This document shows positions 1 to 64,000 of a stretch of DNA of 64,000 nucleotides, piece by piece. Source of the stretch: Thermodesulfobacteriota bacterium (GTDB taxonomy: Bacteria; Desulfobacterota; UBA8473); the NCBI GenBank assembly GCA_040757775.1, contig JBFLWQ010000012.1:1-64000 (forward strand). Reading direction: 5' to 3'. Both the position numbers and the translations under genes were made by a program. The notes under the pieces were generated by a model. That model had not been told where the DNA came from. It saw nothing but the letters and a program-made list of their open reading frames with translations, and searched no databases. The stretch's first letter is position 1, and every line of letters starts with the position of its first letter.

Positions 1-170
1 TTGTCATCAGTGGAGGTATTGCCAAGAATATAGGGGTAGTGAAAAGGATAGAAGAGAAGGTAGGGTTAAAGGCAAATATATGTTTTGAGCCTCAGATAGT
101 AGGAGCCCTTGGCGCGGCAGTTTTTGGCAGGGAAATCCTCGAAAAAAAGGCTAAAAAGCAAATGATATAG
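1..170 (+). CDS. 2-hydroxyacyl-CoA dehydratase / benzoyl-CoA reductase activase, BadF/HgdC family (3' end only)
   Basis: Only the last 55 codons are in the window; the frame is open from base 3 to the TAG ending at 170. The residues GGIAKN near the start and EPQIVGALGAAVFG near the end match the C-terminal part of the BadF/BadG/BcrA/BcrD ATPase fold (ASKHA superfamily). Family members hydrolyse ATP to push an electron into 2-hydroxyacyl-CoA dehydratases or class I benzoyl-CoA reductases; the [4Fe-4S]-binding half would lie upstream, outside the window. The partner enzyme is not visible, so the substrate cannot be named. The 125-bp gap to the next gene holds a repeated leader-like element. Confidence 0.75.
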   Translation, partial: VISGGIAKNIGVVKRIEEKVGLKANICFEPQIVGALGAAVFGREILEKKAKKQMI

Positions 171-176
171 TACTTT

Positions 177-250
177 TAACCCTATCTTATAGGGGGAGGT
201 AAGCCTATTTCAAGTAACATGTTGGGAATAAAGGGGTTTTTGCCTAAAAG
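177..250 (+). repeat. conserved ~74-nt intergenic element, copy 1 (leader or small-RNA-like)
   Basis: This stretch aligns without gaps to 10397-10470, between two binding-protein genes. It opens with a hairpin (CCCTAT-CTT-ATAGGG; the other copy has CCTTAT, still paired through a G-U) followed by GGGGGAGG, and ends in a shared TTTTTGCCTAAAA. Both copies lie upstream of a plus-strand gene in a short gap. A conserved RNA leader, a small RNA or a small interspersed repeat are all possible; I recognise no known riboswitch consensus. Confidence 0.55.
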
Positions 251-295
251 ATAAAAATATTTTGACAATACGAAATTAGTTTTAAGGAGGATATT

Positions 296-1003
296 ATGAC
301 AGTGATTAAACTAGTTGTTGGTGGGATACTCCCGTATATTACATTGGTTGTTTTTTTATGGGGTATTATTTACAAAATCCGCAAATGGAACAGGGCTGCC
401 CAGGGGAAGATGACCCTCTACCCTACTTCCTCAACCCCAGGTGGGAAATGGAGAAAAATTATTAAAGAAGTTTTTATTTTCCAGAGCCTTTTTAAAGGCA
501 ACAAGACTCTGTGGGGTGGGACTTGGATATTTCACGCTAGTCTTGCCCTGATTTTCATCGGTCATTTCAGAGTGGTAACCGACTTTCCTATTCTATGGCA
601 TGCACTTGGAATGGGAAAGGATGATGTGGACACTTTCTCTGACACGGTTGGGGGAATAGCTGGGTTAATTATTCTTGCGATGGGAATATACTTGCTTTTT
701 CGACGAATTGTGATTCAACGTGTTAAGGAAATCTCTGATTGGGAAGATTACTTCACATTAGGTTTGGTCCTCGCCATTATCACTAGCGGAGATATAATGC
801 GGTTTATAACCCATTTTGATCTTGCTCAAACCAGGGAGTACTTTGCAGCCCTTGTCACTTTTAGTATAGTATCTGTCCCTGCTGATCCTGCTTTTCTTGT
901 GCACTTCTTTTTGGGACAGTTATTGATAATCTACATACCTTTTAGCAAATTTTTACATATACCCGGCACATTCTATAGCAAATCAATAATTTATCAAGAA
1001 TAG
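296..1003 (+). CDS. membrane cytochrome b subunit, NarI/DsrM-like
   Basis: A 235-residue hydrophobic protein with about five or six membrane segments, starting at an ATG preceded by AAGGAGG. The size and layout fit the nitrate reductase gamma (NarI) superfamily used by DsrM and HdrE. Candidate haem b ligands are the histidines in FHASLALIFIGHFRVV near residue 80-90 and in VHFFLGQ and FLHIPG near the C-terminus. It lies 12 bp upstream of an HdrD/DsrK-like iron-sulfur gene, and the two should form a membrane module passing electrons between the quinone pool and a cytoplasmic disulfide or other acceptor. No DsrJOP genes are present, so it is not a full Dsr complex. The physiological partner is unknown. 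Confidence 0.8.
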   Translation: MTVIKLVVGGILPYITLVVFLWGIIYKIRKWNRAAQGKMTLYPTSSTPGGKWRKIIKEVFIFQSLFKGNKTLWGGTWIFHASLALIFIGHFRVVTDFPILWHALGMGKDDVDTFSDTVGGIAGLIILAMGIYLLFRRIVIQRVKEISDWEDYFTLGLVLAIITSGDIMRFITHFDLAQTREYFAALVTFSIVSVPADPAFLVHFFLGQLLIIYIPFSKFLHIPGTFYSKSIIYQE

Positions 1004-1015
1004 AGAGGTGTTATA

Positions 1016-2359
1016 ATGAGCGAAGAAAGAGTGATTTCCCATAGTGATATCGAAAAAGTAATCAACTCTGTAAATGCCATCAAGGATGGCCCCAGAGCCC
1101 TTCAACTATATATGGACATCTGTGCTAAGTGTGGAACGTGTGCTGAGCAGTGCCATGTGGCTAGGGCCAACCCTAATCGTCGAACAAACCCGGCTGCCCG
1201 ATCTGACCTTATCCGAAAGCTGTATAAACAAGATGGTTCAATACTCACAAAGATCAGTGGTCTCTTAAACGGCGACAACAAGAATTTAAGTGCAGATGAC
1301 GTGCAAATATGGGTGCGAGACTTCTACGAGTGTTCTGGTTGTCGCCGCTGCGCATTATACTGTCCTTTTGGTATCGACAACTCCGTGATCACGCGTAAAG
1401 GTCGTGCTGTTGTTCATGCTCTTGGCCTCTCCCCAAAGATGATGGTGCAAACCCAAGAGACATCCGATAAATTCGGAAACGATGAAGGGCAAACTTATAA
1501 GTCCTTCTTGAATGCCGTTGAATTCCTCGAATCGGAGTTAGAGGAAGAGCACGGCATTCCTATCAAAATACCTGTTGATCAGGAAGCAGACATTCTATTT
1601 GTGCCGGCTTCGGCAGACTTAATCTCATTTCCCGAAACTCAGATGGGATCTGCAACGTTTTTCCATGCAGCTGGATTAAACTGGACAATGAGCTCAAAGG
1701 CCTTCGACGGCGCAAATTTTGGGCTATTTACTGGTGACGATGCCCACATGAAGCGCAAGAATAAGGTACTCCACGACGCTTGCCTGGAGCTTAAGGTAAA
1801 GAAACTTGTAATTGGTGAGTGTGGTCATGCTTATCGAATCGCTAAGCGTATCGGGGGACCTTTCTATTGGGGCAATGATATTCCTTATGAGGTTACTAAT
1901 ATATTTATACTCGCGGCAGAAAAGCTAAACAAAGGAGCCTTTAAGCTTGACCCAAGTAGAAATGCAGAACCTGTAACCTATCATGACCCGTGCAACTTCG
2001 CACGAAGCACTGGGGTAATTGAAGAACCACGAGCTTTATTGAGGGCATGCGTAACTGATTTCCGGGAAATGACCCCAAACCGGGAAAATAACTGGTGCTG
2101 TGGAGGCGGAGGTGGCCTGGCAGTTATGGATGGCAAAGAAGGGGTAGAGAAGAATGAGGTTACTTTTATGGAGTATAGAATGAATGTAGGGGGAAAGATG
2201 AAGTTGAATCAAATTAAAGAGACGGAAGCAAAATACGTGGCAGCTCCATGCGCTAACTGCAAACGACAGATTATGCAACTTATGGACTACCACAAGATGG
2301 ATGTTAGGGTCGGAGGGGTGTTCGACCTCTTTGATAAAGCTGTAATCTTGGATAAATAA
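1016..2359 (+). CDS. iron-sulfur heterodisulfide reductase-like subunit (HdrD/DsrK family)
   Basis: A 447-residue cytoplasmic protein with two N-terminal [4Fe-4S] motifs (CAKCGTCAEQC near residue 36 and CSGCRRCALYC near 106) and C-terminal CCG-type motifs (HDPCNFAR, NWCCGGGGG, PCANCKRQ), the arrangement of HdrD, DsrK, TmcB and HmcF. The CCG cysteines of such proteins bind the catalytic noncubane [4Fe-4S] cluster. It directly follows the NarI-like gene with its own GAGAGG ribosome site, so the two are probably co-expressed as a quinone-linked redox module. The receiver and kinase genes downstream may report on it. The substrate (a heterodisulfide, DsrC-like persulfide or other thiol pair) cannot be read from the sequence. 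Confidence 0.85.
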   Translation: MSEERVISHSDIEKVINSVNAIKDGPRALQLYMDICAKCGTCAEQCHVARANPNRRTNPAARSDLIRKLYKQDGSILTKISGLLNGDNKNLSADDVQIWVRDFYECSGCRRCALYCPFGIDNSVITRKGRAVVHALGLSPKMMVQTQETSDKFGNDEGQTYKSFLNAVEFLESELEEEHGIPIKIPVDQEADILFVPASADLISFPETQMGSATFFHAAGLNWTMSSKAFDGANFGLFTGDDAHMKRKNKVLHDACLELKVKKLVIGECGHAYRIAKRIGGPFYWGNDIPYEVTNIFILAAEKLNKGAFKLDPSRNAEPVTYHDPCNFARSTGVIEEPRALLRACVTDFREMTPNRENNWCCGGGGGLAVMDGKEGVEKNEVTFMEYRMNVGGKMKLNQIKETEAKYVAAPCANCKRQIMQLMDYHKMDVRVGGVFDLFDKAVILDK

Positions 2360-2407
2360 GTAATGAACGCAGAAAAAGTAAGAGTTTAAAAAAGGAGGGG
2401 CATTAAA

Positions 2408-2848
2408 ATGGGACATTTGGAAAAGGAAAATTTAAGAAAAAGAATTGTTGTCATCGATGATGAGGAAGACTTGACAACCTACTTCTCAACAATATTGGAA
2501 GAGAATGGTTTTTCCGTTAAAACAGCCAACAATGCTGTGGACGGGGAAAAATTGATAAGAGAGGACCCTCCTGATTTGATTTGCCTGGATTTATTAATGC
2601 CCGGTAAAACAGGTGTAAATCTGTTCCTATGGTTACGTCGACCAGAAGAGCCGTTAAGGGATGTTCCCCTGATTATAATTACGGGTATTAAGGAACAAAT
2701 CAACGTCGATTGGAAAGATATCATCTCTAAATCCAAAGTTCGAGTACCTGATGGTTTTATTGAGAAACCTGTAACGCCGCAACGCCTTATGCGTGTCGTC
2801 AACAATGTTCTCAGCCGTGGATCTGAAAAGGAGGTTGTATTTGGATAA
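2408..2848 (+). CDS. single-domain response regulator (receiver)
   Basis: A 146-residue CheY-like receiver. The acidic pair is in VIDDEED, the phospho-acceptor is Asp61 in CLDLLMP, and the conserved lysine is in IEKPVTP. There is no output domain. AGGAGG lies 6 bp before the ATG. It sits between the HdrD-like gene and a membrane histidine kinase 63 bp downstream, which is the obvious phosphodonor. Its target may be a protein-protein interaction or a phosphorelay. Confidence 0.9.
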   Translation: MGHLEKENLRKRIVVIDDEEDLTTYFSTILEENGFSVKTANNAVDGEKLIREDPPDLICLDLLMPGKTGVNLFLWLRRPEEPLRDVPLIIITGIKEQINVDWKDIISKSKVRVPDGFIEKPVTPQRLMRVVNNVLSRGSEKEVVFG

Positions 2849-2911
2849 GAAATGAACATGGTGTTAAATTTATTGGGTTGATTCCCTCAATTTATTCTTT
2901 GCAGGTTTAAT

Positions 2912-4969
2912 ATGCAAGTCTTGCCACCTTTATCGCGCCTTCAGTTTCACGGAAATCGCCCTACTCTCATATACAGCAAACTGTCATTTCACAACAAAAT
3001 ACTGCTTATTGTCTTCCTCCTGCTGATTCTTTTTGGCCTAGTGGGGGCGATCGCTCTTCAATGGGCACTTAAGGTTCATCTTATAAAGGAATACGAGAAC
3101 CACTTCCAAACTATCACCGATTCATTGTCTCATCACCTGGTGTCTCTGGTTTTGATTGGAGACAGAACTGGAGTGACACATTTGCTTTCAGAAGAGAATA
3201 AACTCTATGGAAGCAGTCTCTATATGATTGTTAATAACAAAAACGGAGAAACGCTGGGGCAATCGTTAGACCGAGAATTACCGTTACAACATACCCAAAA
3301 TAATCTTGGGAACGAAGCCACCGAAAATAAAAACAGCCAAAACATTAAAGCCCACGATAAAACCATCATGGAGATAGTTTCGCCTATTATTCATGAGGGG
3401 AAAAACATCGGTGCAATAAAGATCGGTTTTTCTACATCATCGATGAACGCTTTCCTCAGGCAGTTTATGACCATCTATCTATCGATCTTCGGTGCCATGA
3501 TTTTTATTTTCTTCCTCATCGTAAGACCTTTTCTGCGATATACTACACGCCCAATAGTTACTTTGACCCGTGTTGCAGACGAAATATCAGTGGGTAACCT
3601 GGATATGGATATTTTCTTTGGGAAGCATGTCAATTGTTGGGAGATTAAAAAGTGCGGGCATAGGGACTGTGCAGCTTACACAAATATAGCGGTTCAATGT
3701 TGGTTTGTCGATGGTACGCCTTGTGAGGGTTATGAACCCAAATTCCCCGAAAAGCTCAAAGGATGTCAAAAATGTGAAGTCTACAAAACCCACAAAGGAG
3801 ATGAGATTGTTCAACTGGCGGATTCATTTCAGCACATGATATACATGCTCAAGACTTCCAGTACCGAACTTGAGAAGTCTTACAAATTTCAGAGCAACAT
3901 GATTCAGAATTCTTTAATGGGAATCATTGCAGCAAATGAGGTTGGGACTGTAAAGATTTTCAATCTCGTTGCAGAAAACCTCACCAAATATTCCGAATCA
4001 GAGGTCATCGACAAACTGTCTTTAAATGACTTATTTTCCGAAGAGATTGCTGTAAAGATTAACCGTCCACTTATATATGATTATGGTGTAGTGTTGCGCG
4101 GTTTTAAACCCATGGAATCTGAAATTATGGACAAGAACAAAGAGCCAATACCAGTTAGACTCTCGGGTATAAACCTGTACGAGGAAGAAGAGCATTTAGG
4201 GAAGGTTTTCTTTTTTCAGGATCTTCGAGAGATAAAGAAACTTCGTCAAGAACTGATCCAGTCTGAAAGACTTAGCGCTACTGGTCAGGCTGTAGCCAGT
4301 ATCAGCCACTCGATCAAGAACATCCTGGATGGCCTTTTGGGAGGTGTGTACATTTACAAGAAGGGGAATATGATAAATGATAGAAAGGATACTCAAAAGG
4401 GTTGGAAGATGATCGAAAAGAACATCGACCTCATTTCTGAGCTTGTGATTAACCTATTGAACTATGCAAAAGACCGTGAGTCTATTTTTGAGAAGTATGA
4501 CCCCAAAAATATAGTTGAGGATGTAATTGAAACAATGGAGAATAAAGCCCATAATAAGAATATCGAAATTATCTCGGAATACGAGGGGGATTTCGGTGAT
4601 ATTTACGTAGATTCACACGCCCTGTATCAATGCCTAATGAACTTGGTGTCTAATGCAATCGATGCTACCCCTCCTGGATATCCGGGCCAAATTGCCATTA
4701 GACTAAAATCGGAAAATCAGGGGGGGATTATCTTCGAAGTATTAGACAACGGCATTGGAATGAAAAAAGAAATCCGGGAAAAGATTTTTCACGGAATGGT
4801 TAGCACCAAGGGTTCAACAGGTACAGGTCTTGGACTATTAGTTGTAAAGAAAATCGTATCAGAACATGGAGGAATTATAAAAGTAGAATCTGAAGAAAAT
4901 AAAGGCTCGTGCTTTAGAATCTGGCTGCCTAGCAATAACTCAAATGCCCAAGTCTTCGGTTCCAAATAG
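2912..4969 (+). CDS. membrane sensor histidine kinase with cysteine-rich 'two-CW' insert
   Basis: 685 residues. Transmembrane helix at ~28-50, extracytoplasmic sensor ~55-180, second helix ~184-205, then a HAMP interrupted at residues 242-288 by a cysteine-rich segment (Cys242, 248, 253, 263, 271, 285, 288) of the type called two-CW in anaerobe signalling proteins. A PAS domain (~325-440), the dimerisation helix with His466 (SHSIKN) and an HATPase with NLVSNAIDA and GTGLGLLVVKK follow. The seven cysteines invite a metal or Fe-S redox role, which is inference. The start has only a weak ribosome site (CAGGT). The partner is probably the receiver at 2408-2848. Confidence 0.85.
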   Translation: MQVLPPLSRLQFHGNRPTLIYSKLSFHNKILLIVFLLLILFGLVGAIALQWALKVHLIKEYENHFQTITDSLSHHLVSLVLIGDRTGVTHLLSEENKLYGSSLYMIVNNKNGETLGQSLDRELPLQHTQNNLGNEATENKNSQNIKAHDKTIMEIVSPIIHEGKNIGAIKIGFSTSSMNAFLRQFMTIYLSIFGAMIFIFFLIVRPFLRYTTRPIVTLTRVADEISVGNLDMDIFFGKHVNCWEIKKCGHRDCAAYTNIAVQCWFVDGTPCEGYEPKFPEKLKGCQKCEVYKTHKGDEIVQLADSFQHMIYMLKTSSTELEKSYKFQSNMIQNSLMGIIAANEVGTVKIFNLVAENLTKYSESEVIDKLSLNDLFSEEIAVKINRPLIYDYGVVLRGFKPMESEIMDKNKEPIPVRLSGINLYEEEEHLGKVFFFQDLREIKKLRQELIQSERLSATGQAVASISHSIKNILDGLLGGVYIYKKGNMINDRKDTQKGWKMIEKNIDLISELVINLLNYAKDRESIFEKYDPKNIVEDVIETMENKAHNKNIEIISEYEGDFGDIYVDSHALYQCLMNLVSNAIDATPPGYPGQIAIRLKSENQGGIIFEVLDNGIGMKKEIREKIFHGMVSTKGSTGTGLGLLVVKKIVSEHGGIIKVESEENKGSCFRIWLPSNNSNAQVFGSK

Positions 4970-4982
4970 GTAATCATCTTAT

Positions 4983-5417
4983 TTACTTATTCGCATTAGA
5001 CATTTGCAAGAAGATCCCCTTTTTAAGAATGTCTTCTAAAGTCGTAGTTCTTAAATAGTCCTTGATTAGCTCACTAAGCTCAACCCATGTTGGACGCGAT
5101 ATGCATTCGTCAGATCGGTAACACAATTTTGCATCTTTAACACAGTCAATAAGCGACATATCTCCTTCGACAGCATAAAGGATGTCAGCTAGGGTTATTT
5201 CTGAAGGGGAGCGGGCAAGCAGATATCCCCCGTTTTTTCCTCTAACGACTCTTATGAGCCCGGCCAGTTTTAGAACACCCATTAATTGAGTCAGGTATTT
5301 CTTTGAAATGCCCTGATTTTTCTCTATTGTTGCTAGTGGGAGCGCTTCTTTCCCATGATGAAGTGCAAGTTCAATCATCGCTCTAGTGACATATCTTCCT
5401 CTACAAGACAATCGCAT
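4983..5417 (-). CDS. Rrf2-family transcriptional regulator
   Basis: A 144-residue protein with the winged-helix of the Rrf2/IscR family (ISKKYLTQLMGVLKLAGLI, then VRGKNGGYLLAR). Three cysteines in the usual effector loop, spaced C-x6-C-x5-C near residues 93-106, resemble the cluster ligands of IscR and RsrR, so it may bind an Fe-S cluster. It lies 9 bp downstream of the 5427-6101 gene on the same strand and is probably co-transcribed; direct repeats upstream of that gene could be its operator. Its end is 13 bp from the convergent kinase gene. Confidence 0.85.
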   Translation of the reverse strand: MRLSCRGRYVTRAMIELALHHGKEALPLATIEKNQGISKKYLTQLMGVLKLAGLIRVVRGKNGGYLLARSPSEITLADILYAVEGDMSLIDCVKDAKLCYRSDECISRPTWVELSELIKDYLRTTTLEDILKKGIFLQMSNANK

Positions 5418-5426
5418 TTATTTAGA

Positions 5427-6101
5427 TTACAACTCCTCCTTTGGCAAAAATGCTCGTTCTATAACGAAACGAAATGACTGTGTCATGTGTACCATACTTC
5501 CCAAATGTGTCTTTGCTGCCACCTTTCTTGCTTGTTCAATGGGAGAATAACAAACAAGCAGTATATCGCTACATGATGCATCAATGTCGGTCTCGTCAGC
5601 AAGGGTAATTGGTGCCCAGATTTTTCCAGCTCTGTCACAAAGCACAGGGCATCCTTTCAGACTGAAATTGCTGTCTGTCTGATTCAACATTTCTCCTTCC
5701 TTTCCTATACGAAAGACCAAAGGGAAAGAAACATGGGAAATATCCATGACGCTCCATGGGCACATGGATTTCAAAGAAAGAAGGTCTCTGAAGATCACAC
5801 CTGGCTTTTCAGCCTGAATACCCTGACCACTAAAAACTCTTTTAGCTAAGAGTTCGAATGACGATACACACCTCTCCTTGGAAAGTCCCCCCTTCATTAA
5901 AAGTGAACGAGTAGAGAGAACAACAGGTTCCTCCATATACGGTTTATCAAAGAATTTTCTTTGAAATATAGAAACTGCCCCATCGATGGCAATACGCAAG
6001 ACAGTCTCGTGTTCTCCATTCATTAACCGCAGCCATGCGAAATGGAGGCGCCATCCTGTCAGTTTGTTGAAGCATTCTATTTCTGTAGAAGATGGTAACA
6101 T
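5427..6101 (-). CDS. unrecognised protein, weakly like B3/B4 tRNA-binding domain (COG3382)
   Basis: A 224-residue soluble protein. I do not recognise it with confidence. The C-terminal half (FPLVFRIGKEGE, then GCPVLCDRAGKIWAP and CSDILLVCYSP) is reminiscent of the B3/B4 domain of phenylalanyl-tRNA synthetase beta and stand-alone COG3382 proteins. It has no membrane segment or signal peptide and several scattered cysteines. It forms a two-gene unit with the downstream Rrf2 regulator (9-bp gap). The ribosome site before the ATG is poor, so the start could be further inside. Confidence 0.5.
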   Translation of the reverse strand: MLPSSTEIECFNKLTGWRLHFAWLRLMNGEHETVLRIAIDGAVSIFQRKFFDKPYMEEPVVLSTRSLLMKGGLSKERCVSSFELLAKRVFSGQGIQAEKPGVIFRDLLSLKSMCPWSVMDISHVSFPLVFRIGKEGEMLNQTDSNFSLKGCPVLCDRAGKIWAPITLADETDIDASCSDILLVCYSPIEQARKVAAKTHLGSMVHMTQSFRFVIERAFLPKEEL

Positions 6102-6104
6102 CTT

Positions 6105-6168
6105 ATTAGAAATGTCCAGTTAAATGATTATATATAGTATATGGGTAAATATTAAAAATGTCCAGTTA
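6105..6168 (-). promoter_or_regulatory. direct repeats upstream of the Rrf2 operon
   Basis: Two copies of AAATGTCCAGTTAA lie about 43 bp apart (around 6110-6123 and 6154-6167) with flanking A/T also shared (ATTAGAAATG and ATTAAAAATG). The segment between them is very A/T-rich (TATATATAGTATATG). In minus-strand sense each reads TTAACTGGACATTT. Placement just before the start of the 5427-6101/Rrf2 unit suggests operator sites, perhaps for the Rrf2 protein itself. This is inference from position and repetition. Confidence 0.4.
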
Positions 6169-6240
6169 ATTTCCAAAAATCGCCGCAGATATTAGTAATT
6201 CATCACCTAGATATGTCCATATCTCTCCCTAATCTTAATA

Positions 6241-6882
6241 CTAACCCCTTTGAAAATACCCGGCATTAAATCTTCCCGTCTTTAACTCTCTTATGAGGTC
6301 TTCCTGGCTAGCTATCTTATTTTCAAATATGGTAACACATCTGCCAATATCCTTTGTAGAGTGGGCATCACTCCCCCCAACCGGTCTTAGATTCAGTCTA
6401 TCGCATACCTGGCATGAAAAATCATTCTCCTTGGGCGTCTGCCTCCCACTGAATATTTCAATGCCGTCAACAAACTTAAAGAGATGGTTTTTACTGGCAT
6501 CGTCCACATTCATCTGCAGTTTGGAAAAACCAAACAATAAAAAACCCCTAAAGGGATGGGCTGCTATCATAAACCCATTAACGTTATTCACCATTTGACG
6601 CAAATCTTCAATAGGAGTTATCCCTTGAAAGTTTTTCTGAAGCCCAAAAACCAGTACATGTCCTTCTGTAGTATCTATCTCAACTCCTTGAAAGATCGAG
6701 ATTCCAGATTTTTTCTCAATCTTCAAAATCTCCTGGGGATCCCAGACCTTATTGTGTTCCGTAAAGCATACCCCGTCCAACCCGATCCTTTTAGCCTCTG
6801 AGGCAGCTTCTTCCGGTTCCATCTCACTGCAAGGAGAGAGCCTTTTTGTATGAATATGAAGGTCGACTACCATTTTAATCAC
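6241..6882 (-). CDS. PHP-domain metal-dependent phosphoesterase
   Basis: A 213-residue PHP-domain protein. The metal-binding motifs run in order: DLHIHT with SPCS (residues 7-18), FTEHN (~41), GVEIDTTEGHVLVFG (~66-80), AAHPFRG (~108) and GGSDAHS (~175). PHP proteins hydrolyse phosphoesters such as nucleoside 3',5'-bisphosphates or histidinol phosphate; the substrate here is not evident. An alternative start is the ATG at codon 4. Its first 4 bases overlap the end of the DUF2889 gene at 6879, so it is translationally coupled to the DUF2889 pair. Confidence 0.85.
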   Translation of the reverse strand: MIKMVVDLHIHTKRLSPCSEMEPEEAASEAKRIGLDGVCFTEHNKVWDPQEILKIEKKSGISIFQGVEIDTTEGHVLVFGLQKNFQGITPIEDLRQMVNNVNGFMIAAHPFRGFLLFGFSKLQMNVDDASKNHLFKFVDGIEIFSGRQTPKENDFSCQVCDRLNLRPVGGSDAHSTKDIGRCVTIFENKIASQEDLIRELKTGRFNAGYFQRG

Positions 6883-7370
6883 CAGGAAACATTAAGTTTT
6901 TTAATCAGGCTACTATCCTTGGAATACGTTATGCATCGGTCTCTGATTTTAGGCTCATTGTTTACCAACCCTTTAATAAAATCATCTTTACTGATCCCTT
7001 TAGATTTAGCATCTTTCCATTGGGTCTGTATAAGGGCAGGAAAAACAGCATTGCAGCACTCGATAAAGAGGTCTGCCAGATGCCGGCATCCTCCCCTGCC
7101 AACAAGCTTCTTTATCTTTGTCTCAAAATCAGAACCGCCTATCTGAATGCCCACCGCATCACTAAGGATGCTCGGGGCTTTAGTACACTCCGGAGTGGTG
7201 TATCTCTTCATATTGCCCCTGGCACTGAATATGGTAAGTTCGGGAGTCTTTACCTCTATGTCCAGCTCTATGGTGTAGACATTATCATCCAGAAACCCAT
7301 GTACCAGAAATATACCACCTTCCCTCTTCTCCACACCTATGGACTTGGTTCTTGTAAATTCAAACATCAT
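6879..7370 (-). CDS. DUF2889 family protein, copy 2
   Basis: A 163-residue soluble protein homologous to its upstream neighbour: both have an N-terminal beta-rich part ending in an I-E-(V/L)-D-I-E-V-K-T/I-P pattern, a G-(I/M)-x-(I/V)-G-x-G motif and a GGCRHLADLFIECCNA or NGCNVFADMILEGCNA helix. This is the DUF2889 pattern, a family of unknown function that I associate with anaerobic aromatic-degrading Proteobacteria. It starts in a TAATG overlap with the upstream gene's stop and ends overlapping the PHP gene, so the three form one operon. Function unknown. Confidence 0.75.
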   Translation of the reverse strand: MMFEFTRTKSIGVEKREGGIFLVHGFLDDNVYTIELDIEVKTPELTIFSARGNMKRYTTPECTKAPSILSDAVGIQIGGSDFETKIKKLVGRGGCRHLADLFIECCNAVFPALIQTQWKDAKSKGISKDDFIKGLVNNEPKIRDRCITYSKDSSLIKKLNVSW

Positions 7371-7882
7371 TACACCCCCAGTCTTCTTCTCAGTTCGTTA
7401 CCCTCGGTGAAGGCTATACAGCTCGCAACCCTTGGATTGTGTTCCAGCATGTCCCTGAGTACCTGCTCATAACCTTCATCGGTCTCCGATGCAAGCTGCT
7501 TGTCAAGTTCCTCAACGGTAAATCCCATTATCATCGCATTGCAGCCTTCGAGTATCATATCAGCAAAGACATTACACCCATTAGGCCCCCCTATTGTTTC
7601 TTTTACCAATCTGGTGACTCCTGCCCCTACACGCATACCAATTGCACGTTTCAAAATCTCTACGTTGTTTTTACACTCCTCGGCAAAGGATCGAATTATT
7701 CTGCCCTGTATCGATACGATCTTTAAATCAGGTATTTTAACTTCTATTTCCATCTCGGCAGACATGAACGTATCATCTGCTCTGACCCTTGCTATGGTGT
7801 TCCCATTATCCATGTTCTCCGCAGCTGCATGAATATTCTTTGTGTAGCTGAGTACCCTGTTGTCTACATAACCTTGAACCAT
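7370..7882 (-). CDS. DUF2889 family protein, copy 1
   Basis: 170 residues, first gene of the three-gene unit. The region around residues 110-130 (GGPNGCNVFADMILEGCNAM) shares the conserved Cys/Asp pattern with the downstream copy. GGGAGG precedes the ATG. It overlaps the next gene by one base (TAATG). The pair probably arose by tandem duplication but has diverged well beyond recent-copy identity. No enzymatic motif is recognisable. Confidence 0.75.
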   Translation of the reverse strand: MVQGYVDNRVLSYTKNIHAAAENMDNGNTIARVRADDTFMSAEMEIEVKIPDLKIVSIQGRIIRSFAEECKNNVEILKRAIGMRVGAGVTRLVKETIGGPNGCNVFADMILEGCNAMIMGFTVEELDKQLASETDEGYEQVLRDMLEHNPRVASCIAFTEGNELRRRLGV

Positions 7883-7984
7883 TGTTTTACCTCCCGTAAG
7901 AATCCCTTTTCTTTTTCTGACCTCCCTGGATATATCTCAGATATACACATTCATTCAGGAACTGATAAACAGGGATCTTTTTGT

Positions 7985-8641
7985 CTACCCTTTACTGTCC
8001 GATATATACATCAAATTGAATTTTTGTAACTCTTTCTTCAAAGTCTCAAGCTTAACCCTCTCAATGTTCTTCATTCTTATGTAAGCGTGACGGTATCCTT
8101 CTTTTGCCTGTTCATACGATGTCATTATACAGAGCATACGCCCCCCGTAAGACCGCAGTACATCGGCAACTTCTTTAATAGAGCCGGGCTTATCTTGAAG
8201 TTCAAATGCAAACTGGATACCCCCTTGTCGGACACCTGTCATACTGATGAGGACCTTAAATAGGTCCGATTCTGTGATAATCCCTACCAGCCTTCCATCC
8301 TCCACTACGGGAAGTACCCCAATCTTTTCTTCTGACATAATCAAAGCCGCTTCCTCAACTGTATCTGTTGGAGAAATGGTTTTTAGGTTTTTCTTTGTCA
8401 TAATATTTTTAATCTTTATCTTATCTATAAGATAATTCAACTCGTTAATAGCCAGGGTTGTAGCCTTGGATGCTGATTCTCTGTTAATGTCAAGATTCGT
8501 TACAATCCCTATCAACTTTCCTTTTTTCACAACAGGCAGACGTCGTATATTGTTTTCCTTCATCAGCTTTATAGCCGTGTGCATGGATTCCTCTTCATCG
8601 ATAGTAATTAAATTCGTATTCATCCAATTTTTTACTAACAT
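7985..8641 (-). CDS. CBS-CBS-ACT protein (AcuB-like)
   Basis: A 218-residue protein with two CBS domains (about 4-60 and 77-135; MKENNIRRLPVV and MSEEKIGVLPVV mark each) followed by an ACT domain (~142-215, starting FAFELQDKPGSI). This is the AcuB-like architecture, in which CBS pairs usually sense adenine nucleotides and ACT domains bind amino acids or other small ligands. GGAGG lies 8 bases before the ATG. It stands alone, about 100 bp upstream of the DUF2889 unit on the same strand, so it may share or feed that transcript. The regulated target is unknown. Confidence 0.8.
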   Translation of the reverse strand: MLVKNWMNTNLITIDEEESMHTAIKLMKENNIRRLPVVKKGKLIGIVTNLDINRESASKATTLAINELNYLIDKIKIKNIMTKKNLKTISPTDTVEEAALIMSEEKIGVLPVVEDGRLVGIITESDLFKVLISMTGVRQGGIQFAFELQDKPGSIKEVADVLRSYGGRMLCIMTSYEQAKEGYRHAYIRMKNIERVKLETLKKELQKFNLMYISDSKG

Positions 8642-8939
8642 ATTAAAGCCTCCATTTAATGTTATTCGTTAAGCTCCACCTTCAAAACATCCATACTAAT
8701 CGTATAGCCTTCTTATATTTTCTTTTTTCTTATTTCCAGGATAACTTAAAAATCCTTTTGAACCTTACACCTCCTTTCTCCTTGAATATCTTCAATATAT
8801 CTTCATTTCGGAAATTGCTTATAACCCCTATCCTATTAAAATTGAATAATAATAACAGTTCTGCACTGCCATTTCAAGGATTATTCATTAAAAATTAAGG
8901 GTGCTTTCAACGTTTCTTTCTATTTTATGCAACTTTCCT
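8642..8939. other. A/T-rich gap without a supported gene
   Basis: About 300 bp of strongly A/T-rich sequence between the divergent CBS-ACT gene and the regulatory region of the binding-protein array. It must contain the CBS-ACT promoter, but I cannot pick out convincing -35/-10 boxes. An open frame at 8659-8898 has no ribosome site and a composition typical of noncoding A/T-rich DNA. Confidence 0.5.
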
Positions 8940-8967
8940 TTGACACAGTGTAACCTGTGCGTTTACA
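8940..8967 (+). promoter_or_regulatory. putative enhancer (UAS) for the sigma-54 promoter of the binding-protein array
   Basis: TTGACA at 8940-8945, then TGTAACC (8949-8955), 5 bases and GTTTACA (8961-8967). The same block, in the orientation matching the downstream genes, recurs at the hydrogenase operon (46760-46787) and acs (57169-57196). At all three it lies 104-106 bp upstream of a -24/-12 element. Imperfect dyads at that distance are typical binding sites for NtrC-family activators. Confidence 0.6.
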
Positions 8968-9070
8968 ATAAAGTTGTTTGCCTTTACTATCCTTATTCTT
9001 AGTAGTTGCCAATACCTTGTCTACCATGATTTTCCCACTGATTCTTATTTCATCAGCTGCCTTTTCCTTT

Positions 9071-9086
9071 TGGCACAATTATTGAA
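9071..9086 (+). promoter_or_regulatory. sigma-54 (-24/-12) promoter of the binding-protein array
   Basis: TGGCAC at 9071-9076, 5 bases, TTGAA at 9082-9086. The -24 GG is intact; the usual -12 GC is GA, as in the two other promoters of the set. It lies about 80 bp before the ATG at 9168, leaving room for a short leader. Confidence 0.6.
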
Positions 9087-9167
9087 CTTAGAATGCCTAG
9101 AGAAAGATTACAATGCATATGAAGAAAACGGTGGTTATAAAAAGCATAAATGGAAAGGAGATTGAAA

Positions 9168-10373
9168 ATGAAACTAAAAAACAAATTATTGATATTGATT
9201 GTGTTATTTGTTAATATTTTTCTGATTTACGGCTCTTTGAGTTACGCAAAAGAGGTCAGGGGAGTAACGGATACGGTGATAAAAATAGGGGTGATAATGG
9301 ACCATACAGGTCCTGCTGCCAATGTTACGTTGCCCATTGCTAACGGCATTAAGACTTACGCCAGATATTTTAATGATCAGGGAGATGTTTATGGAAGAAA
9401 GCTAAAAATTATTGCAGAAGATGACCGCTATTCAATTCCTGCTGCCATTGCGGCGTATAAGAAGTTGATTTTCAAAGACAGAATATTTACCTTAATAGGT
9501 CCTGGTTCAGCGAGCTTTGTCCCGCCACTGTGGGATAAATGGCAAAAGGATAAGTTGCCGACTATGTGTGTGGTATTCAGTGAACTTACCGTAGATCCCT
9601 ATAAAAAATATATATTTATTGCCTGTGATACCTATGAGCGGCAGGTAATGGTTCTTACAGACTACATAGTCAAAGACTATAAGTTGAAGAATCCAAGGAT
9701 TGGTATAGTACGTCCTGATACCGAGGCCGGTAAAACCGATTTGAGAGGTGTGCTTCCGAGGCTGAAGGAGTATAATATAGAAGCTGTAACAGAGGAAATA
9801 GTGATGGCGGGTGCAGTTGATGTGAGCTCACAGGTCATGAGCTTGAAGAGGAAAAATACTAATTGTATCATGAATATCGGAACAATTACCTCGACAGCTG
9901 TTACCTTGGTCAGGGAATTAAAGAAATTTGGATACAAGATACCGGTTTTTAATAGCTGGGGGGCGATGCTTGCAGAGGATCTCAACGAGATTGGCGATGC
10001 TGCAAGTCAGACATATGTGGTAACCGGACTCGTTCCATGGTATGGTGAAGGGCCAGGGGTAGAAAACTTGAGGAAAGTCACATTGAGGTATTTCCCCGGA
10101 ACAGAGAAGCCTTATAGAGGTACAGGATTTACTTACGGATGGGGGCTTTTAACCATTTTAACTGAGGGGCTAAAAAAGACTGGCAAGGACCTGGATGAGG
10201 ACGGTTTGATAAAGGCTCTCGAAAGCCTTGAGAATTATGATACCGGTGGACTTCTTCCACCTATCACGTTTACCTCGAAGAGCCATAGAGGAGGGCAGGC
10301 ATCAAAGATTTACAGAGTAAACCCTGCCAGGAAACAATTTGTCGCTCTGACGGGATGGAAGAGACTAGAGTAG
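9168..10373 (+). CDS. LivK-type periplasmic ligand-binding protein 1 (PBP type I fold)
   Basis: 401 residues. I chose the ATG at 9168 because it follows AAAGGAG and gives a clean Sec signal peptide ending SYA before KEVRG. The mature protein starts EVRGVTDTVIKIGV and belongs to the branched-chain amino acid/amide-type receptor family (periplasmic binding fold I); shared family blocks are AAYKKLIF, PDTEAGKTDL and the C-terminal NYDTGGLLPPITF. It is the first of four tandem paralogs at 9.2-14.5 kb. No permease or ATPase gene lies nearby, so the ligand and translocator (or sensor partner) are unknown. It follows a sigma-54-like promoter with an upstream dyad. Confidence 0.85.
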   Translation: MKLKNKLLILIVLFVNIFLIYGSLSYAKEVRGVTDTVIKIGVIMDHTGPAANVTLPIANGIKTYARYFNDQGDVYGRKLKIIAEDDRYSIPAAIAAYKKLIFKDRIFTLIGPGSASFVPPLWDKWQKDKLPTMCVVFSELTVDPYKKYIFIACDTYERQVMVLTDYIVKDYKLKNPRIGIVRPDTEAGKTDLRGVLPRLKEYNIEAVTEEIVMAGAVDVSSQVMSLKRKNTNCIMNIGTITSTAVTLVRELKKFGYKIPVFNSWGAMLAEDLNEIGDAASQTYVVTGLVPWYGEGPGVENLRKVTLRYFPGTEKPYRGTGFTYGWGLLTILTEGLKKTGKDLDEDGLIKALESLENYDTGGLLPPITFTSKSHRGGQASKIYRVNPARKQFVALTGWKRLE

Positions 10374-10396
10374 TCGTTGCTTAAAATTAAAGTTTA

Positions 10397-10470
10397 ACCT
10401 TATCTTATAGGGGGAGGCGAGCAAATTTAAACTAACGTTTTGAGAATAAGGGTTTTTTTGCCTAAAAAGT
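10397..10470 (+). repeat. conserved ~74-nt intergenic element, copy 2
   Basis: Gapless alignment partner of 177-250, placed between binding-protein genes 1 and 2. It keeps TATCTTATAGGGGGAGG at its start and TTTTTTTGCCTAAAA at its end. Just behind it, a GCCCCG/CGGGGC hairpin (10476-10496) may act as a processing or attenuation structure. Confidence 0.55.
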
Positions 10471-10475
10471 GAATT

Positions 10476-10496
10476 GCCCCGCCCACAGGACGGGGC
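10476..10496 (+). terminator. G/C-rich hairpin between binding-protein genes 1 and 2
   Basis: A six-base-pair stem GCCCCG/CGGGGC with a 9-base loop, 45 bp before the next ATG. No T-run follows, so it is more likely an mRNA-stabilising or partial termination structure, which would make gene 1 more abundant than genes 2-4. It resembles the GGGGCGGGG-type palindromes elsewhere in the window. Confidence 0.35.
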
Positions 10497-10540
10497 ATCT
10501 GGGTTAATAGAAAACATTTTATTTTTGGAAGGAAAAAATT

Positions 10541-11740
10541 ATGAGAAAAATTGTTTTTGGACTGGTTGCAGCCCTGTTTGTATTCTTGACTTTATCCTGT
10601 ACTAATAATGTCAACGCTGAAGTACGAGGTGTAACAGATAAGTCAATAAAAATAGGGGTGAGTATTGATATGACAGGTCCCGCAGCGGGTACTTGCGTCC
10701 TGGCGACTGAGGCGATGAGGACATATACCAGGTATATTAACGATAGTGGTGGTGTCAATGGAAGACAGTTGAACTTAATTATAGAAGATGACCGTTACTC
10801 GATTCCACCTGCTATTGCCGCTCTTAAGAAGCTGGTTTACAGAGACAAGATATTTGCTTTGATAGGGCCTTCATCTATAAGCCAAACCAATGCCCTGTGG
10901 AAGAGCATTCAGAAAGAGAAGTTACCGACCATATCTATCTCACTGCCTGAGGTTGCTGTTAGCCCTTTTAAGAGGTATTTATTTGTGATCACCGATATCG
11001 CTCCGGGCCAGGCGAAGGTTCTTGTTGATTATATGATAAAGGACTTCAATCTGAAGGAGCCAAAGGTTGCTCTGGTTTATCCTGACACTGAGGCTGGGAA
11101 AACAGACCTTGCAGTTGCAATAGAGAGGCTTAAGAAATACAATATAACACCTGTAACAAAGGAGGTACTGGCTCCTGGTGCTATCGATGCCAGCTCCCAG
11201 GTGATGAGTATACAAAGGTACAAAGCAAATGTCATAGCCCATGTCGGGACTATCCCCTCAACAACCATTACTCTGCTCAGGGATTCAAAGAAGATGGGAT
11301 TAAAGATACCGGTTTTTGGCAGTTTTGCTGCGATGCTTGGAGAGGAAATAAACGCAATTGGTGAGGCAGCAAACCAATTCTACTCTGTTCACGCCATGTC
11401 TCCCTGGTACGGTAAGGGGCCGGGCGTGGAAGAGATGAGAAAAATCACACTGAAATATCACCCTGGGACGGAAAAACCCTATCGCGGAACATTTTACACC
11501 CATGGCTGGATTCTCAAGACTGTTATGGTAGAGGGTTTAAAAAGAGCCGGTAGAAATCTCGACGGAGAAGCTCTGGTAGATGCCATTGAGAGTATTAAGA
11601 ATTATAATACCGGTGGGCTCTGTGCTCCTATCACTTACAGTTCGGAAAGTCATAAAGGCGGAGATTCATGGAAGATATACAGGGCAGACCCCGCTGGTGG
11701 GAAGTACATCCCCATGACGGAATGGAGGAAATCAGAGTAA
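10541..11740 (+). CDS. LivK-type periplasmic ligand-binding protein 2
   Basis: 399 residues with GGAAGGA before the ATG. The Sec signal peptide differs from those of its three neighbours (MRKIVFGLVAALFVFLTLSC...) and probably ends VNA before EVRG; the LSC does not make a good lipobox. The mature part is closest to protein 3 (11913-13118), with which it shares IGEAANQ-SVHA, SPWYGKGPG, TYSSESHKGGDSW and many other blocks. Same fold and likely ligand class as protein 1. Confidence 0.85.
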   Translation: MRKIVFGLVAALFVFLTLSCTNNVNAEVRGVTDKSIKIGVSIDMTGPAAGTCVLATEAMRTYTRYINDSGGVNGRQLNLIIEDDRYSIPPAIAALKKLVYRDKIFALIGPSSISQTNALWKSIQKEKLPTISISLPEVAVSPFKRYLFVITDIAPGQAKVLVDYMIKDFNLKEPKVALVYPDTEAGKTDLAVAIERLKKYNITPVTKEVLAPGAIDASSQVMSIQRYKANVIAHVGTIPSTTITLLRDSKKMGLKIPVFGSFAAMLGEEINAIGEAANQFYSVHAMSPWYGKGPGVEEMRKITLKYHPGTEKPYRGTFYTHGWILKTVMVEGLKRAGRNLDGEALVDAIESIKNYNTGGLCAPITYSSESHKGGDSWKIYRADPAGGKYIPMTEWRKSE

Positions 11741-11912
11741 TTTGTAAAAAGCCAGGCAAAACACCCTGAAAAAGACAGGCTATTAAGTGGTCGAAAAAGC
11801 AGGTCTCAGGAAGTAAATTGGAAATATTGGAAAATCTTTGGACGGGAAATCTTGGGGCAACATACTAGTTTTTTGTTGACAGAAGTAATCATAAAATAAG
11901 GGGAGACTTAGT

Positions 11913-13118
11913 ATGAAGGTGAGAAAGGATGTATTGTTGGTAGTTGGATTGTTGGTAACTATTTTTTTGATTTACAGCTCTTTGAGCCACGCAAAAGAAG
12001 TCAGGGGTGTAACAGATAAATCAATAAAAGTGGGGGTGATTCTTCCTATAACGGGTCCTGCAGCAAGTCTTGGCGTCCCGGCGGCTGATGCAATAAGGGC
12101 TTATATCAGGTATGTTAACGAGCATGGTGGTATCAATGGAAGACAGTTGAATTTAATTGTAGAAGACGACCGTTATTCCATTCCCCCTTCTATTGCTGCC
12201 CTTAAGAAGCTGGTTTATAGAGATAAGGTATTTGCCTTGCTGGGGCCAGGGTCTGCAAGCCAGGTCAATGTCCTGTGGAAGGGTATCCAGAAGGATAAGT
12301 TACCTACTATCCCCGTTGCGACGCCTGAAATCGCCGTTATTCCTTTGAAGAAGTATATATTTATCATCATTGACACCTATGCAGGCCAGGTGAAAGCTCT
12401 TATCGATTATATGATAAAAGACTTCAATCTGAAGGAACCCAGGGTTGCAGTGGTCCACCCTGACACCGAGGCCGGTAAAATAGATCTAGCTCCCACACTG
12501 GAGAGGCTTAAGAGATACAATCTGACACCTGTAACAAAGGAGATACTGAGCCCTGATGCAGTGGATGCCAGCACTCAAGTAATGAGTTTCAAGAGGTACA
12601 ATGCTAATTGTGTGCTCCATGTTGGAACTATCACCCCAACAACAATCACTTTAGTCAGGGATTTAAGGAAGCTTAAGTTGAATATACCAGTATTTGCCAG
12701 TTGGGGAGCAATGCTTGGAGAGGAAATGAACGCAATCGGTGAGGCAGCAAACCAACTCTACTCTGTTCATGCTACGTCTCCCTGGTACGGTAAGGGGCCG
12801 GGTATTGAAGAGATGAGAAAAATCACGCTTAGATACCACCCTGGAACAGACAAACCCTATCGTGGAACAATATACACCCACGGATGGATCATGGCGACTG
12901 TGCTTGTAGAGGGGCTCAAAAGGGCGGGGAAGAATCTCGATGAAGAAGCTCTGGTAAGTGCTCTTGAGAGTATGAAAAACTATGATACCGGTGGGCTCTG
13001 TGCCCCTATCACTTACAGTTCAGAAAGCCATAAGGGCGGAGACTCATGGAGGATATACAAGGCAGACCCTGCTGCTGGGAGGTTCATCCCTATGACGGAC
13101 TGGAGGAAGCCAGAGTAA
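11913..13118 (+). CDS. LivK-type periplasmic ligand-binding protein 3
   Basis: 401 residues; AGGGGAG precedes the ATG. The signal peptide (MKVRKDVLLVVGLLV..., ending SHA before KEVRG) is nearly identical in DNA sequence to that of protein 4, whereas the mature domain is closest to protein 2. That mosaic points to gene conversion or recombination within the array. Type I periplasmic binding fold; ligand unknown. Upstream gap of 172 bp without a clear promoter. Confidence 0.85.
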   Translation: MKVRKDVLLVVGLLVTIFLIYSSLSHAKEVRGVTDKSIKVGVILPITGPAASLGVPAADAIRAYIRYVNEHGGINGRQLNLIVEDDRYSIPPSIAALKKLVYRDKVFALLGPGSASQVNVLWKGIQKDKLPTIPVATPEIAVIPLKKYIFIIIDTYAGQVKALIDYMIKDFNLKEPRVAVVHPDTEAGKIDLAPTLERLKRYNLTPVTKEILSPDAVDASTQVMSFKRYNANCVLHVGTITPTTITLVRDLRKLKLNIPVFASWGAMLGEEMNAIGEAANQLYSVHATSPWYGKGPGIEEMRKITLRYHPGTDKPYRGTIYTHGWIMATVLVEGLKRAGKNLDEEALVSALESMKNYDTGGLCAPITYSSESHKGGDSWRIYKADPAAGRFIPMTDWRKPE

Positions 13119-13264
13119 TCGTTGTTTAAAATTAAAGTTAGCATATTATAGAATCTGGTTTAGTAAACAATCTCGATAGCAATTGGGTTTGGTCAGAATG
13201 CAGGGGAGGGTAACCTCTCGATTTTGCGGATGTTCAGGGTTTAAATGAACAAAGGAGATTTGGT

Positions 13265-14476
13265 ATGAAGGTGAGAAAGGATGTATTGTTGGTAGCTGGA
13301 TTGTTGGTAAGTATTTTTTTGATTTACGGCTCTTTGAGCCACGCAAAAGAAGTGAGGGGAGTAACGGATACAACGATAAAGATCGGGGTTATATTGGACC
13401 AAACAGGGCCTATTGCAGGGGATATAGGGATACCGATAACCGAGGGAATCAGGAACTATACAAGATATGTCAACGATAAGGGTGGAATATTCGGAAGGAA
13501 AATAAAGTTGATAGTTGAGGATGACCACTATTCCATACCTGCCTGCATAGCTGCCTTTAAGAAGCTTCTCTTCAAGGATGAGATATTTGCTATGTATGGG
13601 CCTGGTAACGCAGGAGGGGCAAAGGCGCTCTTTGGACAGATAGAAAAACTGAAGGTTCCAAACATGAGCATAGCCCCTGATGATGCTCAGATAAATCCGT
13701 TAAAAAGGCATATATTTATGCCCTTCAATGTCTACCACGATCAGTGGGGGGTGGTCTTAGATTATATTATAAATGATCTTAAAGCCAAGAAGATCAATGT
13801 AACATTTGTATATTGGGACTCAGAGTCGGGCAAGGTAAACCTTGCATCTGTCCGGAAATGGGCTAAGTTTTTCAACTTTAACCTCGATACCGAGATAATA
13901 AACATGGGTGCCCTCGATGCTACCTCCCAGGTGATGACCATCAAAAGGAAGAACCCAACTCATATCCTGATACACCATGGTGCTCCAGGCGTTGTGGCTT
14001 TACTCAGAGATTTAAGGAAATTTGGTCTTAACATTCCCGTTTATGGAAACATAATATCATGCACGGAAGATACAGTAAGAATGGGAGGTAGTGCATCAAA
14101 GAATTATATAGGCGCTCATCCCTTCTCTTCCTGGTACGATGACGGAAAGGGCGCGGAGGAGATGCGAAGGATTACCCTCAAGTATAAACCTGGTACTGAA
14201 ATGCCATATCGCAGCAAGATGTATACTGGGGGTTGGATGTTTGCTGCCCTCATTTGCGAAGGGCTAAACAGGGTTGGAAGAAATATGAGTATTGAGGGAT
14301 TTGTAACGGCCCTGGAAAATATAAAAGACATGGATACCGGAGGGCTTTCCGGTCCAGTCACTTTTTCTCCTACCAATCATCAAGGGATACATCGTACAAA
14401 GCTTTACAGAGCTGATCCGGAAAGTGGGAAAGTTGTCCCGATTACGGATTGGAGAAAGACTCCGGAAATAAAATGA
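13265..14476 (+). CDS. LivK-type periplasmic ligand-binding protein 4
   Basis: 403 residues; AAAGGAG precedes the ATG. The signal peptide is almost identical to protein 3's, but the mature part is the most divergent of the four: the central region reads YGPGNAGGAKALFGQ and YGNIISCTEDTVRMGG where the others have PGSAS and GAMLGEE. It probably binds a different ligand. It is the last gene before a hairpin at 14628-14656 and the convergent pyrophosphatase gene. Confidence 0.85.
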   Translation: MKVRKDVLLVAGLLVSIFLIYGSLSHAKEVRGVTDTTIKIGVILDQTGPIAGDIGIPITEGIRNYTRYVNDKGGIFGRKIKLIVEDDHYSIPACIAAFKKLLFKDEIFAMYGPGNAGGAKALFGQIEKLKVPNMSIAPDDAQINPLKRHIFMPFNVYHDQWGVVLDYIINDLKAKKINVTFVYWDSESGKVNLASVRKWAKFFNFNLDTEIINMGALDATSQVMTIKRKNPTHILIHHGAPGVVALLRDLRKFGLNIPVYGNIISCTEDTVRMGGSASKNYIGAHPFSSWYDDGKGAEEMRRITLKYKPGTEMPYRSKMYTGGWMFAALICEGLNRVGRNMSIEGFVTALENIKDMDTGGLSGPVTFSPTNHQGIHRTKLYRADPESGKVVPITDWRKTPEIK

Positions 14477-14627
14477 GGACAATGTTATTTTGAACATCTT
14501 TCCCTGCTATCCCGCTTAGACGGGTTTGAAGGAAAGGTTATGTTTGAGTTTATGATAAACGGATAATGATTAACTTCTGCTCCGACAGTAGTAGGGGCAT
14601 TAAAGCAGTTGACTTGCCCAATGTGGG

Positions 14628-14656
14628 CAAGCCAACTATTCTGCATTTGAAACTCA
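14628..14656. terminator. bidirectional hairpin between the binding-protein array and hppA
   Basis: AGTTGACTTGCCCA-ATG-TGGGCAAGCCAACT: a 14-bp stem with one mismatch and a 3-base loop, lying between the convergent ends at 14476 and 14679. Position and strength suit a shared terminator; the flanking T-runs are short. Confidence 0.6.
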
Positions 14657-14678
14657 TTCTATATCGTATCACCGGTCT

Positions 14679-17090
14679 TTATACTTTTGGAATCCGCATG
14701 GCGTAAAATGATCGCCAAACAAATATCAGGCTTACCACAAAAAAGACAATCCCCACCCAACCTGCACTGCTCCTCATTCCTGGGGCGATTGCAATCTCCA
14801 TGGCTAAAATGCCAAAAAGGGTAGTAAACTTTATGATAGGATTTAATGAAACTGAAGACGTATCCTTATAGGGGTCTCCTACGGTATCTCCAATAACGGT
14901 AGCTTCGTGCAAGGGAGTACCTTTTTCCTTCAAATCAACCTCCACCACCTTCTTGGCATTGTCCCAACACCCTCCGGCATTAGCCATAAAAATAGCCTGG
15001 AACAGACCAAACACTGCAATTGCAATTAAGTAGCTAATGAAGAAGGATGCCGGAGCATTTGAAACACCCGGTGAAGAAAAGAAGGCAAAGGCTAAGGTAA
15101 AGCAGAAGACGGCAACGAAGATATTGAACATCCCTTTCTGGGCATATTGCGTACAAATCTTAACCACCTCTTTGGAACTCTCAGTGGAAGCACTCAGGGT
15201 TGCCTTATCATCGAGTTTTATGCTTTTCTTGATGTATTGAACCGCTCGGTAGGCACCGGTGGTTACCGCCTGGATCGAAGCACCGGTAAACCAATAGATT
15301 ACCGCTCCACCGCATAAGAGACCGAGGAGTGTGTAAGGGTTCAGTAGATTTAAAATGGTTTCTGGTTCAACCCCTAAGGTCTTCTTCAGAAGCAAAATCA
15401 AAGAGAAAATCATCGTTGTGGCACCTACGACCGCAGTACCGATTAAGACCGGTTTTGCCGTTGCCTTAAAGGTATTACCACAGCTGTCGTTCTCTTCCAG
15501 TTGATGTTTTGCTGTATCAAAGTTTGGCTTGAATCCGAAATCCTTTTTGATTTCAGAAGAGATATTTGGGATCGTTTCAATCAGGGATAACTCATAAATG
15601 GACTGGGCATTATCAGTAACCGGTCCATAACTGTCCACCGCTATGGTAACCGGTCCCATTCCCAGAAAACCAAACGCCACCAGACCAAAGGCGAAAATGG
15701 AAGAATAAACCATAAAATTATCAAGGCCAAAGGTACTGGTAAAATAGGCAAGAGACATCAAACCAGTGATAGCCATACCGAGCCAGAAAGCGCTAAAATT
15801 ACCAGCCACAAGACCAGAAAGGATGCCAAGGGAAGCCCCCCCTTCTCGGGCTGCAGTCACTACCTCCTGACAGTGGGTTGACTTAGAACTGGTAAATACC
15901 TTCACGAGCTCGGGGATAATTGCCGCGGCAAGGGTTCCGCAGCTTATAATGACCGAGAGTTTAAACCATAGATTATCAGGGTATTGAGAAAGCTGCCAGT
16001 AACTGACGATAAATGTAACTATGATGGAAAGAATCGAGGTAATCCATACCAGGGAGGTAAGAGGGGCTTCAAAGTTGATACTTTCTTTACCTCGATTTAC
16101 AGCTGTTGTGGCTCCTTTATTGATAAAGTAAGCGGCAATAGAGGTAATGATCATCAAGATTCGCATTATAAATATCCAGGTGATGAGTTCTGCCTGGTAC
16201 TGCGGGAAAACCCCTAAAACGATGAAGCTGATTAAGGCAACCCCGGTTACCCCATAAGTTTCAAAACCATCGGCAGTAGGACCAACGCTGTCTCCTGCAT
16301 TATCACCGGTACAGTCAGCGATAACCCCTGGGTTTCGAGGGTCATCTTCCTTGATATTAAAGACGATTTTCATTAAATCTGAGCCGATATCAGCAATTTT
16401 AGTGAAGATACCACCACACATACGAAGCGCAGACGCACCGAGAGATTCACCGATAGCAAAACCGATAAAGCAAGCGCCGGCATATTCACGGGGGATAAAA
16501 ACAAGAATCGCTAGCATCATTATGAGCTCCACACATACTAAGAGGAGTCCGATGCTCATGCCGGATCTTAAAGGAATATCAAGTAATTTTAATGGCTTGC
16601 CTTCCAGGGAGGCAAATGCCATCCGGCTGTTTGCAAGGGTATTCATCCTTATCCCAAACCACGCCACGCCATAAGAACCGAGTATCCCAACCACCGACCA
16701 GCCTAAAATGAGTAAAACTCCATGTGCCGGCATGGCTTGCAATACACCAAAATAATAGCCGATACAGATGGCAATAAAGATCTCCAGAATAATCAACAGC
16801 TTTCCTTGCTGGATCAAATACGTCTTGCAGGTCTGGAAAATAATGTTTGATATATCTAACATTGATTTATGAGCAGGCAAGCCTTTAACCTTGATGTATT
16901 CATAAAGGCCAAAACACATACCCAGAAAACAAATGAGAAAACCAACCATTAATAGGTTGTTTTGAGTCGCGGTTAGGACAGGAATATTAAGCTCTGCTTC
17001 ACTTGCAAAGAGGGGGGCAGCAAAAGACAGAAGAGCAAAACTCAATATGCCTGTAGTTACCCATTGCCTAGTTTTTAGTTTTGAAATCAT
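14679..17090 (-). CDS. hppA: membrane-bound proton-pumping pyrophosphatase
   Basis: 803 residues with about 15-16 membrane segments. The pyrophosphate-binding signature is present in a divergent form (EDDPRNPGVIADCTGDN followed by AGDSVGPTADGFETYG, ~245-280), as are the C-terminal GDTVGDPYKDTS and SLNPIIK. The motif usually GNTTAA in K+-dependent enzymes is GNTFKA here; a lysine at that place marks K+-independent H+-PPases. It couples PPi hydrolysis to H+ export, useful in an energy-limited anaerobe where acyl-CoA and acetyl-CoA synthetases release PPi. The N-terminus looks like a cleavable signal peptide (ending LFASEAE). Single gene, convergent with the binding-protein array. Confidence 0.9.
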   Translation of the reverse strand: MISKLKTRQWVTTGILSFALLSFAAPLFASEAELNIPVLTATQNNLLMVGFLICFLGMCFGLYEYIKVKGLPAHKSMLDISNIIFQTCKTYLIQQGKLLIILEIFIAICIGYYFGVLQAMPAHGVLLILGWSVVGILGSYGVAWFGIRMNTLANSRMAFASLEGKPLKLLDIPLRSGMSIGLLLVCVELIMMLAILVFIPREYAGACFIGFAIGESLGASALRMCGGIFTKIADIGSDLMKIVFNIKEDDPRNPGVIADCTGDNAGDSVGPTADGFETYGVTGVALISFIVLGVFPQYQAELITWIFIMRILMIITSIAAYFINKGATTAVNRGKESINFEAPLTSLVWITSILSIIVTFIVSYWQLSQYPDNLWFKLSVIISCGTLAAAIIPELVKVFTSSKSTHCQEVVTAAREGGASLGILSGLVAGNFSAFWLGMAITGLMSLAYFTSTFGLDNFMVYSSIFAFGLVAFGFLGMGPVTIAVDSYGPVTDNAQSIYELSLIETIPNISSEIKKDFGFKPNFDTAKHQLEENDSCGNTFKATAKPVLIGTAVVGATTMIFSLILLLKKTLGVEPETILNLLNPYTLLGLLCGGAVIYWFTGASIQAVTTGAYRAVQYIKKSIKLDDKATLSASTESSKEVVKICTQYAQKGMFNIFVAVFCFTLAFAFFSSPGVSNAPASFFISYLIAIAVFGLFQAIFMANAGGCWDNAKKVVEVDLKEKGTPLHEATVIGDTVGDPYKDTSSVSLNPIIKFTTLFGILAMEIAIAPGMRSSAGWVGIVFFVVSLIFVWRSFYAMRIPKV

Positions 17091-17508
17091 TTTTTTATTT
17101 CCTTTCTGAATTTAGTCGTTTTTACAGCTTCTTCAACACGGTCAGGTTAAACCTTCAAAATCTCCTTTCCTACAAGATTCTCAATGATTGATTTAACTCC
17201 TTTACATACACTATTACCTCCTTTTTATTAAATTAATCCTATCTTGAGCAGTCGGGATATTTCTATGTCTTCTTTATCTAATTGGATGATTCCGCATGCC
17301 GTCCTTGCCGTATGGGTGAGAACTTTTATCCGTTGACTATTATCCTCTTCTTTAGTATTGTTATATTGGATTTAGGCTGGCTATTAAGATTTAAGAGTTT
17401 TTAATTCTACCAAATTTGGAGAGTTATTACAATGAATTTTTCGAAAATATTTAAGGCAAAAAATCCCTGAGGCATATCGAGGGAATTTTTTATTGCTTTC
17501 CCCACCTC
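17091..17508. other. intergenic region upstream of hppA and the 17618 kinase
   Basis: About 420 bp between divergent genes. It should hold the hppA promoter, but no convincing boxes stand out. A weak hairpin (TCCCT...AGGGA followed by ATTTTTTATT) lies at 17464-17491. No open frame here has a ribosome site or coding character. Confidence 0.5.
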
Positions 17509-17525
17509 TGGCATATTAGTTGCAC
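17509..17525 (+). promoter_or_regulatory. putative sigma-54 promoter of the 17.6-kb signalling operon
   Basis: TGGCAT-ATTAG-TTGCAC: conserved GG and GC at correct spacing, one deviation (T for C) in the -24 box. It lies 93 bp before the ATG at 17618. A similar TGGCAT element precedes the paralogous Cache sensor at 57619. The shared dyad of the acs/hydrogenase promoters is absent. Confidence 0.45.
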
Positions 17526-17617
17526 TCTCATTCCCGTAGATAAATGTACCCGTGATAATATGAGGGTGGCGATTTTTTTATTAGAGACATAGTACCTTCT
17601 TGAAAAGGGGTTCATTC

Positions 17618-19408
17618 ATGAAGCTTGGATCGGAAACTATTGGCAATGGAGATCAGATCGGCGGAGAAAGAGGGGGAAAAAATCATTATTCCAGACTATA
17701 CCGGAAATTTGTATTCCTTACCCTTATCTGTTCCCTGGCTCCCCTTTTTCTGGTTGGCTGGGGTATCTACATTTACTACTCCGGATTTTCCAGGATGAGG
17801 ATAGAGAACTACTTCAAGAGTCAGGTTGAACACCACCGGGGAATAATAGAATTGTTTTTAAGAGAACGAACCTCCGATCTCCAATTAGTGATTTTTACCC
17901 ATTCTCCCGATTATCTGCAAAAAACTCCAAACCTCAGGCGTGTTTTCAACGTCATGAACCGGGAGGGTTGTTTTTTTACGGACTTAGGCATTATCGATGA
18001 CCAGGGGAGGCATCTTGCCTATGTCGGCCCTTACGATTTGATGGGGAAAAACTATTCAAAGACTTTCTGGTTTAAAGAAGTCATGAAAAAGGGGGTTTAT
18101 ATCAGTGATATGTTTATGGGGTTTCGGAATGCCCCGCACTTTATCATTGCTGTCCTCCGAACTGAGGGGAACAGGAAATGGATTTTAAGGGCGAGTATAG
18201 ATACGGAATATTTTCGTTCCCTGGTTGAAAACGTCAAGATGGGCAGGACCGGTGAGGTATACCTTTCTAATCGGGAGGGAATTTTGCAAACCACTCCTCG
18301 TTTCAGCGGTAAAATTATGGAAAAGGCACCCTTACCGGCGGCGTTTTTCCATAAGGAAAGTGGAATCGGTATTTTAGAAACTGACAGAGATGATCCAAAT
18401 CAGCAGTTTCCACGTCAGATAATAGCCTATACCTGGCTTCAAAATCCCCGTTGGAAGCTGGTGATAAAACAGGATTATTCCGAAGCCTTCAGGGATGTGA
18501 ACCATGCCAATCGGGCAGCCTTAATTTTCCTCCACTTAAGCCTCCTTGTCATCCTGATCATCTCTGTGATCAGTACCCGATATATGATTAAAGTCATAAA
18601 AAAACGAGACGAAGAGGCAGACCGGCTGAACAAGCAACTCACCCAGGCTAGTAAATTAGCTTCCCTGGGCGAGCTTTCCGCAGGGGTAGCCCACGAGATC
18701 AATAATCCTCTGGCGATCATCCTGACCGAAAACCAGGTTATAAGGGATTCAGTTGAGGAAACACCGAATCTAGACGATAGCTTTAAAACGGAATTGTTTA
18801 CATCTTTATCTCAGGTAGATGCCCAGGTGCAGCGTTGTAATCTTATTACCCAGAACCTTCTCAGGTTTTCGCGCCGTACCAAATCCCGTCTGGAGACGGT
18901 AAATCTAAATGCCTTTCTTGAAGAAATCATCCAGCTTATGGAGGGGAGGGCAAAAGGAATGGGCATTCAGTTTTCTGCTGACCTGGATAAGGATCTCCCA
19001 GCCTTCCTCTCTGACCCCTCCCAGCTTCAGCAGGTATTTTTAAACCTTATCACCAATGCTTTTGATGCGCATGACGGGAAGCCTTATGGAACCATCAGTA
19101 TCAGTACCCGTTCCAACAATCAACGCGAGGGGGTGGAGATTGTGGTTGCGGATACAGGTTCGGGCATCTCTCCTGAGAACATGGAAAAAATGTTCGACCC
19201 GTTTTTCACCACGAAGCCCGTTGGAAAAGGAACCGGATTGGGACTTTCCATCTCCTACAGCATTATCAGGCGTTTGGGAGGAGACATTTCAGTGCAGAGT
19301 GAGATAGGGAAGGGCACCCAATTCAATCTCTTCCTCCCTTTCATGCCGCCTGCCGACGTTCAGGAAAATTTGGATGATGTTTTTATAAATCCTCACTCTT
19401 CTGCCTAG
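17618..19408 (+). CDS. Cache-domain sensor histidine kinase
   Basis: 596 residues from the ATG at 17618, chosen over the in-frame TTG at 17600 because AAGGGG precedes it by 8 bases. Membrane helix near 30-54, a double-Cache extracytoplasmic sensor ~55-295, second helix ~302-325, a HisKA helix with His359 (GVAHEINNP) and an HATPase with NLITNAFDA and GTGLGLSIS. Two receivers follow within 17 and 6 bp, then a second kinase and an NtrC activator, so this is the top of a phosphorelay-like operon. The sensor half is closely similar to the kinase-less protein at 57619-58632. Ligand unknown; Cache domains usually bind organic or amino acids. Confidence 0.9.
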
Positions 19409-19424
19409 AAAGGAGAAACCGAAA

Positions 19425-19835
19425 ATGAAAATACCCAGAATTCTCCTGGTTGATGATGAGGTGGCATTTGCCAACAACGTCCTGAAGCTTCTATCTAAAA
19501 GAGGGTATGATGTCATTGCTGTAAATGACGGAGAAAGTGCTATCCGTACCCTCGGGGAAAAAGAGTTCGACGTTGTAATCCTTGACATGAAGATGCCGGG
19601 GATGGATGGTATTGCCACACTGAAAGAAATTAAGGAAAAAGAACCTCTTGTAGAAGTGGTAATACTTACAGGACATGGGACTGTTGAATCGGGGATTGAA
19701 GGGATGCAATTAGGGGCTTTTGATTTTGTGATGAAACCAGCCAATATTGCCGATCTCCATGAAAAGGTCTGCCAGGCATACCAGAGAAAGTTGATCGAGG
19801 AAGAAAGAATCAAACAACAGGAATCAGGCAGGTGA
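19425..19835 (+). CDS. single-domain response regulator
   Basis: 136 residues: a CheY-like receiver (LVDDE at the N-terminus, phospho-acceptor Asp54 in ILDMKMPG, lysine in VMKPANI) with a short charged tail. AAAGGAGA precedes the ATG. It lies between the 17618 kinase and a second receiver, so it probably relays phosphate within the operon's signalling chain. Confidence 0.9.
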   Translation: MKIPRILLVDDEVAFANNVLKLLSKRGYDVIAVNDGESAIRTLGEKEFDVVILDMKMPGMDGIATLKEIKEKEPLVEVVILTGHGTVESGIEGMQLGAFDFVMKPANIADLHEKVCQAYQRKLIEEERIKQQESGR

Positions 19836-19841
19836 ACCGGT

Positions 19842-20234
19842 ATGTCAAATTCAACGCGTGTTCTTCTGATTGATGATGAGAAGCTCTTTCTGGAGTCCTT
19901 AACCAAGGTCCTGCGAAAAAGAGGGATGGTAGTTCACTCTGCTTACAGCGGGTCTGAGGCAATTGCCATCATTTCTGCTGGGAAGTTCGACGTCATCGTA
20001 CTTGATCTCAAGATGCCCGAGATGGACGGGTTGATGACCCTGAAAGCAATCCGAGATCAAGATACCCTTACACCGGTAATTCTCTTGACCGGCTACCTGG
20101 ACATCGAACGTGTAACCGAGGCACTGAAAATGGGCGTTACAGAAGTCCTCCTCAAACCGTGTCCTGTGGAAACAGTTGTTTCCGCTATCGAGAATGCCCA
20201 TGAGCGAAAGGCAATAGCAGAAGAGAATAGATGA
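19842..20234 (+). CDS. single-domain response regulator
   Basis: 130 residues: a CheY-like receiver with Asp55 in VLDLKMPE and lysine in LLKPCPV. It starts 6 bp after the previous receiver and is clearly co-transcribed. The two receivers are related but not close copies, so they may serve different steps or partners. Confidence 0.9.
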   Translation: MSNSTRVLLIDDEKLFLESLTKVLRKRGMVVHSAYSGSEAIAIISAGKFDVIVLDLKMPEMDGLMTLKAIRDQDTLTPVILLTGYLDIERVTEALKMGVTEVLLKPCPVETVVSAIENAHERKAIAEENR

Positions 20235-20282
20235 CAGACGGAAATTTTCAGACCTCAGACCTCTAATATCTGACCTCCGACC

Positions 20283-20366
20283 TTGATGGCGTCGTAAAAA
20301 GTCCATCTGTCCGCCTCTGGCGGATTACTTTGCCATTCCAATTTTGACTTTTTACGAGTCCGTCAA
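20283..20366. repeat. MITE-like palindromic repeat (short form)
   Basis: An 84-bp element with terminal inverted repeats TTGATGGCGTCGTAAAAAGTC and GACTTTTTACGAGTCCGTCAA around a short core. It fills the gap between the second receiver and the next kinase. The same termini occur at 38262-38418 (long form) and, as single ends, at 42561-42580 and 48808-48828. It could fold into a strong hairpin and weaken read-through. Confidence 0.8.
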
Positions 20367-20383
20367 CCGTGGGGAAGCTGTGT

Positions 20384-21874
20384 ATGCGAAAGATTATTAG
20401 CCTGCGGGCACGCATAATACTTATCCTGTCTGTTCTGATTTTAACTGTTATAGGTTGTAGTGTGGTAACAATCTGGTACGCAGAGGTTATAGAATCGCTT
20501 TTTACCAGAGTGGTTGATAAGGATGTAACCTCTTTCCGGGTGGCAGTCAACCTGGAAACTGCACTGGCAAGACAGAAGGGGTTCACAAGCTATTATTTCA
20601 TGGATGGCAACCCTGACTGGTTAAGACAACTGGAGCAGAATCACCAAGTCTTCAATAAAACCCTCAGGGAAGCCCGGGAATCGGTACAAACAGAGATGGG
20701 AAGGAATATCCTGGACAGGATCTGGTCGGAATATAGCCATTATAACGATTCACGCAGGCAGGTTATCAGGTTTTATCAGAAGGGAGAAAAGGAAGCCGGT
20801 TCCAGGCTTCACATGGAGATTCGCCGGCAGTTCATGGACATTTATAATCTTTGTGAGCAATATAAGGGTATCCATGAAAAGAGTATTGCCATGGTACGAA
20901 ACGAGGTCCTTTCACGGACTCGATTTAACAATGCTATGATAATGGTATTTATACAGGTTGCTGGCATGACGGGGGTATTACTCGCTTATATCCTTTTTAA
21001 ACAGGTCTTGGAACCTATTCGTCAACTGACCAGAGAAACACTTCCTGATGACGGCGACAGGGTTCCTTCTTCAGACGAGGTTAAGACTCTCAGCCACCAG
21101 GTGTATGGTCTGATCAAGGATGTAGATCAGACGCAGAGCAAACTGGCAAGGAGTCAGGCTAATCTTGTACAATCAGAAAAATTGGCAATGGTAGGAAAAT
21201 TGGCAGCAGGTGTAGCCCACAGTATCAGGAATCCTTTGACTTCGTTGAAAATTCGATTATTTTCCCTGGGGCGTGCCCTTTCCCTCTCTGCTGGCCAGAA
21301 GGAGGATCTTGAGGTGATTTCCGAGGAGATCCACCATATTGATACCATTCTGCAAAACTTTCTTGCCTTCTCCCGTCCGCTCAAGCCAAGGATGGAAAAG
21401 ATCAGCCCCTCGGATGTAGTGGATCTGGCATGTCAGCTACTCTGGCATCGCTTTGAATCCTCTGGCATTGAGGTAGAACTCTGTCGTGAAAAGAGGCTCC
21501 CCTTGATTCTGGCAGATCCATATCAGTTGAAAGAAGCCCTGATAAATATACTGGTCAATGCCTGCGAAATTATGACAAATGGCGGCATCATTAGGATAAA
21601 GGAAGAAGAGGGTGAAGGGGATTCAGGAAGAGAGGTTATCATAAGGGTGATAGACAATGGCCCGGGTATCCCGGAAGATCTACAGGATAAGGTCTTTCTA
21701 CCCTTTTTCAGTACCAAAGAGGAGGGAACAGGCCTGGGTTTAAGCATTGCCCTGCGAATTGTGGAAGAACACGACGGTCGGTTGGATCTCAGATCACAGG
21801 AAGGAGAAGGGGCACATTTTATCATTACTCTTCCCTGTAAGGAAAAGGACGATGGGAACTATCCTGATTGTTGA
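20384..21874 (+). CDS. membrane sensor histidine kinase
   Basis: 496 residues from the ATG at 20384 (GGGGAAG lies 8 bases upstream, just after the MITE). Two membrane helices (~8-30 and ~183-205) flank a mostly helical periplasmic domain rich in Arg/Glu, like a four-helix-bundle chemoreceptor sensor. The dimerisation motif is AHSIRNPLTS, followed by an HATPase ([25 protein letters not shown]). The activator gene starts inside its 3' end (23-base overlap), so the two are translationally coupled and likely a cognate pair. Confidence 0.9.
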   Translation: MRKIISLRARIILILSVLILTVIGCSVVTIWYAEVIESLFTRVVDKDVTSFRVAVNLETALARQKGFTSYYFMDGNPDWLRQLEQNHQVFNKTLREARESVQTEMGRNILDRIWSEYSHYNDSRRQVIRFYQKGEKEAGSRLHMEIRRQFMDIYNLCEQYKGIHEKSIAMVRNEVLSRTRFNNAMIMVFIQVAGMTGVLLAYILFKQVLEPIRQLTRETLPDDGDRVPSSDEVKTLSHQVYGLIKDVDQTQSKLARSQANLVQSEKLAMVGKLAAGVAHSIRNPLTSLKIRLFSLGRALSLSAGQKEDLEVISEEIHHIDTILQNFLAFSRPLKPRMEKISPSDVVDLACQLLWHRFESSGIEVELCREKRLPLILADPYQLKEALINILVNACEIMTNGGIIRIKEEEGEGDSGREVIIRVIDNGPGIPEDLQDKVFLPFFSTKEEGTGLGLSIALRIVEEHDGRLDLRSQEGEGAHFIITLPCKEKDDGNYPDC

Positions 21875-23291
21875 CGATGATCATCAATTGAGACAGAGCT
21901 TTGAAAAGCTTTTAACAGAGGAGGGACATACAGTATTAACTGCCTCCAGCGGTGAAGCAGGTCTCTCTGTAATAAAATCGGCTATGTCTGATCTGGTTAT
22001 TCTGGACGTGCGTCTACCGGGAATGAGTGGTCTGGAGACATTTCAGGCTATCCGGGAGATAGATCCGAAGCTCCCGGTAATCGTTATGACAGCCTTCGGC
22101 ACTACCGAAACGGCTATCGAGGCAACCAAATTGGGGGCATTTGATTATGTCCTCAAGCCTTTCGATATCCCCGACATCCTGAAACTTATTAATCAGGCAT
22201 TGGAGGCAGGTCGCCTTGTCCGCTCCAGGGTAGAGATGGACGTTGTTTCCAAAACGGAATCTTCTGAGATCATTATTGGACAGTGCAGAGCTATGCAGGA
22301 GCTTTACAAGACTATCGGTCGGGTAGCTCCCACTGATGCCACGGTGCTCATCCGGGGTGAATCCGGGACGGGAAAGGAGCTGGTGGCGCGCGCCCTTTAT
22401 CAGCACAGCCTCAAAGCAGACAAACCTTTTATGGTGATCAACTGCGTGGCTATCCCTGAAACACTGCTGGAAAGTGAACTATTCGGGTACGAAAAAGGGG
22501 CATTCACCGGTGCTGTGAGTCGCCGCATAGGGAGGATCGAACAGGCACATAAGGGAACAATATTACTTGATGAAATAGGAGATATGCCATTTAGTATCCA
22601 GTCCAAGATACTTCGCCTGCTTGAGGAAAAGAGTATCGAGCGCCTCGGTGGACGTGATCCCATCCCGGTAGATGTCCGTATTATCGCTGCGACCAACCGG
22701 GACCTTGAAACAGCAATTGCAGATGGGTGTTTCCGGGAGGATCTCTATTACCGGCTAAAGGTAGTTACTATCTGGCTCCCCCCTTTACGGGAGCGTCTAC
22801 AGGATATTCCGCGGCTTGCCGATCATTTTCTCGCCAGGTTTGCCAGAGATATGAACATGGATAATCCAGGTATGACCCTGGAGACAAAGGAGATGCTCAA
22901 CCGTTATAGCTGGCCCGGCAATGTCCGTGAATTGTCCAATGCCATACAAAAAGCCCTGATTTTCAGCCGGGGTTACCCCATTCGGCCGGAGGATATCTCC
23001 CAGGCCATTGAGAAAAAGGATGCAATGATTGGAAAATTGGAGGAGCTTTGTCCTGAGGAGACGATCCAGCAATGGGTCCGCAGGGCACTCCTGTCAGGAA
23101 ATAATGAGTATGTATTTGATTCTTTGCGTGAGCGTTTCACCAGTGTAATCATCCGCGAGGCACTCGATATCGCAGGTGGCAACAAAAGCCGTGCTGCGAA
23201 GCTCCTCGGTCTTTCCAGGCCTACCCTCCTGGCCAGAATTGAAAAATACCATATTAAGGTGGAAAGATCGGTGAAAACAGAGGAGATTTGA
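21852..23291 (+). CDS. NtrC-family sigma-54-dependent response regulator
   Basis: 479 residues: receiver with Asp52 (ILDVRLPGM), AAA+ domain with Walker A GESGTGKE, the sigma-54-contacting GAFTGA loop, and a C-terminal Fis-type helix-turn-helix (GGNKSRAAKLLGLSRPTLLARI). The start at 21852 is set by homology of the receiver N-terminus (MGTILIVDDD). A near-perfect -24/-12 promoter begins 360 bp after its stop and is the simplest target. It is also a candidate activator of the shared dyad-bearing promoters at 9071, 46640 and 57048. Confidence 0.95.
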   Translation: MGTILIVDDDHQLRQSFEKLLTEEGHTVLTASSGEAGLSVIKSAMSDLVILDVRLPGMSGLETFQAIREIDPKLPVIVMTAFGTTETAIEATKLGAFDYVLKPFDIPDILKLINQALEAGRLVRSRVEMDVVSKTESSEIIIGQCRAMQELYKTIGRVAPTDATVLIRGESGTGKELVARALYQHSLKADKPFMVINCVAIPETLLESELFGYEKGAFTGAVSRRIGRIEQAHKGTILLDEIGDMPFSIQSKILRLLEEKSIERLGGRDPIPVDVRIIAATNRDLETAIADGCFREDLYYRLKVVTIWLPPLRERLQDIPRLADHFLARFARDMNMDNPGMTLETKEMLNRYSWPGNVRELSNAIQKALIFSRGYPIRPEDISQAIEKKDAMIGKLEELCPEETIQQWVRRALLSGNNEYVFDSLRERFTSVIIREALDIAGGNKSRAAKLLGLSRPTLLARIEKYHIKVERSVKTEEI

Positions 23292-23466
23292 TATCCCGAG
23301 TCTCCACCAATGACAGAAAACTTTACAGGTTGTAAAAAATCCTGACATACCTCAGGGAGGGGAAGTCTTCCCCTGCCGGTAAATCGTACATTTTCACACC
23401 CATAGAGCAAGCTTTCATCCGTAAGCGATCAGTAACCTCTGGTACATTCTTTCATAAATATGCAAC

Positions 23467-23580
23467 ACTGTCATTTCGAGCAAAGCGAGAAATCTCAGTT
23501 CCGACCTATCGGGATGCATGATTAGAAGATATCTCCCGGAGCTTGCCCTGAGTGTAGCGAAGTGGTTGATATGACATCTC
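23467..23580. repeat. interspersed repeat (CATTTCGAGCAAAGCGAGAAATCTC type)
   Basis: TGTCATTTCGAGCAAAGCGAGAAATCTC... through GAGTGTAGCGAAGTGG-TTGATATGACAT is the common interspersed repeat built on TCATTTCGAGC/GCTCGAAATGA termini. It occupies much of the gap between the activator gene and its likely target promoter. No gene is supported in 23292-23770. Confidence 0.6.
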
Positions 23581-23650
23581 AATTACAAAACGCTCTACTA
23601 GTGCTTTTTGTTTTTGCTGAAAGCTGATGGCTGAATGCTTGTTTATAAAA

Positions 23651-23666
23651 TGGCACGTACTTTGCT
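23651..23666 (+). promoter_or_regulatory. consensus sigma-54 promoter of the TauE/PEP-like gene set
   Basis: TGGCACGTACTTTGCT matches the -24/-12 consensus (TGGCAC-N5-TTGCW) at every conserved position. It lies about 105 bp before the ATG at 23771 and 360 bp after an NtrC-type activator gene. Confidence 0.8.
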
Positions 23667-23770
23667 AATAATAGTGCCAGGTAAAAATGCGGTCCACGGG
23701 GTAAAGAGATCAAAACAAGTCAGGGGCATTTAAAACAGGGTTGCAAAATCTAGATAAAGGAGGTCATTAC

Positions 23771-24331
23771 ATGGCAGAGGTATCGAAAGGAAGGGGAGCA
23801 GTTAAGTTTCTGTTCTGGACGATAGTGGCGGTAGCGTTATTTTATTACGCATTCCACTCCTATTATTCAGGGCAGATGGTTTCGTGGTATTATTATAAGG
23901 CGGGCGCGGAGGGGTACGCTGTTAATACGAAAGCTTTCAAAGACGCTTCGAAGGAGAAACCGGCAATGTTAGAGATTGGTTCCTTTGAGACTATCCACGG
24001 CCTTCAGGCAGTGCCGGTCAAGAAAGGGGACCGTTTGCCAGCAAACGCCGATGGAATCATCAATAATGAGGTTATAAAAAAGGGTAAGCGGGCTAAGATA
24101 GAAGACAGGTATCTGAAGGTGATGGTGCCCAAGGAGGTAAAAGAGGCAAAAGGTTTTAAATACAAGGACACCTTCAAGCATAAGGATATCAAAACAAATC
24201 CATGGTCCGGGGTGTGGAATGTATCTATAATTTTGGCTTTAGGATTGAGTCTAGGGTTGTTGGCAGAGGGTTTCACCGATATTTTAGGATTCAAGGTGGA
24301 AAAGATAGAACATTTTGAAGGCATTCATTGA
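23771..24331 (+). CDS. unrecognised two-helix membrane protein
   Basis: 186 residues from the ATG at 23771 (AAAGGAGG at good spacing). One membrane helix at ~10-30, a ~110-residue basic, probably extracytoplasmic region with repeated Lys-rich segments (VKKGDRLPANADG, NNEVIKKGKRAKI), and a second helix at ~150-170. No known domain recognised. It is the first gene after the sigma-54 promoter, with the TauE/SafE permease next. The periplasmic part may be an accessory subunit of that permease; this is inference from position. Confidence 0.7.
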   Translation: MAEVSKGRGAVKFLFWTIVAVALFYYAFHSYYSGQMVSWYYYKAGAEGYAVNTKAFKDASKEKPAMLEIGSFETIHGLQAVPVKKGDRLPANADGIINNEVIKKGKRAKIEDRYLKVMVPKEVKEAKGFKYKDTFKHKDIKTNPWSGVWNVSIILALGLSLGLLAEGFTDILGFKVEKIEHFEGIH

Positions 24332-24348
24332 TTAGAGGAGGCAGAACA

Positions 24349-25416
24349 ATGTTTGATTTTTTAATTGCAGGTATACAGGCGCCGATATTCCTCCTGGTCT
24401 TGACTGGCCTGACGGTAGGTATGGTCGGCGGTTTTATCGGGGTAGGGGGCGGCTACATGGTCACTCCAGCCCTTATCGTGTTCGGTTTCCCGGGCTACAT
24501 GGCTTCTGGAATTGATATGACCCATATCGCGGGCAAGTCTATCGTGGCTACGGTGCGCCACAGGCAGCTCGGAAATATAGACTGGGTCCTGGGTCTGGCG
24601 ATGGTGGGTGGAACTATGTTAGGGGTAGAACAGGGGGTCAGGCTTCTTACCTACACTAAAAAGCTCGGGCTTTCCGGTATTATTCTCCTCACCGCTTCAG
24701 TGCTCATCATGATTGGTCTCTTTGTTTATACGCAGGTAGAGACCCACAGATCAACCAAGAAGATCAGCGAGCTCGAAAAGAGTGGTAAAAAGGTTGGCCG
24801 TGAGCTAAGTGTGAGCAGAGGGCCCAGGATATTCCAGAGCATTCCGTTATTTCCTATTGTGCGCTGCAGGACTGCCCGTATTGTGGTTTCCATGTGGGTC
24901 ATCGTTGTTGTGGGCATTGTAACAGGGATAATGGCAGGATTCTTCGGTGTAGGGGGCGGCTTTATCAGAGTGCCTGCACTGGTTTATGTGGTTGGTGCCT
25001 CGACACACATTGCTGTGGGGACGGACCTACTGGAAATTGCAGTTTCAGGTGGTTATGGTGCCTTGAGACATTCGATGATGGGAAATGTAGACATGATTGC
25101 CGTCCTCTTCATGATCGTGGGTGCCATGTTTGGAGCGCAGTTCGGCAGTATTGCCACGTCATACGTGCGCGGGCCTGCTATACGTTACATCCTCAGTTAC
25201 TCCCTCGTCCTGGCTACAGTGGGGGCATTTTTGAGACTCTTCTATATGTTGACCGGTTCAAAATACGAGGTACTCTCTTTCTTTGCTGTGGTATTTACCC
25301 TGGGGGAGATGCTGTTTCTCTGTAGTTTCATCGTTTCTCTGGTGCTATTTTCGCTCCGTTACCAGAAGGGGAAACCTGTCCCCGCATGGATACCCCCGCT
25401 GGTAGTGGCAAAATAG
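24349..25416 (+). CDS. TauE/SafE-family membrane permease
   Basis: 355 residues from the ATG at 24349 (GAGGAGG upstream). About eight to nine membrane segments and two copies of the family's glycine-rich signature (GGFIGVGGGYMVTPAL near 25-40 and AGFFGVGGGFIRVPAL near 200-215), the internal repeat of TauE/SafE (sulfite/organosulfonate exporter) proteins. A charged cytoplasmic loop (~125-165) separates the halves. Members export or import sulfite, sulfoacetate, thiosulfate and organic acids; the substrate here is not evident. Grouped with four small or unknown membrane proteins. Confidence 0.85.
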   Translation: MFDFLIAGIQAPIFLLVLTGLTVGMVGGFIGVGGGYMVTPALIVFGFPGYMASGIDMTHIAGKSIVATVRHRQLGNIDWVLGLAMVGGTMLGVEQGVRLLTYTKKLGLSGIILLTASVLIMIGLFVYTQVETHRSTKKISELEKSGKKVGRELSVSRGPRIFQSIPLFPIVRCRTARIVVSMWVIVVVGIVTGIMAGFFGVGGGFIRVPALVYVVGASTHIAVGTDLLEIAVSGGYGALRHSMMGNVDMIAVLFMIVGAMFGAQFGSIATSYVRGPAIRYILSYSLVLATVGAFLRLFYMLTGSKYEVLSFFAVVFTLGEMLFLCSFIVSLVLFSLRYQKGKPVPAWIPPLVVAK

Positions 25417-25446
25417 CACTTGAACTTAGAAAAGGAGGGCGTTATA

Positions 25447-25557
25447 ATGAGATGGTTTATTGATAGTATGGTAGGATATTGGATCCTGCTGCTGACAATC
25501 AGCCTCAGTGTTGCTGCGGTGATCTACGTAGCGTGGCTGCGTGATGCGTTATTATAA
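25447..25557 (+). CDS. 36-residue single-span membrane protein
   Basis: An open frame of 36 codons starting at an ATG 7 bases after AAAGGAGG: a short amphipathic start, one membrane span (YWILLLTISLSVAAVIYVAW) and a short RDALL tail. It sits between the permease and another small membrane protein, with tight spacing and a strong ribosome site, so it is very likely real. It may be a small subunit of the permease. Confidence 0.7.
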   Translation: MRWFIDSMVGYWILLLTISLSVAAVIYVAWLRDALL

Positions 25558-25572
25558 CGAGGAGGTGAACCA

Positions 25573-25773
25573 ATGAAATTCTTTCATATTATTGCAAACA
25601 TAGTTCTGTATGGGTTCTTCCTTTGGTTGCTCTATAACTCCACGATCAAGGAATGGGATCCGTGGGATGCCTTTGTTGTGGTCTTTGTTCTCTTTGTGGC
25701 TATTGTTACATCCATGATGCCGGGTCTCCATGCTTCGAGAACCTCACCAGGTGAATATCCTTACGATGACTGA
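25573..25773 (+). CDS. 66-residue membrane protein
   Basis: Two predicted spans (about 5-25 and 33-53, the second VVVFVLFVAIVTSMM) and a short acidic tail ending EYPYDD. AGGAGG lies 8 bases before the ATG. The stop overlaps the start of the next gene (ATGACTGA), showing translational coupling. No family recognised. Confidence 0.75.
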   Translation: MKFFHIIANIVLYGFFLWLLYNSTIKEWDPWDAFVVVFVLFVAIVTSMMPGLHASRTSPGEYPYDD

Positions 25774-26419
25774 AGAGGTATATGCCCTTAGGGCCAGGAT
25801 CAGAGAACTTTATCCCAAACGTGTCAGGGGTGATCTCACCGAGAAGGCATTTCAGCACGAGCTAACCGGGCGCACGCTGGACCTTTACCGTGCACTCATC
25901 AGGATGAGGATGGAGAAGGGGGAGACCATCTTGAGGGAGCATCATGTTGTTCGTTCCCATTTTCGGCTGACCCAGTCGGTACTCAGAGAACCTGACCAGG
26001 AGGCTATCAGTATGTTCGCGACGGATCGCCGTCTTTTCTACGTCAAAGACGTGCTGCTGTCTGGCCGACCACCTGGCACCGATGAGGAGGATAATCTTTT
26101 AATTGAAGAAGTCTCCTTTGACCGTATCGAGTCTTTACATGTTCGACGTCAGGTGAGGATAGGGGAGATAGGCGTGGGAGGGGCAATGGTGGTTTTTGTT
26201 ATCTTTCTCTATCCCTATCTTTCTGTAACCGGTCCCTTTATGATGGGACTGGGTGTTTTGGGTATGTTGCATGGCATGTTGTTGCCCACGCGGTGGGTAG
26301 AGGTTAAGACCATTAATCCGGCTTCGGATCCGATCATGATATATGCCCTCCGCAAGAAAAGCTGCCGGGAATTAGTCAGATTACTATGGAAGAAAACGAG
26401 GCTCTATGGAAGGGATTAA
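25766..26419 (+). CDS. membrane protein with bPH-like domain
   Basis: 217 residues from the ATG at 25766, which overlaps the previous stop. The N-terminal ~70 residues are helical and charged. Residues ~85-205 resemble bacterial pleckstrin-homology (bPH) domains: ATDRRLFYVKD, then ISFDRIESLHVRRQ-like strands, interrupted by a two-span hairpin (~135-170, MVVFVIFLYPYLSV and GPFMMGLGVLGML). Function unknown. It overlaps the next receiver by 14 bases, so it belongs to the same operon. Confidence 0.65.
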   Translation: MTEEVYALRARIRELYPKRVRGDLTEKAFQHELTGRTLDLYRALIRMRMEKGETILREHHVVRSHFRLTQSVLREPDQEAISMFATDRRLFYVKDVLLSGRPPGTDEEDNLLIEEVSFDRIESLHVRRQVRIGEIGVGGAMVVFVIFLYPYLSVTGPFMMGLGVLGMLHGMLLPTRWVEVKTINPASDPIMIYALRKKSCRELVRLLWKKTRLYGRD

Positions 26420-26777
26420 AGTCTTGCTTGTTGACGACGAGGTTGATTTCACGGCCAGTCTGCGCAGGGTCCTGAGCCGTCGGGGCTTCGATGTAGAAGT
26501 GGCAGCAGATGGTTTGTCTGCCCTGGCTCGGGTTGTTCAGGGATACTTCGATGTGGTGGTGCTCGACGTCAAGATGCCAGGGATGAACGGTCTCCATGTC
26601 CTGTCAGAAATCAAACGCCTCTCACTGCCCACCCGGGTTATCCTCCTGACCGGTCACTCCTCTTTAACTGAAGAGGAAAATACCTTAAAGGGCGAAGCCT
26701 TTGCCTATCTTTTAAAGCCATACCCGATTCTGAAACTGGTGGAAATGATAAAGGCAGCAGTGGCAAAGAACCTATAA
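26406..26777 (+). CDS. single-domain response regulator
   Basis: 123 residues: a receiver with LLVDDE, phospho-acceptor Asp54 in VLDVKMPGM and lysine in LLKPYPI. It starts 14 bases inside the bPH-like gene and precedes the PEP-synthase-like gene by 85 bp with a hairpin between. A likely phosphorylation source is the 17618 or 20384 kinase upstream. Confidence 0.9.
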   Translation: MEGIKVLLVDDEVDFTASLRRVLSRRGFDVEVAADGLSALARVVQGYFDVVVLDVKMPGMNGLHVLSEIKRLSLPTRVILLTGHSSLTEEENTLKGEAFAYLLKPYPILKLVEMIKAAVAKNL

Positions 26778-26791
26778 ATCAGGAGGCATAA

Positions 26792-26816
26792 GAGGGGCGG
26801 GGTTACCCCGCCCCTC
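26792..26816 (+). terminator. strong G/C hairpin between receiver and PEP-synthase-like gene
   Basis: GAGGGGCGGGG-TTA-CCCCGCCCCTC: an 11-bp perfect stem with a 3-base loop. There is no following T-run, and the same GGGGCGGGGTTA unit recurs imperfectly at 40455-40479, so it may be a repeat family member that attenuates or stabilises mRNA here. Confidence 0.55.
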
Positions 26817-26862
26817 GACCCCTCGAATTCTTGAAATCTTTTTGCGGCGAAGGCGATCTTAA

Positions 26863-29526
26863 ATGGAAGGTATAAAACCACCCAACAGTTCAGGAAGGGC
26901 GGTTGAATGGCTGTGCCGGATAGCTGCCATGCTGTGGCGCAGCATTCTTTTTTTCCTCGAAATAGTTGGTATTTGCAGGGAAGAAAGCATTGACCATGCC
27001 GCCCAGGTGGCAAGACTTAAGCTCTATCACGCCGAATTCCGTAAGCTTCTCTCCGCAAACAACAGTTTCCTCGAAACTATGGCTGATCTGGAACACAAAT
27101 TCTTGAAAAGGGAATATATTGAGCGTTCTTTCATAAAACGGAAGGTAATGCGTGCCATTGCGGATGTCCATGCCATGGTGGAGAGCCTGAATGTCATCTC
27201 TGATGCCCGCTATCCCGATTTGAGAAAGGTTCTGGGACAGAACACGGCTGCCCTGACGACTTTAGTTGAGGACTCAAGCCAGACGGTTCCTGCCGAACTC
27301 GTGCTCGAAATGTCTGCAATATTCAGAAATCACGCCGATCTGACGGGTGGTAAGATGGCAAATCTTGGTGAGATAAGGAATGTCCTGCAATTGCCTACAC
27401 CGGACGGCTTTGTTGTTACTACCGAGGGCTTTCGGCTGGTTATTGAAGAAGGCGGTATACGTTCATGGGTGCAGGACAGGCACATGGAACTCCTCTCATC
27501 AGGGAATGTAGCAGGGATTAGCCGGGACATCAGAGAAATGATAGAAAAGGTAGAGGTTCCCATCGCTCTCAGGGAAGCTATGTTCGACCTTTATGGACGG
27601 CTTGCCCGGAGGATTGGGTCGAGTCCCTCGTTGGCAGTGCGTTCCAGTGCCCTGGGAGAGGACAGTGATTTTTCGTTTGCCGGTCAGTTTTTATCACTCC
27701 TCAACGTAGGTCGAGAGGGGCTGCTCAGCGCCTATCTTAAAGTAGTGGCCAGCCTTTACTCTCCTGAAGCGATCCACTATCAGCTCCTCCACGGGATATT
27801 AGCTGATTCCGCAGAGATGGCTGTGGGGTGTATCGCTATAGTGGATGCCCTGGTAAGCGGAGTTGCCTTTTCAAAGGATCCCAACCAGCCTGATTCAGGG
27901 TATGTACTGATCCAGGCTATACGCGGGCTGGGGCTACCTCTGGTGGAGGGGAGAACCTCGCCGGAGAGTATCTTTGTTCCAAGGGAAGATAGGGGATACG
28001 TGATTACCCGGATTCCTTCCCAGCAGAAAAGCCGTTTCATCCCTTCCCCGGATGCCGGGCTGAAAGAGGAAACACTCAGACTGGAGGAGGTTGGACAGGA
28101 TTGCCTTACCGATAGTGAAGCGCAGCAACTGGCACAGTGGGCTCTTAAGCTGGAGACTCACTTCGGTGCCCCACAGGATATTGAGTGGGCGATGGATAAA
28201 AACCGGCAGATCATTCTTCTCCAGTCCAGGCCTTTACGTCTTTTCAAGCATATCGTTCACACCGATATGCCTGTAGACGGTTTCCCGGTACTGGTGAGAG
28301 GAGGAGAAGTGGCATGTCCCGGCGTGGGTAGCGGTCCGGCTGTCCACATAACTGAGGATGAAGGCATGGATACCTTCCCCGGTGGCGGGGTTCTGGTTGC
28401 CAGAAGGTCCTCGCCCAAGTTCATAAGGGTTATGTCGAAGGCACGGGCTATTGTTACTGACTTCGGGAGTACCACCGGCCATATGGCTTCCCTGGCAAGG
28501 GAATTTCGGGTACCAACCCTTCTGAATACCAGGGTAGCAACGCGTGAAATTCCTCCGGGCACGATGATTACCGTAGATGCAAACAACGGCTTTGTATATG
28601 AGGGTAAGCTTCCCATAAGGGAAGAGAAAGAGGCTGAGGAATGGGGTTTTTATTCAGGGGTACAAAAGTCCCCCTCACCAAGGTTTCAACTCCTCGAGAG
28701 AGTTATCGAGCTTGTTGCGCCTCTTTACCTTACAGATCCGCGTTCTCCTGAATTTACAGCAGATAAATGCCGGACCCTCCACGATCTTGCCCGTTATATC
28801 CACGAAAAGTCCTACAAGGAGATGTTCATGATGGGCAAGAGGGTCGGGGATCTCCGGGCATCCAGCTACTACCTGGATGTTTTTCTCCCTATTGATCTCT
28901 ACCTTATAGATCTTGGCGGGGGTATTGAAGGAATGCCCAGGGGACGAAGGGTGAAACCTTCCCAGATTGCCTCTGTACCCCTTGCTGCACTTCTCAGAGG
29001 GATGCTGCACGAAAAGATACCCCGCTTTGGACCGAGACCCATGGACTTTCGGGGGTTATTCTCAATAATGATGCGCCATGCTGTGAACAGCCCGGAGACG
29101 GAATCAACCTTCCGAGATCCCTGCTATGCCATCATTTCTGATAATTATCTTAACTACACGGCAAGGGTCGGGTATCATTTCAGCGTGGTAGATACCTATT
29201 GCGGCAACACGCCGAATAAAAACTACATCAGCCTGACCTTCAGAGGCGGAGCGGCGGACTACACCCGCCGTAGTCGAAGGGCAAGAGCCATCGCCGGAAT
29301 TCTCAGAGAGTATGATTTATCTGTCGAGGTAAGTCACGATCTGGTCAATGCTCGTCTGGGGAAGGCAACCAGGGAGGAGACCGTCAGCCACCTGGAGATG
29401 ATAGGAAGTCTCTTTCAGTTCTTCAGGCAGATGGATGTTGCCATGACTAATGAGGATTCTGTCCAGCTGCTGAAGGATGCCTTCCTTCGGGGTGATTATG
29501 ACCTTGAAAAGCTCATGGGGTGCTAA
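26863..29526 (+). CDS. PEP-synthase-like phosphohistidine protein with novel C-terminal domain
   Basis: 887 residues. After a helical N-terminal region (~30-150) comes the ATP-grasp domain of PEP synthase/PPDK: GGKMANLGE (~172), RSSALGED with FAGQF (~268), GVAFSKDP (~340), DIEWAMD and LQSRPL (~450). The mobile phosphohistidine domain follows (~485-590), with the catalytic His in TTGHMASLARE. The PEP/pyruvate TIM barrel is missing; residues ~600-887 form a domain I do not recognise, with PIDLYLIDLGGG, RVGYHFS, DTYC, FRGGAAD and a basic RRSRRARAI. It probably autophosphorylates from ATP and passes phosphate to an unknown acceptor. A paralog ends at 62446. The start lacks a strong ribosome site. 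Its stop overlaps that of convergent hypE. Confidence 0.75.
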   Translation: MEGIKPPNSSGRAVEWLCRIAAMLWRSILFFLEIVGICREESIDHAAQVARLKLYHAEFRKLLSANNSFLETMADLEHKFLKREYIERSFIKRKVMRAIADVHAMVESLNVISDARYPDLRKVLGQNTAALTTLVEDSSQTVPAELVLEMSAIFRNHADLTGGKMANLGEIRNVLQLPTPDGFVVTTEGFRLVIEEGGIRSWVQDRHMELLSSGNVAGISRDIREMIEKVEVPIALREAMFDLYGRLARRIGSSPSLAVRSSALGEDSDFSFAGQFLSLLNVGREGLLSAYLKVVASLYSPEAIHYQLLHGILADSAEMAVGCIAIVDALVSGVAFSKDPNQPDSGYVLIQAIRGLGLPLVEGRTSPESIFVPREDRGYVITRIPSQQKSRFIPSPDAGLKEETLRLEEVGQDCLTDSEAQQLAQWALKLETHFGAPQDIEWAMDKNRQIILLQSRPLRLFKHIVHTDMPVDGFPVLVRGGEVACPGVGSGPAVHITEDEGMDTFPGGGVLVARRSSPKFIRVMSKARAIVTDFGSTTGHMASLAREFRVPTLLNTRVATREIPPGTMITVDANNGFVYEGKLPIREEKEAEEWGFYSGVQKSPSPRFQLLERVIELVAPLYLTDPRSPEFTADKCRTLHDLARYIHEKSYKEMFMMGKRVGDLRASSYYLDVFLPIDLYLIDLGGGIEGMPRGRRVKPSQIASVPLAALLRGMLHEKIPRFGPRPMDFRGLFSIMMRHAVNSPETESTFRDPCYAIISDNYLNYTARVGYHFSVVDTYCGNTPNKNYISLTFRGGAADYTRRSRRARAIAGILREYDLSVEVSHDLVNARLGKATREETVSHLEMIGSLFQFFRQMDVAMTNEDSVQLLKDAFLRGDYDLEKLMGC

Positions 29527-30521
29527 CATATCCTCGGCAGCTGTTCACCTGCCAGCATATCCAGGATTCTTGTACCACCAATCTTTGTCCTAAGGCAGAC
29601 CCTGCCGTTTAACTCAGCCGCCACCTCACCAATAATTTCGCTTTCCTTTCCCAGGGGATTACCTTTCATTATCTTAAGCACCTCACCGGTGCAATCCCGT
29701 TTCGCTACTACCACCATCTTCCCTTCATTTGCCAGGTACAAAGGGTCAAGTCCAATGAGTTCACACACCGCTGCCACTCCGTCAGATACCCCTATCTTAT
29801 CCTCATAAACCACAATACCCAGACCTATACCTTCGGCGATTTCATTCAGGGTAGTTGCCAGTCCACCCCTGGTAGGGTCTCTCATAAACTTCACCCCATC
29901 TACCTCAAGGATATCAGATGCAAGCTGGTTTAAAGGGGCAAGATCACTTGTAACCCGGGAGCGAAAAGGAAACTCCTCCCTGGCTAAAAGCACCGAAACT
30001 TCGTGTTCCCCAACACTTCCCGAAAGTATGATTCTGTCTCCAGTTTCAATTCCTTTCACGGAGAGGTCTTTTTTTACTATCCCGACACCGGAGGTATTTA
30101 TGTAAATCCTGTCTGCTCCTCCTTTTTCAACTACCTTGGTGTCTCCGGTAACTAAAAGCACCCCGGCAATCTGTGCTGCCTGAGTCATAGAGAGGGCTAT
30201 CTCTTCGAGTACCCTTTGATCCAATCCCTCCTCTATTATAAAACCGCAGGAGATATACAGCGGTTCTGCCCCCATGACTGCCAGGTCATTCACTGTCCCA
30301 AAGACCGAGAGTTTACCAATATCTCCTCCTGGAAAGAATATAGGTTTCACCACATAGGAATCCGTAGTGAAGGCAAGCCTTGTTCCCCCTATCTCAACTA
30401 TTGCCCCATCATCCTTTTCTGAAAGGAAAGGGTTATCGAAGTTCTTAAGGAAAACCTTATCAATAAGGCTGTGAGATAGACTTCCCCCACTGCCATGAGC
30501 CAGGAGTATCTTTTTATCCAT
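29523..30521 (-). CDS. hypE: hydrogenase maturation protein HypE
   Basis: 332 residues from the ATG at 30521, which overlaps the hypD stop by 8 bases (a longer GTG start at 30539 is possible). PurM-like fold: N-terminal AHGSGGSLSH, FTTDSYVV, DPTRGGLAT. The C-terminus is PRIC, the cysteine that receives carbamoyl from HypF and is dehydrated to thiocyanate for the Fe(CN)2CO centre of [NiFe] hydrogenase. Last gene of the hyp run. Its stop codon overlaps the stop of the convergent PEP-synthase-like gene. Confidence 0.97.
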   Translation of the reverse strand: MDKKILLAHGSGGSLSHSLIDKVFLKNFDNPFLSEKDDGAIVEIGGTRLAFTTDSYVVKPIFFPGGDIGKLSVFGTVNDLAVMGAEPLYISCGFIIEEGLDQRVLEEIALSMTQAAQIAGVLLVTGDTKVVEKGGADRIYINTSGVGIVKKDLSVKGIETGDRIILSGSVGEHEVSVLLAREEFPFRSRVTSDLAPLNQLASDILEVDGVKFMRDPTRGGLATTLNEIAEGIGLGIVVYEDKIGVSDGVAAVCELIGLDPLYLANEGKMVVVAKRDCTGEVLKIMKGNPLGKESEIIGEVAAELNGRVCLRTKIGGTRILDMLAGEQLPRIC

Positions 30522-31596
30522 ATTTGTAATAGGCGGCACAACTTCCCTCGCTGCTTACCATGCAGGGGCCCAAAGGAGAATAGGGGGTACAATTTCCGCC
30601 AAAATGGGGACACTGATTCGGAACCTTTCTCCCCTTCAGTATCTCCCCGCAGATGCAACCTTCGTTTTCAACCGAAGGTCTTTCTTTCAAACGAAATACC
30701 TCTCCGGCGTCGAGTTCTTTATACTCCTCCCCCATAGCATAGCCACTATTGGCTATTGTTCCGAGCCCCCTCCATTCACTGTCTTTTTCGATAAACACCT
30801 TATTTAACAGAGCCATTGCTCCCGGGTTTCCATCATTCTTTACTACCCTTCTGTACTGAATCTCTACAGCAGCCCTTCTTTCCTTAAGCTGGTACAGAAT
30901 CATACAGATACCCTGAAGGATGTCAAGGGGTTCAAATCCGCAGATGACCGAAGGTATGCCATATCCCTCAGCAAGGAAAAGATATGTATTCACACCGATA
31001 ATGGTGCTCACGTGACCTGGCAGGATAAAGCCATCTACCTTTAATTCACTGTCTTCTGCCAGTAATCTCAGTGCCGGTGGGATCCGTTTATGGGCAGACA
31101 GAAAGTATAGATTCGAAATCCCCATTTTCTTAGCCTCTATAGCTGTCACTGCTACAGAGGGGGATGTAGTCTCAAAACCAACAGCCAGAAATACCACCTT
31201 TTTATCAGGGTTATTCCTGGCTATATTCAAGGCATCAAGGGGTGAATAAACTACCGCTATTTTTTTGCCTGCTGCCCTTTTCGTTTCCAGACTTGAAATT
31301 GAACCAGGAACCCGCATCATGTCGCCAAAGGTAGCAATTATCAAGTCTTCTGTCTCTGACAGGGCAATTGCATGGTCCAGGTAGGCGGCAGGGGTAACAC
31401 ACACCGGGCACCCCGGACCTGAAAGCAGCCTTATTGACTGAGGAAGGAGGGACCTGATCCCTGAGCGGAAGATGGACATAGTATGGGTTCCACAGACCTC
31501 CATAATGGTTACTTCAGAATCTCCCATGATGGATTCCATTTTTTTTATAAGGCACAGGCAGAGATTCCGATCCCTGAATTCATCAATATACTTCAT
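30514..31596 (-). CDS. hypD: hydrogenase maturation protein HypD
   Basis: 360 residues. Contains the HypD signatures EVCGTHTM (~36), SGPGCPVCVTP (~63), and the C-terminal [4Fe-4S]-binding cysteines in the EGCICGEILKG and CPHFGGNCTPYSPLGPC region. HypD is the scaffold on which the Fe(CN)2CO group is assembled with HypC and HypE. CAGGAGA precedes the ATG. Full length for the family. Confidence 0.97.
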   Translation of the reverse strand: MKYIDEFRDRNLCLCLIKKMESIMGDSEVTIMEVCGTHTMSIFRSGIRSLLPQSIRLLSGPGCPVCVTPAAYLDHAIALSETEDLIIATFGDMMRVPGSISSLETKRAAGKKIAVVYSPLDALNIARNNPDKKVVFLAVGFETTSPSVAVTAIEAKKMGISNLYFLSAHKRIPPALRLLAEDSELKVDGFILPGHVSTIIGVNTYLFLAEGYGIPSVICGFEPLDILQGICMILYQLKERRAAVEIQYRRVVKNDGNPGAMALLNKVFIEKDSEWRGLGTIANSGYAMGEEYKELDAGEVFRLKERPSVENEGCICGEILKGRKVPNQCPHFGGNCTPYSPLGPCMVSSEGSCAAYYKYG

Positions 31597-31640
31597 CCAA
31601 AAACATCTCCTGTATGCATTCAGCTACCAGTCATCAGTCT

Positions 31641-31853
31641 TTAGCTTATCATCTCCTTTATCATGGAAAGGGTTTCGACTGCTTCCTTTTCGTCAACCCT
31701 GGCAATGGCAAAACCAGCATGTACCAGGACATAATCCCCTGTGGATACATCGTCTACGAGAGCGAGGCTTACCTCAACCTTTGCCTCACCGATAGATACT
31801 GTACCCATTTCTCCCCGGACTTCCTCAATTCGGGCAGGGACACCTAGACACAT
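31641..31853 (-). CDS. hypC: hydrogenase maturation chaperone HypC
   Basis: 70 residues starting MCLGVPARI, with the essential Cys2 that holds the iron group and contacts the large-subunit precursor. I chose the ATG at 31853 over a GTG one codon earlier because Cys2 must follow Met1. The start overlaps the hypF stop (TGATG), so translation is coupled. Confidence 0.96.
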   Translation of the reverse strand: MCLGVPARIEEVRGEMGTVSIGEAKVEVSLALVDDVSTGDYVLVHAGFAIARVDEKEAVETLSMIKEMIS

Positions 31854-34162
31854 CACTTCTCCAGTTTTTTGAGGGCTACCATTGCCTGTCCCAGAGATAT
31901 CCCCCCATCGTTGGGTGGAACATCGTGGTGGGTGAGGACAAGAAACCCATTTTTCTTTAATCTGTCAACGGATAAATTCAGCAATCTCACATTCTGAAAA
32001 ACACCGCCGCTCAATGCTACCATATTTAAGGCTGTCTTTTCCCTTATCCGTCTGCATACCTCAATGATGATAGTTGAGATGGTATTGTGAAACCGTGCTG
32101 ATACTATACCTTTCTCTGTCCTGGACATAAGGTCATCTATTATGCCCCTTATTACACCTTGAGCCCTGATCGTTAAGGGCAAAGTGTCGAGAAGCTCAAA
32201 GGTGTACTCCCCTTCTTCGCCATGAGATGCTAACATCTCCAGCTCTACTGCCGCCTGACCCTCGTAGTTTATCTTTTCCTTTACGCCCAGTATGGCAGAT
32301 ACTGCATCAAACAGCCTACCCATACCTGAGGTCAGAGGAGAATTGATTCCTCTTTCTATCATCTGCTTAAAGATATGAAGCCTTTCAATATCCCATCTTA
32401 AGTTAAGGATATTAATCACCCTGAACGCGTCATCAACGAAGCTCTCCAGGAGGTAGGCGAATCCCATCCGGTAAGGCTCTTTGATCGCCTTCTCCCCGCC
32501 GGCCATAGGTACATATTCCAGGTGCGCCATCCTCTCAAAGGAGCTAAAATCCCCTACAAGAAACTCACCGCCCCATATCTTGCCATCCTCTCCATACCCT
32601 GAACCATCAAATATTACCCCTATAACCCTATCCGTTACACCATTTTCCCCAAGACAGGATGCCAGGTGGGCATGGTGGTGCTGGATCCCTATCTTTTCTC
32701 CTCCCTGAGCCAGGGCGTATCTTGTTGAGAGATAATCGGGATGTAAGTCATAGCAGGTTACTTTTGGTCTCACGTGAAAAAGCCTTTTGAAATCTTCTAT
32801 CCCTCCCTCAAAGGAACGGAGGGTCTCCAGGTTATCCAGATCCCCTATATGATGGCTTAAAAAGGCATGATTTCCTCTGGTAAGACAAAAGGTATTCTTT
32901 AATTGTCCCCCACATGCCAGAACCTCACCTCCAGAAAGGGGCAGTGTTATCGAGAGGGGAACATAACCCCTTGATCTCCGTATCATCATTGCGGCGCCGT
33001 CGAATATACGAGCTACAGTGTCATCTGTCCTCTGGTAGATTTCTCTATTGTGGAGCAGGAAGTAGTCGGCAATCCTGCCCAATCTCAGTATCGCCTCGGA
33101 ATCGTGGTAGGCGATGGGTTCATCTGATATATTACCGCTTGTCATCACCAGAGGTCTCTTTACCTCTTTTAAAATCAGGTAGTGAAGGGGAGAATAGGGA
33201 AGCATAACCCCAAGGTATCTGTTCCCTGGTGCTACCTCCTCTGAAATAAGATTGGAATCCCCCCTCTTCTTTAAAAGGACTATTGGCCTCTTAGGATCAA
33301 GGAGTAGGGACTCTTCCTCCCTTTCCAGATAACAAAAGGTTTTTATCTCTTCAATCCCTTCTACCATCAGAGCAAAGGGTTTATCCTCACGATATTTTCT
33401 GCCCCGAAGCCTTGTCACCGCTTCCCTGTTGGTGGCATCACAGGCAAGATGGTATCCCCCAATCCCTTTTATGGCAACAATAAAACCATGAAGGATGAGG
33501 TGGGCTACCTCATTGACAATGTCCTGACAATACACCCTTTTCCCGTTACAGTCGAAAAGGGATATCTCAGGCCCACATTTTGGACAGGCATTTGGTTGAG
33601 CATGGAATCTCCGGTTCAAAGGGTCTTCGTATTCACTTTTACAGGGTAAACACATGATAAATTCCGACATGGTGGTCTTATCCCTGTCATAGGGGACATC
33701 CTTGATGATAGTAAACCTGGGACCACAGTTGGTACAGTTGACGAAGGGGTAAAGGTATCTCCTGTCCGCAGGGTCGAACAGTTCATCGAGACAATCCTCG
33801 CAGACAGAGATATCCGGGGAGACAGGAACAAACTGCCCCTCTTCCCTGAGGCTCTCCCTTATCTCAAACCTGTTGTATCCCTGGAGGCTAAGATTGCCTT
33901 GAATTTCTATATTTTCTATGTGGGACAATACAGGAGGATTAGAGTTAATCTCATTAACGAATCCTTCGAGATTACGGCTGCTGCCCTCCACTTCTATCTC
34001 CACCCCGGCAGAAGAATTGCACACCCATCCTGTAAGGTTGTATTTATTTGCCAGGTTGTAAACGAAAGGACGAAACCCAACCCCCTGGACTATCCCCTTT
34101 ATTTTAATGGAAAGCCGAATTTTATCTCCATATCTTTCTGCCTTGATTGCTTCCGGAGCCAA
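31853..34162 (-). CDS. hypF: carbamoyltransferase HypF
   Basis: 769 residues in the usual order: acylphosphatase domain (GIVQGVGFRPFVY, ~20-95), two C-x2-C...C-x2-C zinc fingers (CEDCLDELF...CTNCGPRF and CLPCKSEY...CPKCGPEI, ~115-205), YrdC-like domain (~210-400), and the Kae1-like domain with HHHAHLASCL (~485) and GGVFQNVRLL. It makes the carbamoyl group later turned to cyanide on HypE. The start is TTG at 34162, supported by GAGAGG 4-5 bases upstream. Confidence 0.96.
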   Translation of the reverse strand: MAPEAIKAERYGDKIRLSIKIKGIVQGVGFRPFVYNLANKYNLTGWVCNSSAGVEIEVEGSSRNLEGFVNEINSNPPVLSHIENIEIQGNLSLQGYNRFEIRESLREEGQFVPVSPDISVCEDCLDELFDPADRRYLYPFVNCTNCGPRFTIIKDVPYDRDKTTMSEFIMCLPCKSEYEDPLNRRFHAQPNACPKCGPEISLFDCNGKRVYCQDIVNEVAHLILHGFIVAIKGIGGYHLACDATNREAVTRLRGRKYREDKPFALMVEGIEEIKTFCYLEREEESLLLDPKRPIVLLKKRGDSNLISEEVAPGNRYLGVMLPYSPLHYLILKEVKRPLVMTSGNISDEPIAYHDSEAILRLGRIADYFLLHNREIYQRTDDTVARIFDGAAMMIRRSRGYVPLSITLPLSGGEVLACGGQLKNTFCLTRGNHAFLSHHIGDLDNLETLRSFEGGIEDFKRLFHVRPKVTCYDLHPDYLSTRYALAQGGEKIGIQHHHAHLASCLGENGVTDRVIGVIFDGSGYGEDGKIWGGEFLVGDFSSFERMAHLEYVPMAGGEKAIKEPYRMGFAYLLESFVDDAFRVINILNLRWDIERLHIFKQMIERGINSPLTSGMGRLFDAVSAILGVKEKINYEGQAAVELEMLASHGEEGEYTFELLDTLPLTIRAQGVIRGIIDDLMSRTEKGIVSARFHNTISTIIIEVCRRIREKTALNMVALSGGVFQNVRLLNLSVDRLKKNGFLVLTHHDVPPNDGGISLGQAMVALKKLEK

Positions 34163-34190
34163 CGTACCTCTCTACTTTCTCAAATATCAG

Positions 34191-34841
34191 CTATCTTCCC
34201 TCAACCTCTTTAACCAACCATTCATACCAGCCGTCTAACCCACTCTCGGTTTTGCAAGAGACCTCAAAGATACGCAAGTTAGGATTGACCTTCAGGGAAT
34301 TCTCTCTCAGTCTTATGATATCACAATCACAGTAAGGTAAGAGGTCGATCTTATTTATAATTAATACCTGAGACTCGTGAAACATAAGGGGGTATTTCAG
34401 GGGTTTGTCTTCTCCCTCTGCGATACTCAGTATCATTACCTTCATATCTTCGCCCAGTCTGAATTCTGCAGGGCAGACCAGATTTCCTACATTCTCGATA
34501 AAGAGGATGTCAATATTTGCCAGATCAAGCTTCCCTATACCTTGATTTACCATGGTGGCATTGAGGTGGCATGCACCACCTGTATTTATCTGAACAACCT
34601 CGACCCCCTTCTTATGGATCCTTTCAGCATCCAGTTCTGTCTGAATATCCCCCTCGATAACCCCGATCCTGACCCTGTCTTTTAAAGCAGAAATGCTTTT
34701 TTCAAGCAGTGTTGTCTTACCAGCCCCCGGAGAGCTCATCAGATTCATTACAAGCGTCCCTTTTTCCTTGAACAGTCTCCTGTTTCCCTCGGCAATCATA
34801 TCATTGGCTTCTAGTATATCCTTTACAATCCCTATCTTCAT
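34191..34841 (-). CDS. hypB: nickel-insertion GTPase HypB
   Basis: 216 residues. SIMIBI-class GTPase with Walker A SSPGAGKTTL (~37-46), VIEGDIQTE, NTGGACHLNA and the NKIDL specificity motif. It lacks the N-terminal CxxCGC and His-rich stretches found in some HypB proteins, so it relies on the internal metal site (Cys-His of GGACHL). Works with HypA to deliver Ni to the large-subunit precursor. Confidence 0.96.
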   Translation of the reverse strand: MKIGIVKDILEANDMIAEGNRRLFKEKGTLVMNLMSSPGAGKTTLLEKSISALKDRVRIGVIEGDIQTELDAERIHKKGVEVVQINTGGACHLNATMVNQGIGKLDLANIDILFIENVGNLVCPAEFRLGEDMKVMILSIAEGEDKPLKYPLMFHESQVLIINKIDLLPYCDCDIIRLRENSLKVNPNLRIFEVSCKTESGLDGWYEWLVKEVEGR

Positions 34842-34875
34842 CTAATAAGTCCGTCCTGAAAAATTTCGGGGTGAA

Positions 34876-35217
34876 CTAACAAGCCTCCAGTTCTACTACC
34901 TGCAATTCCCTTCCAGAGATTATCTCCAGTCTGTTTCCCGTACAACCGGGACAGATAAAATCCAGTTCATCGAGGATAAAATCCAGTTGACAGTCACTAC
35001 ACCTGTACCTTATGGGGACTGAATCGATCTCCAGTACGGCTCCTTCTGCTCTGGTATCTCTGGTCATGATCTCAAAACAGAATTTCAGGGATGCCGGTTC
35101 AATAGCCGCCAGTTTGCCTACCCTCATGCCTATTTTAGTGACCCTGGACAGGTTGTTTACTGAAAGCTGCTCGTTTACTATATCCATGATATTCTGGACA
35201 ATGGATAGTTCATGCAT
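34876..35217 (-). CDS. hypA: nickel metallochaperone HypA
   Basis: 113 residues starting MHELSIVQNIM, giving the conserved Met-His-Glu nickel site, with the zinc motif CSDCQLDF...CPGCTGN near the C-terminus. First hyp gene after the two-component genes, 18 bp downstream of the kinase stop. Confidence 0.97.
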   Translation of the reverse strand: MHELSIVQNIMDIVNEQLSVNNLSRVTKIGMRVGKLAAIEPASLKFCFEIMTRDTRAEGAVLEIDSVPIRYRCSDCQLDFILDELDFICPGCTGNRLEIISGRELQVVELEAC

Positions 35218-35235
35218 GCTGTCACCCTTGGGAGT

Positions 35236-37107
35236 TTATCTCCGAACCCCTTGGGGCAGAGACAAAGGGGGGGATAATGGAAGTATACAGGTGAAGCGGG
35301 TCCCTTCTCCTACCTTGCTTTCTACATCTATACTTCCCCCCAGCCGATCAACGACTTCTTTGACAATGATAAGCCCCAGTCCGGTCCCATTCTCCTCTAT
35401 TGCCTTGGCATTATCAGCCCTGAAGAACTCGGTAAACAGGCGAGGTATATCTTCCCGGGATATTCCGATACCCGTATCCGAAATCTCAAATAAGATCTGG
35501 TTTCCCCCCTTCATCGAGAGGTTGATCCTGACCAATCCATTTCTGGGGGTATATTTCACTGCGTTGGAAACGAGGTTAGTAAATATTTCGTCCAGCAGTT
35601 CATGGTTTCCAATCATAATATTACCAATTTCTTCAATCTCTGTCCTGAACTCTATTCCTTTCTCAATAGCTTCAGACTGGTATAACTGAACTACCTGTTT
35701 AAGTATCATAGAAGGGTTCAAGCCGAGAAATTTTATTCTGTTAATTGCCTTAATGTCATGATCAAACCTCAAAATATCGCTTATAAGGTTACCCAGGAGT
35801 TCTGCCCTTCTGTCCGTCCGTATCAGAAGTTCCTTCTGCTTCTCATTTAACCCTCCCACATAACCTCCTGTAACGGTCTTCAGCATACTTCTAATGGCAT
35901 TAAGGGGGGAACGAATCTGATGAACTGCCTTTTTGGTAAACCATGATCTTGTGAGACTCGATTGGAGATTTTCAATAGCCAGCGCCGTGAGATCCGTCAT
36001 CAGGGAGAAAAACTTCGTATCTTCTTCATCGAATCGATACGTTTTGTCGCTGTAGACACATAGGATCCCTGTGGAATCTTCTTCCGCCCGAAGGGGTAAA
36101 CATAACATCGAGGCTATCCCTTCTTTCAGGATATCTTCAGGGTACTGAAAGTAATCTTTCTCATCGATATGACCGATAGCATAGGGAGACCCCTGAATTA
36201 TCCTGAGGTTGATAGGGCTTTTTTCAATATCTATGCTTTCTTTAGATATATAGTCTCTGCTCAAGCCATATACGGAAGCGAATCGAAGTGTCCTCTTATC
36301 ATCATTCAAAAGCTTGATAGAACAGCCCTTAACACCCATAATCCTTGTTGCATATCGTGTTGCTGAGTCCATAAGCTCCTTGAGGTCAGAGTGGGAACCC
36401 ATTTCCTTTACCATCTCATAGAGAGCTGTTAACTTGGCATTAGTCGAATCCAGTTCGTGGGAAACCTCAAGCAAACTCCTTGCCTTCGTCCTCAGAGAAA
36501 CCTTGACAGAGGTGATGAGAAATGCCGAGATCAGGATGGCAGCGGCGAATGTGAGGTATGGAATCGAGATGCCACTGGATCCATAGCTGTAATGCAATAG
36601 GTGTATCTGGAACAGGATGGGCTTTGGGGGCAACATTCCTATATCCTGTAGGACAACCAGACCTCCAAGTGCTGCAATAACCATTACTCCATATAGATAG
36701 CAGCTAAGAGGGGAGAGGAGTATCCCCGCTAAAATGATATGAAAGATGACAAAAATCAAAAGGGGGCTGTAAACACCCCCTGTGAAATAAATCAGTGTAT
36801 ATAAACATAGAAGGTCTAAAGATATCTGGGTATGGGCAAATATGGTGAAGGGTCTGACCTCCCTAGGCCTGAACGCCTCCAGTCGCTTTCCTATATAAAG
36901 GAATATTGCATTGTAGAAGAGAATAAAGATAAGGACAATGTTTAAAGGGAGGATGGGCAGACTCTGTCCCCCGAGATAGACTGCCCAGGTTATTGCAATG
37001 GCCGTCCCTGCCCCTATCCATCTGAGGTGGATGAACCAGAAGACCCTTTCTTTGAGTTCCTGTCTGAAGAAAAGCTGTTCCTTAACCAGGTCGTATCCGA
37101 CTTTCAT
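35236..37107 (-). CDS. six-span membrane sensor histidine kinase with GAF domain
   Basis: 623 residues: about six membrane helices (~25-205) instead of a periplasmic sensor, a coiled linker (~210-235), a GAF domain (~240-390, MGVKGCSIKLLND), a HisKA helix with KKAVHQIRSPLNAI and an HATPase (NLVSNAVKY, GTGLGLIIVKE). The membrane domain may sense the quinone pool, dissolved H2 or membrane state; this is inference. It lies between the hydrogenase structural genes and hypA, with a receiver gene just upstream, so it probably monitors or regulates hydrogenase activity. Confidence 0.9.
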   Translation of the reverse strand: MKVGYDLVKEQLFFRQELKERVFWFIHLRWIGAGTAIAITWAVYLGGQSLPILPLNIVLIFILFYNAIFLYIGKRLEAFRPREVRPFTIFAHTQISLDLLCLYTLIYFTGGVYSPLLIFVIFHIILAGILLSPLSCYLYGVMVIAALGGLVVLQDIGMLPPKPILFQIHLLHYSYGSSGISIPYLTFAAAILISAFLITSVKVSLRTKARSLLEVSHELDSTNAKLTALYEMVKEMGSHSDLKELMDSATRYATRIMGVKGCSIKLLNDDKRTLRFASVYGLSRDYISKESIDIEKSPINLRIIQGSPYAIGHIDEKDYFQYPEDILKEGIASMLCLPLRAEEDSTGILCVYSDKTYRFDEEDTKFFSLMTDLTALAIENLQSSLTRSWFTKKAVHQIRSPLNAIRSMLKTVTGGYVGGLNEKQKELLIRTDRRAELLGNLISDILRFDHDIKAINRIKFLGLNPSMILKQVVQLYQSEAIEKGIEFRTEIEEIGNIMIGNHELLDEIFTNLVSNAVKYTPRNGLVRINLSMKGGNQILFEISDTGIGISREDIPRLFTEFFRADNAKAIEENGTGLGLIIVKEVVDRLGGSIDVESKVGEGTRFTCILPLSPPLSLPQGVRR

Positions 37108-37200
37108 AAAAGTCAGTTCCTTTTTGGATACTTTTTCAAAGCTCTCGATATTTCTAACGGAGTGTAGAAGAAAATACCCTTTCGAACCCTCTAACGGAGT

Positions 37201-37614
37201 TTATCTACCTCCTTGTTCCTTGATAATGGCCTGGATTGTTGAAAGCAATTCTTCAGGATCTACTGGTTTTTCCAAAATGTACGAGACGGGCCAGCTTTCA
37301 CCCAGTATATGTTGAAACCTTTCGGGGCCTTCTTCCGCCATCTTTTGAGTAAAGCCCGTTTCTAAAATGATGGGGATATTCTTATACTGGGGCTCATCTC
37401 TGAGTTTGTATGCGAGATCAAATCCCTCTGTGTCTGTGCTCATCATAACGTCCAGGATGATGAGATCGGGTGTCTTTTCCTTGATTTTCGCATACCCTTC
37501 CTTTCCGTTGTAAGCGTATCTCACTGTAAAATCATTGCTTTCCAGGATGATACGGAGAGAGTTAACTACATCCCTGTCATCCTCAATTATAAGTATGTCT
37601 CTTCCCGTGCTCAT
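37201..37614 (-). CDS. single-domain response regulator
   Basis: 137 residues from the ATG at 37614, which follows CAGGAGG. Receiver with IIEDD, phospho-acceptor Asp55 in ILDVMMST and lysine in LEKPVDP. The usual Pro after the acceptor loop is replaced (MMSTD), a minor variation. It is probably the partner of the kinase at 35236-37107. No DNA-binding domain, so regulation would be by protein contact. The 93-bp gap to the kinase has two direct repeats TCTAACGGAGT. Confidence 0.9.
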   Translation of the reverse strand: MSTGRDILIIEDDRDVVNSLRIILESNDFTVRYAYNGKEGYAKIKEKTPDLIILDVMMSTDTEGFDLAYKLRDEPQYKNIPIILETGFTQKMAEEGPERFQHILGESWPVSYILEKPVDPEELLSTIQAIIKEQGGR

Positions 37615-37689
37615 TTGTCCCTCCTGTTTAGCCACCCATGGTATCATGGTATCACAAAAAACTCATTTTGTCAGTTTGTTTTTGAACAT

Positions 37690-37770
37690 AGCGCACCTTC
37701 GGTGGGAACCTGTAGGGGTTCGATTTATCGAACCCGCAACGTCGGGCCTCATAAATGCCGCTCCTACCAG
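37690..37770. repeat. palindromic intergenic repeat
   Basis: GTAGGGGTTCG-ATTTA-TCGAACCC forms a strong hairpin and is followed by GTCGGGCCTCATAAATGCC-GCTCCTACC, the pattern of the GTAGGGG...CCCCTAC interspersed repeats of many anaerobes. It lies between the protease gene and the receiver gene, so it could separate the hydrogenase structural transcript from the two-component/hyp part. Confidence 0.55.
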
Positions 37771-37789
37771 GTACTTAAAATGGAAATTC

Positions 37790-38428
37790 CTATGCAATAT
37801 AGTTAGACATTAAAAAACCTTTTATCTCAGCAACTACCTCAGATACTCTATCTTCAACCTCCTTTGTAAGCCCTTCTCCGATGTCAAAATCCTCTCCCTG
37901 AACAGAAATCATCCATGCTTCTGGATTTTCGTTATACAGAGATTGAAGAAGCCCCAGGAGAAATGCCGGATTAAAATGGTGCGTCAGGTAGGACAAACTC
38001 CTGAGTTCAGGCTCTACCCTGGTCCATTCCCATCCCCCTCTCAATTCGTTCATAGCAGCATCAACAAATATAATTAAAGCTGCATCCTTTAGTTCAAAAG
38101 CCAGGTCAGGCTCAAGTTGATGAGGGGCAAAAAAATGGATTTCCTCCCTGTGTTTGAGTATCTCTCTTAATTTTGTAACTGCATATGGACCTATTCCATC
38201 GTCCCGGCGTTGGGGGTTGCCATAACCTATAATCCATATTGAAGACAGTTTGGTTTCCACATTGACGGCTTCGTAAAAAGTCCATCTGCGGCGTTCCGCT
38301 GCATCCTCAGTCGTTGCAGCGTATCTGTAAGTACGCCTCATTCGTTCGGATTTGCGCGCCTTGCATCTGGAGCTTTTTACTGTGCCATCTGATTTTTGAC
38401 TTTTTACGACTTCATCAACATTGGGCAC
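37790..38428 (-). CDS. [NiFe]-hydrogenase maturation protease with MITE-encoded N-terminal insert
   Basis: The ORF has 212 codons. From residue ~62 it is a HycI/HyaD-type endopeptidase: IWIIGYGNPQRRDDGIG (first metal-binding Asp/Glu region), FVDAAMNE and HHFNPAFLLGLL. It removes the C-terminal tail of the large subunit (38432-39862) after nickel insertion. Residues ~5-57 (Arg/Lys-rich, RMRRTYRYAATTEDAAERRR) are encoded by a MITE inserted in frame after GTG CCC AAT. The GTG at 38428, 3 bp from the large-subunit stop and preceded by AAAGGGG, looks like the ancestral start; re-initiation at the GTG at 38260 is possible. Confidence 0.85.
   Translation of the reverse strand: MPNVDEVVKSQKSDGTVKSSRCKARKSERMRRTYRYAATTEDAAERRRWTFYEAVNVETKLSSIWIIGYGNPQRRDDGIGPYAVTKLREILKHREEIHFFAPHQLEPDLAFELKDAALIIFVDAAMNELRGGWEWTRVEPELRSLSYLTHHFNPAFLLGLLQSLYNENPEAWMISVQGEDFDIGEGLTKEVEDRVSEVVAEIKGFLMSNYIA
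38262..38418. repeat. MITE (long form) inserted in the protease gene
   Basis: About 157 bp bounded by inverted repeats (TTGACGGCTTCGTAAAAAGTC and GACTTTTTACGACTTCATCAA), same termini as 20283-20366. The flanks share ACAT(T) on both sides, consistent with a 4-5 bp target duplication. Insertion plus duplication is 159 bp, a multiple of three, and one frame has no stop, so the host gene stays open. Confidence 0.85.
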
Positions 38429-38431
38429 GAC

Positions 38432-39862
38432 TCAGCCCCTTTGTACTTCATCTATAAGTTCTCCATTGAAGTTGTATATCTGAATCTTAAGGGGCATCTT
38501 ACCAACAGCATGGGTTGCACAGGACAGACAGGGGTCGTAGCAGCGTATTGCCCCTTCAACCCGGTTTAACATTCCCTCTTCTATTTTGCCCTTGTGGATG
38601 TATTCCCTGGCTACAAGCTCAATGGAACGGTTCATGGCAATGTTGTTATGCCCTGTCGCAACAATCAGATTTGCCTTGGTGATTTTGCCGTACTTCTCCA
38701 CTCCGTAGTGGTGAACGAGTACTCCCCGGGGAGCCTCGATAACTCCGATGCCCTCATTGTTGGCGGGACCAGCAGTGACCCTTATATCAGTGCCACAGAT
38801 ACCCGGATTCTTTAGAAGCTCCTCAGCCCGCTCAAGGCAGTAGAGAAGCTCAATCTGCCGGGCATAGTGGTAGAGGAGTGTACAGCCGAGGAGCCCTTTC
38901 TCTGTAAGCTTCCTGAAGTTCTCAAGTTCCTTGTTTGCTTTAGGGGTAGCAATTTGGGTCGCCGCATTCACCCTGCCAAGTGGGCCGACCCGGTAACAAC
39001 CCTTTGGGTAACCCTGAGACTTGTAGTAGGGGAACTTCATGTAGGACCATGGTTCAACCTTCTCGCCGATATAATCCAGATAATTGGCAGGATCAAACTC
39101 GACAAGCATCTTCCGGTTGCTGTCTACAATCCGCCAGCTGCCATCGTAGAGGGAAATACAGCCATCCTTATCCACAAGCCCCGCATAGTTTGACTCGAAA
39201 TTAGCAAACCGTTTTACTTCATCCAGATTCTTCTCCTGCCACCCCTTCAGAAGATCAATGGCAAGTTGGCAGGTTTCATAGGCATCATTAAGCCCGGCAA
39301 GGAGGCGATCACGGTCAGATTCAGGAAGGGCGTTGGTTACCCCGCCTGGAACGGAGAATGCAGGATGTACCTTCTTGCCGCCAAGTGCCTTAATAATCTC
39401 CTGTCCGTACTTGCGGAGCTTTATTCCCTTGACTGCCGCATCCGGGAATTTCCCGATTACTCCCACTACGTTGCGCACGGCGGGATCGGCATCCCATCCA
39501 AGGAGGAGGTCCGGGCTTGCCAGGTGAAAGAAGTGGAGGGCATGGGACTGGATATATTGTCCCTTATGCAGCAGTTTCCGCAGCAGATATGCGGTCTCCG
39601 GGATATTTACCCCTAGGATTGCATCACATGCCTTGGCCGAAGCCAGCTGATGGCTTACGGGACAGATACCACAGATTCTCTGGGTAATTATTGGCATTTC
39701 CTCAAAGGGTCTCCCCTGGCAGAATCGTTCATATCCCCTGAATTGAGTCACATGGAATCGGGTATCTGTTACCTCACCGTTACTGTCCAGAAAAATAGAG
39801 ACCTTCCCATGCCCTTCTAATCGACTTATGGGGTCTATAGTTATCTTTTGTACTGTTGTCAT
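38432..39862 (-). CDS. [NiFe]-hydrogenase large (catalytic) subunit, group 3-like
   Basis: 476 residues. Active-site cysteines lie in RICGIC (Cys64, Cys67) and DPCLSCATH (Cys445, Cys448). A 25-residue tail after His451 is the substrate of the adjacent maturation protease, so the enzyme should need processing. Cytoplasmic (no signal on large or small subunit), and adjacent diaphorase-type genes place it with HoxH/MvhA-like group 3 enzymes that exchange electrons with NAD(P) and perhaps ferredoxin. Oxidises or produces H2. Confidence 0.93.
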   Translation of the reverse strand: MTTVQKITIDPISRLEGHGKVSIFLDSNGEVTDTRFHVTQFRGYERFCQGRPFEEMPIITQRICGICPVSHQLASAKACDAILGVNIPETAYLLRKLLHKGQYIQSHALHFFHLASPDLLLGWDADPAVRNVVGVIGKFPDAAVKGIKLRKYGQEIIKALGGKKVHPAFSVPGGVTNALPESDRDRLLAGLNDAYETCQLAIDLLKGWQEKNLDEVKRFANFESNYAGLVDKDGCISLYDGSWRIVDSNRKMLVEFDPANYLDYIGEKVEPWSYMKFPYYKSQGYPKGCYRVGPLGRVNAATQIATPKANKELENFRKLTEKGLLGCTLLYHYARQIELLYCLERAEELLKNPGICGTDIRVTAGPANNEGIGVIEAPRGVLVHHYGVEKYGKITKANLIVATGHNNIAMNRSIELVAREYIHKGKIEEGMLNRVEGAIRCYDPCLSCATHAVGKMPLKIQIYNFNGELIDEVQRG

Positions 39863-39874
39863 AAGGGTACCTCC

Positions 39875-40420
39875 TCAGTCAAAATGCATCAGTTCGCTTG
39901 GAAGAACGGGTATCCTGCCCTGCAGGATCTCTGTCAAAGAATAAGCAATTGCCTCGGGAGAAGGTGGACATCCTGGTACATATACATCGACTGGCACTAC
40001 CCCATTAACCGGGAGTACTTTATCCAGAAGGGGGGGGATGTCTTCATGTGTGGGAACCGCCCCTCCCACGGTGCTTTCAGTTTCAATATAGCCATACCTC
40101 AGCACCTCATCTTTCGGGATCCAGTTGCGTAAAGTGTTAATACCACCAAAGACTGCACAGTCTCCCCATGCAATGAGAATCTTGCAACATTGCCTGAGCT
40201 TGCGGGCAATCTCTACCTGTTCTTCGTTTCCAATGCCACCCTCAATAATACCAACGGTAACCTCTTGAAAGTCAAAATTCTTAAAGTCAGTAATGGGGGT
40301 AACAGTTAAATCTACAGCCGAAAGAATATCCAATAGGCCTTCATCCAGATCCAGAAAGGACATATGGCATCCTGCACATCCCTCTAGCCATACTGTTGCT
40401 ACTTTTGGCTTTCCCATCAA
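39875..40420 (-). CDS. [NiFe]-hydrogenase small subunit (HoxY/MvhG-like)
   Basis: 181 residues, the short form with only the proximal [4Fe-4S] cluster: Cys15 and Cys18 in WLEGCAGCHMSF, Cys88 in WGDCAVFGG and Cys151 in YVPGCPPSPE. No Tat signal peptide, so it is cytoplasmic. It passes electrons from the large subunit to the NuoG-like protein encoded upstream. AGGAGG-like site in TAAACCTCC complement lies before the ATG. Confidence 0.93.
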   Translation of the reverse strand: MMGKPKVATVWLEGCAGCHMSFLDLDEGLLDILSAVDLTVTPITDFKNFDFQEVTVGIIEGGIGNEEQVEIARKLRQCCKILIAWGDCAVFGGINTLRNWIPKDEVLRYGYIETESTVGGAVPTHEDIPPLLDKVLPVNGVVPVDVYVPGCPPSPEAIAYSLTEILQGRIPVLPSELMHFD

Positions 40421-40454
40421 TAAACCTCCATTCTTGGTATTCCGTGTCGGTGTC

Positions 40455-40479
40455 AGGGACGGGAATAACCCCGCCCCTA
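40455..40479. repeat. imperfect G/C palindrome in the hydrogenase operon
   Basis: AGGGACGGGAATAACCCCGCCCCT folds into an imperfect hairpin. It matches the GGGGCGGGGTTA-type palindrome at 26792-26816. It lies in the 59-bp gap between the NuoG-like and small-subunit genes and may affect mRNA processing between them. Confidence 0.45.
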
Positions 40480-42540
40480 CTAATACATTAAAAATGGGCC
40501 AAGTTCCATCTCTTTTTCTACTTTTTTACGTAGCTCCTTCCATGTTTTGAAGTCAGGACGAAATTTGGTTCGGTCAGCCAGAGCCACCATGGTTTGCCAT
40601 GACCCCTTTACCCCTTCGGGAGGATTAAGTATCTTTTCCCTGTAGCTAAATTCTATGCCATCCAGAGAGGTATATGTTCCACCCTCTTCCATCCAGAGAG
40701 GTTTTGGAATAATGACATGTGCCTTATCAGCCAGTGCCTCCGGAAAATAGGGGCTCATAACACCAAGAAAATCGAGTCCACTAAAGCGATCCAGAAGGTC
40801 TGAACTTAAAGTTTCTTCTCCACCCAGAAGAATAAGTCCACCTCTTAATTTGTCTTTACCCTTTATCCCTTCACGAGAGGAAACTCCCAGCCTCCATGCT
40901 CCGGCACTGTTTCCGTCCGGCTTCAGGATAATAAGCCTCAGGGTGTTCTCGGGAAGGATGCCCTTTAAAAATGCCAGTTTCATAATATACATAAGCCATG
41001 ATTGATCCTCAATAGCGGTCAGTTCTTCTCCTGCAATAATTATGGGGTTCTTTGACTTGTTAAATATCCTGACCATTTCATACAGGGTCTTTCTGGTTTC
41101 CCAATCCATACCCTCCCTTTTCAACATATCTGGAACATTGATTTCTCCCGCTTCCCCGAATGATTCTTTAATGGATGAGATGGCTTCATCCAGAAGGGCT
41201 TTAATCAGTAAGAGTTTGTTTCCATTCTCCGGTGACAGATATAGGGACGTCCATGGATGCATAAAATCTCTTGTTCCTATAATAGCGAGTTTAACACCTT
41301 TCTCCATAACACATCTGTGTATGAGGGATGAGAGCAGGGGCTGACTTTTGTAAGGGTCTGCGCCTACTGCCAGGATAAAGTCGGATTCAAGGATTCTCTT
41401 CCATGATGCCTCCCTGAAAGTCTTTCCCACGTCTTCCCTTGCCCTTGAAATGGTTCTCATGTGGTCTCCGTCCAGGGTGTCTATGTAGCCAGAAGCCCAG
41501 CCCCCGGACATAATATCCCTGAAGAGAACAAGTTCCTCATTAGAACACCGGCTTGATGCAAGCCCGAAGATAGCCTTCCCACTGTATGTATCCCTTATAG
41601 TACCAAGCTTCTCAGCTACTAAGTCAAGGGCATTTTGCCATGTCTCTTCTACCCATGTCCCATCCTTCCTTCGAACCCTGGGCTGAAGGAGACGAGTTCC
41701 AATCGTCTTAAAGGGTTCAAATCTCCCCTTATAGCATAGTTGTCCGAGGTCCGGGCTTCCGCCATTCAGAGAAAGCTTGCCTTCAATCTTCAGCAGGTTG
41801 TTATCCCTGACAGAATGAAGCGTTGGGCATAATAATCCACACTGCGGGCAAAAGGAGTCAATAGTCTCCCAGTCCTTTCTGTGTCCTTTAACCGCATAAT
41901 GTGTCATGTAGCGATTGTATATTGCCCCTGTTGGGCACACCTGCATGCATACACCGCAAGAGTAGCAGCTAGACTCTCCTCTTTCTTCATTGAGGTCCAG
42001 ACCGATAAGGGAGTGAGGTCCCCTATTTTGAAAGTTCAGCACATAGGCTCCTGCTATCTCCTGGCATCCCCTGATGCACCTTCCGCATAAGACACATCGA
42101 TTATGGTCTATTGCCATGTATTCACTTGTTATATCAACGGGAAATGCCTGATGGGAAGAAGGGACAGTGAGATGGTCCATCTGCATTTCATAGGCTAGAC
42201 TCTGGAGCTCACAATCTCCACTCTGGGCGCAGAACATGCAGTAATGGTTCCTCTCGGCAAACATGAACTCAAGGATGGTTCGTCTGGCTTCGATGATCCG
42301 ATCGTTGGATGTGACCACCCCCATCCCTTCTCTAACGGGCATCACGCAGCTGGCAACCAGTTTGGGAGAGCCATCTACTTCCACCACACAGAGCCTGCAC
42401 CCCCCCCAATTGGAGAGGCAAGGATGGTGGCAGAGGGTGGGAATACGAATGCCGTTTTGCTGCGCTGCATCCAGGATTGTCGTACCTTCGTCTACCGCTA
42501 TCTCTCTTTCGTCAATCTTCAGATTTACCTTCTTCTCCAT
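40480..42540 (-). CDS. NuoG/HydA-like iron-sulfur subunit of the hydrogenase complex
   Basis: 686 residues. Cluster sites in order: [2Fe-2S] Cys37, 48, 51, 65; His/Cys-ligated [4Fe-4S] (His99, Cys101, 104, 110); two ferredoxin clusters (Cys149-152-155-159 and Cys192-195-198-202); then Cys231, 234, 238 and 269 of a molybdopterin-oxidoreductase-like domain (~225-680) that lacks evident cofactor-binding function, as in NuoG. It wires the small subunit to the NuoF-like flavoprotein. The extra domain makes it longer than HoxU (~240 residues) and like HydA of NAD-linked hydrogenases without the H-cluster. Confidence 0.9.
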   Translation of the reverse strand: MEKKVNLKIDEREIAVDEGTTILDAAQQNGIRIPTLCHHPCLSNWGGCRLCVVEVDGSPKLVASCVMPVREGMGVVTSNDRIIEARRTILEFMFAERNHYCMFCAQSGDCELQSLAYEMQMDHLTVPSSHQAFPVDITSEYMAIDHNRCVLCGRCIRGCQEIAGAYVLNFQNRGPHSLIGLDLNEERGESSCYSCGVCMQVCPTGAIYNRYMTHYAVKGHRKDWETIDSFCPQCGLLCPTLHSVRDNNLLKIEGKLSLNGGSPDLGQLCYKGRFEPFKTIGTRLLQPRVRRKDGTWVEETWQNALDLVAEKLGTIRDTYSGKAIFGLASSRCSNEELVLFRDIMSGGWASGYIDTLDGDHMRTISRAREDVGKTFREASWKRILESDFILAVGADPYKSQPLLSSLIHRCVMEKGVKLAIIGTRDFMHPWTSLYLSPENGNKLLLIKALLDEAISSIKESFGEAGEINVPDMLKREGMDWETRKTLYEMVRIFNKSKNPIIIAGEELTAIEDQSWLMYIMKLAFLKGILPENTLRLIILKPDGNSAGAWRLGVSSREGIKGKDKLRGGLILLGGEETLSSDLLDRFSGLDFLGVMSPYFPEALADKAHVIIPKPLWMEEGGTYTSLDGIEFSYREKILNPPEGVKGSWQTMVALADRTKFRPDFKTWKELRKKVEKEMELGPFLMY

Positions 42541-42560
42541 TGGATATCCTCCAAAATTTT

Positions 42561-42580
42561 ATGGCTTCGTAAAAAGTCCA
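42561..42580. repeat. solo MITE terminus between nuoF-gltD and nuoG-like genes
   Basis: ATGGCTTCGTAAAAAGTCCA matches one end of the MITE family at 20283 and 38262. No second end is nearby, so this is a remnant or partial insertion in the 47-bp intercistronic gap. Confidence 0.6.
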
Positions 42581-42587
42581 TCAAATT

Positions 42588-45500
42588 TTACACTGTTTGA
42601 ATATCGCACCGCAGACACCGACATGCCTCATCCATAGCAATTTTGCTTGAAAACCCCAGTTCCACTTCTTTAAAATTTCCAATTCTTTCTGCCGCAGGGA
42701 TTTCTGGAACACGAATCCTTGGGATTTCCGGGGTCTCCTCATCTATTACCATTGGAATCTCTATCTCATCCTCAAGGGGTGGTATATATGGAGGCTCTGT
42801 ATAACGCTTCCTGACAGCAGCATCTATCTCATTTGCAGCATGATGGCCTGCCGCTATTGCTTCCACAACCGTAGCAGGACCTGTAACTGCATCTCCTCCC
42901 CCATAGATCATTGAATCACTGACACATGTCTTCGTACCTTTCTTTATCTCCAGAAGCCCTCTCTTAGAGATTCTGGGGTCGTCTTTTTCGACAGGGAAAG
43001 GGAAAACTGGCTTCTGGCCAATTGCAACGAGCACCTGATCTACATCCAGGGAAAACTCGGCTCCTGGTATAGGCAGAGGTCTTCTTCTGCCACTGGCATC
43101 AAATTCACCCAGAGACATCCTCTGGCAGATGACCTTCTGCAGATGACCATTATCACCCGAAAACCTGATTGGAGCCACAAGATATTCGATCTTTACCCCT
43201 TCCTCTTCGGCAGCCTGTATTTCTTCTTCCTGTGCCGGCATGTCTTGCCGGAGCCTTCGATAAAGTATGGTAACCTCCTTTGCACCGCATCTCAGGGCAG
43301 AACGTGAGGCATCGATAGCTGAATTGCCCCCTCCGATAACTGCCACACGTGTTCCTATCTCCGGCTTTTTCCCCAGGTTAAGTTCCCGAAGATATTCTAC
43401 GGCTCCCCAAATACCTTCAAGGTCTTCGCCGTCCGCTTCAACCCGGATGCTTTGCTGAGCTCCAATAGCCAGATATATGACGTCGGACTCCTTTTTAACC
43501 TGATCCCATGAGATATCCCTGCCTACCTTTGTGTTGCACCGGAGCTCCACACCCAGCGCCAGGATATCTTCGATCTCAGACCTCAAGACATCTCTGGGGA
43601 GCCGATATTCCGGTATGCCCCATCGGAGCATACCCCCGGGTTCCGGAAGCTCCTCGAAAACAACTACCTCGCAGCCCCTCAGAATAAGGTCTTTAGCAGC
43701 AGTCAAACCAGAGGGGCCAGCACCTATGATTGCGATCCTTCCTTTCCTGGTTACAGGTACCCTGTTTACAGGTGGCCTCCTGGTATTATCTGTAATAAAC
43801 CGTTTAAGGTACTTTATGTTCACGGGTTCATCCAGGGTGGACCGTCTGCACTTGAATTCGCACTTGTGGTCGCATACCCTGCCACAGACACTGGGGAATG
43901 GGTTGGTTCTGAGGAGGATTTTATAGGCATCGTCTAACCGCTCGGCCCGAACCAGGGCAATATAACTTGGGATATCCATCCCCAGGGGGCAGGTGTGCTG
44001 GCACGGGGATTTGAAAAAGGCTGAACACACTATGGCAGGACAACGCTTTTCACGAATATGTGCCTCGTACTCGTCCCGGAAGTAACGGAGGGTGGAAAGC
44101 ACGGGATTGGGAGCCGTCTGTCCCAGTCCGCACAGGGCTGTATTCTGAACAATAGAAGCCCATCGCTCAAGGGTTTCTATGTCTCCCACCTCGCCTTTGC
44201 CCTCACATATTCTGGTCAATATCTCCAGCATCTTCTTTGTACCCACCCGACATGGTGTACATTTGCCACAGGACTCTTCCTGACAGAATTCCATGAAGAA
44301 TCTGGCTACATCTACTACACATTTATCCTCGTTCATAACGATCATGCCGCCAGAGCCAACGATTGCTCCAAGCTGGGTAATCGTTTCATAATCGACCGGT
44401 GCATTCAAATGCTGGGCAGGTATACATCCTCCGGATGGCCCACCCAGCTGAACAGCCTTGAACCTTTTCCCTTCGGAGATACCACCCCCTATATCATGGA
44501 CGATAGTGCCTATAGGCGTTCCCATAGGCACTTCCACCAGTCCTACATTATTTACATCTCCTGTAAGGGCAAAGACCTTTGTCCCTTTGCTTCTCAAGGT
44601 ACCAAGACCGGCATACCATTTTCCTCCATTAAGGATTATCTGGGGTATACTTGCCAGGGTCTCTACGTTATTCAGAACTGTCGGTTTTTTCCACAGGCCC
44701 TGTATGGCAGGGAAGGGGGGTCTGGGCCTGGGCATACCCCTTTTCCCCTCGATAGAGGTCATAAGTGCTGTCTCTTCACCACACACAAATGCCCCGGCTC
44801 CACGGTAAACCTCCAGATCAAAACTAAACCCAGACCCAAGGATATCCTCTCCAAGGAGCCCATATCCCCTTGCCTGGTCGATGGCAAGGTTCAACATCTT
44901 TACAGCAAGAGGGTATTCTGCACGGCAGTAAATATAGCCCTGTTTGGACCCGATAGCCTTGGCTGCTATGATCATCCCTTCTAGTACTGCATGAGGGTCT
45001 GACTCCAGGACGCAGCGATCCATAAAGGCTCCTGGGTCCCCTTCGTCGGCATTACAAAGGACATATTTGATATCTCCGCGGGATCTTGCGCAAAACTCCC
45101 ATTTCATTCCGGTAGGGAACCCGGCGCCTCCCCGACCTCTAATCCCTGACACCTTAACTTCCTTAATGATTTCATCAGAACTCATCTGATACAGTGCCCT
45201 GGCAGCCGCAAGATACCCATCCATGGCTATGTACTCTTCGATCCTCTCTGCCTGGATCAGACCACGATTCCTCATAACACGCAGTTCCTGCAAACCAAAG
45301 AATGGGATTTGTTGGATGGAGGGTATTGCTTCGGTTCCTGGAGATGGAGGGCCTTCAAATGCTTTCTCCTTTTGTTCCCAGCCTCTAGAAAATGCCCATT
45401 CCGGGATTACCTGGCTCCCCAATACGTGTTTCTGGAAGATTTGGCGTGCTTTTTCTTCGTTCACTTCTGCATATTTTATAGACTCTTCTCCAAGTCTGTC

Positions 45501-45746
45501 TATAGTAACAAGGGGTTCACGGTTGCAGATGCCTGCACAACCAGATGTAGTTATGAGGATATCAGTTCTCCCAGAGGAGTTAAGCTCTTCCCTGAGGGCA
45601 GCCAAAACATTCTCTGCACCAGAGGCGATCCCGCAGGTGCCCATGTGCACCGTGATGAGACAATTACACTTTCCAACCTCCAGTACCGATGACCTGAGAA
45701 CCTCTCCCTTTATCCTATAAAGATCCTCTATCTTCAGCTTTTGCAT
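42588..45746 (-). CDS. NuoF-GltD fusion flavoprotein (NAD(P)H-linked subunit of the hydrogenase)
   Basis: 1052 residues, two enzymes in one chain. Residues 1-565 are NuoF/HoxF-like: thioredoxin-like [2Fe-2S] region (GTCGIASGA, TSGCAGIC), FMN/NADH site (GRGGAGFPTG ~204-213, CNADEGDPGA) and [4Fe-4S] Cys493, 496, 499, 539. Residues ~570-1052 are GltD/NfnB-like: cysteine clusters (CQHTCPLG, CGRVCDHKCEFKC), FAD site GAGPSG (675-680), NAD(P) site GGGNSA (805-810) and GGGDAVTGPATVVEAI. C-terminal CRCLRC adds another possible cluster. Two flavins and a chain of clusters suggest electron bifurcation between NAD(P)H, ferredoxin and H2, by analogy with Nfn and HydABC; the split is inference. Confidence 0.92.
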   Translation of the reverse strand: MQKLKIEDLYRIKGEVLRSSVLEVGKCNCLITVHMGTCGIASGAENVLAALREELNSSGRTDILITTSGCAGICNREPLVTIDRLGEESIKYAEVNEEKARQIFQKHVLGSQVIPEWAFSRGWEQKEKAFEGPPSPGTEAIPSIQQIPFFGLQELRVMRNRGLIQAERIEEYIAMDGYLAAARALYQMSSDEIIKEVKVSGIRGRGGAGFPTGMKWEFCARSRGDIKYVLCNADEGDPGAFMDRCVLESDPHAVLEGMIIAAKAIGSKQGYIYCRAEYPLAVKMLNLAIDQARGYGLLGEDILGSGFSFDLEVYRGAGAFVCGEETALMTSIEGKRGMPRPRPPFPAIQGLWKKPTVLNNVETLASIPQIILNGGKWYAGLGTLRSKGTKVFALTGDVNNVGLVEVPMGTPIGTIVHDIGGGISEGKRFKAVQLGGPSGGCIPAQHLNAPVDYETITQLGAIVGSGGMIVMNEDKCVVDVARFFMEFCQEESCGKCTPCRVGTKKMLEILTRICEGKGEVGDIETLERWASIVQNTALCGLGQTAPNPVLSTLRYFRDEYEAHIREKRCPAIVCSAFFKSPCQHTCPLGMDIPSYIALVRAERLDDAYKILLRTNPFPSVCGRVCDHKCEFKCRRSTLDEPVNIKYLKRFITDNTRRPPVNRVPVTRKGRIAIIGAGPSGLTAAKDLILRGCEVVVFEELPEPGGMLRWGIPEYRLPRDVLRSEIEDILALGVELRCNTKVGRDISWDQVKKESDVIYLAIGAQQSIRVEADGEDLEGIWGAVEYLRELNLGKKPEIGTRVAVIGGGNSAIDASRSALRCGAKEVTILYRRLRQDMPAQEEEIQAAEEEGVKIEYLVAPIRFSGDNGHLQKVICQRMSLGEFDASGRRRPLPIPGAEFSLDVDQVLVAIGQKPVFPFPVEKDDPRISKRGLLEIKKGTKTCVSDSMIYGGGDAVTGPATVVEAIAAGHHAANEIDAAVRKRYTEPPYIPPLEDEIEIPMVIDEETPEIPRIRVPEIPAAERIGNFKEVELGFSSKIAMDEACRCLRCDIQTV

Positions 45747-45841
45747 AGGTAAACTCCTTCTTTAATTGTCTCCCTCATCGATTGGGAGAAAAACCCTTCC
45801 GCCTGAGGAAAGACTTCAGTTGGATATTGTGCGGATGATGC

Positions 45842-45904
45842 AGGGACAACCCCCAGTGCCCCCCCCTTTGCCAAAGGGGGGGCACTGGGGGGTTACCTGT
45901 CCCT
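45842..45904. repeat. long imperfect hairpin between nuoE and nuoF-gltD
   Basis: CCCCAGTGCC(C)6TTTG pairs with CAAAG(G)6GCACTGGGG (one bulged base), extended by outer GGGACA/TGTCCC arms. It is a G/C-rich palindrome of about 60 bp in the 213-bp gap between nuoE and nuoF-gltD. It may cause partial termination or mark an RNA processing site in the operon. Confidence 0.6.
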
Positions 45905-45959
45905 TTGTGCCTCAAACCCCGATCCTATCGGGGTAGCTGACTTTTCAGGATGAACTTGA

Positions 45960-46463
45960 TTAATCATAATTCTCCAAAATTTCAGGTATCTTTGTTGGTT
46001 TAACCTGTCTGAAGGTATTATTATCGATAACCATTGTTGGGGCAAGACCACAGGCACCCAGACAACGCACAGTGTCCAGGGAAAAACGCCTGTCATCTGT
46101 TGTACTCCCGGGGCAAACTCCTAGAATTCCCGAAAGTTTTTCCATGTTTTTTTTGCCCCCTCTGACATAACATGCCGTTCCAAGACAGACCCTTACAGTA
46201 TGCCTTCCCCTTGGAACCATCGTAAAAAAAGAATAAAAGGTGATAACCCCATAGACCTCGCTAAAAGGAATCCTGAGTCCGGTGGCGATCCTTCTCTGTA
46301 TGGATTTAGGAAGATACCCGATGGTTTCCTGTATCTCCTCCAGAGCAGGTATTAGTGCCCCAGGTTTTCTAGCGTATCGCTCAATGATGGTATCTACAGA
46401 AGCCAGCTCTTCTGCAGAAAATTCTTGTTCCTCAACTATTTCTGATGTCACATTCTCCACCAC
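45960..46463 (-). CDS. NuoE/HoxE-like [2Fe-2S] subunit
   Basis: 167 residues, the NuoE thioredoxin-like fold: helical N-terminus (IIERYARKPGALIPALEEIQ), VYGVITFYSFF, then [2Fe-2S] cysteines in CLGTACYV and VRCLGACGLAP. First gene of the hydrogenase operon. It is thought to act in electron transfer to and from the NuoF flavin. AAAAGGAGG lies before the ATG. A sigma-54-type promoter at 46640-46655 is the likely start of the transcript. Confidence 0.93.
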   Translation of the reverse strand: MVENVTSEIVEEQEFSAEELASVDTIIERYARKPGALIPALEEIQETIGYLPKSIQRRIATGLRIPFSEVYGVITFYSFFTMVPRGRHTVRVCLGTACYVRGGKKNMEKLSGILGVCPGSTTDDRRFSLDTVRCLGACGLAPTMVIDNNTFRQVKPTKIPEILENYD

Positions 46464-46500
46464 AGAAATTACCTCCTTTTAAGAAGTTACAAAAAATGCC

Positions 46501-46597
46501 CACTTTGTCATTGCGAATCCCGATGAAATCGGGATGAAGCAATCTCTGTGCTTTGCCCTGAGATTGCCTTGTCCCGACTTGTCGGGGAAAGCGAGTT
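46501..46597. repeat. interspersed repeat (CATTGCGAATCCCGATGAAATCGGGA type)
   Basis: GTCATTGCGAATCCCGATGAAATCGGGATGAAGCAATCTC followed by GAGATTGCC...CCCGACTTGTCGGGG is the familiar TCATTGCGA/GCAATCTC interspersed repeat with internal hairpins. It sits in the leader of the hydrogenase operon, between its sigma-54 promoter and nuoE. Confidence 0.65.
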
Positions 46598-46639
46598 TTT
46601 CAAAGTCTAATATTGTAAAAACTCCCTGTCCTTTTTGAA

Positions 46640-46655
46640 CTCAAGAATTGTGCCA
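46640..46655 (-). promoter_or_regulatory. sigma-54 promoter of the hydrogenase operon
   Basis: On the minus strand: TGGCAC (46655-46650), AATTC, TTGAG (46644-46640). Identical to the acs promoter core and nearly so to that of the binding-protein array. It is about 180 bp before nuoE, with an interspersed repeat in the leader. Confidence 0.65.
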
Positions 46656-46759
46656 AAAGGGAACTTATTTGATGAAAAAAATAACCAGTTGAAAAGACAG
46701 GTTAAATTGGCTGCCAATTATCACAAGAGAAAAGGATTGTATGGGGGAACGACCTTTCT

Positions 46760-46787
46760 TGTAAACATCCAGTTTACACTCTGTCAA
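46760..46787 (-). promoter_or_regulatory. putative enhancer (UAS) of the hydrogenase operon
   Basis: Minus strand: TTGACA, 2 bases, GTGTAAAC, 5 bases, GTTTACA. The TGTAAAC/GTTTACA arms are a perfect inverted repeat. It lies 105 bp upstream of the -24 box. Same block at 8940-8967 and 57169-57196. Confidence 0.6.
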
Positions 46788-46814
46788 CTGGCGGATACTT
46801 TTTTTAGCGATATG

Positions 46815-48776
46815 TTAGCTCGCGTCCTCTGGTGTGCCAAAGGGTAATGTAAAGATGAAGTTTATCCACTTACCAACTTCAGATTCTGCCCAGATTACAC
46901 CTCCGTGCTTAGTAACGATATCCTTTGTAATAAAGAGGCCCAAGCCTGTACTGCGTGACCTTTCGGGTTTGTCCTGCAATCGTACAAACTTCTGGAATAG
47001 CTGCGATATCTTGTCGGAGGAGAGACCTTCTCCCTCGTTCCATACTTCAAATCTAAAGTTTTTCTCTTCTCTCTTAAAGCCTAGCCTTATTTTCCCGTTA
47101 TGGCAGCCATACTTCAACGCATTGGTAAGAAGGTTTTTATAAACTATTAGAAGCAGATTAGGGTCTCCCATGATTGGCAAAGTTTCTGGCAACTCATTCT
47201 CGACTATAACGGATTGCTCAGCAACTGTTTGTTCTAATTCTCCCAGTACGGGATTCACAACGTCACTAATTAAGTCAATTATTTTTGCTTCAACCTTTAA
47301 TTCTCCTCTCTCTATTTGTGCCAGGTTGAGGTAGTTACGGGTCATTCTTACGGCTGAGTCAATATTACGCGAGATGCCGTGTATAAGAGCTCCCTGCTTC
47401 TCGCTCAAGGGACCAATGAGTCCTGCATCGAGCGCACGCGCTGAAGTGTAGATTACTCCCAGTGTGTTTTTCAATTCATGCGATACAAATCCTAACATAT
47501 CAAGGTAGTTGGCATTTAGCTGCTGCAGTGAGGCATTAGTATCCTCCAGTTCTATATTGGCAGCTTTAAGTTTCTCTTCCCGGTCGTGCAGACTCGATGC
47601 CATTGCATTGAAGGTGCGGGTCAAATCTCGGATCTCATCGTCTATCAAAGGCTCTTCAACCCTGAGGTTGAGGTCCCCTGTTGCTATTCCTCCAGCAGCA
47701 TCTGCCAGGCGTCTGAGGGAGCCAGTTAGCCGACGTGCGAAGATGAGGCCAACAGCAAGCACAAAGACTGCTGCACCAAATGAAAGACCTCCATAGAATT
47801 TCCATAGAGCCAGTTTTATGTCATTGTATTTTTTAGCAAGGACACCAACATAAAGAATACCTATTACCCTGCCTTCGATGTCGTGAATAGGGTTATATGC
47901 GCTTATGTACCAATCATTGACAACGAAGGCCCTGTCATACCAATTGAGGTTATTTTCGAGTACTTTATCGTAGACATCTGCACTCACACGGGTACCTGTT
48001 GCCCTGTTTCCGTTTGCGAATTTTACATTGGTGGCGATGCGGGTATCCCACTGGAAGATCGTTACGGTGCCTAGGTATCGACCATCGTAAATTTCGTCTT
48101 CAAAAACGATGGATCTGATTTTGTCAACAAGCGCATGATTTCGGTTGAGAAGAATGCCAGCATGGAGTGCCCCGAGGATATTACCATTTTCATCGTAGAT
48201 GGGGGCGGCAGCAACAAGCGCCATGCCAGCCGACTCGGAAGTCTTCGGACGGAACTTTGCCTTGGGTGTCGGTTCAAACACGATGAAGGCACGTTCTTCG
48301 AGATCACCACCTTCAACTCGAAGTCTTCCCGGGCTGAGGATGGCAAATCCGCTCACACTTTTACCTTTTAATGCGCTGCTGACAAAGGGGTCGTTAGTTA
48401 GATAATCACCCTTATTATATGGTTCAACGGTGCGAACGATAACCTGTCCTCTGGCATCGGTAAGGGATAAAAAATCGAATTCGCACTGTCGTCTCACGGC
48501 TTCAAGGGATGCCCGGTGGATCGGAGAATCTGGTGCGTAGTAGGCACTCTCAACTCGTCTGCCAGTACCAAGCACACCTACAAAAAGGTTTAATTTGTCA
48601 AGTTCACCCTGAATAACATTCCATGCTGAGCGTAGATCAAGGTTCACACGGAGCTGTGCCTCGTTTAATGTAGTGCGATTGATAAGCATTGCTCCAACCA
48701 ACGCCCCCAGAATTCCAAACAATGCTATGATCAGTACAAAATTCAGGAAAACTCGCTTGCTCAATTTTATTCGCAT
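46815..48776 (-). CDS. Cache/HAMP sensor histidine kinase
   Basis: 653 residues. Membrane helix ~10-32, a large extracytoplasmic Cache domain (~35-330, with AAPIYDENGNILGALHAG and DIEGRVIGILYVG), second helix ~335-355, HAMP (~358-410), coiled coil, HisKA with GFVSHELKNTLGVI, and HATPase (NLLTNALKYG, STGLGLFITKD). Last gene of the acs-containing minus-strand run, and the hydrogenase promoter region follows directly. No receiver adjoins it; 50740-51105 is the nearest on the same transcript. Confidence 0.88.
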   Translation of the reverse strand: MRIKLSKRVFLNFVLIIALFGILGALVGAMLINRTTLNEAQLRVNLDLRSAWNVIQGELDKLNLFVGVLGTGRRVESAYYAPDSPIHRASLEAVRRQCEFDFLSLTDARGQVIVRTVEPYNKGDYLTNDPFVSSALKGKSVSGFAILSPGRLRVEGGDLEERAFIVFEPTPKAKFRPKTSESAGMALVAAAPIYDENGNILGALHAGILLNRNHALVDKIRSIVFEDEIYDGRYLGTVTIFQWDTRIATNVKFANGNRATGTRVSADVYDKVLENNLNWYDRAFVVNDWYISAYNPIHDIEGRVIGILYVGVLAKKYNDIKLALWKFYGGLSFGAAVFVLAVGLIFARRLTGSLRRLADAAGGIATGDLNLRVEEPLIDDEIRDLTRTFNAMASSLHDREEKLKAANIELEDTNASLQQLNANYLDMLGFVSHELKNTLGVIYTSARALDAGLIGPLSEKQGALIHGISRNIDSAVRMTRNYLNLAQIERGELKVEAKIIDLISDVVNPVLGELEQTVAEQSVIVENELPETLPIMGDPNLLLIVYKNLLTNALKYGCHNGKIRLGFKREEKNFRFEVWNEGEGLSSDKISQLFQKFVRLQDKPERSRSTGLGLFITKDIVTKHGGVIWAESEVGKWINFIFTLPFGTPEDAS

Positions 48777-48807
48777 ATATGTTCACCTCATAGTTTTTAT
48801 ACAGGTT

Positions 48808-48828
48808 GATTTTTTACGACTTCATCAA
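48808..48828. repeat. solo MITE terminus at the 3' end of the GNAT-like gene
   Basis: GATTTTTTACGACTTCATCAA matches the right end of the MITE at 38262-38418. The stop codon of the 48825-49634 gene (TGA) lies inside it, so an insertion or its remnant may have reset the gene's C-terminus. Confidence 0.55.
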
Positions 48829-49634
48829 TACTGAGCATTGGGAAAAGTACAAACTTTTCGAGGCTTATCAATCATTTTGTACATTTTTGGGGAAAACCAT
48901 GCCCCTTCAAGTATTTCGTCGTCAATGTCATTGAAGATGCCATCGTGGATTGCCCAACTTCGCCCACGGATGGACCTGTGAAACCCTGCCTGTCGAAAGG
49001 GAGAAGAGCCATTCAACTTATCATGGAGGATGTTCCCGGAATGAAAAAGTTCCTGAATGCGTTTCATCCTCAGAAACCCTTCAAAATAAGAAAAGCCATA
49101 CATCTCATAAATGATCGCGTTATGATAGAAAAGGGCATCTAAGACGATCGACTTTATTCCCATAATCCTGGCGAAGTGCTCCAGACAATTGATAAATTGG
49201 CCGGTTAACCTGAGTCCTCTTCTAACCTGGCCCGGAGCTAAACCAGCTTTCATAGCTTTTACCTCTTCATTTATATTTCGGGATGCCCGTCCAAAAAGTG
49301 TATCCTTACCCATCATATCAACATCAGTGTTAAACCTATCGCTATCAGGATCATTCATAATTATAAAATCGAGACAGAGCTGGGTTCTGTCCGTAGTGTC
49401 AGATATCTGGGAAAAGAAGACACAATCATGGTCTGTTACCTCCCGCTTCACTTCGACAATGGCTGCATTGTCTTTAGGCGGACAATAAAATCGAACCAGG
49501 CGCTCTTGTCTTTCATTAATGAAGAGAACCGGGCTAATGCGATAACGATGAAATATTGAAGGTGGAATTATAACGCGATAAAGACCTTCTTTTTCAACAT
49601 CTGAGAGGTGACTTATTTTATATATCCAGGACAT
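48825..49634 (-). CDS. unrecognised protein, GNAT-like C-terminal half
   Basis: 269 soluble residues. I do not recognise the family. Residues ~140-195 (APGQVRRGLRLTGQF..., then ALFYHNAIIYEMYGFSYFEG) resemble motifs A and B of GNAT acetyltransferases, including the N/A-x-x-x-Y-E-x-x-G-F signature. It lies in the acs operon, between the DRTGG gene (23 bp upstream) and a kinase. Protein acetyltransferases often control acetyl-CoA synthetase by acetylating its active lysine, so a regulatory role on Acs is an attractive guess. The stop codon lies within a MITE end. Confidence 0.5.
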   Translation of the reverse strand: MSWIYKISHLSDVEKEGLYRVIIPPSIFHRYRISPVLFINERQERLVRFYCPPKDNAAIVEVKREVTDHDCVFFSQISDTTDRTQLCLDFIIMNDPDSDRFNTDVDMMGKDTLFGRASRNINEEVKAMKAGLAPGQVRRGLRLTGQFINCLEHFARIMGIKSIVLDALFYHNAIIYEMYGFSYFEGFLRMKRIQELFHSGNILHDKLNGSSPFRQAGFHRSIRGRSWAIHDGIFNDIDDEILEGAWFSPKMYKMIDKPRKVCTFPNAQY

Positions 49635-49657
49635 GTTCTCGCCATCAGGGATTGAGT

Positions 49658-50713
49658 TTAAATAACCTGCCTTACAATCTTTCGGATAGCATCTTCCTCA
49701 CCCATGAGTTGAAGAAATCGTTTAAGCTTGTAGACATCTTTATAAGTGATATGTACTTGCTGATTCTGAATCCTCTCCATGGTATTAAAGGTATCGTAGG
49801 GAGCTGAAATCAGCGGGATGCCAAAGTCCTTGCAAGTATTGATTACAATGGGAGCCGGCTTTCGTCCCCCGGTCAGCAAAATGCCAGTAACAACAGGGGT
49901 AACAAAATGTACAGGTGAATTATCCACTGTTGGTCCAAGAAGGATAATTTTGTTAAAAATCCTGCAGAATAAATTTAACGAACCCTGAAGGTGAGTGGAA
50001 CTGATGGAGGTACTTTCCACCAGACTATCCATGTGTTCTTTTCCTGTCAGCACATCGCCCTTAACGATATCAACGATGTGACGAATGGTTAAACAAGCCA
50101 GGATCCGATCTTGGGGTACAACAAAGACAACGGGCAGCCCTCTTTCCTGAAAGAGGGGAACGAGTTTTCGGCGGACAGATTCCAGGCTATCAGGTGAAAC
50201 CTGATTGATGATTACGATCTTGACCCTTCCGTTCAAGAATGAATTTACAGCCAGTACTGAATATATAGACATGCTATCACTCTGAAATTTATCGACCAGC
50301 AAAACCGGAGAGTCAAACTGGTTTACAAGATTACCATCGGGTAAATAAGGGGAGTTAGAGTCATAAAAAATTTGCTCTGACCCCATAATTACAAGAACAT
50401 CTTTTTCTTCCTTTACAATTTCATAACTTTTTTTGATGTTTTTAATCTGTTCTTTCCTGGTGGCTTCATCTCCTGGAGATTCTTCCGGGACAACCGGAGA
50501 GATGAGTTCTAAATCTTCCTGAAGATAAAGATACTCTTTCATTAAAAGGGCATCTTTATCTATTATTCGTCCGTCCTTAATCATGGGACGGGTGACAAAG
50601 GGCTTAAAAAAACCTGTCCGCATACCTTTTGAATGAAAAATCTCTGCCATAACCCATGCTGCCAAACTCTGTCCCGATTGGTTACCCGTGGAACTAACGA
50701 AGACTTTATGCAT
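49658..50713 (-). CDS. BioD-like/DRTGG-domain protein (phosphotransacetylase N-terminal type)
   Basis: 351 residues: an AAA_26 (dethiobiotin synthetase-like) domain (1-~210) followed by a DRTGG domain (~215-330; GILLTGGRKPAPIV and APYDTFNTMERI). This is the regulatory N-terminal half found on long phosphotransacetylases, here without the catalytic domain. The P-loop is degenerate: STGNQSGQS has Gln where the catalytic Lys of GxxxxGK should be. It is placed in the acs operon and probably has a ligand-binding regulatory role in acetyl-CoA/acetate metabolism. Confidence 0.75.
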   Translation of the reverse strand: MHKVFVSSTGNQSGQSLAAWVMAEIFHSKGMRTGFFKPFVTRPMIKDGRIIDKDALLMKEYLYLQEDLELISPVVPEESPGDEATRKEQIKNIKKSYEIVKEEKDVLVIMGSEQIFYDSNSPYLPDGNLVNQFDSPVLLVDKFQSDSMSIYSVLAVNSFLNGRVKIVIINQVSPDSLESVRRKLVPLFQERGLPVVFVVPQDRILACLTIRHIVDIVKGDVLTGKEHMDSLVESTSISSTHLQGSLNLFCRIFNKIILLGPTVDNSPVHFVTPVVTGILLTGGRKPAPIVINTCKDFGIPLISAPYDTFNTMERIQNQQVHITYKDVYKLKRFLQLMGEEDAIRKIVRQVI

Positions 50714-50739
50714 TTTCTTTTCCCGGTTATAAAAACTAT

Positions 50740-51105
50740 TTATTCCAAAGAATTTTTAACCAACTCAAGGAGACGCTGAGGTGAGATGGGTTTTGGCAAA
50801 AACAGGTTGGCACCGGCATCGATACCCTTTTGCGTATCCTCCTTGCTGCTTTTGGCTGTGAGTATAATAATGGGAACAGTACGGTATAGTTCCATTTCCC
50901 TGATTTTTCGGCAGAGTTCGAAGCCATCAATACCTGGCATGATAATATCCAGTATCATAAGGTCGAATTTCTCCTCACCTACCTTTTCCAGAGCAATATG
51001 ACCATTCAAGGCGGTTGACACCTCGTAGCCACAGGGCTTGAGCAGCTCTTCCAGGGCTATCAAAACAAGCTCATCATCATCAACGACAAGAATCTTTTTA
51101 GACAT
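50740..51105 (-). CDS. single-domain response regulator
   Basis: 121 residues: receiver with VVDDDE, phospho-acceptor Asp53 in ILDIIMPG and lysine in LPKPISP. It overlaps the 3' end of the upstream kinase by 8 bases, so the two are translationally coupled and probably cognate. Confidence 0.92.
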   Translation of the reverse strand: MSKKILVVDDDELVLIALEELLKPCGYEVSTALNGHIALEKVGEEKFDLMILDIIMPGIDGFELCRKIREMELYRTVPIIILTAKSSKEDTQKGIDAGANLFLPKPISPQRLLELVKNSLE

Positions 51106-53521
51106 TGCCTGTATTTCCTTTCTCTATTGATTTGTTGCTGCCAATCGCGGGCAGGATGACCCTGAAGGTAGTTCCCTTTCCCACCTCGCTGTCTACTTCT
51201 ATCCTGCCTCCATGCTTTTCTACAATACCATAGCAGATAGAGAGACCAAGTCCTGTCCCGCTCCCCACTTCTTTAGTTGAAAAGAATGGATCAAATATCT
51301 TGTACCTAATCTCTGGTGGTATGCCCGGGCCTGTATCGGTAAACGAAATAACGACTTCCCCTGGAGCTCCATCTTTATGTCGGTAAAAAGAACGGATTAT
51401 GAGTTCCTTATCTGATTCCTGCTTATCTAAGGCATCCCTGGCATTACTGATGATGTTTAAAAAAACCTGTTCGAGTTGAGAGGCGCTTCCTGTTACATCG
51501 GGTAATTGGGAGGAAAAATCCTTTACTATTTTAATATTGTGATCGAGGAGTTGCTGTTCAGTTATAAGGAGAGAATTGTTTATCGGTATCCTTATATCTA
51601 AAGGTTCAAAATGCGTTTCCGTTTCTCTTGAAAACTCCCGGAGATGGTTAACAATAGTGGCGATACGATCATTGCAACGACCTATCAAACCTATCAGTCT
51701 TTCATTGGGGCAGTCTTGATGGAGATTCTCTCTGATACGATAAAGGATAGTCTGAGATGCCATGAGGGGATTGTTTATTTCATGTGCCACACCTGAAACC
51801 AGATCTCCCAGTTCCCGCATTTTAGCGCCCTGAATAAGGGATGCCTCAGCTTTCTGGAGATCTGCCTCCAGCTTTCTTTTTTCGGTCAGGTCCTGGAAAA
51901 TACCCACCGTTCCTATGGTTTCCCCCCTAAAATTTTTTAAGAGGGCGGCAGACGTATTGATGGGGATTTCCCTGCCATTCCTGTCAACCAGAGTCATCTT
52001 ATAATTGCTGAATTTATGGTCACGACGGAGGCTGCTCATGATCTTTCGAGCATCGGCTATTCCCTCCAGATAGAGAATAGAAACGTGTTTACCGATAACT
52101 TCCTCCTTTTTAACATGAAGAATATCTTCCAGTCCTCTGTTAATACGGGTAAGAACCCCTTTCTGGTCAGTTGTTATAATCCCATCTACCGAGCTTTCGA
52201 GGATATTTTCTAAATAGTCTTTTGTCTCTTTTAATTCTTGTTCCAGACGTTTTCGCTCGGTAATATCCCGTGATATTTCCAGATATCCAAAAAGTTCACC
52301 CCTGGCATTCTTCATAGCGGTTATCACTGTCCTGCCAAGAAATCTTCCGCCGTCCTTTTTCCCTCGCTCTGCCTCTTTTTCTATTGCCCGTCCCCTTCGC
52401 AATCCTTGCAATTCTTCTCTTTCAAGGAGGCAATCCTCGCTATTAGCATAAGTCTTGGAAATATTCTCTCCGATCATTTCTTCCCTTGTCCACCCGAAAA
52501 GGTTTCTGGCGCCCATGTTAAATTCCAGGATTTCTCCTTCAATATCAATGGCAACAATTGCATATTCAGTGGAACTCTCTAAGATGTTGGTCAACAGTGT
52601 CGATATTTTTTTATATTCTTCTTTTGAATCTGCGAGTTCCTGAGTCCGCTGAGCTACAGCCTGTTCTAAATTTTGGGTGTATTCCTGAATCTGTTCTCCC
52701 ATACAATTAAAAGAGTGTGCCAGTTGACCGATTTCATCCTGTTGTGAAATGTTAACCCGAAGAGAGAACTCCCCTTCTGCCATTCGGGATGAAACTCTGG
52801 TCAACTGCAGAATTGGACGAGTTAGAAAACGTGCCAGTATAATCATGAATATCAAGGCTATTCCCAGGCTGGTGGTAGTTAAAATGATAACAGTTTTTTC
52901 AGTATCATAAACTGCCTTGAAGATTTCCTCCTCATAGCTCCCTGCTGCTATAATCCACCCCAATTGGGACAGGTAGCGAAACTTCACAATTTTTATCCGG
53001 GAAGAGGTTTCCCCCAGTTCCACATTAATCCATGGGTAGCGAATTTCTCCTGTCTTTGATTTTCCCGAGGAGGTCGCCTTTTCAATCATCTCCCTGATAA
53101 AATAATTGCCCCTGGAGTCCTTCCAGTGGCTAATATTTTCCCCCTCCTTCGTGGGATGGATGATTAGATTACCCTGCCGGTCAAGTACGTAAGCATAGCC
53201 GGTCTTTCCGATAACAATACTTTTCACAATTTCCCTTATCTTGGAAAGCTGGGTGGGTAGAATTAAGGAAGTATTTTCTACGGCTGATAAGTTGGTTTCA
53301 CAAAGGGCATAAAGGGTATTAACGATATTTTCCAATTTCTGATCTTCCCCTGCTTTTAGAGCTGAACTGAACTCACTTGTTGCGAGGAAAGAGAAAAAGA
53401 TCAAGGGGATGATAACTAAAAGGGAGATAATAAAGATGAGTTTGTTCCTGAGTCTCCAGTCAGAAAATTTTTTCATGGGCAAAGGTGGGATAAGAAAGCT
53501 ATGGTTTATCCAGAGCTTCAT
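51098..53521 (-). CDS. Cache-HAMP-PAS-PAS sensor histidine kinase
   Basis: 807 residues. Membrane helices at ~28-50 and ~215-238 flank a single-Cache domain (GKTGYAYVLDRQGNLIIHP, WIIAAGSYEEE), then HAMP (~240-295), two PAS domains (~308-425 and ~430-550), HisKA ([13 protein letters not shown]) and HATPase ([20 protein letters not shown]). An internal Met at codon 16 (53476) is an alternative start; neither has a good ribosome site. Located between the MFS transporter and its receiver in the acs operon, it may sense acetate or another small acid. Confidence 0.9.
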   Translation of the reverse strand: MKLWINHSFLIPPLPMKKFSDWRLRNKLIFIISLLVIIPLIFFSFLATSEFSSALKAGEDQKLENIVNTLYALCETNLSAVENTSLILPTQLSKIREIVKSIVIGKTGYAYVLDRQGNLIIHPTKEGENISHWKDSRGNYFIREMIEKATSSGKSKTGEIRYPWINVELGETSSRIKIVKFRYLSQLGWIIAAGSYEEEIFKAVYDTEKTVIILTTTSLGIALIFMIILARFLTRPILQLTRVSSRMAEGEFSLRVNISQQDEIGQLAHSFNCMGEQIQEYTQNLEQAVAQRTQELADSKEEYKKISTLLTNILESSTEYAIVAIDIEGEILEFNMGARNLFGWTREEMIGENISKTYANSEDCLLEREELQGLRRGRAIEKEAERGKKDGGRFLGRTVITAMKNARGELFGYLEISRDITERKRLEQELKETKDYLENILESSVDGIITTDQKGVLTRINRGLEDILHVKKEEVIGKHVSILYLEGIADARKIMSSLRRDHKFSNYKMTLVDRNGREIPINTSAALLKNFRGETIGTVGIFQDLTEKRKLEADLQKAEASLIQGAKMRELGDLVSGVAHEINNPLMASQTILYRIRENLHQDCPNERLIGLIGRCNDRIATIVNHLREFSRETETHFEPLDIRIPINNSLLITEQQLLDHNIKIVKDFSSQLPDVTGSASQLEQVFLNIISNARDALDKQESDKELIIRSFYRHKDGAPGEVVISFTDTGPGIPPEIRYKIFDPFFSTKEVGSGTGLGLSICYGIVEKHGGRIEVDSEVGKGTTFRVILPAIGSNKSIEKGNTGNV

Positions 53522-53589
53522 AGCTTAACTGTTATATTTGTTAACATATTGTTAAAATATATTATTTAACGAAAAAAATCTACCTCTTT

Positions 53590-54888
53590 TTATTTATCTG
53601 CCAGATACTCAGATTTATAGCCCTTCAATGTAAAAGTGAGAGAGGCACCAATAATTAACATAATCCCGGCTATTACAAACGAAGATGTAAAACTTCCTCC
53701 ACTGGCAGCCTGTAACATCTGGGATACTCGGCTCAACACAAATCCGCCAACGCCCCACGCCGTAAAAATAATACCGTAGTTTATCCCAAAATTTTTTAGC
53801 CCGTAGAGGTCCTTTGCAAATGATGGAAAAAGCGATAGATTTGTTCCGTAATTGAACCCGATGAGGGTGGCAAGAAGTATAAGGACACCAGCATATGTGT
53901 TCTCAGAACTCACAATCGGAATGGCTGCAAACATTAAAACGGCCTGAAACATAAGCATAATAAACAGAGTAAGACTACGACCAATTTTATCTGAGAGCAT
54001 TCCTGCAATTATACGTCCGGCAGCATTTCCAATAGCCAGGATTGCAACAGCCACAAATGCAGCTTCCCCCATACTTTTTTTTGCCATTCCAGCAACACTG
54101 CTGATAACCATCAAACCAGCCCCTGACCCTATAAAATATATAAACCAGATAATATAAAACGAGGGTGACTTCATCATCTCTGAAGGCTTAAAATCTCTTT
54201 GAGTCAGGACTGATTCCAATGGTTTCTCAGCTTTGTCTTTTCTGTCTATACCTTTATATAAAGAAGGGGCTGGATTTGAGGGTAAAAATCCAGCCGGTGG
54301 ATTTACAAGTTGCGTTGCAAGTCCACATACAACAACAGTAAATGCAATCCCGAAGAACAGCATAGCATTTTGCAGCCCCCATATACTCAGCAGATATTCT
54401 GAAAGCGGTGCGATATATACAGATGCAAGGCCAAACCCAGAGACTACCAATCCTGCAATCAGCCCTGTTCTGGCTGGCGGAAACCACTTGAGTGCAGGCG
54501 GGGTTGCAGCTGAGTAGCCGAACCCTATTCCAGAACCAGCCAACACGCCAAAACCAAGAACCCAACTTATATAGCCTGTTGTCTGCGAAATCCATATAAA
54601 TCCGATTCCTACCAAAATACCACCAATCATTGCTGTCAACCGAGGGCCAAACCTGTCCTGACACTTTCCAGCCAGAATCATCATGAAAGCAAAAACCAGG
54701 CAGCAAACAGAGTAGGGGTCATTAAGTTGAACAATGTCCCATTTAAAGCTCCCTTCTCCGCCAGTCTCAATCGATTTTCTTATCGCACCCTTAAAAATAC
54801 TCCAGGTATAGAGAATTCCTAGAGCCAGATTAATCCCTGTACCAGAAAACGTAACAATCCATCCCCTGTTCTTAATTGAGCTTGCCAT
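53590..54888 (-). CDS. OFA-family MFS transporter (oxalate/formate antiporter-like)
   Basis: 432 residues from the ATG at 54888 (AAAGGA upstream; a longer frame starts at 54936). Twelve membrane segments and the OFA N-terminal pattern RGWIVTFSGTGINLALG-LYTWSIF, with the MFS loop motif GKCQDRFGPR (~80-90) and its repeat SDKIGRS. Family members exchange oxalate, formate and other monocarboxylates. Next to acs it is most simply a monocarboxylate (acetate, pyruvate or formate) carrier. Confidence 0.85.
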   Translation of the reverse strand: MASSIKNRGWIVTFSGTGINLALGILYTWSIFKGAIRKSIETGGEGSFKWDIVQLNDPYSVCCLVFAFMMILAGKCQDRFGPRLTAMIGGILVGIGFIWISQTTGYISWVLGFGVLAGSGIGFGYSAATPPALKWFPPARTGLIAGLVVSGFGLASVYIAPLSEYLLSIWGLQNAMLFFGIAFTVVVCGLATQLVNPPAGFLPSNPAPSLYKGIDRKDKAEKPLESVLTQRDFKPSEMMKSPSFYIIWFIYFIGSGAGLMVISSVAGMAKKSMGEAAFVAVAILAIGNAAGRIIAGMLSDKIGRSLTLFIMLMFQAVLMFAAIPIVSSENTYAGVLILLATLIGFNYGTNLSLFPSFAKDLYGLKNFGINYGIIFTAWGVGGFVLSRVSQMLQAASGGSFTSSFVIAGIMLIIGASLTFTLKGYKSEYLADK

Positions 54889-54951
54889 AGTCTTGTTCCT
54901 TTCTTCTGTTGCAACGGAAAATACCTCATTGAGCATGGTAGGGTGGTAAGG

Positions 54952-54978
54952 AAGGAGCCCGGAGGGCCTGGGCTCCTT
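54952..54978 (-). terminator. hairpin between acs and the MFS gene
   Basis: AAGGAGCCC-N9-GGGCTCCTT: a 9-bp stem in the 105-bp gap after acs. The minus-strand flank lacks a T-run, so partial termination or mRNA 3'-end protection of acs is more likely than full termination. Confidence 0.5.
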
Positions 54979-54993
54979 TAGGTTATTTGCGCT

Positions 54994-56958
54994 TTATAGA
55001 CGTTTCTTAATAAGGACGTCCACCACACTTGGATCGGCAAGGGTAGTTGTATCCCCAATATTTGATATGTCCCCTGCAGCAATCTTCTTGAGGATTCGCC
55101 GCATAATCTTGCCGCTTCTCGTTTTGGGCAGTGCATCCGCATAATGAATTTTATCAGGAGCGGCAATAGGGCCGATCTCTTTTCTCACATGGACAATTAA
55201 CTGCTTTTTCAAGTCATCAGTTTGCGCCACTCCCAATTTAAGAGTCACAAAGGCATATATCCCCTGGCCCTTCAATTCATGGGGATAGCCCACAACCGCT
55301 GCTTCAGAAACCGTAGGATGGGATACCAGGGCACTTTCGATCTCTGCTGTCCCCATCCTGTGGCCGGACACGTTTATTACATCATCCAGCCGACCCATCA
55401 CCCAGAAATACCCATCCTCATCCCGCCTTGCCCCGTCTCCAGTGTAGTAAATGCCGGGGAAGCGGGTGAAGTAGGTTTTATGGAAAAGTTCATGGGCTCC
55501 ATAGACGGTCCTCATCATACCAGGCCAGGGTTTTTTTATGCAAAGGTAGCCCCCCTCATTTTCTTCAGCCTCAGAACCGTCTTCCCGTAACACCACAGCA
55601 TCAACACCGGGGAATGGCATGGTAGCTGAACCAGGCTTGGTCGGTATAGCCCCTGGTAGAGGAGTAATGATAATGCCTCCGGTCTCTGTCTGCCAATAGG
55701 TATCTACAATGGGGCAGCGTTTTTTTCCAATCACCTCATAATACCAAATCCATGCCTCCGGGTTGATGGGTTCACCCACTGTGCCCAGCAGGCGAAGACT
55801 GCTCAGGTCACGTTTGTCAGGCCATTCATTTCCTTCCCTTATCAAGGCACGCAATGCCGTGGGAGCGGTGTAGAATATGTTGACCCTGTATTTTTCCACG
55901 ACCTTCCAGAATCGGTCAGGCTCAGGCCAGTTAGGTACTCCTTCGAACATAAGGGTAGTGGTACCAATTGACAACGGACCATAAACAATAAAGCTATGTC
56001 CTGTCACCCACCCGATATCTGCCGTGCACCAGAAGATGTCCTCATCCCTCACATCAAAGATCCACTTCATGTTGGCATGGATATAAGTGAGATATCCTCC
56101 GATAGTATGGAGTACCCCTTTCGGTTTTCCGGTGCTGCCACTGGTATAGAGAATGTAAAGGGGATCTTCTGCATCCATGACTTCTGCTGGACAATCGGTA
56201 TCAGCCTCTGCCATTAATTCATCCCACCAGAGGTCTCTTCCCTCTTTCATAGGGGTATCTTTATCAATCCTCTTTACCACAACCACCTTTTTAACATCCG
56301 GACAGTCCTTGAGTGCATCATCAGCATTTGTCTTAGAAGAAAGGGTTTTGCCGCTTCGGTAACCGTAATTGCTGGTAACGAGGAAGGTGGCTCGACAGTC
56401 GATGATTCTATCCCGTAAAGAGTCAGCACTAAATCCCCCGAAAACAACGCTGTGAATAGCACCTATTCGGGCGCAAGCCAGCATAGCAATGGGAAGTTCC
56501 GGTATCATAGGGAGATAGATGGTAACGCGGTCTCCCTTTTTTACCCCCAGTTTTTTCAGAACATTGGCGAATTTACAGACCTCAAGGTAAAGCTCTTTAT
56601 ATGTGAAAGTGCGGCTTTCTCCCTCTGGCTCCCCTTCCCAGATTAGAGCGGTTTTGTCTCTCCTGGGGGTGTCAAGATGTTTGTCCAGACAGTCTTTTGA
56701 TGCATTGATCTTTCCATTAATAAAAAATTTTATATCAGCTTTGTTAAAATCCCATTCCCAGAATTTGTCCCAGCGCTTATCCCAAAGCATGGAATCTGTT
56801 ATCTTTTCCCAAAACGCCTCCGGATTTTCCACCGATTCCCGATGCATCTTCTTGTATTCATCCATACTTTTCACTGCCGCTTTCTGTTTGAACTCATCCG
56901 ACGGTTCAAATACACGATCTTCAGCCATCATTGAAGTAATGGTTTTTTCCTCTGCCAT
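54994..56958 (-). CDS. acs: acetyl-CoA synthetase (AMP-forming)
   Basis: 654 residues, full length. Adenylate-forming family motifs: [11 protein letters not shown] (~263), [10 protein letters not shown] (~413), [14 protein letters not shown] (~495), and the catalytic, acetylatable lysine in RSGKIMRR (~608). Converts acetate, ATP and CoA to acetyl-CoA, AMP and PPi; the PPi can be used by the membrane pyrophosphatase at 14679. First gene of the minus-strand unit continuing to a carrier, a kinase/receiver pair and two putative regulators. Preceded by AGGAGG and, about 90 bp further, a sigma-54-type promoter. Confidence 0.96.
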
Positions 56959-57047
56959 AATTAACTACCTCCTTTAGTAATGTTAAAGCCAAGAACATAT
57001 ACCGCTTTATTGGTCTGGTTGGGAGTGCTTTTCTGTCTATTAATGAA

Positions 57048-57063
57048 CTCAAGAATTGTGCCA
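57048..57063 (-). promoter_or_regulatory. sigma-54 promoter of the acs operon
   Basis: Minus strand: TGGCAC (57063-57058), AATTC, TTGAG (57052-57048). About 90 bp upstream of the acs ATG. Identical core to the hydrogenase promoter. Confidence 0.65.
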
Positions 57064-57168
57064 GAAGGGAAACGTATTTGATGAAAAGGAATAACCAGTT
57101 GAAAAGATAGGTTAAATTGGTCAATGCCTATTAACAAGAGAAAAGGATTGGATAGAAAAGACCTTTTT

Positions 57169-57196
57169 TGTAAACATCCAGGTTACACCACGTCAA
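57169..57196 (-). promoter_or_regulatory. putative enhancer (UAS) of the acs operon
   Basis: Minus strand: TTGACG, 2 bases, GTGTAACC, 5 bases (TGGAT, same as the hydrogenase copy), GTTTACA. The edge lies 106 bp from the -24 box. Confidence 0.6.
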
Positions 57197-57258
57197 CTGG
57201 TGATTACCTCCAAAAAAAAGGATTATGATACAGTCTCCAGGGGGGGGAAATTACTTTT

Positions 57259-57378
57259 TACTCCGCTTTTATAACAGCAGGCTTAAGCCTACTGTTGTTT
57301 AAACAGCCGGGGGAAACTTCTTTTCCCTGTTACTCCGCTTTTATAACAGCGGGCTTAAGCCTGCTGTTGTTTTCCCCC
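57259..57378. repeat. two tandem palindromic repeats, 72-bp period
   Basis: TACTCCGCTTTTATAACAGC is followed in each copy by a palindrome (AACAGCAGGCTTAAGCCTACTGTT; second copy AACAGCGGGCTTAAGCCTGCTGTT) and a C-run. Only two units, no spacers of CRISPR type. Likely REP-type interspersed sequence upstream of the Cache sensor gene. Confidence 0.65.
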
Positions 57379-57500
57379 ACGTTACTGTCACCCTGAAGAT
57401 TACACCCGATGCTTTCATTCTGGAAATTGGGGATAATAAAAAAACAAAAAATCCATATATCTAAGAGGGTTATCAGTTATGCTCCTCTATTGATAATATT

Positions 57501-57517
57501 TGGCATATATCTTGAAT
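57501..57517 (+). promoter_or_regulatory. putative sigma-54 promoter of the orphan Cache sensor
   Basis: TGGCAT-ATATC-TTGAAT, with the GG conserved and GA at -12. It is about 105 bp before the ATG at 57619, comparable to the TGGCAT element 93 bp before the paralogous kinase at 17618. Its position argues that the real gene starts at 57619, not at the upstream in-frame ATG at 57409. Confidence 0.4.
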
Positions 57518-57618
57518 TGATAAAAACTTCAAGCCCCTTTTTTTGTCAAAGAAACGGTGTGCTGATTCAGGAAAGATTGTACCTGGGGGTAAAAAAATGG
57601 CTTCTGGTGACGCAATAC

Positions 57619-58632
57619 ATGGAAATAAAGGGTAGGGCTAATAACAAAAACAGGGAGAGACGGCGTAAATCGCCCTACTCGATATTGTATAGAAGATTTA
57701 TATTTATAACGCTGATATGTTCACTTGTTCCCCTTCTCATGATAGGTTGGGGTATTAACGTTTACTATTCGAGGTTTTCCATGCTCCGTATGATGGGTTC
57801 TTTTCAAACACAGGTGGACAATCATAAAAGGATTATAGAGTTGTTTTTAAAAGAGCGCAGTTCTGACCTCCAATTAATTGTCCACACCCATTCTCTTAAC
57901 TACTTACAGAAAGAAGCGAATCTCATCCATATTTTTCATATTATGAACAGAGACCATGGCTCTTTTACTGATTTGGGGGTCATCGATGAGAGGGGCAGAC
58001 AACTGGCATACATTGGCCCCTATGATCTTATTGATAAAAACTATTCGGAGACATTCTGGTTTAAAGAGGTTATGGAAAAAGGGGTTTATATAAGCGATAT
58101 GTTTATGGGATTTCGTAAAATTCCTCATTTTATCATAGCAGTTACCTGCACCGAAAATGGGAAAAAGTGGATATTAAGAACTACCATAGATACAGAAACC
58201 TTCCGTTCCCTGATTGAAAACGTTAATATTGGCAAAACCGGAGAGGTTTATCTCTTAAACCGGGGGGGCTTTTTTCAGACTAGTCCCAGATTTAGCGGTA
58301 AAATTATGGAAAAAGCTCCTTTTCCTATAGAGCCTTTCCATGAAGATACCAAAATTCGCATTGTAGAATCCAACGCTAGAAATTCAAAGCAACGTCTTTC
58401 CCGCCATATATTGGCTCAGGCATGGCTTAACGAGCCACAATGGATGCTGGTAGTAACGCAGGAATACTCTGAAGCGTTTAATGATATCAAGCATGTCAGC
58501 CATATAGCATTAATCTTCCTCCACCTGAGTGCTCTGTCTGTCCTGCTTATTTCCATTGCTGCCACAAGATACATGATCAAGGCGATAAAGAAGCGTCATG
58601 GCGAAGGGGATGGGTTGATACGAAATCTGTAG
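57619..58632 (+). CDS. orphan Cache sensor protein (kinase domain absent)
   Basis: 337 residues from the ATG at 57619; the frame is open from 57409 but the added part has no counterpart in the paralog and a promoter-like element lies inside it. Membrane helix ~30-52, double-Cache domain ~55-300, second helix ~300-325, then a stop. It aligns end to end with the sensor half of the 17618-19408 kinase (shared [12 protein letters not shown]-like segment [29 protein letters not shown]) and stops in the linker (IKKRHGEGDGL) just before the HisKA helix. It may sense the same ligand and act on another kinase, or be a domain-loss remnant. Confidence 0.75.
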   Translation: MEIKGRANNKNRERRRKSPYSILYRRFIFITLICSLVPLLMIGWGINVYYSRFSMLRMMGSFQTQVDNHKRIIELFLKERSSDLQLIVHTHSLNYLQKEANLIHIFHIMNRDHGSFTDLGVIDERGRQLAYIGPYDLIDKNYSETFWFKEVMEKGVYISDMFMGFRKIPHFIIAVTCTENGKKWILRTTIDTETFRSLIENVNIGKTGEVYLLNRGGFFQTSPRFSGKIMEKAPFPIEPFHEDTKIRIVESNARNSKQRLSRHILAQAWLNEPQWMLVVTQEYSEAFNDIKHVSHIALIFLHLSALSVLLISIAATRYMIKAIKKRHGEGDGLIRNL

Positions 58633-58638
58633 GTGATA

Positions 58639-58857
58639 ATGAAGGAAAAAAAAGTAAAAGATATTCTTCTTCCCTTTAAGGAAGGCACGCCGCTTTCTCC
58701 CTCAGTGACTCTAAACGATAAGATTATACATGCCATTGAGTTGATGGTTAATAACAACCTCAAGTGTATTACTGTAACAGAGAATCAAGGGCCAGTGGGA
58801 ATGGTTTGCCTTAAAGATGCTTTGCAGGAGATGGGGCTAAAGGTTACAGACAAGTAG
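58639..58857 (+). CDS. single CBS-domain small protein
   Basis: 72 residues from the ATG at 58639 (TAGGTGATA upstream), six bp after the sensor gene. A single CBS motif (VKDILLPF, then MVNNNLKCITVTENQGPVGMV); CBS domains normally work in pairs, so it probably dimerises. Its last codons (DK, stop) lie in a perfect inverted repeat shared with the convergent regulator gene. Confidence 0.7.
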   Translation: MKEKKVKDILLPFKEGTPLSPSVTLNDKIIHAIELMVNNNLKCITVTENQGPVGMVCLKDALQEMGLKVTDK

Positions 58858-58886
58858 GGGCACGGCGCACCGTGCCCCTACTTGTC
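58849..58886. terminator. bidirectional terminator, 17-bp perfect stem
   Basis: GACAAGTAGGGGCACGG-CGCA-CCGTGCCCCTACTTGTC: a 17-bp perfect inverted repeat with a 4-base loop. It contains the stop codons of both convergent genes; each protein ends Asp-Lys because the two arms encode the same codons. Strong shared terminator. Confidence 0.75.
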
Positions 58887-60284
58887 ATATTTAAAATTAA
58901 TGTCATTGGTATCTATTCCTTCTTCCTTCATCAGTCGGTGAAGATACTGCCTTTGGATACCTGCCATAGCAGCAGCCTTACTTATATTTCCCCTGCTTTT
59001 TCGCAGGGCGGACAACACATAGTGCCGATGAAACTTATGAGTCATCTTATCCTTGGCTTCTTTAAAGGTTAACTGATAGATGTCCTCATCAAGGCAGGGA
59101 TAAGGAGTTTTATATTCATTGTCCGGGAATAAATCTCTCACCTCCAGAGTATTGGTCTGGCAGAAGATAACGCCACGTTCTATGATGTTTTCCAGCTCTC
59201 TCACATTGCCGGGCAATTCCAGTGAAAGAAGGGTCTGCGTAGCTGCAGGTGAAATGTCTGTGATATCTTTCTGGTTAGCCCGCGTGTATTTTTTTAAAAA
59301 ATGATAACTCAAAAGGGAGATATCCTCTTTTCTATCCTTAAGTGGAGGCAATTCAAGATGGATAACATTCAGCCGGTAGTAAAGATCTTCCCGGAAACGT
59401 TTTCCTTCTATCTCCTCCTTCAGATTGTGGTTTGTGGCAGCTATAAAGCGTATATCTGCCTTTTTGGTAACCACACTTCCGACTGGTTTAAACTCACCTT
59501 CCTGTATCAGCCGAAGGAGTTTGGTTTGCATGAGAGGGTTGAGATCGCCGATTTCATCCAAAAAGAGGGTTCCCTTGTGAGCATCTTCAACCAGCCCCCT
59601 TTTGTCTTTCCATGCCCCTGTAAAAGCACCTTTTACATGGCCAAAAAGCTCGCTTTCTATAACCTGTTCAGGAATAGCAGTACAGTTGACGGTAATCATT
59701 TTATTAGAACTTCGAAGACTGTTTTGATGGATTGCCCTGGCGAGCAATTCCTTGCCGGTTCCGCTGGCCCCGGTAATTAACACTGTAGCCGTGGTAGGGG
59801 CTACCTGCCTTATTTGTTCAAATATTTCCTTCATAACTGAACTTGCCCCGACCATGCATGAAAAACTATCTCTCTCCTCCAGTGCCTGACGAAGAGCCAG
59901 ATTTTCCCTTACCATCTCACGCCATTTCATAACCTTGTTTATCGTTAATAGAATCCGTTCTTTTCGAAATGGCTTGGTTATATAGTCATGGGCGCCTTTC
60001 TGGACCGCCTCTACTGCGGTTTCAATAGTGCCATAGGCGGTCATGATGACCACCAAAACATTTGGGTTTATTTTTTTAACTTCTTCAAGGAGTTTGATGC
60101 CATCCATCCCGGGCATCTTTAAATCGACTATTACCAGATCAAAAGGCTGTTTCTTAAACAACTCCAGTGCCGTCACCGGATCAGACTCTGTAACCAATTG
60201 ATGGTCTGTCTTCTCTGAAATGATTCTCTTTAAAAGAACCAGCATGTCTTTCTCATCATCAACTACCAGTATCCTTCCTGACAT
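58878..60284 (-). CDS. NtrC-family sigma-54-dependent response regulator
   Basis: 468 residues: receiver with Asp54 (VIVDLKMPGM), AAA+ domain with TGASGTGKE and the intact GAFTGA loop, and a C-terminal Fis-type helix-turn-helix (RGNISKAAAMAGIQRQYLHRLM). The start overlaps the kinase stop (TAATG), with CAGGAGG inside the kinase's last codons. Cognate to the kinase at 60284-62428. One of two activators in the window that could act at the dyad-bearing promoters. Confidence 0.95.
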   Translation of the reverse strand: MSGRILVVDDEKDMLVLLKRIISEKTDHQLVTESDPVTALELFKKQPFDLVIVDLKMPGMDGIKLLEEVKKINPNVLVVIMTAYGTIETAVEAVQKGAHDYITKPFRKERILLTINKVMKWREMVRENLALRQALEERDSFSCMVGASSVMKEIFEQIRQVAPTTATVLITGASGTGKELLARAIHQNSLRSSNKMITVNCTAIPEQVIESELFGHVKGAFTGAWKDKRGLVEDAHKGTLFLDEIGDLNPLMQTKLLRLIQEGEFKPVGSVVTKKADIRFIAATNHNLKEEIEGKRFREDLYYRLNVIHLELPPLKDRKEDISLLSYHFLKKYTRANQKDITDISPAATQTLLSLELPGNVRELENIIERGVIFCQTNTLEVRDLFPDNEYKTPYPCLDEDIYQLTFKEAKDKMTHKFHRHYVLSALRKSRGNISKAAAMAGIQRQYLHRLMKEEGIDTNDINFKYDK

Positions 60285-62428
60285 TATACCTCCTGAGTCT
60301 TTATGGGCAGCTTTATGGTAAAGACGGTTCCTCTTGGTTTGCCTGATGAATCAGCAGTATGGCTGAGACAATTTATCGTTCCTCCATATTTGGTTATAAT
60401 ACCATAGCTTACGAATAAACCCAGTCCGGTCCCTTCCCCTTCGGGTTTGGTAGTAAAGAAGGGGTCAAAGATATGGTCTATATCTTTTTCGTTAATCCCG
60501 ACACCGTCATCCTGGAACTGAACTATGGCTTTTCGACTGCCTTTTTCCATGGATGTCCGGATATTTAACATACCCCTTCCATTCATGGCTGCTGCGGCAT
60601 TGTTGATCAGATTCAAAAACACCTGCTGTAACTGTCGGGGATCGCCTTTAACCTGGGGTATGTTTTTATCTAAATCCAGAACCAGTTCAATATTGTTCAT
60701 ATCAAGGGTGTGCTTCACAACCTTGATTATATCTTCAATACTGTGGTTCAAATCAGAGTACTCAGCGTCCCCTTCTCCCTGGCGGGCAAAGCTTAAGAGA
60801 TTTTCTACAACCTGTTTGCAATGGAGCCCCTGTCTTTCTATGGTTTTCAGGTCTTCATATTCCTGACTGTTCTCATCTGTCTTTTCAAGCAAAAGATCGG
60901 AGAAGCCCAATATAACCCCCAGAGGGTTATTGATTTCATGGGCAACGCCAGCCGCTAATGTACCCATAGATGCCAATTTTTCGGTATTGATGAGCTGCCT
61001 TTCCAATTGTTTATTTTCTGTAATATCCCTGGCAATACATAAGACAGAAGATACCTTGCCTTCTTCATTCTTTAAGGGCATGAAATTGGCACTGATCCAT
61101 GTCTGGTGTTCTCCCAATGTTAACATGAAGTCATCACGAACGCTCTTCTCGAATCTATAGACCAGTCTTATCAATTTAAGCTGCCTTTCAGCAATTTCCT
61201 CAGAAAATAGGACAGAAAGCTTCCTGCCCAGGAAATCTTCAGGGCAGCCCCCGAAGAAATTGGCAGTAAAGCTGTTCATGGACTGAAAATGGCCTTCAGA
61301 ATCTACCGTAAAGATAAAGTCCTCGGCGCTTTCTACCAGAGAACGGTATTTTTCTTCTGACCTTTTGAGTTCCCAGGTTTGATTGTTAACCTCCTGCTCC
61401 AGGGTGCGAGACCAGCGTATTTCAAAAAACAGGATCGTGACAGCACCCAGTACAATTGCCACAATGATTATTCCCTGCAACAGAAAGTGCCGCAGATAGC
61501 CTGAATAAATTGCCTCTTCAACCTCTGTTATGGGTGCTACTACGGCTACATACCAGTTTTGAGGCGGATTATCTGAAATAATTACGGGGGAGTAAGCAAT
61601 CAGTTTCTTTATCTCTCCGGTAATTCCCCGATGCCAACCGGAAACATACCAGCCTATGCCCTCCAGACCTTTGAGCATCCTTTCTTTCTGAATAAAGTTG
61701 ATCTTTCCGTAGTAAATACTTGCATCCCGCTCTTTACGAACCTTGAAGGCATCCTTGCCTACAAACTTTGTCTCGGGATGAAAGAGGAAAATCCCGTTGT
61801 TATCAATAATCCAGGCATATCCTGTCTTTCCGGAGCGCACATTTTTCAAAAAGGGGGTCAGGAACCATGAGACATTGACATGAAAAAGAAGCAGTCTTTT
61901 ATAAGCGTCTGCCAGGGGTACAGCCAATTGCAAACCTATCCCGGAAGAGTCAGTCCGGGGAGGGGAAACCCAGACCCCTTTATTCTTTCCAGTATTCGGT
62001 TGCTGCCCATTATTCAGTCCCTGGTCGGATGCCTGATTTAATGTCCAATGTCTATGAGGTGTATATATTTGGGTCTTTTTGTTGTCCAGGTCCACAACAT
62101 CAATTCTCCAAACGCCACCCTCTAAGACACGGGAAAGACTCTTCTGGATAGTTTCATACTGCCTGTAAGGGGTTGGATGACCATCAGAGATATCCTTACC
62201 AAGGAGAACAAGCTCTTTTTTTAAAAACTCCATCTCCTTTCCGATCAAATTGGAGATATTGCGGGCAATAACCAGTTGTTCTTCATTGAACTGTTTCCCC
62301 ACTACTTCTCTCATCTCCCTGCCCGACCAGAGCCCCAGAGCGATACCGGCTGTCAGAAAGGCAGTAGCACTCAGGCAGACAATGAGAACAACCTTTTTGT
62401 TAATTCCAGGGCGTTTTTCTTGAGTCAT
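60284..62428 (-). CDS. Cache-PAS sensor histidine kinase
   Basis: 714 residues from the ATG at 62428, 6 bases after AGGAGG (a GTG at 62434 is less well spaced). Membrane helices ~14-35 and ~310-335 flank a double-Cache domain (~40-305; GKTGYAWIIDNNGIFLFHPE), then PAS (~360-475), HisKA ([13 protein letters not shown]) and HATPase (NLINNAAAAM, GTGLGLFVSYG). Operon order is PEP-synthase-like gene, kinase, NtrC regulator, so all three likely work in one pathway. Confidence 0.92.
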   Translation of the reverse strand: MTQEKRPGINKKVVLIVCLSATAFLTAGIALGLWSGREMREVVGKQFNEEQLVIARNISNLIGKEMEFLKKELVLLGKDISDGHPTPYRQYETIQKSLSRVLEGGVWRIDVVDLDNKKTQIYTPHRHWTLNQASDQGLNNGQQPNTGKNKGVWVSPPRTDSSGIGLQLAVPLADAYKRLLLFHVNVSWFLTPFLKNVRSGKTGYAWIIDNNGIFLFHPETKFVGKDAFKVRKERDASIYYGKINFIQKERMLKGLEGIGWYVSGWHRGITGEIKKLIAYSPVIISDNPPQNWYVAVVAPITEVEEAIYSGYLRHFLLQGIIIVAIVLGAVTILFFEIRWSRTLEQEVNNQTWELKRSEEKYRSLVESAEDFIFTVDSEGHFQSMNSFTANFFGGCPEDFLGRKLSVLFSEEIAERQLKLIRLVYRFEKSVRDDFMLTLGEHQTWISANFMPLKNEEGKVSSVLCIARDITENKQLERQLINTEKLASMGTLAAGVAHEINNPLGVILGFSDLLLEKTDENSQEYEDLKTIERQGLHCKQVVENLLSFARQGEGDAEYSDLNHSIEDIIKVVKHTLDMNNIELVLDLDKNIPQVKGDPRQLQQVFLNLINNAAAAMNGRGMLNIRTSMEKGSRKAIVQFQDDGVGINEKDIDHIFDPFFTTKPEGEGTGLGLFVSYGIITKYGGTINCLSHTADSSGKPRGTVFTIKLPIKTQEV

Positions 62429-62445
62429 TTTCACCCTCCTGATTC

Positions 62446-64000
62446 CTAAGCAGTTACAGTGTTTCTCAAGTTGTAATTTCCTATCAGAAAATTCTTTGCC
62501 AATGCCTCAACACTGGCTTCATTATTCATCAACATATCCATCTGGCGGGTGAACTGGAGCAGTCGTCCAATCACGTCCAGTTTATCTTCAATAAGAGACA
62601 TCTCGTGTTTTTGGTAACGGGCGTCTACCCGGTCTCCGGTGACCTCAACTGTAAAATCAAGTGATTGAAAGATTATAGCAATAGCCCGGACACGTCTGTT
62701 TCTGCGGATATCGTCGGCAGCACCACCCTTGAAAGAGAATGTTATATAATTCATGCTAGGTGTCGGACTACAGTAGGAATCCAGTATGCTGTAATGGTAG
62801 CCCACGCGGGAGCTAAAATTTAGATATTTGTCAGAAATAATGGCATAGCTGCGATCACCGAACCTTTCTGCTTTAGAAGGAGGGGAGAGCATCTGCTCTC
62901 TCATAACAGATAAAAAGCCTTTAAACTCCACAGGGCGTAATTGACTTTTCTGAAAATCTTCATGCATTATTCCTCTAAGGAGGGCATTGAAGGGAATCGA
63001 AGCAATCTTATCAGGAGGTACACTTTTGAGATGCACGTTGGTTTCCGTTAGACCACCTCCCAAATCAATAACATACAGGTCGAGCGGAACGAAGTCCTTT
63101 AATTTAAAAGCTACTCCCTTTTTGTCAGACACAAAATCGCTGAGTTGAAACATCTCAGTATATGAGAATTCATGTACCATCCGGCTGATATCGTGAAGGG
63201 ACTGACAAAATGAGGGAGTGAAGTTGGGTGACTTGGGGTCCAGAAGATGCAAAGGTATAATCCAATCACTGACCCCCCTCAGAACCCTGTATACCGGTGT
63301 ATCCTTCATGGGGCATTCACAGGCATTCTGGAAGGACTCTAATTCAGGGACTATTCCCTGATATACCCTTCCTGAATAGGCATCCACGGTGACTTCCATA
63401 CCGGTGGGGATAGTGGCTGTGGCTACCCTGGCATTCACGATGGCAGGCACCGAGAACTCCCTTGCAAGAGATGCCATATGTCCTGCTATATTTCCCAGAT
63501 CGGTGATGATCGCCCTGGTTTTGTTCATGACCATAACAAACTTCGGGGATGAGTGCCTGGCCACCAGAACCGCCCCATCAGGGAAATTCAACAGATCTTG
63601 ATCTGAAGCTACATGAAATGCCGGTCCGAAACCTACCCCTGCAGAGGCTGTTCCCCCTTTTTCGATTAGGAGGGGGTATGCTGTCAAGACAGGGGTGAGG
63701 GGATAGCCTTTTCCATAGTCTTCTACGCGGAGGGGGCGGCTTTGCAGGATAAAGAGACGTCCGTACCTGTCGAGGGCCCACTCGATATCCTGGGGGGACC
63801 CATAGTGTTCCTCAAGTTTGAGGGCGTAGGCGGCAAGAATATCAATCTCTTCCTGTGATAGGCAAGGTTTATCCTGAAACTTATCTTCCACAGGAACTTC
63901 CATCAAACCCCCATCGGGCTTACTGACCAACTTAACTGTCTTGTGGGAGATCTCGGCTGCTATTGTTTGTCGGTTTTTGTCTACCGTGTAATTGTCCGGT
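62446..64000 (-). CDS. PEP-synthase-like phosphohistidine protein, C-terminal ~518 residues (runs off the window)
   Basis: The frame stays open to the window edge; the ATP-grasp domain would lie beyond 64000. Visible from the N-terminal side: end of the ATP-grasp (DIEWALDRYG, LQSRPL), phosphohistidine domain with catalytic His in IAGHMASLARE, and the same unrecognised C-terminal domain as the protein at 26863-29526 (PLDLYVIDLGGG, RVGYHYS, DSYC, FKGGAAD, RRNRRVRAI). No PEP/pyruvate barrel. It lies 18 bp upstream of a Cache kinase. Sequence divergence between the two paralogs is clear but the motifs are invariant. Confidence 0.78.
   Translation of the reverse strand, partial: PDNYTVDKNRQTIAAEISHKTVKLVSKPDGGLMEVPVEDKFQDKPCLSQEEIDILAAYALKLEEHYGSPQDIEWALDRYGRLFILQSRPLRVEDYGKGYPLTPVLTAYPLLIEKGGTASAGVGFGPAFHVASDQDLLNFPDGAVLVARHSSPKFVMVMNKTRAIITDLGNIAGHMASLAREFSVPAIVNARVATATIPTGMEVTVDAYSGRVYQGIVPELESFQNACECPMKDTPVYRVLRGVSDWIIPLHLLDPKSPNFTPSFCQSLHDISRMVHEFSYTEMFQLSDFVSDKKGVAFKLKDFVPLDLYVIDLGGGLTETNVHLKSVPPDKIASIPFNALLRGIMHEDFQKSQLRPVEFKGFLSVMREQMLSPPSKAERFGDRSYAIISDKYLNFSSRVGYHYSILDSYCSPTPSMNYITFSFKGGAADDIRRNRRVRAIAIIFQSLDFTVEVTGDRVDARYQKHEMSLIEDKLDVIGRLLQFTRQMDMLMNNEASVEALAKNFLIGNYNLRNTVTA

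Follow-up and report, generated by a model that had tools for sequence, protein, structure and literature searches.

PEP synthase-like (PEPS-like) proteins of sulfate reducers are a real and widespread family, a variant of the ATP-grasp/phosphohistidine phosphotransferases that carries a previously undescribed C-terminal domain. The case analyzed here comes from a window of 64,000 nucleotides (the whole stretch of DNA that was studied). Three family copies are encoded on the corresponding contig (C12), two of which extend into the window. Copy 1 is complete. Copy 2 is truncated by the window edge, its full length being 887 aa (C12:62446-65109), and copy 3 (868 aa, C12:65708-68314) is beyond the window. 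In their C-terminal part, copies 1 and 2 are 46% identical over ~280 aa. A weak match on another contig of this genome (C41) is PTS enzyme I. For the PEPS-like protein we propose, with about as much confidence as doubt, a role as a signalling phosphotransferase of sulfate reducers that is derived from PEP synthase/PPDK and acts together with a receiver to enable its cognate TauE permease. The relevant features are listed in Table 1.

Table 1. Features of the window that are relevant to the PEPS-like proteins and their gene neighborhood.
Feature	Position	Strand	Remarks
dCache sensor histidine kinase	17600..19408	+	
Receiver-only response regulator	19425..19835	+	sequence similarity
Receiver-only response regulator	19842..20234	+	sequence similarity
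Histidine kinase	20369..21874	+	sequence similarity
NtrC-type sigma-54 response regulator	21747..23291	+	sequence similarity; real start probably 3' of 21747
196-aa membrane-anchored protein adjoining TauE	23741..24331	+	weak MoeA_N match below cut-off
TauE/SafE anion permease	24328..25416	+	PF01925, E 9.5e-38
229-aa protein, no family assigned	25730..26419	+	hydrophobic stretches; overlaps start of the response regulator
Receiver-only response regulator directly 5' of copy 1	26406..26777	+	canonical D10/D11, D54, T82, K104
PEPS-like copy 1 (887 aa)	26863..29526	+	
N-terminal helical region, aa ~45-150	26995..27312	+	family-wide conservation; also in kinase-less paralogs
ATP-grasp domain PF01326, aa 159-459	27337..28239	+	K164, R260, E266, D267, D439, E441, Q454, R456
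Mobile phospho-His domain PF00391, aa 506-576	28378..28590	+	His540 = 28480-28482
New C-terminal domain, aa 600-887	28660..29523	+	
C-terminal half of the new domain	29077..29523	+	AlphaFold2 pLDDT 86.7, pTM 0.82
NtrC-type response regulator after the PAS kinase	58878..60284	-	
PAS histidine kinase after copy 2	60284..62434	-	
PEPS-like copy 2, cut at window end	62446..64000	-	887 aa when complete, to contig position 65109

Two domains of copy 1 are recognized by Pfam, PPDK_N/ATP-grasp (E 5.9e-75) and the PEP-utilizers mobile domain (E 5.1e-17), the latter containing the catalytic histidine, His540 (DFGSTTGHMASLARE). Pfam models give no match beyond aa 577, and NCBIfam matches stop near residue 592. 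The N-terminal helical region is also without a Pfam match, and an amphipathic membrane helix at the N-terminus is in general unsupported. A PADLOC search for defence systems returned no match. The ATP-grasp residues listed in Table 1, together with His540, R546 and E547, are ~99% conserved in 148 sequences (nr90), K164 being absent in a few loci merely as an alignment gap. Conservation of this degree is strong evidence that most members are catalytically active, so that the PEPS-like protein is a probable enzyme. From what is known about PPDK and PEP synthase, ATP-dependent phosphorylation of His540 is to be expected, and we consider it very likely, judging from the conserved residues, that the ATP-grasp domain performs this reaction.

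The C-terminal domain could be assigned neither to a Pfam family nor to a protein of solved structure. When nine C-terminal homologues were compared to Pfam, there was no match even at E<=10, and a sequence search of the PDB with this domain gave chance-level matches only. A PF02896 profile search of the genome detects only the true PTS enzyme I and the true PPDK, not the C-terminal domain, and hhalign of the domain against these enzyme I and PPDK barrels results in a probability of 0.1-0.2%. For the whole domain, AlphaFold2 (71 sequences) predicts a mixed alpha/beta fold that lacks a TIM barrel (pLDDT 79, pTM 0.69). A degenerate PEP barrel is thus ruled out by the silence of Pfam, the PF02896 and hhalign results, and the non-barrel fold. 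The predicted order of elements in the C-terminal half is four beta strands, one alpha helix, two beta strands and two alpha helices. Foldseek finds no match in the PDB at E <= 0.001 for the predicted domain. The top matches of the C-terminal half are mostly the YbjN-like DR_1245 (4h5b), 2plg and several type-III chaperones (TM ~0.25-0.42). TM values of >=0.5 are not reached with the YbjN/type-III-chaperone fold (best ~0.38-0.42, E 0.015 or worse), and the faint likeness of the predicted model to these folds is a hint only. Fourteen residues of the domain, many of them charged, are near-invariant (L621, L623, D641, R644, H647, E648, P676, G713, H772, N787, G795, G796, R806 and D858), with P676 somewhat less conserved than the others.

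The original prediction had claimed that the ATP-grasp and the catalytic histidine are present, that the C-terminal ~290 residues replace the TIM barrel, and that this region has a set of conserved motifs. The core elements correspond to the two Pfam matches and the replacement of the barrel agrees with the data given above, while the motifs were found in both window copies and across the phylum, far above chance (in alignment A2, which covers more diversity, the sequences differ too much for such a scan). It had also suggested a structure prediction and a structure search of the C-terminus; the first yielded an alpha/beta domain rather than a degenerate PEP-utilizing barrel, the second nothing in the PDB at the given threshold. 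An existing characterized family with the same architecture, which would have spoken against novelty, did not turn up. The proposal of a phosphoryl-transfer enzyme or signalling protein of a new type has thereby gained support, with phosphoryl transfer itself deduced from conserved residues.

A profile search with the C-terminal domain alone, also suggested at the outset, was positive for 146 of the 395 phylum genomes that were sampled, often with 3 to 6 copies each. The domain is also found in 182 of the 247 genomes of one large family, which we take to be the Desulfovibrionaceae. Nearly all named relatives are from Desulfobacterota. The gene dsrA codes for the sulfite reductase of sulfate respiration. 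It is present in 139 of the 146 domain-bearing genomes and in 51 of the 249 others (odds ratio 77, Fisher p 4e-53, shared ancestry being ignored). Five of the seven domain-bearing genomes devoid of dsrA have a completeness of 80% or less, and the window's own genome carries dsrA. Within the phylum, the PEPS-like family is almost confined to dsrA-bearing genomes. One relative (L119) comes from a contig of 3 kb that is attributed to Candidatus Schekmanbacteria, which may reflect mis-binning or spread beyond the phylum.

In a tree of the C-terminal domain, the three copies from the window's contig fall into two deep groups, one comprising copies 1 and 2 and the other copy 3, which indicates that the paralogy is old. 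Proteins from the Desulfovibrio nitrate cluster (see below) and kinase-less proteins are together in a further group (support 0.98). The kinase-less paralogs, found in two genomes (L185:8308-9489 (-) and L186:9276-10457 (-)), have 393 aa, with the N-terminal helical region fused directly to the C-terminal domain. They retain the conserved C-terminal residues, and genes for a 119-aa receiver and a dual-specificity phosphatase are next to theirs. These residues are therefore not solely an acceptor site for His540 of the same chain. In another paralog (L163, and the same gene in L175:7817-10393 (+)), neither the ATP-site residues nor His540 are retained, most of the HDxxRxxHE motif of the C-terminal domain is gone as well, and the gene adjoins that for a receiver. 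Based on these two types of paralogs, an independent role of the new domain in binding or regulation is probable. Frames of 1500-1872 aa were considered as fusions. In the longest (L176, 1872 aa), the upstream part resembles read-through into non-coding, GC-rich DNA, and the others yielded no reference partner domain. Two proteins (L184:7753-10995 (+) and L180:6514-10602 (+)) have a real extra C-terminal part of ~200 aa, which by eye resembles a LamG/DUF1080-type fold.

Both copies in the window had been described as embedded in two-component genes, and their neighbors bear this out (Table 1). The adjacent TauE/SafE gene is absent from that description, as are the published phenotype of homologues and the near-confinement to dsrA-bearing genomes. 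For copy 1, the order (hypothetical, TauE, hypothetical, response regulator, PEPS) is a variant of that in the nitrate cluster. After copy 1, genes for hydrogenase maturation (hypE, hypD, hypF, hypB and hypA) were noted by eye at 29523-35217 (-). Across the family, a TauE/SafE gene is within 8 kb in 47 of the 62 loci with enough flank, while a density of six TauE genes per 3.1 Mb would predict ~3%. In the same 62 loci and at the same distance, histidine kinases occur in 45 and receivers in 40. The order TauE, gene, PEPS, response regulator is repeated in divergent subfamilies. Receivers are adjacent on the same strand at 50 of the 148 family ORFs (34 upstream and 16 downstream), and the phospho-acceptor sites are intact in all 47 adjacent receivers that were aligned. 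The receiver partnership may not be universal, because 71 of the 148 ORFs are without a response regulator within 700 bp. In about half of the loci, a DUF4881 protein (PF16222) and a 264-aa protein adjoin the TauE and PEPS-like genes; an example of this recurrent DUF4881 neighbor, together with its relatives, is L005:11366-11992 (-).

The function of such a gene cluster is accessible through published mutants. Mutants of DVU0251-DVU0245/Dde_0597-0605 become nitrate-resistant (Korte et al. 2014, PMC4001038). The genes of the cluster are listed as TauE, hypothetical, PtxB-like, histidine kinase, receiver, PPDK ATP domain plus mobile domain, and dual-specificity phosphatase. In Desulfovibrio vulgaris, the growth of mutants of TauE, the hypothetical protein, the response regulator and PEPS is the same whether or not 100 mM nitrate is present, while a mutant of the phosphatase, encoded 3' of PEPS, is still nitrate-sensitive. 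The histidine kinase of the cluster is a pseudogene in this species, yet the response regulator and PEPS are needed. Fitness data for two cluster genes disagree between two Desulfovibrio strains. A leaky thiosulfate transporter is the hypothesis of the authors, based on unpublished mild defects. DVU0247 has 360 bp and DVU0246 is annotated with 2235 bp (all from PMC4001038).

Among the analyzed loci, L168 has all genes of the nitrate cluster in the same order (TauE, hypothetical, PtxB-like, histidine kinase, 119-aa response regulator, PEPS and dual-specificity phosphatase), and L172 has this order minus the first two genes. The PEPS proteins of both carry the C-terminal domain (E 9e-85 and 3e-84), and the length of their receiver, 119 aa, matches DVU0247. 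Gene order, gene lengths and these relatives suggest that DVU0246 belongs to the PEPS-like family. If transcription proceeds from TauE to the phosphatase, as it does in L168, the PEPS phenotype is not a polar effect, since the phosphatase mutant stays sensitive. From the cluster mutants and the gene order, we infer that the permease depends on the PEPS-like protein for its function.

In the mechanism that we propose, the ATP-grasp domain would phosphorylate His540 on the swivelling domain, a step strongly supported by the conserved residues. As in the dikinase plan, the swivelling domain would then donate its phosphoryl group to an acceptor at the C-terminal domain, and PEP would not be made. 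The likeliest acceptor or controlling partner would be a protein, either the TauE permease complex itself or the response regulator of the receiver-only type. Published mutants and gene order suggest that the output is required by the cognate TauE/SafE anion permease, probably one for sulfur oxyanions such as thiosulfate and sulfite. Nitrate resistance would then be the common outcome when any one of the three (PEPS-like protein, receiver or permease) is lost. Tandem copies presumably differ in the TauE permease that they serve. Membership of the PEPS-like protein in a TauE control module is likely, while for a direct partnership with the receiver the chances are balanced. It is tempting to speculate that the protein is a non-canonical receiver kinase derived from PEP synthase, in which His540, phosphorylated by the ATP-grasp domain, supplies the receiver-only response regulator with phosphoryl groups and so controls the sulfur-oxyanion permeases of sulfate reducers, with the C-terminal domain as a partner-recognition or ligand-sensing module, but in this specific form we consider the idea unlikely.

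The PEPS-like protein may instead be a metabolic dikinase, its C-terminal domain binding a small molecule (imported by TauE or originating from sulfur respiration) that is phosphorylated by His540. Most known relatives with another acceptor domain do use small molecules (family scores; PMC12167813), examples being rifampin phosphotransferase and hydroxyphenylethanone kinase. The residues D641, R644, H647, E648, H772, N787, R806 and D858 resemble a putative binding site, and the adjacency to a permease would fit as well. The neighborhood, however, consists of sensor, receiver and permease genes and not of those for a catabolic pathway, the kinase-less versions retain the same C-terminal residues, and loss of the permease and of the PEPS-like protein share a phenotype (PMC4001038), which renders this explanation rather unlikely. 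Those kinase-less proteins, encoded beside phosphatase and receiver genes, would be easily understood if the protein were mainly a scaffold or allosteric regulator, with the N- and C-terminal domains binding to the receiver or permease and a kinase part that does no more than modulate this binding. The paralog without catalytic residues and the faint YbjN/type-III-chaperone likeness point in the same direction. A mere scaffolding role is nevertheless quite doubtful in view of the near-complete conservation of catalytic residues. That the protein is simply a PEP synthase or PPDK whose barrel has diverged is hardly conceivable. With models of PEP synthase, its core reaches 280 and 277 bits, but this is far below the NCBIfam equivalog cut-offs of 598 and 739.75 (the other equivalog cut-offs are likewise missed by far), the genome has a separate PPDK, and neither PF02896, hhalign nor the predicted fold indicates a barrel.

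For a poorly annotated gene of the cluster that decides nitrate sensitivity in sulfate reducers, a domain-level identity and hundreds of members are now available. This is relevant for the control of oil-field souring and for anion uptake during sulfate respiration. The mechanism of the nitrate cluster becomes directly testable in existing Desulfovibrio mutants.

Among known systems, PEP synthase (PpsA) is the closest to copy 1 by sequence (E 3e-83; PDB 8a8e, E 1e-52), with which it shares the ATP-grasp and mobile His domains. In contrast to PEP synthase, the PEPS-like family is without the PEP/pyruvate barrel, has the N-terminal helical region and the new C-terminal domain, and usually has Gly where PEP synthase has Ser or Cys preceding the catalytic histidine. 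Rifampin phosphotransferase (RPH) also combines a dikinase core with a non-PEP acceptor domain. In RPH, this domain precedes the His domain, while the new domain comes after it in the PEPS-like family, and copy 1 scores 177 with RIF_Ptrans_rph from NCBIfam (cut-off 999). Copy 1 lacks the PEP barrel and the score of PTS enzyme I, for which a separate gene exists (the above-mentioned match on C41), and it is devoid of the Pfam domains HisKA and HATPase_c of histidine kinases. DVU0246/Dde_0604 resemble the family in their PPDK ATP and mobile domain annotation and in having the neighbors seen in L168 and L172; compared by annotation, their 2235 bp are approximately the family length minus the N-terminal region. 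VadK (Rv1127c) from Mycobacterium tuberculosis is PPDK-derived, has no PEP domain, autophosphorylates on His and acts in regulation (PMC13400623). While VadK is truncated after the His domain, full-length PEPS-like proteins have ~290 more residues, two additional domains and another gene context. By analogy, VadK may serve as a precedent for the change of role from dikinase to regulator, to which the PEPS-like family adds a widespread, PPDK-derived probable regulator carrying two uncharacterized domains.
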